Shown in pieces: positions 1 through 19,912 of a stretch of DNA of 19,912 nucleotides. The notes beneath the pieces are model-generated. The model saw only the letters and a list, made by a program, of their open reading frames with translations. It had not been told where the DNA came from and did no database searches. Position numbers and translations under genes: made by a program. This DNA comes from Kiritimatiellia bacterium (GTDB lineage Bacteria > Verrucomicrobiota > Kiritimatiellia > RFP12 > UBA1067): NCBI GenBank assembly GCA_017965685.1, contig JAGCPM010000238.1, positions 1 through 19,912 on the forward strand, in the 5' to 3' direction. Within the stretch, counting starts at the first letter, position 1; every line of letters starts with the position of its first letter.

Positions 1-1
1 C

Positions 2-796
2 GTCACGAAGAACAACCAGGAGGCCGTAATCAAGGTTGTGACCGAATACATCTACCCGCAGGACTACGAAGTGCAGCTCCAGTCGAGCAACAGTTCCGGC
101 GGATCGAATTCGTCGAGCCAGTCCGCCGTTCTCGCCATAGTGGAGCCGCAGAACTTCACGATGCGCGAAGTGGGCGTGATACTCACGGCCACGCCCGAGC
201 TGACCGACGACTCGAAACTCATCGACCTCAAGCTTGATGCCCAGGTCGTCGACGAACCAACGTGGCACAACTACGGCATGAGGATTCCGTTCACCGGCAA
301 TTCCTCCTCGCTGGAAAACTTTGAAGGATTCGGGCAGATCATCGAGGCCTTGACGGGCGCCGTCACCACCCTCGGTGGCACGCTCTCCGATACGACAAGG
401 GAATTGCTGCTTGGCGAAATCACGGATAGCGGCATTGCCGCGCTCCAGAATCTTTCCGAGGATTCGACCATACAGTATTACGACGCGCCGATGGAGCAGC
501 CGTTCTTCCATGTCAGGTCGATCAACTCCTCCGTCACTGTCTTCCCCGGTGCGACTATCGTCATGGGCGGTCTCATCACCGAGCAGCGCAAGGCGATGGA
601 TGACAAGATTCCTTTCCTCGGTGACCTGCCGTTCATCGGCCGTCTCTTCAGGAGCCATTCCGAGCAGACCTCGAAGAGGAACCTTCTCATATTCGTGACG
701 ACGAGACTCGTGGACGTCCGCGGCCGCGAGGTAACCGTCACGGCCGTCGAAGAGAACGATGACAATGTGAAGGCCGCTCCCGCGTCCGAAGACTGA
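2..796 (+). CDS. Secretin (type II secretion / type IV pilus GspD/PilQ-like), 3' part
   Basis: The reading frame is open at the left edge, so this is the C-terminal part of a larger protein, about 264 residues in view. The C-terminal half has the hallmark of the secretin beta-barrel family: a segment reading GATIVMGGLI, then KIPFLGDLPFIGRLF, then LLIFVTTRLVD just before the end. Secretins form the outer-membrane ring of type II secretion systems and type IV pili. A Ser/Gly/Asn-rich stretch lies near the beginning of the visible part. The last ~25 residues are an acidic tail rich in E, D and A. The gene stops 21 bp before coaE, so the two are probably co-transcribed. Which secretin system it serves cannot be decided because the N-terminal domains and partner genes lie outside the window. 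Large pilus-type secretins of this kind are known in Akkermansia-type bacteria. Confidence 0.9.
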   Translation, partial: VTKNNQEAVIKVVTEYIYPQDYEVQLQSSNSSGGSNSSSQSAVLAIVEPQNFTMREVGVILTATPELTDDSKLIDLKLDAQVVDEPTWHNYGMRIPFTGNSSSLENFEGFGQIIEALTGAVTTLGGTLSDTTRELLLGEITDSGIAALQNLSEDSTIQYYDAPMEQPFFHVRSINSSVTVFPGATIVMGGLITEQRKAMDDKIPFLGDLPFIGRLFRSHSEQTSKRNLLIFVTTRLVDVRGREVTVTAVEENDDNVKAAPASED

Positions 797-817
797 AAAC
801 TGGGAGAATAGAGCGCG

Positions 818-1339
818 ATGAAGATAGCGCTTACGGGAGGGATTGCCTGCGGCAAGTCCCTCCTTTCTCAATACCTGAGGGAGTCTGGCGTCGAGATAAT
901 CGACGCCGATGACATCGTACATTCGATTGTTCCGGCTGAAGAGAGGCGGCGCCTCGCGAAGACGGTCTTCGCCGACCCGGAGGCGCGCAAGGCCCTCGAA
1001 GGGCGCGTGCACCCTCTCGTCCACGCAAAGATCGGGGAGTTCTGGGCGCGAAAATCCCCGGATGTTTTGGGGATTGCCGTGATTCCTCTCCTTTTCGAGG
1101 TGCATTGGGACGGAGAATATGATATAATATGCACCGTGACATCTCCGAAGGAGGCGCAGGTTTCCCGGATGATGGAATCGCGCGGCTACTCGCGAGAGGA
1201 GGCCGAGGCGAGAATAGCGGCCCAGATGCCAGTGGGCGAAAAGGCCGCGAGGTCCCACTACACGATAGAGAACAACGGATCCGCCGCCAAGTTGAGGGAC
1301 TCGGCCAAGCGGTTCGTCGAATGGATAAGGAGCCGGTGA
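818..1339 (+). CDS. coaE: Dephospho-CoA kinase
   Basis: CoaE phosphorylates dephospho-CoA on the ribose 3'-hydroxyl, the last step of coenzyme A synthesis, in the cytoplasm. The 173-residue protein starts MKIALTGGIACGKS, a Walker A P-loop at residues 7-14. It continues with the family motif IIDADDIVH (about 27-35), the VHPLVH segment, the IPLLFEV segment, and IENNGS near the C-terminus. The ATG follows a purine-rich GGGAGAA site. It is shorter than typical CoaE (about 200 residues). Compared with remembered E. coli CoaE, roughly 20 residues are missing between the DAD motif and the FADPEA segment. The core motifs are intact, so it is probably active. It ends one base before the rho ATG, suggesting translational coupling. 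Confidence 0.93.
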   Translation: MKIALTGGIACGKSLLSQYLRESGVEIIDADDIVHSIVPAEERRRLAKTVFADPEARKALEGRVHPLVHAKIGEFWARKSPDVLGIAVIPLLFEVHWDGEYDIICTVTSPKEAQVSRMMESRGYSREEAEARIAAQMPVGEKAARSHYTIENNGSAAKLRDSAKRFVEWIRSR

Positions 1340-1340
1340 A

Positions 1341-2942
<1,602 letters not shown>

Positions 2943-3027
2943 CGGCAAAATACCCCCTTGCGCGCAAGAGTCCATGGCTATGGGGTGACCATAGTGCCAA
3001 ACTGCCGCAGTTAGGCTTAAGGGGTGC
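2943..3027. terminator. Convergent junction with imperfect hairpins, possible bidirectional terminator
   Basis: This gap separates the rho stop from the regulator stop on the other strand. It holds a 12-bp palindrome (CTTGCGCGCAAG, 2957-2968), an inverted repeat CTATGG/CCATAG with a 5-base loop (2978-2994), and an interrupted stem AGGC...GCCT with inner TAAG/CTTA (3013-3036) that runs into the regulator's stop codon. There is no T-tract after the stems, so none is a textbook intrinsic terminator. That the region ends transcription from both sides is inferred only from its position between convergent genes. Confidence 0.3.
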
Positions 3028-4200
3028 TTATTGCCTGAAGGAAGATGGACTCGACCCGAACGCCGCCGTGAATGACGAGCTGAAATACTGGAGCGACGAA
3101 AAGCCGGAGGCCTTTGCAATGCTCTTGAGCGGCATCGACGTCGTCTGCACGAGCCGCTTCGCCTCGGTAAGCCTCGTTTTGGATATCTCCTTTTGGACCG
3201 AAGTGCCGAGCTTCTGGCGGAACGCCTTGTCCACGAGCGTGTGGGACTTGCCCACATGCGTATAGACATCTGCGGCCGTTATGTTCTTCGTAATGTTGGC
3301 TCTTATGAAGACGAGGGCGTCAGACAGCCATGGCGGGGAGAGCGGGTAGATGCGCGTAGAGCCGCGCTCGATAAGTTTCAGCGGCTTGACGCGGACAGGC
3401 GGCGGCACGACGCCAGGTTTGTCGAACATCTTCTGTAGCGATTCGGCCGCCGCATAGCCTATTCCGACGGGGTTCTGGTCTATGGACGATATGGGCGGAT
3501 CCGTGAACTGGCAAACGAGTTCGTCGTCGTCGACACCGAGAATCGCCACGTCCTCCGGTACGTGGATTCCGTTTGCGCGGCATATTTCGCTAACCTGGTA
3601 TGCGCGCATGTCGTGTGCGCAGAAGATGGCGACCGGCTTCGGCAGTCCGCGGAGCCATTTAAGCAGCTGCCTGGCGTCGGAAGGCATCCCGAAGTGCTCG
3701 TGCATCACCACGGAGTCTTCGAAGTCCTTCAGCGCGATCCTGGGGGTGGAATACAGGCTGCATCTGAAGTGGTTGAGCTCCAGGCTGCGGACAAAGCCGT
3801 TGCGGCGTCCGTCCGAATAGCTGCGCCCGTTGTAGCCGCAGAACGCGAAGTTGGTGAAGTGGTGCTCTATGAAGTGTCGCGCGGCCATCTGCCCTACGAC
3901 GAGCGCGTTCTGGTCGACGGCGGCGAATCCCGGAACGGATTTCTCGAAGAACACGTCAACCACGGGCTTCCCGATGGATGAGAGAGTCTTGGTTATTCCG
4001 TCATTCATGGCGCGGGCGATGAAGCCGTCGTACATGTTTCTGCGGATGTCCTGGCGAAGTTCCGAGAACTCTATGAACTTCAGCGACCAGTCGTTCCTCT
4101 CGCGCGCAAAACGCACTATTCCCTCGCACAGTTTGCGCCCATATCCCCTTTGTCGCTCTACGAGGATTCCGATTTTCTTCATTGCAGTAGTGTCGTTCAT
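3028..4200 (-). CDS. XylR-like AraC-family transcriptional regulator with sugar-binding domain
   Basis: This 390-residue regulator starts MNDTTAMKKIGILVERQRGYGRKLCEGIV. That is the typical opening of the XylR group, in which a LacI-like periplasmic-binding-protein domain (about residues 7-275) is fused to a C-terminal AraC/XylS double helix-turn-helix domain (about 288-390). The first part contains AIFCAHDMRAYQVSEICRA and VAILGVDDDELVCQ, standard for LacI/XylR sugar-binding domains. The second contains the AraC signature region IAKASGFSSLQYFSSSFTAAFG. Such proteins bind a sugar and activate adjacent catabolic genes. It is divergent from the sugar operon, so its ligand is probably a substrate or intermediate of that operon. 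The start is uncertain: ATG at 4200 has a TATAAT only six bases upstream, while a second in-frame ATG lies at 4182 (residue 7) just before the conserved KKIGIL. Confidence 0.92.
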   Translation of the reverse strand: MNDTTAMKKIGILVERQRGYGRKLCEGIVRFARERNDWSLKFIEFSELRQDIRRNMYDGFIARAMNDGITKTLSSIGKPVVDVFFEKSVPGFAAVDQNALVVGQMAARHFIEHHFTNFAFCGYNGRSYSDGRRNGFVRSLELNHFRCSLYSTPRIALKDFEDSVVMHEHFGMPSDARQLLKWLRGLPKPVAIFCAHDMRAYQVSEICRANGIHVPEDVAILGVDDDELVCQFTDPPISSIDQNPVGIGYAAAESLQKMFDKPGVVPPPVRVKPLKLIERGSTRIYPLSPPWLSDALVFIRANITKNITAADVYTHVGKSHTLVDKAFRQKLGTSVQKEISKTRLTEAKRLVQTTSMPLKSIAKASGFSSLQYFSSSFTAAFGSSPSSFRQ

Positions 4201-4206
4201 GCGTGT

Positions 4207-4212
4207 ATTATA
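4207..4212 (-). promoter_or_regulatory. Candidate -10 box of the regulator gene
   Basis: Reading on the minus strand, a perfect TATAAT lies six bases before the ATG at 4200. A start site at the usual distance would fall at about 4200, giving an essentially leaderless transcript or favouring the internal ATG at 4182. No good -35 box is found 16-18 bp further upstream; a TTGCAA sits 22 bp away, which is too far. Activator-dependent or TATA-only behaviour is possible. Confidence 0.4.
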
Positions 4213-4234
4213 TCAAAAAATCGGTTTTATGTGC

Positions 4235-4272
4235 TTGCAAAAAACAATATTATTATTGCAATGTTTACAATT
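4235..4272 (+). promoter_or_regulatory. Putative AraC/XylR-type activator site (two 21-bp-spaced direct half-sites)
   Basis: TTGCAA occurs at 4235-4240 and again at 4256-4261, exactly 21 bp start to start. This equals the spacing of the araI1/I2 half-sites bound by AraC in E. coli. Taking 17-bp half-sites, the second (4256-4272) overlaps the -35 box by two bases, as expected for a class II activator. The same arrangement with closely matching sequence recurs at 18580-18617. Binding by the divergently encoded XylR-like regulator is inferred from location and pattern. Confidence 0.65.
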
Positions 4273-4300
4273 GAAATCCAGCAATGACATTTGTTAGAAT
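4271..4300 (+). promoter_or_regulatory. Sigma-70-type promoter of the sugar operon
   Basis: TTGAAA (-35, 4271-4276) is followed after an 18-bp spacer by TAGAAT (-10, 4295-4300). A TG at 4292-4293 forms an extended -10. Transcription should start near 4307, giving a leader of about 32 bases before the ATG at 4339. The promoter sits directly downstream of the direct repeats at 4235-4272. Confidence 0.65.
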
Positions 4301-4338
4301 ATAAGACAAAGACCAGAGGTGCGAAAATACTTTGAAAA

Positions 4339-5334
4339 ATGAAATGCAGGAGTGTGACATTTGCCGGCAATGTGATCGTTGACAGCGTGAAGATGCTTCC
4401 GTCGTGGCCGGAACGCGGGATGCTGGTCAACGTTTCATCTGTCAAGAGGTCCGTTGGCGGCTGCGTCTCAAATACCGGCATCGACCTGAAGAGGCTTGAT
4501 CCGTCGATGGAAGTTCGGGCGATCGCGAAGATTGGCGGCGACGAACCGGGCGCGTTCGCGGTCGGGACGCTTTCGCAAGCCGGCATCGACACGTCCGGCG
4601 TCGTCGCGGTTGAGGGCGCGGCAACATCGGCGGTCGACTGTCTCACACTGGAGAAGACCGGAGAGAGGACATTCCTCTGTCTGAAGGGCGCAGGCGCGCT
4701 TCTTTCTCCGGACGACTTCAACGTCGACTCTCTTGACTGCGACATCTTCCACCTGGGATATCTCCTGCTCCTCGACGGCATGGATGCCCCGGACGGCGAG
4801 TACGGAACGAAAGCCGCCTGCCTTCTCGCCGCCGTGCAGGCGAAGGGAATCAGAACCTCCATTGACATCGTCTCCGAACAGTCGGACCGTTTCGCGCGGA
4901 TTGTCCGTCCCGCGCTCAAGTACTGCGACTACTGCGTCGTGAACGAAATAGAGGCGTCGCGCGCGACGGGTGCGGGAAAGGATGACATGCGCGGACTTTG
5001 CGAGGGTCTCGTCGCCCTCGGCGTCAGGCGATGTGCAGTCGTGCACCGTCCCGAGGGATCTGCCGCGCTTGACCGTAACGGCGGTTTCGCGACCCTTGGA
5101 TCTCTGGAACTACCGGACGGCTGGATCGTCGGTTCGACCGGCGCGGGCGACGCATTCTGCTCGGGGATGCTCTATTCGTTTCTTCACGGGATGCCCCCGG
5201 AGGATGGCATGCGACTTGCGTCATGCGCGGCGGCGTTCAATCTTTCCGTGCCCGGATCGGTGGATGGCGCCAGATCGCTTGCAGAGACGTTCGAACTCGA
5301 AAAGGAATTCAAGAGGAGGAAAGTATGCTGGTAA
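4339..5334 (+). CDS. PfkB-family carbohydrate kinase
   Basis: This 331-residue ribokinase/PfkB-family protein phosphorylates a sugar or sugar phosphate with ATP. The N-terminal part shows VTFAGNVIVDSV and then SVGGCVSNTGIDLKRL, the family's glycine-rich substrate-binding region. The C-terminal signature GSTGAGDAFCSG includes the catalytic base D271 and the anion hole. The start is the first codon after an in-frame stop at 4333-4335, and the Shine-Dalgarno sequence is weak (an AGAGGT lies about 18 bases upstream). The 3' end overlaps the aldolase start by 10 bp, which ties the two enzymes together. A PfkB kinase followed by a class II aldolase fits a route making a ketose 1-phosphate or 1,6-bisphosphate that is then cleaved. 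The exact substrate is not determinable here. It is the first gene after the regulated promoter. Confidence 0.9.
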   Translation: MKCRSVTFAGNVIVDSVKMLPSWPERGMLVNVSSVKRSVGGCVSNTGIDLKRLDPSMEVRAIAKIGGDEPGAFAVGTLSQAGIDTSGVVAVEGAATSAVDCLTLEKTGERTFLCLKGAGALLSPDDFNVDSLDCDIFHLGYLLLLDGMDAPDGEYGTKAACLLAAVQAKGIRTSIDIVSEQSDRFARIVRPALKYCDYCVVNEIEASRATGAGKDDMRGLCEGLVALGVRRCAVVHRPEGSAALDRNGGFATLGSLELPDGWIVGSTGAGDAFCSGMLYSFLHGMPPEDGMRLASCAAAFNLSVPGSVDGARSLAETFELEKEFKRRKVCW

Positions 5335-6200
5335 ACATGAAAGGGATGCTCGTCGATGCGGCCAGGGGCGGCTATGCGGTCGGCGGATTCAACTTTGCGT
5401 CGCTCGAGTCGGGAATGGGCGCGGTCAGGGCCTCGGAGGAACTCGGGATACCGTTTGTTCTGGAGCACGCTCCGGCACACGAGGAGTATTGCCCTTTTGA
5501 TGTAGCGGCACCGATCATGGTGCAGCTTGCGAAGGCGGCGAAGACGCCCGTCGCAGCGCATCTGGACCACGGCGACTCGGTCGAACTCTGCCTAAAGGCG
5601 CTTAAGTACGGTTTTTCGTCCGTCATGTTCGACGGCTCCGCGCTTTCCTACGAAGAGAATATAGAGAAGACGGCCTTTGTCTGCAAGGTTGCTCACGAGT
5701 TCGGGGCGACCATCGAGGCCGAACTGGGCGCGATGCCGCACAACCTCAAGGGTGAACTGCGGGAATACACTCCGGAGGATTTCTACACGAGACCGGAAGA
5801 TGCCGCAAGGTTCGTCGCAGAGACTGGCGTGGACGCGCTGGCCATCTCCTTTGGCACGGTGCATGGCGTCTACAAGACTACGCCCAAACTTTCGTTCAAG
5901 GTGATCGACGGGGTAAGGAAGGCGACCGGCGACCTGCCTCTCGTGATGCACGGAGGATCGGGGCTTTCCGATGCCGACTACCGCGAGGCCATCTCGCGCG
6001 GCATACGGAAAATCAACTACTACACCTACGGTGCGATAGCCTCCGGCGAGGCGGTTCGCGCGTATGTCGCCGCTCACGAAGGCAAGCTAATGTTCCATGA
6101 CATTGCCGTGTGCGCGACAAATGCCGTATGCGACGACGTAAAGCGCGTGATGAAGCTCTTCAAACAGGAGACTGCGCGTCAGATACGGAAGACGGTCTGA
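5325..6200 (+). CDS. Class II ketose-bisphosphate aldolase (GatY/KbaY/Fba family)
   Basis: This Zn2+-dependent aldolase reversibly cleaves a ketose (bis)phosphate to DHAP and an aldehyde. Of its 291 residues, those around HLDHG place the catalytic Asp at D81 and a zinc ligand at H82. Further zinc ligands are H180 in GTVHGVY and H209 in VMHGGSG. EAELG and a nearby loop complete the family pattern. Overall length and motif placement match GatY/KbaY-type tagatose-bisphosphate aldolases rather than long class IIa fructose-bisphosphate aldolases. The start was set at ATG 5325 because a GAGGAGGA Shine-Dalgarno lies at 5313-5320 and the family N-terminus begins here; the frame is open further upstream but that part is shadow sequence. 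It overlaps the kinase stop by 10 bp, so coupled translation is likely. Confidence 0.9.
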   Translation: MLVNMKGMLVDAARGGYAVGGFNFASLESGMGAVRASEELGIPFVLEHAPAHEEYCPFDVAAPIMVQLAKAAKTPVAAHLDHGDSVELCLKALKYGFSSVMFDGSALSYEENIEKTAFVCKVAHEFGATIEAELGAMPHNLKGELREYTPEDFYTRPEDAARFVAETGVDALAISFGTVHGVYKTTPKLSFKVIDGVRKATGDLPLVMHGGSGLSDADYREAISRGIRKINYYTYGAIASGEAVRAYVAAHEGKLMFHDIAVCATNAVCDDVKRVMKLFKQETARQIRKTV

Positions 6201-6251
6201 TTTCAGGCGGCGTCAAACGATTGCAGACAACAAAAAGGAAAGGATGAAAAA

Positions 6252-6683
6252 ATGCTCAAAGGAATAAACCCGGTTCTGTCATCGGACCTGCTGAAGATAC
6301 TCTGGGACATGGGGCATGGCGACGAACTCGTCATCACCGATGCCCACTATCCCGCACACTCCAAATCTCCCGATCGCGTCGTCGACGCGGCAGGCGTGGA
6401 TGTGGCGCCGCTTCTTAAGGGAATCGCCCCGCTGTTCGAACTCGACCCGGAGGTTCCGCCCGCCATGATCCAGGACACCCAAAAGGATCCCGCCGATCCG
6501 CAGGTCGAAAAGGACTTTCGCGAGGCTCTCGGCTATGGCGGGGAGATCGTGCGCATGGGCAGGTTCGACTTCTACGACCGCGCGACAAAGGCATACGCCG
6601 TCGTCCGCACGGGAGAACTCAGAAAGTACGGCTGCATCATAATCACGAAGGGCGTGACTAACAACGGAAAGGGGTGGAGGTGA
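6252..6683 (+). CDS. fucU: FucU/RbsD-family sugar mutarotase (L-fucose mutarotase-like)
   Basis: FucU-type enzymes interconvert alpha and beta anomers of a free sugar, delivering the form used by the next isomerase. The 143-residue protein begins MLKGINPVLSSDLLKILWDMGHGDELVITDAHYPA. H22 in the GHGDE motif corresponds to the catalytic histidine of characterised FucU. The C-terminus carries YAVVRTGELRKYGCIIITKGV, also typical of FucU rather than RbsD. An AAAGGA site at 6237-6242 precedes the ATG. The stop overlaps the following ATG (TGATG). The resemblance points to a 6-deoxyhexose such as L-fucose, but the family also handles other sugars, so the substrate is inference. It lies in the operon with two isomerase families, which fits an anomer-supply role. 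Confidence 0.88.
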   Translation: MLKGINPVLSSDLLKILWDMGHGDELVITDAHYPAHSKSPDRVVDAAGVDVAPLLKGIAPLFELDPEVPPAMIQDTQKDPADPQVEKDFREALGYGGEIVRMGRFDFYDRATKAYAVVRTGELRKYGCIIITKGVTNNGKGWR

Positions 6684-7279
6684 TGAAGACGGTAAAGGAC
6701 AAGTATCTGCTCGTCGGGGCGGACACGGCGGGATTCCCTATCAAGGAGGCTGTCGTCGCGCACCTGAAGGCGCAGGGCTGGACGATAGAGGACATCGGCG
6801 TCACGGACTACGAGCGCGACAAGGACGACCTGAACCTCATGTTCCATCGCGTGGGACTCCGGGTAGGTGCGAAGATCGCTTCGGGCGAGTACGAGCGCGC
6901 GATGGTTTTTTGCGGAACCGGCATGGGGATACACATCGCGGCGTCGAAGTGCCCGCACGTCCACGCCGGCGTCGTGGAGTCGCCGCAAGCCGCCGAGCGC
7001 GCGGCGAAGGGCAACGGCGTGAACGTCCTCGCGATGGGCGCATTCTTCGTCACAACTCACATGGCCTGCGTCATAGCGGACGCATACCTCAACTCCTGGC
7101 TTGGCAAGGGATATGAGTGGTGGCACAACTTCTACGAATTCCACAAGCTCGCCATCGACGAGATGGAGGCTTTCGACTACGACGAGTATATGAAGACTGG
7201 CAAGCTCCCCCATCTCGGCGACTATCCGCTTTCGCCGGCGGGTAACGTTCCCGGAAAGGCCGTCGGCAAGAAGGACTGA
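6683..7279 (+). CDS. RpiB/LacA/LacB-family sugar isomerase, divergent active site
   Basis: This protein of about 198 residues has the RpiB/LacAB fold pattern: YLLVGADTAGF at the N-terminus, FCGTGMGIHIAASK in the middle with the catalytic cysteine C77, and GVNVLAMGAFF after it. RpiB interconverts ribose 5-phosphate and ribulose 5-phosphate; LacAB isomerises galactose 6-phosphate. Against remembered E. coli RpiB, phosphate-binding H10 aligns with T15 and ring-opening H99 aligns with G110, while the neighbouring D and the Cys are kept. It also has about 50 extra C-terminal residues. A different or non-phosphorylated substrate is therefore plausible. I chose ATG 6683 because it overlaps the fucU stop; GTG 6674 and GTG 6680 are in-frame alternatives. 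It is three bases from the HAD gene. Confidence 0.85.
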   Translation: MKTVKDKYLLVGADTAGFPIKEAVVAHLKAQGWTIEDIGVTDYERDKDDLNLMFHRVGLRVGAKIASGEYERAMVFCGTGMGIHIAASKCPHVHAGVVESPQAAERAAKGNGVNVLAMGAFFVTTHMACVIADAYLNSWLGKGYEWWHNFYEFHKLAIDEMEAFDYDEYMKTGKLPHLGDYPLSPAGNVPGKAVGKKD

Positions 7280-7282
7280 ACG

Positions 7283-7930
7283 GTGGGACGCAGGGGCTAC
7301 ATCTTCGACATGGACGGTACGCTCGTCGACAACGTGCAGTACCACGTCAAGGCATGGAAGGCGTTTTCGCGAAAGTACGGAAACGAACTTTCCGAGGACA
7401 AGATAGTGGGCTGGATGGGCATGACGAACCGCATCTACCAGGAGCGAATACTAGGCCGTTCCGTTGGCGACGAGGAGTCGCTCCGCATGAGCGAGGAGAA
7501 GGAGTCCAAGTACCGGGAGCTCTTTTCCGCGCACATGCGCCTTCCCGACGGACTCCGCGCGCTTCTGGATCGCGTCCGCGATGCGGGAATCGTCTGCGCG
7601 GTGGCGACGGGCGCGCCGGCTTCCAACGTCAACTTCATAATGGACGGGCTCTCGCTTCGTGACGACTTCAAGGCCGTGGTGGACGAGACCAAGTACACGA
7701 AGTGCAAGCCCGACCCCGAATGCTTCCTGACGGCGGCGAAGATGCTTGGATGCGATCCGTCTGACTGCGTCGTGTTCGAGGACGCCGTTCCGGGCGTCAT
7801 GGCCGGGAAGGCCGCCGGCATGAAGGTTGTCTGCGTGACGTTCACGCGTCCGCGCGAAGTCCTTGTCGACGCCGGAGCCGACATGGTAGTCGATTCATAT
7901 CTTGAACTCTTCGAAAAGGAGCTGCCGTGA
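7283..7930 (+). CDS. HAD-superfamily sugar phosphatase / beta-phosphoglucomutase-like
   Basis: This 215-residue HAD hydrolase starts with GTG, three bases after the previous stop. Motif I is FDMDGT (nucleophile D9, D11), motif III contains K142 in the KCKPDPE segment, and motif IV is FEDAVPG with E166 and D167. A helical cap lies between motif I and residue about 90. Relatives include beta-phosphoglucomutases and small sugar-phosphate phosphatases; the two are hard to separate without cap-domain comparison. In this operon it could dephosphorylate a stray or toxic sugar phosphate, or interconvert phosphate positions. Its stop sits 14 bases before the next kinase start. Confidence 0.85.
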   Translation: MGRRGYIFDMDGTLVDNVQYHVKAWKAFSRKYGNELSEDKIVGWMGMTNRIYQERILGRSVGDEESLRMSEEKESKYRELFSAHMRLPDGLRALLDRVRDAGIVCAVATGAPASNVNFIMDGLSLRDDFKAVVDETKYTKCKPDPECFLTAAKMLGCDPSDCVVFEDAVPGVMAGKAAGMKVVCVTFTRPREVLVDAGADMVVDSYLELFEKELP

Positions 7931-7944
7931 AGGGAGCCGTTGAA

Positions 7945-8772
7945 ATGGACGTAGTGGCGTTTGGCGAAATACTGTGGGATGTCATCGACGGCGTTCCACA
8001 TCTTGGCGGCGCTCCGTTTAATTTCGCCGCGCATGCCGCGCTCCTGGAACTCAAGACCGCCATCGTCTCGGCCGTCGGGTGCGACGAATTGGGGACGAAA
8101 GCCATCGCCGCCGCAGAGCGCTTCGGGGTGGGCGTGTCCTTGGTGGAAAGGCATCCGTCGCTTCCGACGGGCATCGTGAACGTGACGCTCGCAGACGGCA
8201 TTCCGTCGTACGAGATAGTGAGGCCCGTCGCGTGGGACGAGATTTCATGCGGTTCAGCGGCGGATGCCGCGCCCGTCCCGCCGAAGGTGTTCTATTTCGG
8301 CACGCTGGCGCAGCGTTCGCCGGTCTCCGCTGCGACGCTACGGCGGCTGCTCCGTGCATTCGACACGTCCTTGACCTTCTTCGACGTGAATCTTCGGCAG
8401 GACTGGTGGAGCGAGGCACTCGTATTGAAATGCCTCGAATCGGTCGATGTCTTCAAGGTGAACGATGAGGAGATGAAGACCCTTGGATTTTCCCCGGAGG
8501 CGCTTTTCTCCCGATTCCCTCGCCTCAAGACTGTCGTCGAGACTCGCGGCGCGGAGGGATGCCGCGTGGCGTCGCGGGGGGAATCCGCATTCGACAGCCC
8601 TGCGATTTGCGACGGACCGGTCGTCGATACGGTCGGCGCGGGCGATTCTTTCTCCGCCGCATTCATAGCCGCCATTCTGCGCGGTGAAAGCCTCAAGGCC
8701 GCGGCCGAGGCAGGCAACCGCCTTGCGGGGAAGGTTGCGGCACGCGCTGGCGCCATACCCGAAGACATTTGA
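7945..8772 (+). CDS. PfkB-family fructokinase-like kinase
   Basis: This 275-residue kinase reads MDVVAFGEILWDVIDG followed by LGGAPFNFAAHAALL, the opening typical of bacterial fructokinases of the PfkB family. The C-terminal signature VVDTVGAGDSFSAAF holds catalytic D234. It is clearly different from the kinase at 4339, so the operon has two PfkB enzymes for two phosphorylation steps or substrates. ATG 7945 is chosen because an AAGGGAG site lies eight bases upstream. An in-frame GTG at 7927 would overlap the HAD stop and add only six residues. Lying directly before a psicose/tagatose 3-epimerase, it may phosphorylate the fructose or other ketose that the epimerase makes. That pairing is inference from neighbourhood. 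Confidence 0.88.
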   Translation: MDVVAFGEILWDVIDGVPHLGGAPFNFAAHAALLELKTAIVSAVGCDELGTKAIAAAERFGVGVSLVERHPSLPTGIVNVTLADGIPSYEIVRPVAWDEISCGSAADAAPVPPKVFYFGTLAQRSPVSAATLRRLLRAFDTSLTFFDVNLRQDWWSEALVLKCLESVDVFKVNDEEMKTLGFSPEALFSRFPRLKTVVETRGAEGCRVASRGESAFDSPAICDGPVVDTVGAGDSFSAAFIAAILRGESLKAAAEAGNRLAGKVAARAGAIPEDI

Positions 8773-8795
8773 CAAAAACAGAAAGGAAGAACACA

Positions 8796-9662
8796 ATGAA
8801 ATACGGTATATACTACGCCTACTGGGAAGACAAGTGGGAGGCCGACTACTTCAAGTACATCGAGAAGGTGGCGAAGCTCGGCTTCGACTTCCTCGAAATC
8901 GCCTGCACGCCCATAAACGGCTATTCGCGTCAGACGCTGAAGGACCTTCGCCAGGCGGCTAAGGACAACGGAATCTTCCTCACGGCGGGGCACGGGCCCA
9001 GCGCAGACCAGAACCTCTCCTCGCCGGACGCTGCAGTCCGCAAGAACGCCAAGAAGTTTTTCACAAAGCTCCTGAAGAACCTCGAAATCCTCGACATCCA
9101 CACCATCGGCGGCGGCATCTACAGCTACTGGCCCGTGGACTACTCCAAGCCCATCGACAAGAAGGGCGACTGGGCGCGTTCCGTCAAGGGCGTGCGCGAG
9201 GTCGGGAAGATCGCGGCCGACTGTGGCGTTGACTACTGCCTCGAGGTTCTGAACCGCTTCGAGGGATATCTCCTGAACACTGCGGCAGAGGGCGTCAAGT
9301 TCGTCAAGGAAGTGGACGTCCCCTCCGTGAAGGTGATGCTCGACACGTTCCACATGAACATCGAGGAGGATTCCATCGGAGGCGCGATCCGCTCCACGAA
9401 GGGACTTCTCGGCCACTTCCACACCGGCGAGTGCAACCGCCGCGTCCCGGGAAGGGGCAGGACGCCGTGGTTCGAGATCGCGACGGCGCTGAAGGAAATC
9501 GGCTACAAGGGCAACGTAGCGATGGAGCCGTTCGTCCGCATGGGCGGTAAGGTGGGCGAGGACATCAAGATATGGCGCGAGCTCGAGCCGGGCATCACCG
9601 AGGCGAAGATGGACGCGGACGCGAAGAGCGCCCTTGAGTTCGAACGCGCGGTGCTGGGCTGA
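8796..9662 (+). CDS. D-psicose (allulose)/D-tagatose 3-epimerase
   Basis: This 288-residue TIM-barrel enzyme inverts C3 of free ketohexoses (psicose-fructose, tagatose-sorbose) using a divalent metal. The sequence strongly resembles Agrobacterium D-psicose 3-epimerase from memory, starting MKYGIYYAYWEDKW and including DIHTIGGGIYSYWPVDY and VMLDTFHMNIEED. The four metal ligands fall at exactly the residue numbers of that enzyme: E150, D183, H209 and E244. The HFHTGECNRRVPG loop is also kept. ATG 8796 has AAAGGAAG upstream at the right distance; an in-frame TTG further upstream is not needed. It sits between a fructokinase-like gene and a sodium/sugar symporter. Members vary in preference between psicose, tagatose and 6-deoxyketoses, so the natural substrate is open. 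Confidence 0.93.
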   Translation: MKYGIYYAYWEDKWEADYFKYIEKVAKLGFDFLEIACTPINGYSRQTLKDLRQAAKDNGIFLTAGHGPSADQNLSSPDAAVRKNAKKFFTKLLKNLEILDIHTIGGGIYSYWPVDYSKPIDKKGDWARSVKGVREVGKIAADCGVDYCLEVLNRFEGYLLNTAAEGVKFVKEVDVPSVKVMLDTFHMNIEEDSIGGAIRSTKGLLGHFHTGECNRRVPGRGRTPWFEIATALKEIGYKGNVAMEPFVRMGGKVGEDIKIWRELEPGITEAKMDADAKSALEFERAVLG

Positions 9663-9681
9663 TTCGGACGGGAGGCACTTC

Positions 9682-11454
9682 ATGCAGCTGATCGACTGGT
9701 TGATGGTGTTCGGCTATTTCGGCGTCCTGGCCGTCGTCGTGACGGGCACGCTGCGGAAGCGGAAGATCAGGTCCGGCGAAGACCTCTTCCTCGGGGGGCG
9801 TTCCGTCGGCTGGCTCGCCATAGGCGCGTCGCTCTTCGCGGCGAACATCGGCTCGGAGCATCTTGTCGGACTCGCCGGCGCGGGGGCTTCGGCAGGTCTC
9901 AGCCAGGCGCACTGGGAGTTCAACTCGTGGATCATCGTGGGCATGGCCTGGATATTCCTCCCGTTCTACTACAAGAGCGGGGTGTCCACCATGCCGGAAT
10001 TCATCGGGCGACGCTTCGGCGAGCGGGCGCGGTGGCTTCTGACCCTCGTCTCGCTCGCGGCGTACGTCCTCACCAAGATCGCGGTGACGGTGTTCGCCGG
10101 CGCCGTGTTCTTCCAGACGATGATGCCGGAGCTCCAGCTTGTCGTAGGAGACGTCACGATCACGTCGTTCTGGCTCGGGGCGGTCCTTACCGTCGTCCTC
10201 GCCGGAATCTACTCTTCGGTAGGAGGTCTCTCCGCAGTCGTTTACACCGATGTCGTCCAGACTGTCGTCATTCTCGTCGGTACGCTGTCGGTCACGGGGT
10301 TCTCGCTCTACTACCTCGGCCATTCCGGCGTGGTCCTGCCTGACGGGCAGGCCGCGCAGTCGATGTCGGACGGATGGCAGGTGCTGAAGCAGACGATTGT
10401 GTCGAGCGGAGCCGCCGAGCGGTTTTCGCTGTTCCATCCGCTCACCCATCCGACGTTCCCGTGGCTGGGCGTCATGGTCGCGTCGCTCGTCAGCGGCTGC
10501 TGGTACTGGTGCACGGACCAGTTCATCGTGCAGAGGACGCTGGCGGCGAAGGACCTTACGAACGCCCGCAGGGGCGTCCTTTTCGGATCGCTCCTCAGGT
10601 TTACCCCGGTCTTCCTCTTCATAGTTCCGGGGATGCTCGGCTTTGCGCTTTGGCAGAACCACGTCAGCATCGGAGGCGTGGAGTTCGGGCGTCAGATGAC
10701 GATGCTCGTGGACGGCGTGCGCGCAATTGACGGCGACAAGGTGTTCCCGACTCTCGTGCAGAGCGTGCTGCCTGTCGGGTTTCGCGGCATTGTCGTAGCG
10801 GGAATGGTCGCGGCGCTTATGAGTTCGATGGCGTCGCTCTTCAATTCGGTTTCGACGCTCTTCACGATGGACGTGTTCCTTAAGCTGCGTCCGGATGCAG
10901 GGCAGAAGACCGTCGTTCTGGTGGGCCGCTGCACCACCGTGGTGATGACGTGCCTTGGCCTTCTCTGGCTTCCGGTCGTGAAGCTCATCACCAGCGGCGG
11001 GCTATACGAGTATCTCCAGAACGTGCAGTCGTTCCTCGCGCCCCCGATTGTCGCCGTGTTCCTTGCGGGGCTTTTCTGGAAGCGTGCGAACCTGGCCGGG
11101 TCTATCACGGGGCTTGCCGGCGGATTCGCCCTGGGGATCGGCAAGCTGGTTCTCAAGGCTGCCTGCTCGAGCGCGGACGGATGGATTGGCGCGGCGGCGC
11201 GGTTCAACGACTACTACTTCTCCGGCGTCCTTTTCGTGCTGTCCGCGATCTTTGTGGCGCTGGCCTCTCTGGCGACGCAGGTGCCAGATGCATCACGGCT
11301 TGGCGGGCTCAACTACTTCTGCCTTGACGAGGCGTTCAAGAAAGAGAACCGCGCCTCGTGGAACTGGGTGGACGTCTGCGCGTCCGCATTCGTGGTGGCA
11401 CTGGTCGTCACGGCTTACATCTACTTCTGCAACTGGCTCGGAGGTGCGGCTTGA
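9682..11454 (+). CDS. Sodium/solute symporter, SSS family (SGLT-like sugar transporter)
   Basis: This 590-residue inner-membrane protein has about 14 predicted hydrophobic segments and imports a solute with Na+. SGLT-type motifs are clear: SGEDLFLGGRSVGW early on, GSEHLVGLAGAG, WYWCTDQFIVQRTLAAKD in the middle, and SSMASLFNSVSTLFTMDVF, the region of the Na2 sodium site. H60 and E79 are 19 residues apart and correspond to the sugar-site positions H83/E102 of human SGLT1 (Q69/E88 in vSGLT), supporting a sugar substrate. ATG 9682 follows a GGGAGG site six bases upstream; an upstream TTG in frame lies inside the epimerase gene. The last bases overlap the TTG start of the glycosidase gene. Galactose or a related hexose is a reasonable but unproven cargo. 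Confidence 0.93.
   Translation: MQLIDWLMVFGYFGVLAVVVTGTLRKRKIRSGEDLFLGGRSVGWLAIGASLFAANIGSEHLVGLAGAGASAGLSQAHWEFNSWIIVGMAWIFLPFYYKSGVSTMPEFIGRRFGERARWLLTLVSLAAYVLTKIAVTVFAGAVFFQTMMPELQLVVGDVTITSFWLGAVLTVVLAGIYSSVGGLSAVVYTDVVQTVVILVGTLSVTGFSLYYLGHSGVVLPDGQAAQSMSDGWQVLKQTIVSSGAAERFSLFHPLTHPTFPWLGVMVASLVSGCWYWCTDQFIVQRTLAAKDLTNARRGVLFGSLLRFTPVFLFIVPGMLGFALWQNHVSIGGVEFGRQMTMLVDGVRAIDGDKVFPTLVQSVLPVGFRGIVVAGMVAALMSSMASLFNSVSTLFTMDVFLKLRPDAGQKTVVLVGRCTTVVMTCLGLLWLPVVKLITSGGLYEYLQNVQSFLAPPIVAVFLAGLFWKRANLAGSITGLAGGFALGIGKLVLKAACSSADGWIGAAARFNDYYFSGVLFVLSAIFVALASLATQVPDASRLGGLNYFCLDEAFKKENRASWNWVDVCASAFVVALVVTAYIYFCNWLGGAA
11440..11445 (+). promoter_or_regulatory. Ribosome binding site fixing a TTG start
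   Basis: GGAGGT lies five bases before TTG 11451. It sits inside the symporter's last codons. This site, together with the signal peptide that begins exactly there, decides the start of the glycosidase gene over upstream in-frame ATG codons. Confidence 0.75.
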
Positions 11455-13553
11455 AACGGCTGCTCCCGCTTTGCTTTTTCTTCGCGGCGTTGTTCGCCTG
11501 TGCGGCCGAGCGAGCCTCATTCCGCGGCTGGGCGATTGCCGTAGACCGCGTCTCGCTCGACTTCTCGCTGGAGAGCGCGGCGGCTCCCGGCGGTAGCGCC
11601 GTTATTGTCGAGGACGGACGTATCGCACTGCCCCCGGGGTGGGTGCCCGCTTCAGGGAAGGCCAAGCTTCCGTCAATGGATGCCGCTTTCTCCCTTATGG
11701 AAGTGCCAGTTGTCAGGAATGGCGAAACGAACGCCGTGGTCTTCCGGCTTTCCGCGGATGGCGTGGAAATCGCGGCACCGGATGGCTCCCGTATCTCCGG
11801 CACGCTACTCTGGGGCGCGGACGCCAGGCGCGTAATCGCTGTCAAGGCGGACGAGCCGTGCGCAGGACCGCACGTTACCTCCGGTCCGTGCGTGCCGAAT
11901 GGAGCTGACGCCGTTTTCGACATTCCATCGGATGCGCTTCTCGCGTTGCGCGGTGCGACGCTGGAGTACGCTCCCAACGCGGAACGCTTTATGTTCGCGG
12001 CGGATGGAACGGTCTCATTCTCGGCCCGGTGCGCGTTTCTTTCCGGTCTCTACGGCATCCGCAGCCATGCGCCTAGGGAGGGCGGCACGTTCGCGACGCC
12101 ACCAGTCGGATGGATGACGTGGTATGCCGTCAAGTTCGCCGCAAACGAGCAGATTATCCTTGAGAACGCCAAGGCATTCAAGGAGAAGTTCGGCGGATAC
12201 ACCGAAGAGAAACCCGTCCTTTGGGTTGACTGGGAATGGGGTCATGGCAAAATGCACAATTCCGGGGAGGAAGGCGAAGATGTGACCGCGCCCCGCGCAT
12301 CGGCGTACCCGCGCGGGATGAAGGTGCTTGCAGATGACCTTTTGTCACTGGGCTTCACGCCCGCGCTGTGGATTTCCGTCGTCAACGATTGCCGTACCAA
12401 CGCTTTCTGGAAGACGCGCCCCGAATGGGCGCTGGGCGAATGGGATGTGTGGTGCGGACCAGTGTGGGGCGATCCGACGGCTCCAGGCTTCTGCGAAGAA
12501 TACGTTCCCGGTCTCTTCGCGCTTTACGAGAGCTGGGGATACAGAGCGTTCAAGTGGGACACGCTCCCGTGGGCGCTCGCCGCCTTCACGCGACTGCGCG
12601 AAAAAATGCACGATCCGTCCGTGATGCCGGAAGAAGCGTATCGCAGGATGGTTGTCGCGGGACGCAAGGCCGCCGGCGAAAAGACTTTCCTGATGAGCTG
12701 TTCCGGCGAGACCGACTCCTGCAATCTTGCAGCCTCCGACCTTTTCGACGCGATGCGCATCGGCGGCGACATCTTCACCTGGGAGAATTTCGTCAAGCAG
12801 GGCGTAGACCGCATCTTGCGCTACCAGCCGCTCCACGGCACGCACATCCTCTCGGACGGCGACAACCTTGTGCTCCGGCCTGAATTTTCCACGCTCGCGC
12901 AGGCGCGGACCCGCGTTTCGATATACGGTCTCTCGGGACTTCCCGTGACAGTCGGCGACACGATTGCATCGCTCGATGCGCCGCGCATCGACATGCTGCG
13001 GTGCATCATGCCGGTCGTACCGGTGATGCCTGCATCGCTGGCGCGAGCTGAGAGCAGGACGGACGGCATTGTGGAATCGATCGCCGAATTCGCACGTCCG
13101 TGGGGGACGTGGGAGGTTCGCGCATTCTCCAACTTTGACACGAACGAAGCACGGTGCGTTTCGTTTTCCGCTCCGGGCCGCGCCGTCTGGGACTTCTGGC
13201 GTGGCGAATTGCTGCGTCCGGACGGCGACGGCGTCTTCACGCTGGAAGTGTTGCCGTGCGATACGCGCGTAGTGCGTCTCACGCCGTTTTCCGTCCAAGG
13301 CGCAACGCTTCTTTCGGTTTCGCGGCACATAACGCAGGGCGGATACGAGCTGGCGTCATTCCGGTCCGATGCGCACGAAGCGTCCGGCGCAGTGAAGTGT
13401 CCTGGCGGCGGGACCGTGAAAGTCTCGCTTCTGCTGCCGGAAGACAGGGGTTCGATAACATCCTCGCATCCCTTCAAACTCGAAGGAGATGTCCTGCGGC
13501 TTGAACTGTCGCCGGCGTCAAGCGAGACAGTCGAATGGCGCGTTGCGTTCTGA
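11451..13553 (+). CDS. Exported glycoside hydrolase, clan GH-D (GH27/GH36-like alpha-galactosidase)
   Basis: This 700-residue protein begins at TTG with a signal peptide, MKRLLPLCFFFAALFACAA. Residues about 25-200 look like a beta-sandwich. GWMTWY at 220-225 opens a TIM barrel, followed by WVDWEWGHG around D260. FKWDT contains D370, in the place of the clan nucleophile. MRIGGDIF contains D440, in the place of the acid/base Asp. C-terminal beta-sandwich regions follow from about residue 500. Clan GH-D enzymes remove terminal alpha-linked galactose and related sugars, so an alpha-galactosidase-like role outside the cytoplasm is likely, but the exact family is not certain (GH27, GH36 or a close relative). 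LFAC before the cleavage region could also be a weak lipobox. The TTG overlaps the symporter stop (TTGA), linking uptake and cleavage. Confidence 0.8.
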   Translation: MKRLLPLCFFFAALFACAAERASFRGWAIAVDRVSLDFSLESAAAPGGSAVIVEDGRIALPPGWVPASGKAKLPSMDAAFSLMEVPVVRNGETNAVVFRLSADGVEIAAPDGSRISGTLLWGADARRVIAVKADEPCAGPHVTSGPCVPNGADAVFDIPSDALLALRGATLEYAPNAERFMFAADGTVSFSARCAFLSGLYGIRSHAPREGGTFATPPVGWMTWYAVKFAANEQIILENAKAFKEKFGGYTEEKPVLWVDWEWGHGKMHNSGEEGEDVTAPRASAYPRGMKVLADDLLSLGFTPALWISVVNDCRTNAFWKTRPEWALGEWDVWCGPVWGDPTAPGFCEEYVPGLFALYESWGYRAFKWDTLPWALAAFTRLREKMHDPSVMPEEAYRRMVVAGRKAAGEKTFLMSCSGETDSCNLAASDLFDAMRIGGDIFTWENFVKQGVDRILRYQPLHGTHILSDGDNLVLRPEFSTLAQARTRVSIYGLSGLPVTVGDTIASLDAPRIDMLRCIMPVVPVMPASLARAESRTDGIVESIAEFARPWGTWEVRAFSNFDTNEARCVSFSAPGRAVWDFWRGELLRPDGDGVFTLEVLPCDTRVVRLTPFSVQGATLLSVSRHITQGGYELASFRSDAHEASGAVKCPGGGTVKVSLLLPEDRGSITSSHPFKLEGDVLRLELSPASSETVEWRVAF

Positions 13554-13573
13554 AAGTAAAGGCATGAACGTCT

Positions 13574-14863
13574 ATGAGCTACGCTGAAGCAAAGAAAGAC
13601 ATCGCCGGTTGCGCCGATCTCAAGTGCGTGATGGAGGCAAGAGGCGGCAGGCTGCTGTTCCTCTCTATGGCGGCGGCCATGGGTGGATTCCTGTTCGGGT
13701 ACGACACGGCGGTAATCAACGGCGGGGAGCAGCAGATACAGTCAGTCTGGAGCCTGTCGTCGTTCATACATGGCCTCGTCATGAGTTCCGCGCTTTGGGG
13801 TACGGTTATTGGGGCGGTCTGCGGCGGAAAGGTATGCGACAGGATAGGGCGCAAGCCTACGCTCTTCTGGGTCGGAGTGCTGTACCTCGTCTCCGCCGTC
13901 TGGAGTGCATTCGCGTTCGGACCGCAGGATCTGATGGCCGCTCGCTTCATAGGTGGTCTTGGCGTTGGGGCGTCTTCGATAGCCGCACCAGTCTATATCG
14001 CGGAAATCGCCCCTCCAGAAAGGCGCGGGCAGCTTGGCGGGCTTTTCCAGTTCAACATCGTTCTAGGCATGGTCGTCTCGCAGTTCGTGAACTGGGGGAT
14101 CGGCTCCGCTGGGCTTGGCGACGCCACATGGCGCTGGATGCTTGGCGCGGAGGCGGTTCCTGCGCTTGCGTTCACGCTCTTGACGCCGTTTCTCGACGAG
14201 AGCCCGAGATGGCTGGAGATGAGAGGATATGAAGTTGGAGACTCCAACTCAACAGGTTTCTTCTCCCGCTCAAACCTGCGTCCCGTATTGCTTGCGTTCT
14301 GCGTCGCGATGTTCAACCAGCTTTCGGGCATCAACGCGATGATGTATTTCGCGAAGCGCGTATTCGAGATGGCGGGCTTCACGCCGCAGGTCGCGCTTGG
14401 CACGGCGGCGGGGATGAGTATCGTCCTGGGGCTTGGCACGTTCGCGGGGCTATTTCTCATCGACCGGCTCGGACGCCGCACGCTCTTGATAATCGGCTCC
14501 ATCGGCTGCATCGTCGCGCACTTCGCCGCAGCCTCGGCGTTCGTGTTCGACCTAGGGCTTGTCGCCGCGATATGCATCTTCCAGTTCATCGTGTTCTTCG
14601 CCGTGGGGCAGGGCGTTGTCATCTGGGTGTTCATTTCGGAAATCTTCCCGCAGAAGTTCCGCGCCCAGGGGCAGAGCTGGGGAAGCTTCACGCACTGGTC
14701 GTTCTGTGCGGCGCTTACGTTCGTCTTCCCGGCGATGGCGGCGTCGTGGGCGCCGGCTTCGATATTCACGTTCTTCGGCGTCTGCCTGTGCGTCCATCTT
14801 CTTTGGGCAATCTTCATTTGTCCTGAAACAAAAGGAAAGAAACTGGAGGAGTTCGAAAAATGA
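13574..14863 (+). CDS. MFS sugar porter (XylE/GLUT-type)
   Basis: This 429-residue membrane transporter has the sugar-porter subfamily signatures in order: FLFGYDTAVINGG in TM1, DRIGRKP after TM2, PVYIAEIAPPERRGQL in the TM4-5 region, DESPRWLE after TM6, NQLSGINAMMYFA in TM7, DRLGRRTLL after TM8, and PETKGKKLEEFE at the C-terminus. It probably imports a monosaccharide with H+. The loop between TM6 and TM7 is only about 26 residues, whereas XylE-type proteins have about 60; this explains its short length. It lies 20 bp after the glycosidase gene. An AAAGG site is 12 bases upstream of the chosen ATG, so initiation may be weak or coupled. The stop overlaps the next start (ATGA). It is the second transporter of the locus. 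Confidence 0.93.
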   Translation: MSYAEAKKDIAGCADLKCVMEARGGRLLFLSMAAAMGGFLFGYDTAVINGGEQQIQSVWSLSSFIHGLVMSSALWGTVIGAVCGGKVCDRIGRKPTLFWVGVLYLVSAVWSAFAFGPQDLMAARFIGGLGVGASSIAAPVYIAEIAPPERRGQLGGLFQFNIVLGMVVSQFVNWGIGSAGLGDATWRWMLGAEAVPALAFTLLTPFLDESPRWLEMRGYEVGDSNSTGFFSRSNLRPVLLAFCVAMFNQLSGINAMMYFAKRVFEMAGFTPQVALGTAAGMSIVLGLGTFAGLFLIDRLGRRTLLIIGSIGCIVAHFAAASAFVFDLGLVAAICIFQFIVFFAVGQGVVIWVFISEIFPQKFRAQGQSWGSFTHWSFCAALTFVFPAMAASWAPASIFTFFGVCLCVHLLWAIFICPETKGKKLEEFEK

Positions 14864-16251
14864 AATTCGCGGTTATGTTTGGAAACAGGGGGTTCTTCCC
14901 CGGTGAACTGATAGCGTCCGCGCGGCGCGACTTTGCTTCCGTCCTGAAGAAAAACGGACATGTGGCTCTGATGATGGAAGGCGCAGGCACTCGCTACGAC
15001 GCCGTGGAGACGCCCGCGGAGGGGCGCAGATTCGCCGCGTTCCTTGCGGCGCACAAGAACGAGGTGGACGGCGTCATAGTCGCGCTGGCAAACTTCGGCG
15101 ACGAAAATGGCGCACTCTACGCGTTGCGCGATGCAGGCGTCCCGATACTCGTGCAGGCATATCCCGACGAAATCGGCAAAATGGACTTCTCGCACCGTCG
15201 CGATGCGGTTTGCGGGAAGATCGCGATGTGCAACGTCCTCCGTCAGGCGGGCGTCAAGTTCTCTCTTACGCGGGACTTTGCCGTCGATCCAAAGAGCAAG
15301 GCGTTTGCAGAGGACCTTCGTCTGTTCGCGGCGACGTGCAGCGTTGTCAATGGGATGCGCCGCCTCAACGTTGCGGCTGTCGGCGCGAGGACTACGGCGT
15401 TCAAGACAGTCCGTTTTGACGAGATCGCCTATCAGCGCAAGGGCGTCGGCATCGAGACACTCGACCTCTCATACGTGTTTTCGCTTATGGAGAAGGCCGA
15501 TGCGACGGTGGTTGCCGAGAGCGTCAAGGCGCTCAAACGCTACGCCGACTTCGGCAAATGGCCGTCCGGGAAAGTGGATGCGTTGGCGCGGCTCGCGATT
15601 GCGCTAGAGAAGATAAGAGACGACCTTTCGATAGACGCCTTCGCGATACGCTGCTGGGACGAGTTCCAGCACCGCTGGGGAATCGCACCCTGCGTCGTGA
15701 TGGCAATGCTTAATTCGCAGGGCATCCCGGCCGCATGCGAGATGGATGTCAACAACGCCGTCGCCATGAAGGCGCTCTCGCTCGTCGCCGACGGCCCGGT
15801 AGGACTCTTCGACGTCAACAACAACTACGGGAAGGCGAAGGACAGGATGATCTTCTTCCACTGTTCGGCGCTTCCAGGGGAGATGCTCAAGGGCAAGGGC
15901 GTGATCGGCGAGCACCTCATGTTCCGCAAGGCGTTTGGCCCGGGAACGGGCGTAGGCATCTTCGGCGTCAGTGTCAGGCCGATGCCGCTTACTGTCGCTA
16001 GCATGAAAACCGAGGACGGCAGTCCGTGGGCGTTCGTCACAACCGGGAAAGTCACGCCGGATAATATAGAGAAGGGGTTTTTCGGAACAGGATTTGTCTT
16101 CCGTCCCGAAAGCGGCGATGCGAACGCCATGCTCAACTACATGGCGCGGAACGGCTACCGTCATCACGTCGCATTCGTCGAAGGTGACTGGTCACGGGCC
16201 GTTGCGGAGGCGTTATCGAACTATCTAGAGTATCCGATAGATGAGATTTAA
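14860..16251 (+). CDS. L-fucose/L-arabinose isomerase-family protein (cytoplasmic aldose-ketose isomerase)
   Basis: This 463-residue protein belongs to the FucI/AraA superfamily, Mn2+-dependent enzymes that convert aldoses to ketoses. The N-terminal half is a Rossmann-like region starting MKFAVMFGNRGFFPGE. The C-terminal half holds likely metal ligands E294 (in ACEMDVNNAVAMK), D318 (in GLFDVNNNY) and H334 (in FFHC). The E-to-D spacing of 24 equals that of E337/D361 in E. coli FucI as I remember it. At 463 residues it is shorter than FucI (about 590), so it is a compact subfamily and the substrate is unclear. A GGAGGAG site lies nine bases before the ATG, which overlaps the MFS stop by four bases; the 3' end overlaps the GH78 gene by 11 bp. 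With fucU in the same operon, a 6-deoxyhexose is a sensible guess. Confidence 0.85.
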   Translation: MKFAVMFGNRGFFPGELIASARRDFASVLKKNGHVALMMEGAGTRYDAVETPAEGRRFAAFLAAHKNEVDGVIVALANFGDENGALYALRDAGVPILVQAYPDEIGKMDFSHRRDAVCGKIAMCNVLRQAGVKFSLTRDFAVDPKSKAFAEDLRLFAATCSVVNGMRRLNVAAVGARTTAFKTVRFDEIAYQRKGVGIETLDLSYVFSLMEKADATVVAESVKALKRYADFGKWPSGKVDALARLAIALEKIRDDLSIDAFAIRCWDEFQHRWGIAPCVVMAMLNSQGIPAACEMDVNNAVAMKALSLVADGPVGLFDVNNNYGKAKDRMIFFHCSALPGEMLKGKGVIGEHLMFRKAFGPGTGVGIFGVSVRPMPLTVASMKTEDGSPWAFVTTGKVTPDNIEKGFFGTGFVFRPESGDANAMLNYMARNGYRHHVAFVEGDWSRAVAEALSNYLEYPIDEI

Positions 16252-18595
16252 GGTTATTGCTTGCGCTGTCTTCGTCGCCGGCGCTCTGACGTCGGCGGCT
16301 GGCGGAGGCAATACGACTTTCTCCGTCGCCGTGCCCGTCTGGCCGCAAGGTCGTGAGCGACGCATGAACGACTTTGTTGAATTCCGCACATTCTTTGACT
16401 CTTCGGAAGGTGCGCGTCCCGTTCTGCGCATTACGGGAGCCTCCGTTTACCGCATCCGGCTGAATGGCGTGTTCGCCGGGTACGGTCCGGCGCGCGCCGC
16501 CCCGGGTTTCTTCCGCGTGGACGAATGGCCGCTTGCGGCAAAGCCTGGGCGCAACGAATTGTCAATAGAGGTCTCCGCCTATAACTGCAACACGTTCTAC
16601 ATACCCGAACACCCGGCGTTCCTCCAGGCGGAGGTTGACTGCGACGGATGCATCCTCGCGGCAACTGGCCGCGGAAGCGACTTCTCGGCCTTTGAGACGA
16701 CGCGCATCACGAAATGCTCGCGCTATAGCTACCAGCGCGCATTCGGCGAGGCGTACCGCCCTTCGCCGAACGGGGAAGGCGAAAAACTCACGCTTGTCGC
16801 GCAGCCGGCTGTCCGTCTCGTGGAGCGCATCGCGGCGTATCCCAAATTCGAGTTCCTGGGCGAGTTCGGGCCTTCGTCCCGGACGCGCGTCAGGATCGAT
16901 TCGTCTGGCGAGTATCCGCCGGCGAGGTTTGTTGACAGCGTCCAGAGTTGGTTCAAGTGCTATGCGCATACGAATCTGGATGTAAACATCTACGACACTC
17001 TCCGCCATACGCGCACCACCCTGGACGACATCAAGGCCGCCGGCGGGCGGATAACCGCCGGGGAAGGCGTCCAGTACGATGTCGGGCGCAACGCATCCGG
17101 CTTCATCGTGCTGGACGTGGAATGTCTCAAAGCGGGGACGCTTTGGGTAGCCTTCGACGAGGTGCTGCAATGTGGCGTCGTCGCGCCCATGCGTTCGCCC
17201 GAAGTGGCCAACGCCGTCTGTTTCGAAATGACGCCGGGCCGCCGCCGTATCGAGACATTTGAACCATATACAATGCGCCATGTCCACGCCTACACGTTCG
17301 ACGGCGAATTCAGCCTTGGCAAGGCGGGCGTCAGGGAATACCGCTCTCCCGCCGCGGACGCCGCCGCTCTCCGGACGTCCGATGGTTCGTTGGACGCCAT
17401 ATTCGCCGCCGCGCGCGAGACGTTCGCGCAGAACGCCGTGGACGTATTCACGGACTGTCCGGGCCGCGAGCGCGCGGGATGGCTCTGCGACAGCTTTTTC
17501 CTGGCGCGCGCATCGGCGCTGCTTACCGGATCGACAGACCTCGAGCGTCTTTTCTTCCAAAACTACATGCTGCCGGAGAAGTACGCCGACATACCGGAAG
17601 GCATGATACCAATGTGCTTCCCGGCGGACATTCGCAACGGTAACTACATACCGAACTGGGCGATGTGGTTCGCCATACAGCTCGGGGAGTACCTCGCCAG
17701 GAGTGGCGACCGCGCCACGGTGGATGCACTGAAGCCGAGGATGCTGGCGCTCGTAGATTTCTTCAGGAGATTCCGAAACTCCGACGGGCTTCTCGAAAAC
17801 CTCGGCGGGTGGACGTTCATCGAGTGGAGCGAGGCGAACAAGCTCGTGAAAGACGTGAACTACCCGACGAATGCGACATGGGCGGAGATGCTGGACGCGG
17901 TGGCAGGAATGTACGCCATGCCCGAACTCGCCGAGGAGGCGGAGCTCGTGCGCGAGACGATACGCCGCCAGTCGTGGACCGGGCGGTGGTTCTGCGACAA
18001 CGCCGTCCGGGAGTCGGACGGAACGATTAAGCCCTCCGGGAAGTGCACCGAGACGTGCCAGTACTACATGTTCGCGTTCGGCGTTGCGACAAGGGAAACG
18101 CATCCCGCCCTCTGGAACACGCTCGTTTCGGACTTCGGACCAAGGCGACGCGAAACTAACGCCTATCCGGAGGTTTTCCCCGCCAATGCGTTCATCGGCA
18201 ACTTTCTCCGCCTGGAGCTTCTATCCCGCGCCGGCCTTTCGCGCCAGGTCGTCGATGAAAGCCGCGGGTATTTCGCCCACATGGCGGAGCAGACGGGCAC
18301 TTTGTGGGAACACGAAGGGACAAGGGCGAGCTGCAACCACGGCTTTGCAAGCTACGTCGCGGTGCTTTATGCACGGAACGTCGCCGGCATCGTGGAGATT
18401 GACGGCTCGGCGAAGACCGTGGCCGTCCGGAATACGGATGTGCCTCTCGACTTCTGCGAGATGGCGCTTCCGGTAGATGGCGGAACGGTGACGTACGGCT
18501 GGCGCAGGGAAGGGGCGGAGCGCGTCGAGACGTTTCGCGCTCCCCTTTGCTGGCGGACGATAACGGCGCAGGGTGATGATTGCAAAAAAAGATAG
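16241..18595 (+). CDS. Exported alpha-L-rhamnosidase-like glycoside hydrolase (GH78)
   Basis: This 784-residue protein starts with a signal peptide, MRFKVIACAVFVAGALTSAAG. An N-terminal beta-sandwich contains YRIRLNGVFAGYGPARAAPGFFRVDE, the usual GH78 lectin-like region. The (alpha/alpha)6 catalytic domain follows, with the signature DCPGRERAGWLCDS. E410 is the likely general acid and E604, in TETCQYY, the likely general base. GGWTFIEW, YPTNATWAEML and CNHGFASY are also family-like. GH78 enzymes remove terminal alpha-L-rhamnose from glycans and glycosides, acting in the periplasm or outside. The ATG overlaps the isomerase stop by 11 bp. No strong Shine-Dalgarno is present, so coupled translation is likely. 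Its 3' end contains the first half-site of the next promoter. Related non-rhamnosidase specificities exist in this family, so the linkage cleaved is not certain. Confidence 0.88.
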   Translation: MRFKVIACAVFVAGALTSAAGGGNTTFSVAVPVWPQGRERRMNDFVEFRTFFDSSEGARPVLRITGASVYRIRLNGVFAGYGPARAAPGFFRVDEWPLAAKPGRNELSIEVSAYNCNTFYIPEHPAFLQAEVDCDGCILAATGRGSDFSAFETTRITKCSRYSYQRAFGEAYRPSPNGEGEKLTLVAQPAVRLVERIAAYPKFEFLGEFGPSSRTRVRIDSSGEYPPARFVDSVQSWFKCYAHTNLDVNIYDTLRHTRTTLDDIKAAGGRITAGEGVQYDVGRNASGFIVLDVECLKAGTLWVAFDEVLQCGVVAPMRSPEVANAVCFEMTPGRRRIETFEPYTMRHVHAYTFDGEFSLGKAGVREYRSPAADAAALRTSDGSLDAIFAAARETFAQNAVDVFTDCPGRERAGWLCDSFFLARASALLTGSTDLERLFFQNYMLPEKYADIPEGMIPMCFPADIRNGNYIPNWAMWFAIQLGEYLARSGDRATVDALKPRMLALVDFFRRFRNSDGLLENLGGWTFIEWSEANKLVKDVNYPTNATWAEMLDAVAGMYAMPELAEEAELVRETIRRQSWTGRWFCDNAVRESDGTIKPSGKCTETCQYYMFAFGVATRETHPALWNTLVSDFGPRRRETNAYPEVFPANAFIGNFLRLELLSRAGLSRQVVDESRGYFAHMAEQTGTLWEHEGTRASCNHGFASYVAVLYARNVAGIVEIDGSAKTVAVRNTDVPLDFCEMALPVDGGTVTYGWRREGAERVETFRAPLCWRTITAQGDDCKKR

Positions 18596-18617
18596 TGTAC
18601 TTGCATCATTTACCATT
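18580..18617 (+). promoter_or_regulatory. Second putative AraC/XylR-type activator site
   Basis: TTGCAA at 18580-18585 and TTGCAT at 18601-18606 are 21 bp apart. Over the 39 bases from the first half-site to the start of the -35 box, 29 match the 4235-4273 site at the same offsets. The first half-site overlaps the last codons of the GH78 gene. The regulator at 3028-4200 is the obvious candidate binder. Confidence 0.62.
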
Positions 18618-18645
18618 GCGTGAATTCCGATGGATATGCTACAAT
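18616..18645 (+). promoter_or_regulatory. Promoter of the exported isomerase gene
   Basis: TTGCGT (-35, 18616-18621), an 18-bp spacer and TACAAT (-10, 18640-18645) preceded by TG at 18637-18638 make an extended -10 promoter. The start should be near 18652, leaving a leader of about 60 bases before the ATG at 18712. The gap 18596-18711 holds no gene and no clear terminator hairpin, so read-through from the upstream operon is also possible. Confidence 0.6.
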
Positions 18646-18711
18646 ATAACATAGCGAGGCTGAGATGGCTTGCATGGCAGAATGAAAAATCATAAAACGA
18701 AAGGACAGAAA

Positions 18712-19912
18712 ATGAAAAGAACGATTGTTGCAGCCGTCGCCGGTTGCATTGCCTTGACAGTGGTCGCCGACGGCCAGCGTGTCGAAAGACGCAAGCCGCT
18801 GACGGCGAACGTCGGCGTGGTGTCGGTGGGTCTCGACACCTACTGGGACCAGTGCCCTGGGCTTCTCGAGGACATGCAGGAGAAGGAGCAGGTTTTTGTC
18901 CGCAAACTTAAATCGCACCAGGTTAAGGTGACGTCGTTCGGGATGTCGGACAACCCGGAGAAGGCAAAGGCGATGATTCCCGCCATGAAGGCGGCGGACC
19001 TCGACCTCCTCTTCGTGGACATGGTGACATACGCGACGAGCTCGACATTTGCTCCGTTCGTGCGAGAGCTGAAGTGCCCGATTGTGCTTGTCGCGCTACA
19101 GCCGGAATCGCGCCTCGACTACGAGCACGCGACAATCTACAAGCAGCTCTACAACGACGACCTGTGCGCTCTTCCAGAGTTCACCGGTGTCGCGATCCGC
19201 TACGGACGGCCTGTCGCGGACGTGATAATCGGCATGAGGGAAGGGGACGCGAAGACGGACAAGGAGATTCGCCAGTGGTGCGCGGTCGCGCACGTCCTGC
19301 ACGATCTCCGCCGGGCGCGCATCGGACTCATGGGCCATGTTCTCGAGGCGATGTATGACATGCAGGTCGATCCTACGGCGGTCTGCCGCACGTTCGGCTG
19401 CCACGTCGCGCTTTGCGAGCCGGACGAGATACTGGCGTTTTACAGGGAGCCGGACGCCGCAGAAGTGGAGGCGATGAAGAAGCGCATCCTCTCGTTCTTT
19501 GATACGCCCGACCCCGTCTCCGATCCGTGGACCGAAAAGCTCACCGACCGCGACCTCGATGTCGCGGCAAAGGCGGCGGTCGCTCTCGAGAAGTTCATCG
19601 AGAAGCGCAATCTAGACGGCTTCGCCTACTACTACGAGGGACAGCCAGGGACGCCGACGCGCGAGCTCGTCACGAACTTCATCGTTGGAAACTCCCTCCT
19701 CACGGCGGCCGGCTTCCCGATGTGCGGCGAGTTCGACCTCAAGAACTGTGTCGCGATGATGATATTCGACCGCCTCGACATAGGCGGCAGCTTCGCGGAG
19801 TTCCATCCGATCGACTTCGATCGCGACACGGTCCTCGTGGGTCACGACGGCCCCCACCACCTCAACATCGCCTCGAAGAAGCCGGTCCTCCGCTCCCTCA
19901 AGAAGTATCACG
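18712..19912 (+). CDS. L-arabinose isomerase-like protein with signal peptide (5' part, runs off the window)
   Basis: About 400 residues are visible and the frame is open at the right edge. After an N-terminal stretch MKRTIVAAVAGCIALTVVADG, which has the charged and hydrophobic parts of a Sec signal peptide with a possible cleavage after VVA, the sequence continues as an AraA/FucI-superfamily enzyme: NVGVVSVGLDTYWDQCPGLLEDM. Likely metal ligands are E340 (GEFDLKN), E363 (GSFAEFHP) and H378 (VGHDGP), arranged like E306, E333 and H350 of E. coli AraA. Such isomerases normally stay in the cytoplasm, so an exported form is odd. The start is supported by an AAAGGA site about seven bases upstream. 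It has its own promoter matching the operon promoter. It could act on sugars in the periplasm, or be a binding or non-catalytic relative. Confidence 0.8.
   Translation, partial: MKRTIVAAVAGCIALTVVADGQRVERRKPLTANVGVVSVGLDTYWDQCPGLLEDMQEKEQVFVRKLKSHQVKVTSFGMSDNPEKAKAMIPAMKAADLDLLFVDMVTYATSSTFAPFVRELKCPIVLVALQPESRLDYEHATIYKQLYNDDLCALPEFTGVAIRYGRPVADVIIGMREGDAKTDKEIRQWCAVAHVLHDLRRARIGLMGHVLEAMYDMQVDPTAVCRTFGCHVALCEPDEILAFYREPDAAEVEAMKKRILSFFDTPDPVSDPWTEKLTDRDLDVAAKAAVALEKFIEKRNLDGFAYYYEGQPGTPTRELVTNFIVGNSLLTAAGFPMCGEFDLKNCVAMMIFDRLDIGGSFAEFHPIDFDRDTVLVGHDGPHHLNIASKKPVLRSLKKYH

Follow-up and report, generated by a model that had tools for sequence, protein, structure and literature searches.

Organization of the locus

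The window, by which we mean the whole stretch of 19,912 nucleotides analysed here, carries a regulator gene on the reverse strand and two units of genes on the forward strand, each of which is preceded by two direct half-sites and a promoter (Table 1). The regulator contains matches to Peripla_BP_3 (E = 5.9e-34, 118 bits, cut-off 26.5) and HTH_18 (E = 3e-16, 59.9 bits, cut-off 33.6), and this order of a sensor followed by a double HTH places the protein in the XylR-type AraC family. The match to the PBP1_XylR model is 19.9 bits, below the cut-off of 27. The closest solved relatives are the E. coli XylR structures 4fe4 and 4fe7, which align over nearly the full length (4fe4: E = 4.7e-37, residues 8-389). 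The regulator is the sole gene of its subfamily at E 1e-60 in its own genome (1.41 Mb in 248 contigs, 65% complete), and 51 of the 114 genomes of the window's family, the own genome included, contain a match at this threshold.

Table 1. Features of the regulator, the two operator-promoter modules and the downstream units in the window
Feature	Position	Strand	Remarks
XylR-type regulator, periplasmic-binding-protein-like sensor and AraC-type double HTH	3028..4200	-	Pfam
Candidate -10 (TATAAT) of the regulator's own promoter	4207..4212	-	Putative; read from the sequence
Operator 1, distal half-site TTGCAAAAAACAATATT	4235..4251	+	Second box degenerate; relatives-only matrix
Operator 1, proximal half-site TTGCAATGTTTACAATT	4256..4272	+	Shares 2 bp with the -35
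Promoter 1, -35-like TTGAAA	4271..4276	+	5/6 consensus
Promoter 1, -10 TAGAAT	4295..4300	+	TGn-extended; 39 bp from proximal half-site start
Unit 1, predicted operon of 12 genes: PfkB kinase, class II aldolase, FucU mutarotase, RpiB-type isomerase, HAD phosphatase, PfkB kinase, D-psicose 3-epimerase, SSF symporter, 731-aa frame without Pfam match, MFS sugar transporter, fucose-isomerase-like protein, rhamnosidase-like protein	4339..18595	+	Gene calls, family matches
Operator 2, first half-site TTGCAAAAAAAGATAGT	18580..18596	+	Overlaps the end of the last unit-1 gene
Operator 2, second half-site TTGCATCATTTACCATT	18601..18617	+	
Promoter 2, -35-like TTGCGT	18616..18621	+	Weak, 3/6
Promoter 2, -10 TACAAT	18640..18645	+	TGn-extended; 39 bp from second half-site start
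Unit 2, isomerase-like protein, apparent signal peptide	18712..19911	+	Cut by the contig end

The candidate -10 of the regulator gene lies 6 nt from the annotated ATG and 22 bp from the distal half-site of operator 1. In this region (4182-4212), either the mRNA would be leaderless or translation would begin at the internal ATG at codon 7. In the alignment, several relatives begin at that internal ATG.

Regarding the downstream genes, the D-psicose 3-epimerase (458 bits, cut-off 300) and the L-fucose mutarotase (146.9 bits, cut-off 141) of unit 1 both exceed their family thresholds, and the family matches of the window genes point to a sugar other than xylose. Because an epimerase and a mutarotase occur together with two PfkB kinases and a class II aldolase, unit 1 likely encodes a ketose or deoxyhexose route. 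The 731-residue frame inside the operon (11358-13553) has no Pfam match; parts of it may resemble GH36-type glycosidases. The unit-2 protein shows no Pfam match at E 0.001 and is weakly like L-arabinose isomerase, with 31.9 bits against NF002795, far below the cut-off of 622. Its signal peptide was read by eye, and this relative of sugar isomerases may be exported.

Geometry of the operators and promoters

The two modules were first described in a sequence-only reading of the same DNA, and most of the reported geometry is reproduced. The half-site starts are 21 bp apart at both sites (4235/4256 and 18580/18601), the -35 and -10 elements are separated by 18 bp at both promoters, and the -10 is extended in each, with TGn directly 5' and ATAA directly 3' of the hexamer. 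Recounting also returned 29 identical positions of the 39 compared between the modules and, within the 18-bp spacers, only five of 18. The reported distance of 15 bp to the -35 is correct if it is counted from the start of the second half-site and incorrect from its end. As far as sequence can show, each module is a promoter-operator with a predicted double site for the regulator.

The half-site itself had to be redefined. Its TTGCA(A/T) core is present as described; however, the element is bipartite and, at about 17 bp, longer than had been claimed, with the form TTGC(A/G)-...-TT-N-N-AA repeated at 21 bp. Its two boxes lie approximately one helical turn apart, which is the expectation for one double-HTH domain. 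In 28 half-sites of 14 relatives, the first four positions are T (26), T (26), G (28) and C (28), followed by A or G at position 5; T occurs 23 and 19 times at positions 10-11, and A 24 and 25 times at positions 14-15. The proximal half-sites of the window agree with this two-box pattern, and both distal half-sites retain TTGCAA with a degenerate second box. What had been taken for the first bases of the -35 within the conserved stretch is instead the second box of the half-site, TTTAC(A/C)A: the two-box proximal half-site reaches the -35, and therefore conservation appeared to extend into it. Since TTGCAA is its own reverse complement, the orientation of the half-sites rests on this second box.

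Specificity of the sites in the window and genome

The similarity of the two operators is not exceptional by itself, as the pair 5124 and 8619, located in coding frames, also matches at 29 of 39 positions; the case rests on structure and conservation for this reason. This second pair, together with the palindromic TTGCAA and its resemblance to a -35 element, could be taken to indicate a chance likeness of two AT-rich promoter regions. Against this stands a matrix derived from the upstream operators of 14 relatives, with the window excluded, which ranks 4235 first (27.9) and 18580 second (14.4) among all window positions. The next scores belong to operator 1 read backwards (14.3), an overlapping position (9.4) and the best unrelated position (6.1), and operator 2 is a weak site on this scale. 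The 21-bp period and the -10 offset of 38 or 39 bp also recur in relatives, as described below, and we consider a chance origin extremely improbable. With an iterated matrix, one of 200 shuffled windows reached the score of site 2 (15.5) and none of 200 reached that of site 1 (30). The first seeds of this matrix included the window half-sites. This mild circularity extends to the relatives-only matrix, since the relatives' sites were not placed in register wholly independently of the window.

In the own genome, which is 65% complete, no third site passed. As far as sequence can show, the prediction of two units holds. The 39-bp pattern with at most three mismatches likewise occurs only at the two window sites, from which it was derived. 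The core pair TTGCAW-N15-TTGCAW with one mismatch gave 20 matches on both strands compared with eight for a reversed control. Those outside the window sites score no higher than 5.1, have no TAnnnT at 37-40 bp and sit in open frames of at least 128 codons, although this coding test is weak, with an antisense frame flagged over each window site too. The core by itself was set aside; of its matches, only the two window sites survive the matrix and -10 filter.

Conservation among relatives of the regulator

We compared the flanks of 95 regulators, the window included: 33 of at least 43% identity, 50 of 34-42% and 12 below 34%. Named loci in the first group are labelled Kiritimatiellae, Verrucomicrobia or 'bacterium'; they are mostly metagenome-assembled genomes, many of them from ruminant gut, and the window's genome is assigned to the group through relatives of the same genus. 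A motif-free period scan upstream of the regulator covered 31 relatives at or above 43% identity, leaving out the window and one row whose flank was too short, and gave a mean best match of 10.52 of 17 at offset 21, compared with 7.87-8.48 at the other 17 offsets of 15-32. There is no peak at 21 in the 34-42% group (8.04; highest 8.38 at 22) or below 34% (8.25; highest 9.00 at 23).

With the iterated matrix, 15 of the 33 upstream regions, including that of the window, score at least 22.2, and the next scores 4.0. When either side of the gene was searched within 350 bp, a half-site pair scoring at least 16 at spacing 21 was found for 22 of the 33 regulators, window included, compared with 0-6 of 33 at other spacings from 16 to 31. 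The site lies 5' of the regulator gene in 15 of these cases and 3' in seven. At seven loci (L121, L124, L125, L126, L127, L128 and L129), the operator is located just 3' of the regulator gene, rather than between divergent genes, and the promoter reads away from it. Of six full-length relatives scored in addition, all at or above 43% identity, two carry a site, one with a -10 at 38 bp and one without TAnnnT at 38 or 39 bp; matching operators therefore stand beside 24 of 39 full-length regulators at this level, a count that contains near-copy rows (G131:C114, G131:C264 and G130:C500) and hence non-independent entries. Two additional rows of 41% and a partial row of 43% have no site. Sites of at least 16 were also found for eight of the 50 regulators of 34-42%. 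Since no such site occurs in the flanks of 15 of the 39, 42 of the 50 and all 12 below 34%, the operator is not a general rule for XylR-like proteins.

The distribution of sites follows the phylogeny of the regulator. In an 83-row tree, built by a quick method and with the later-added rows outside it, the site label needs ten changes compared with 24.6 for shuffled labels, and none of 500 shuffles was as low. All 11 regulators in the supported clade holding the window (SH-aLRT 96) carry a site, three of these rows being near-copies of each other.

These operators beside the relatives' own genes support the earlier suggestion that the divergent XylR-like gene encodes the likely regulator. The sites could be real and yet serve another AraC-type protein, given that the genome is 65% complete and has three other XylR-like matches. 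We judge this very improbable: only one gene of the subfamily is present in the own genome at E 1e-60, and sites accompany many subfamily genes among the relatives, compared with none of the 12 distant regulators sampled.

Operator-to-promoter spacing and the predicted mode of regulation

A TAnnnT hexamer occurs 38 bp (18 sites) or 39 bp (eight sites) after the start of the second half-site at 26 of 30 sites, and at any other offset from 26 to 59 at no more than four of 30; the -10 hexamer is not part of the half-site matrix. Such a fixed distance between activator and promoter is characteristic of class II activation. Two of the four exceptions (G127 and G090) have TAnnnT at that place on the opposite strand, and the strong site G069:C240 (33.3) has none at 38 or 39 bp. 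The -35 is mostly poor: the best hexamer 16-18 bp from the -10 in 14 relatives matches TTGACA at five of six positions in one row and at two to four in the other 13. From the fixed spacing and the poor -35, we argue for activation by contact with RNA polymerase.

The same regulator and operators would also be compatible with repression, in which the bound protein would cover part of the -35 and keep RNA polymerase out until released by the sugar. The proximal half-site shares 2 bp with the -35, and promoter 1, with its near-consensus -35 (five of six) and extended -10, could work unassisted. However, a rigid spacing between operator and -10 is expected for activation and needless for repression, the -35 is mostly poor in the 14 relatives, and PMC12125979 describes E. 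coli XylR and Vibrio XylRA, which share this architecture, as activators. Repression of the two units is therefore improbable in our view.

Instead, we consider it highly probable that a dimeric, sugar-responsive XylR-type protein acts as a class II activator of the two units through the 21-bp direct repeats. In the proposed mechanism, a dimer of the divergently encoded regulator would bind the two half-sites of about 17 bp, and sugar binding would set its two AraC-type DNA-binding domains side by side. In sequence geometry, the two direct half-sites adjoining the -35 are arranged as would be expected for binding by an XylR-type regulator. With the proximal domain in contact with the -35 region, the regulator would bring in RNA polymerase at promoters whose -10 is good and whose -35 is, in most relatives, poor. 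One signal, presumably a sugar of this pathway, would turn on both the catabolic unit of 12 genes at 4339 and, at 18712, the isomerase-like gene. The regulator probably also represses its own gene, whose candidate -10 is close to the distal half-site.

Comparison with known systems

E. coli XylR has the same architecture over its full length, and we could read a 21-bp direct repeat of GTAAT in the E. coli xylA-xylF region, where it is unannotated. The half-site sequence differs, however, and the genes clustered with the window operators encode kinases, an aldolase, a mutarotase and an epimerase. The E. coli araBAD promoter resembles the modules in geometry, with half-sites of 17 bp in direct repeat at 21 bp, a first box of T(A/T)GC and the proximal half-site at the -35. 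The two half-sites there are labelled I1 and I2 (araI1/I2), and the parallel drawn by the sequence-only reading stands, with the -10 at 37 bp from the second half-site start in araBAD compared with 39 bp in the window and 38-39 bp in the relatives. The sensor domain of AraC is of another type than that of the XylR-type regulator. Among XylR-type proteins outside E. coli, PMC12125979 describes the activator XylRA of a Vibrio xylan locus, with an AT-rich direct-repeat motif at several promoters that was found by cross-genome comparison and checked by EMSA. Unlike the present system, it belongs to Gammaproteobacteria, and xylose is shown as the effector (PMC12125979).

Among the open-access papers searched, none mentions both XylR and Kiritimatiellae. 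The predicted system is well supported and ordinary in kind, a conventional on-switch in a little-studied group, and represents a new XylR-type regulon with a motif and a spacing rule. For a group that was encountered here almost exclusively as metagenome-assembled genomes, it supplies a regulator and operator that can be tested together and a motif of practical use.

Predicted regulons in the relatives

Two points had escaped the sequence-only reading: the rule extends beyond the own genome, and other branches have the operator on the 3' side of the regulator gene. The controlled genes differ as well, because most of the other loci compared have nothing but the regulator in common with the window. 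Three relatives have 64% identity, and in two of them the divergent gene is the same MFS transporter (75-76%) that in the window sits inside unit 1; the third contig ends 80 bp upstream. One of these two also has the isomerase-like gene (66%) after the transporter.

Eight extra sites were found in the genomes of five relatives, four in G010 and one each in G026, G084, G101 and G130. In all eight, a -10-like hexamer stands at 38 or 39 bp and a long frame follows immediately, its first start codon 41-100 bp after the operator start. In G130, that codon (41 bp) precedes the -10, and translation must therefore start further downstream. The eight frames encode a GH2 beta-galactosidase, two DUF6528 proteins, a beta-helix protein, an F5/8-type-C protein, a BspA-type repeat protein and two proteins without Pfam match; most have an apparent signal peptide, read by eye. 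The -10 also stands at 38 or 39 bp at three other sites, G026:C77:651, G084:C12:1406 and G129:C117:4249.

We lean towards the view that XylR-type regulators radiated in Kiritimatiellae under a single rigid promoter rule, the 21-bp repeat with a -10 38-39 bp downstream. The half-site letters (TTGCAA, TTGCGG, TTGCGT) would have changed in the course of this radiation, as would the controlled genes and even the side of the regulator gene that bears the operator. If so, glycan-use regulons, including secreted enzymes and surface proteins, could be read from incomplete genomes of uncultured members. The fixed spacing offers a simple filter for regulon members in fragmentary genomes, and the differing half-sites of the relatives offer natural material for studying changes in AraC-type recognition.

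Two family-wide patterns were also tried and set aside. A pattern with the full second box and at most two mismatches gave 12 sites in six of 114 genomes and none in the controls; it misses both window sites because their distal half-sites are degenerate. A looser pattern gave 79 matches in 40 of 114 genomes compared with 16 in the control and is too noisy alone. Two of the six genomes matched by the first pattern, G060 and G061, lack a relative at or above 43% identity. In G060, the contigs G060:C231 and G060:C326 (L238 and L239) together carry six TTGYAYTTTTNGCAA-like pairs with 21-bp spacing, which have no TAnnnT at 34-45 bp on the strand read; they possibly represent another regulon of the same general kind. 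L239 also carries SSF and isomerase-like genes.
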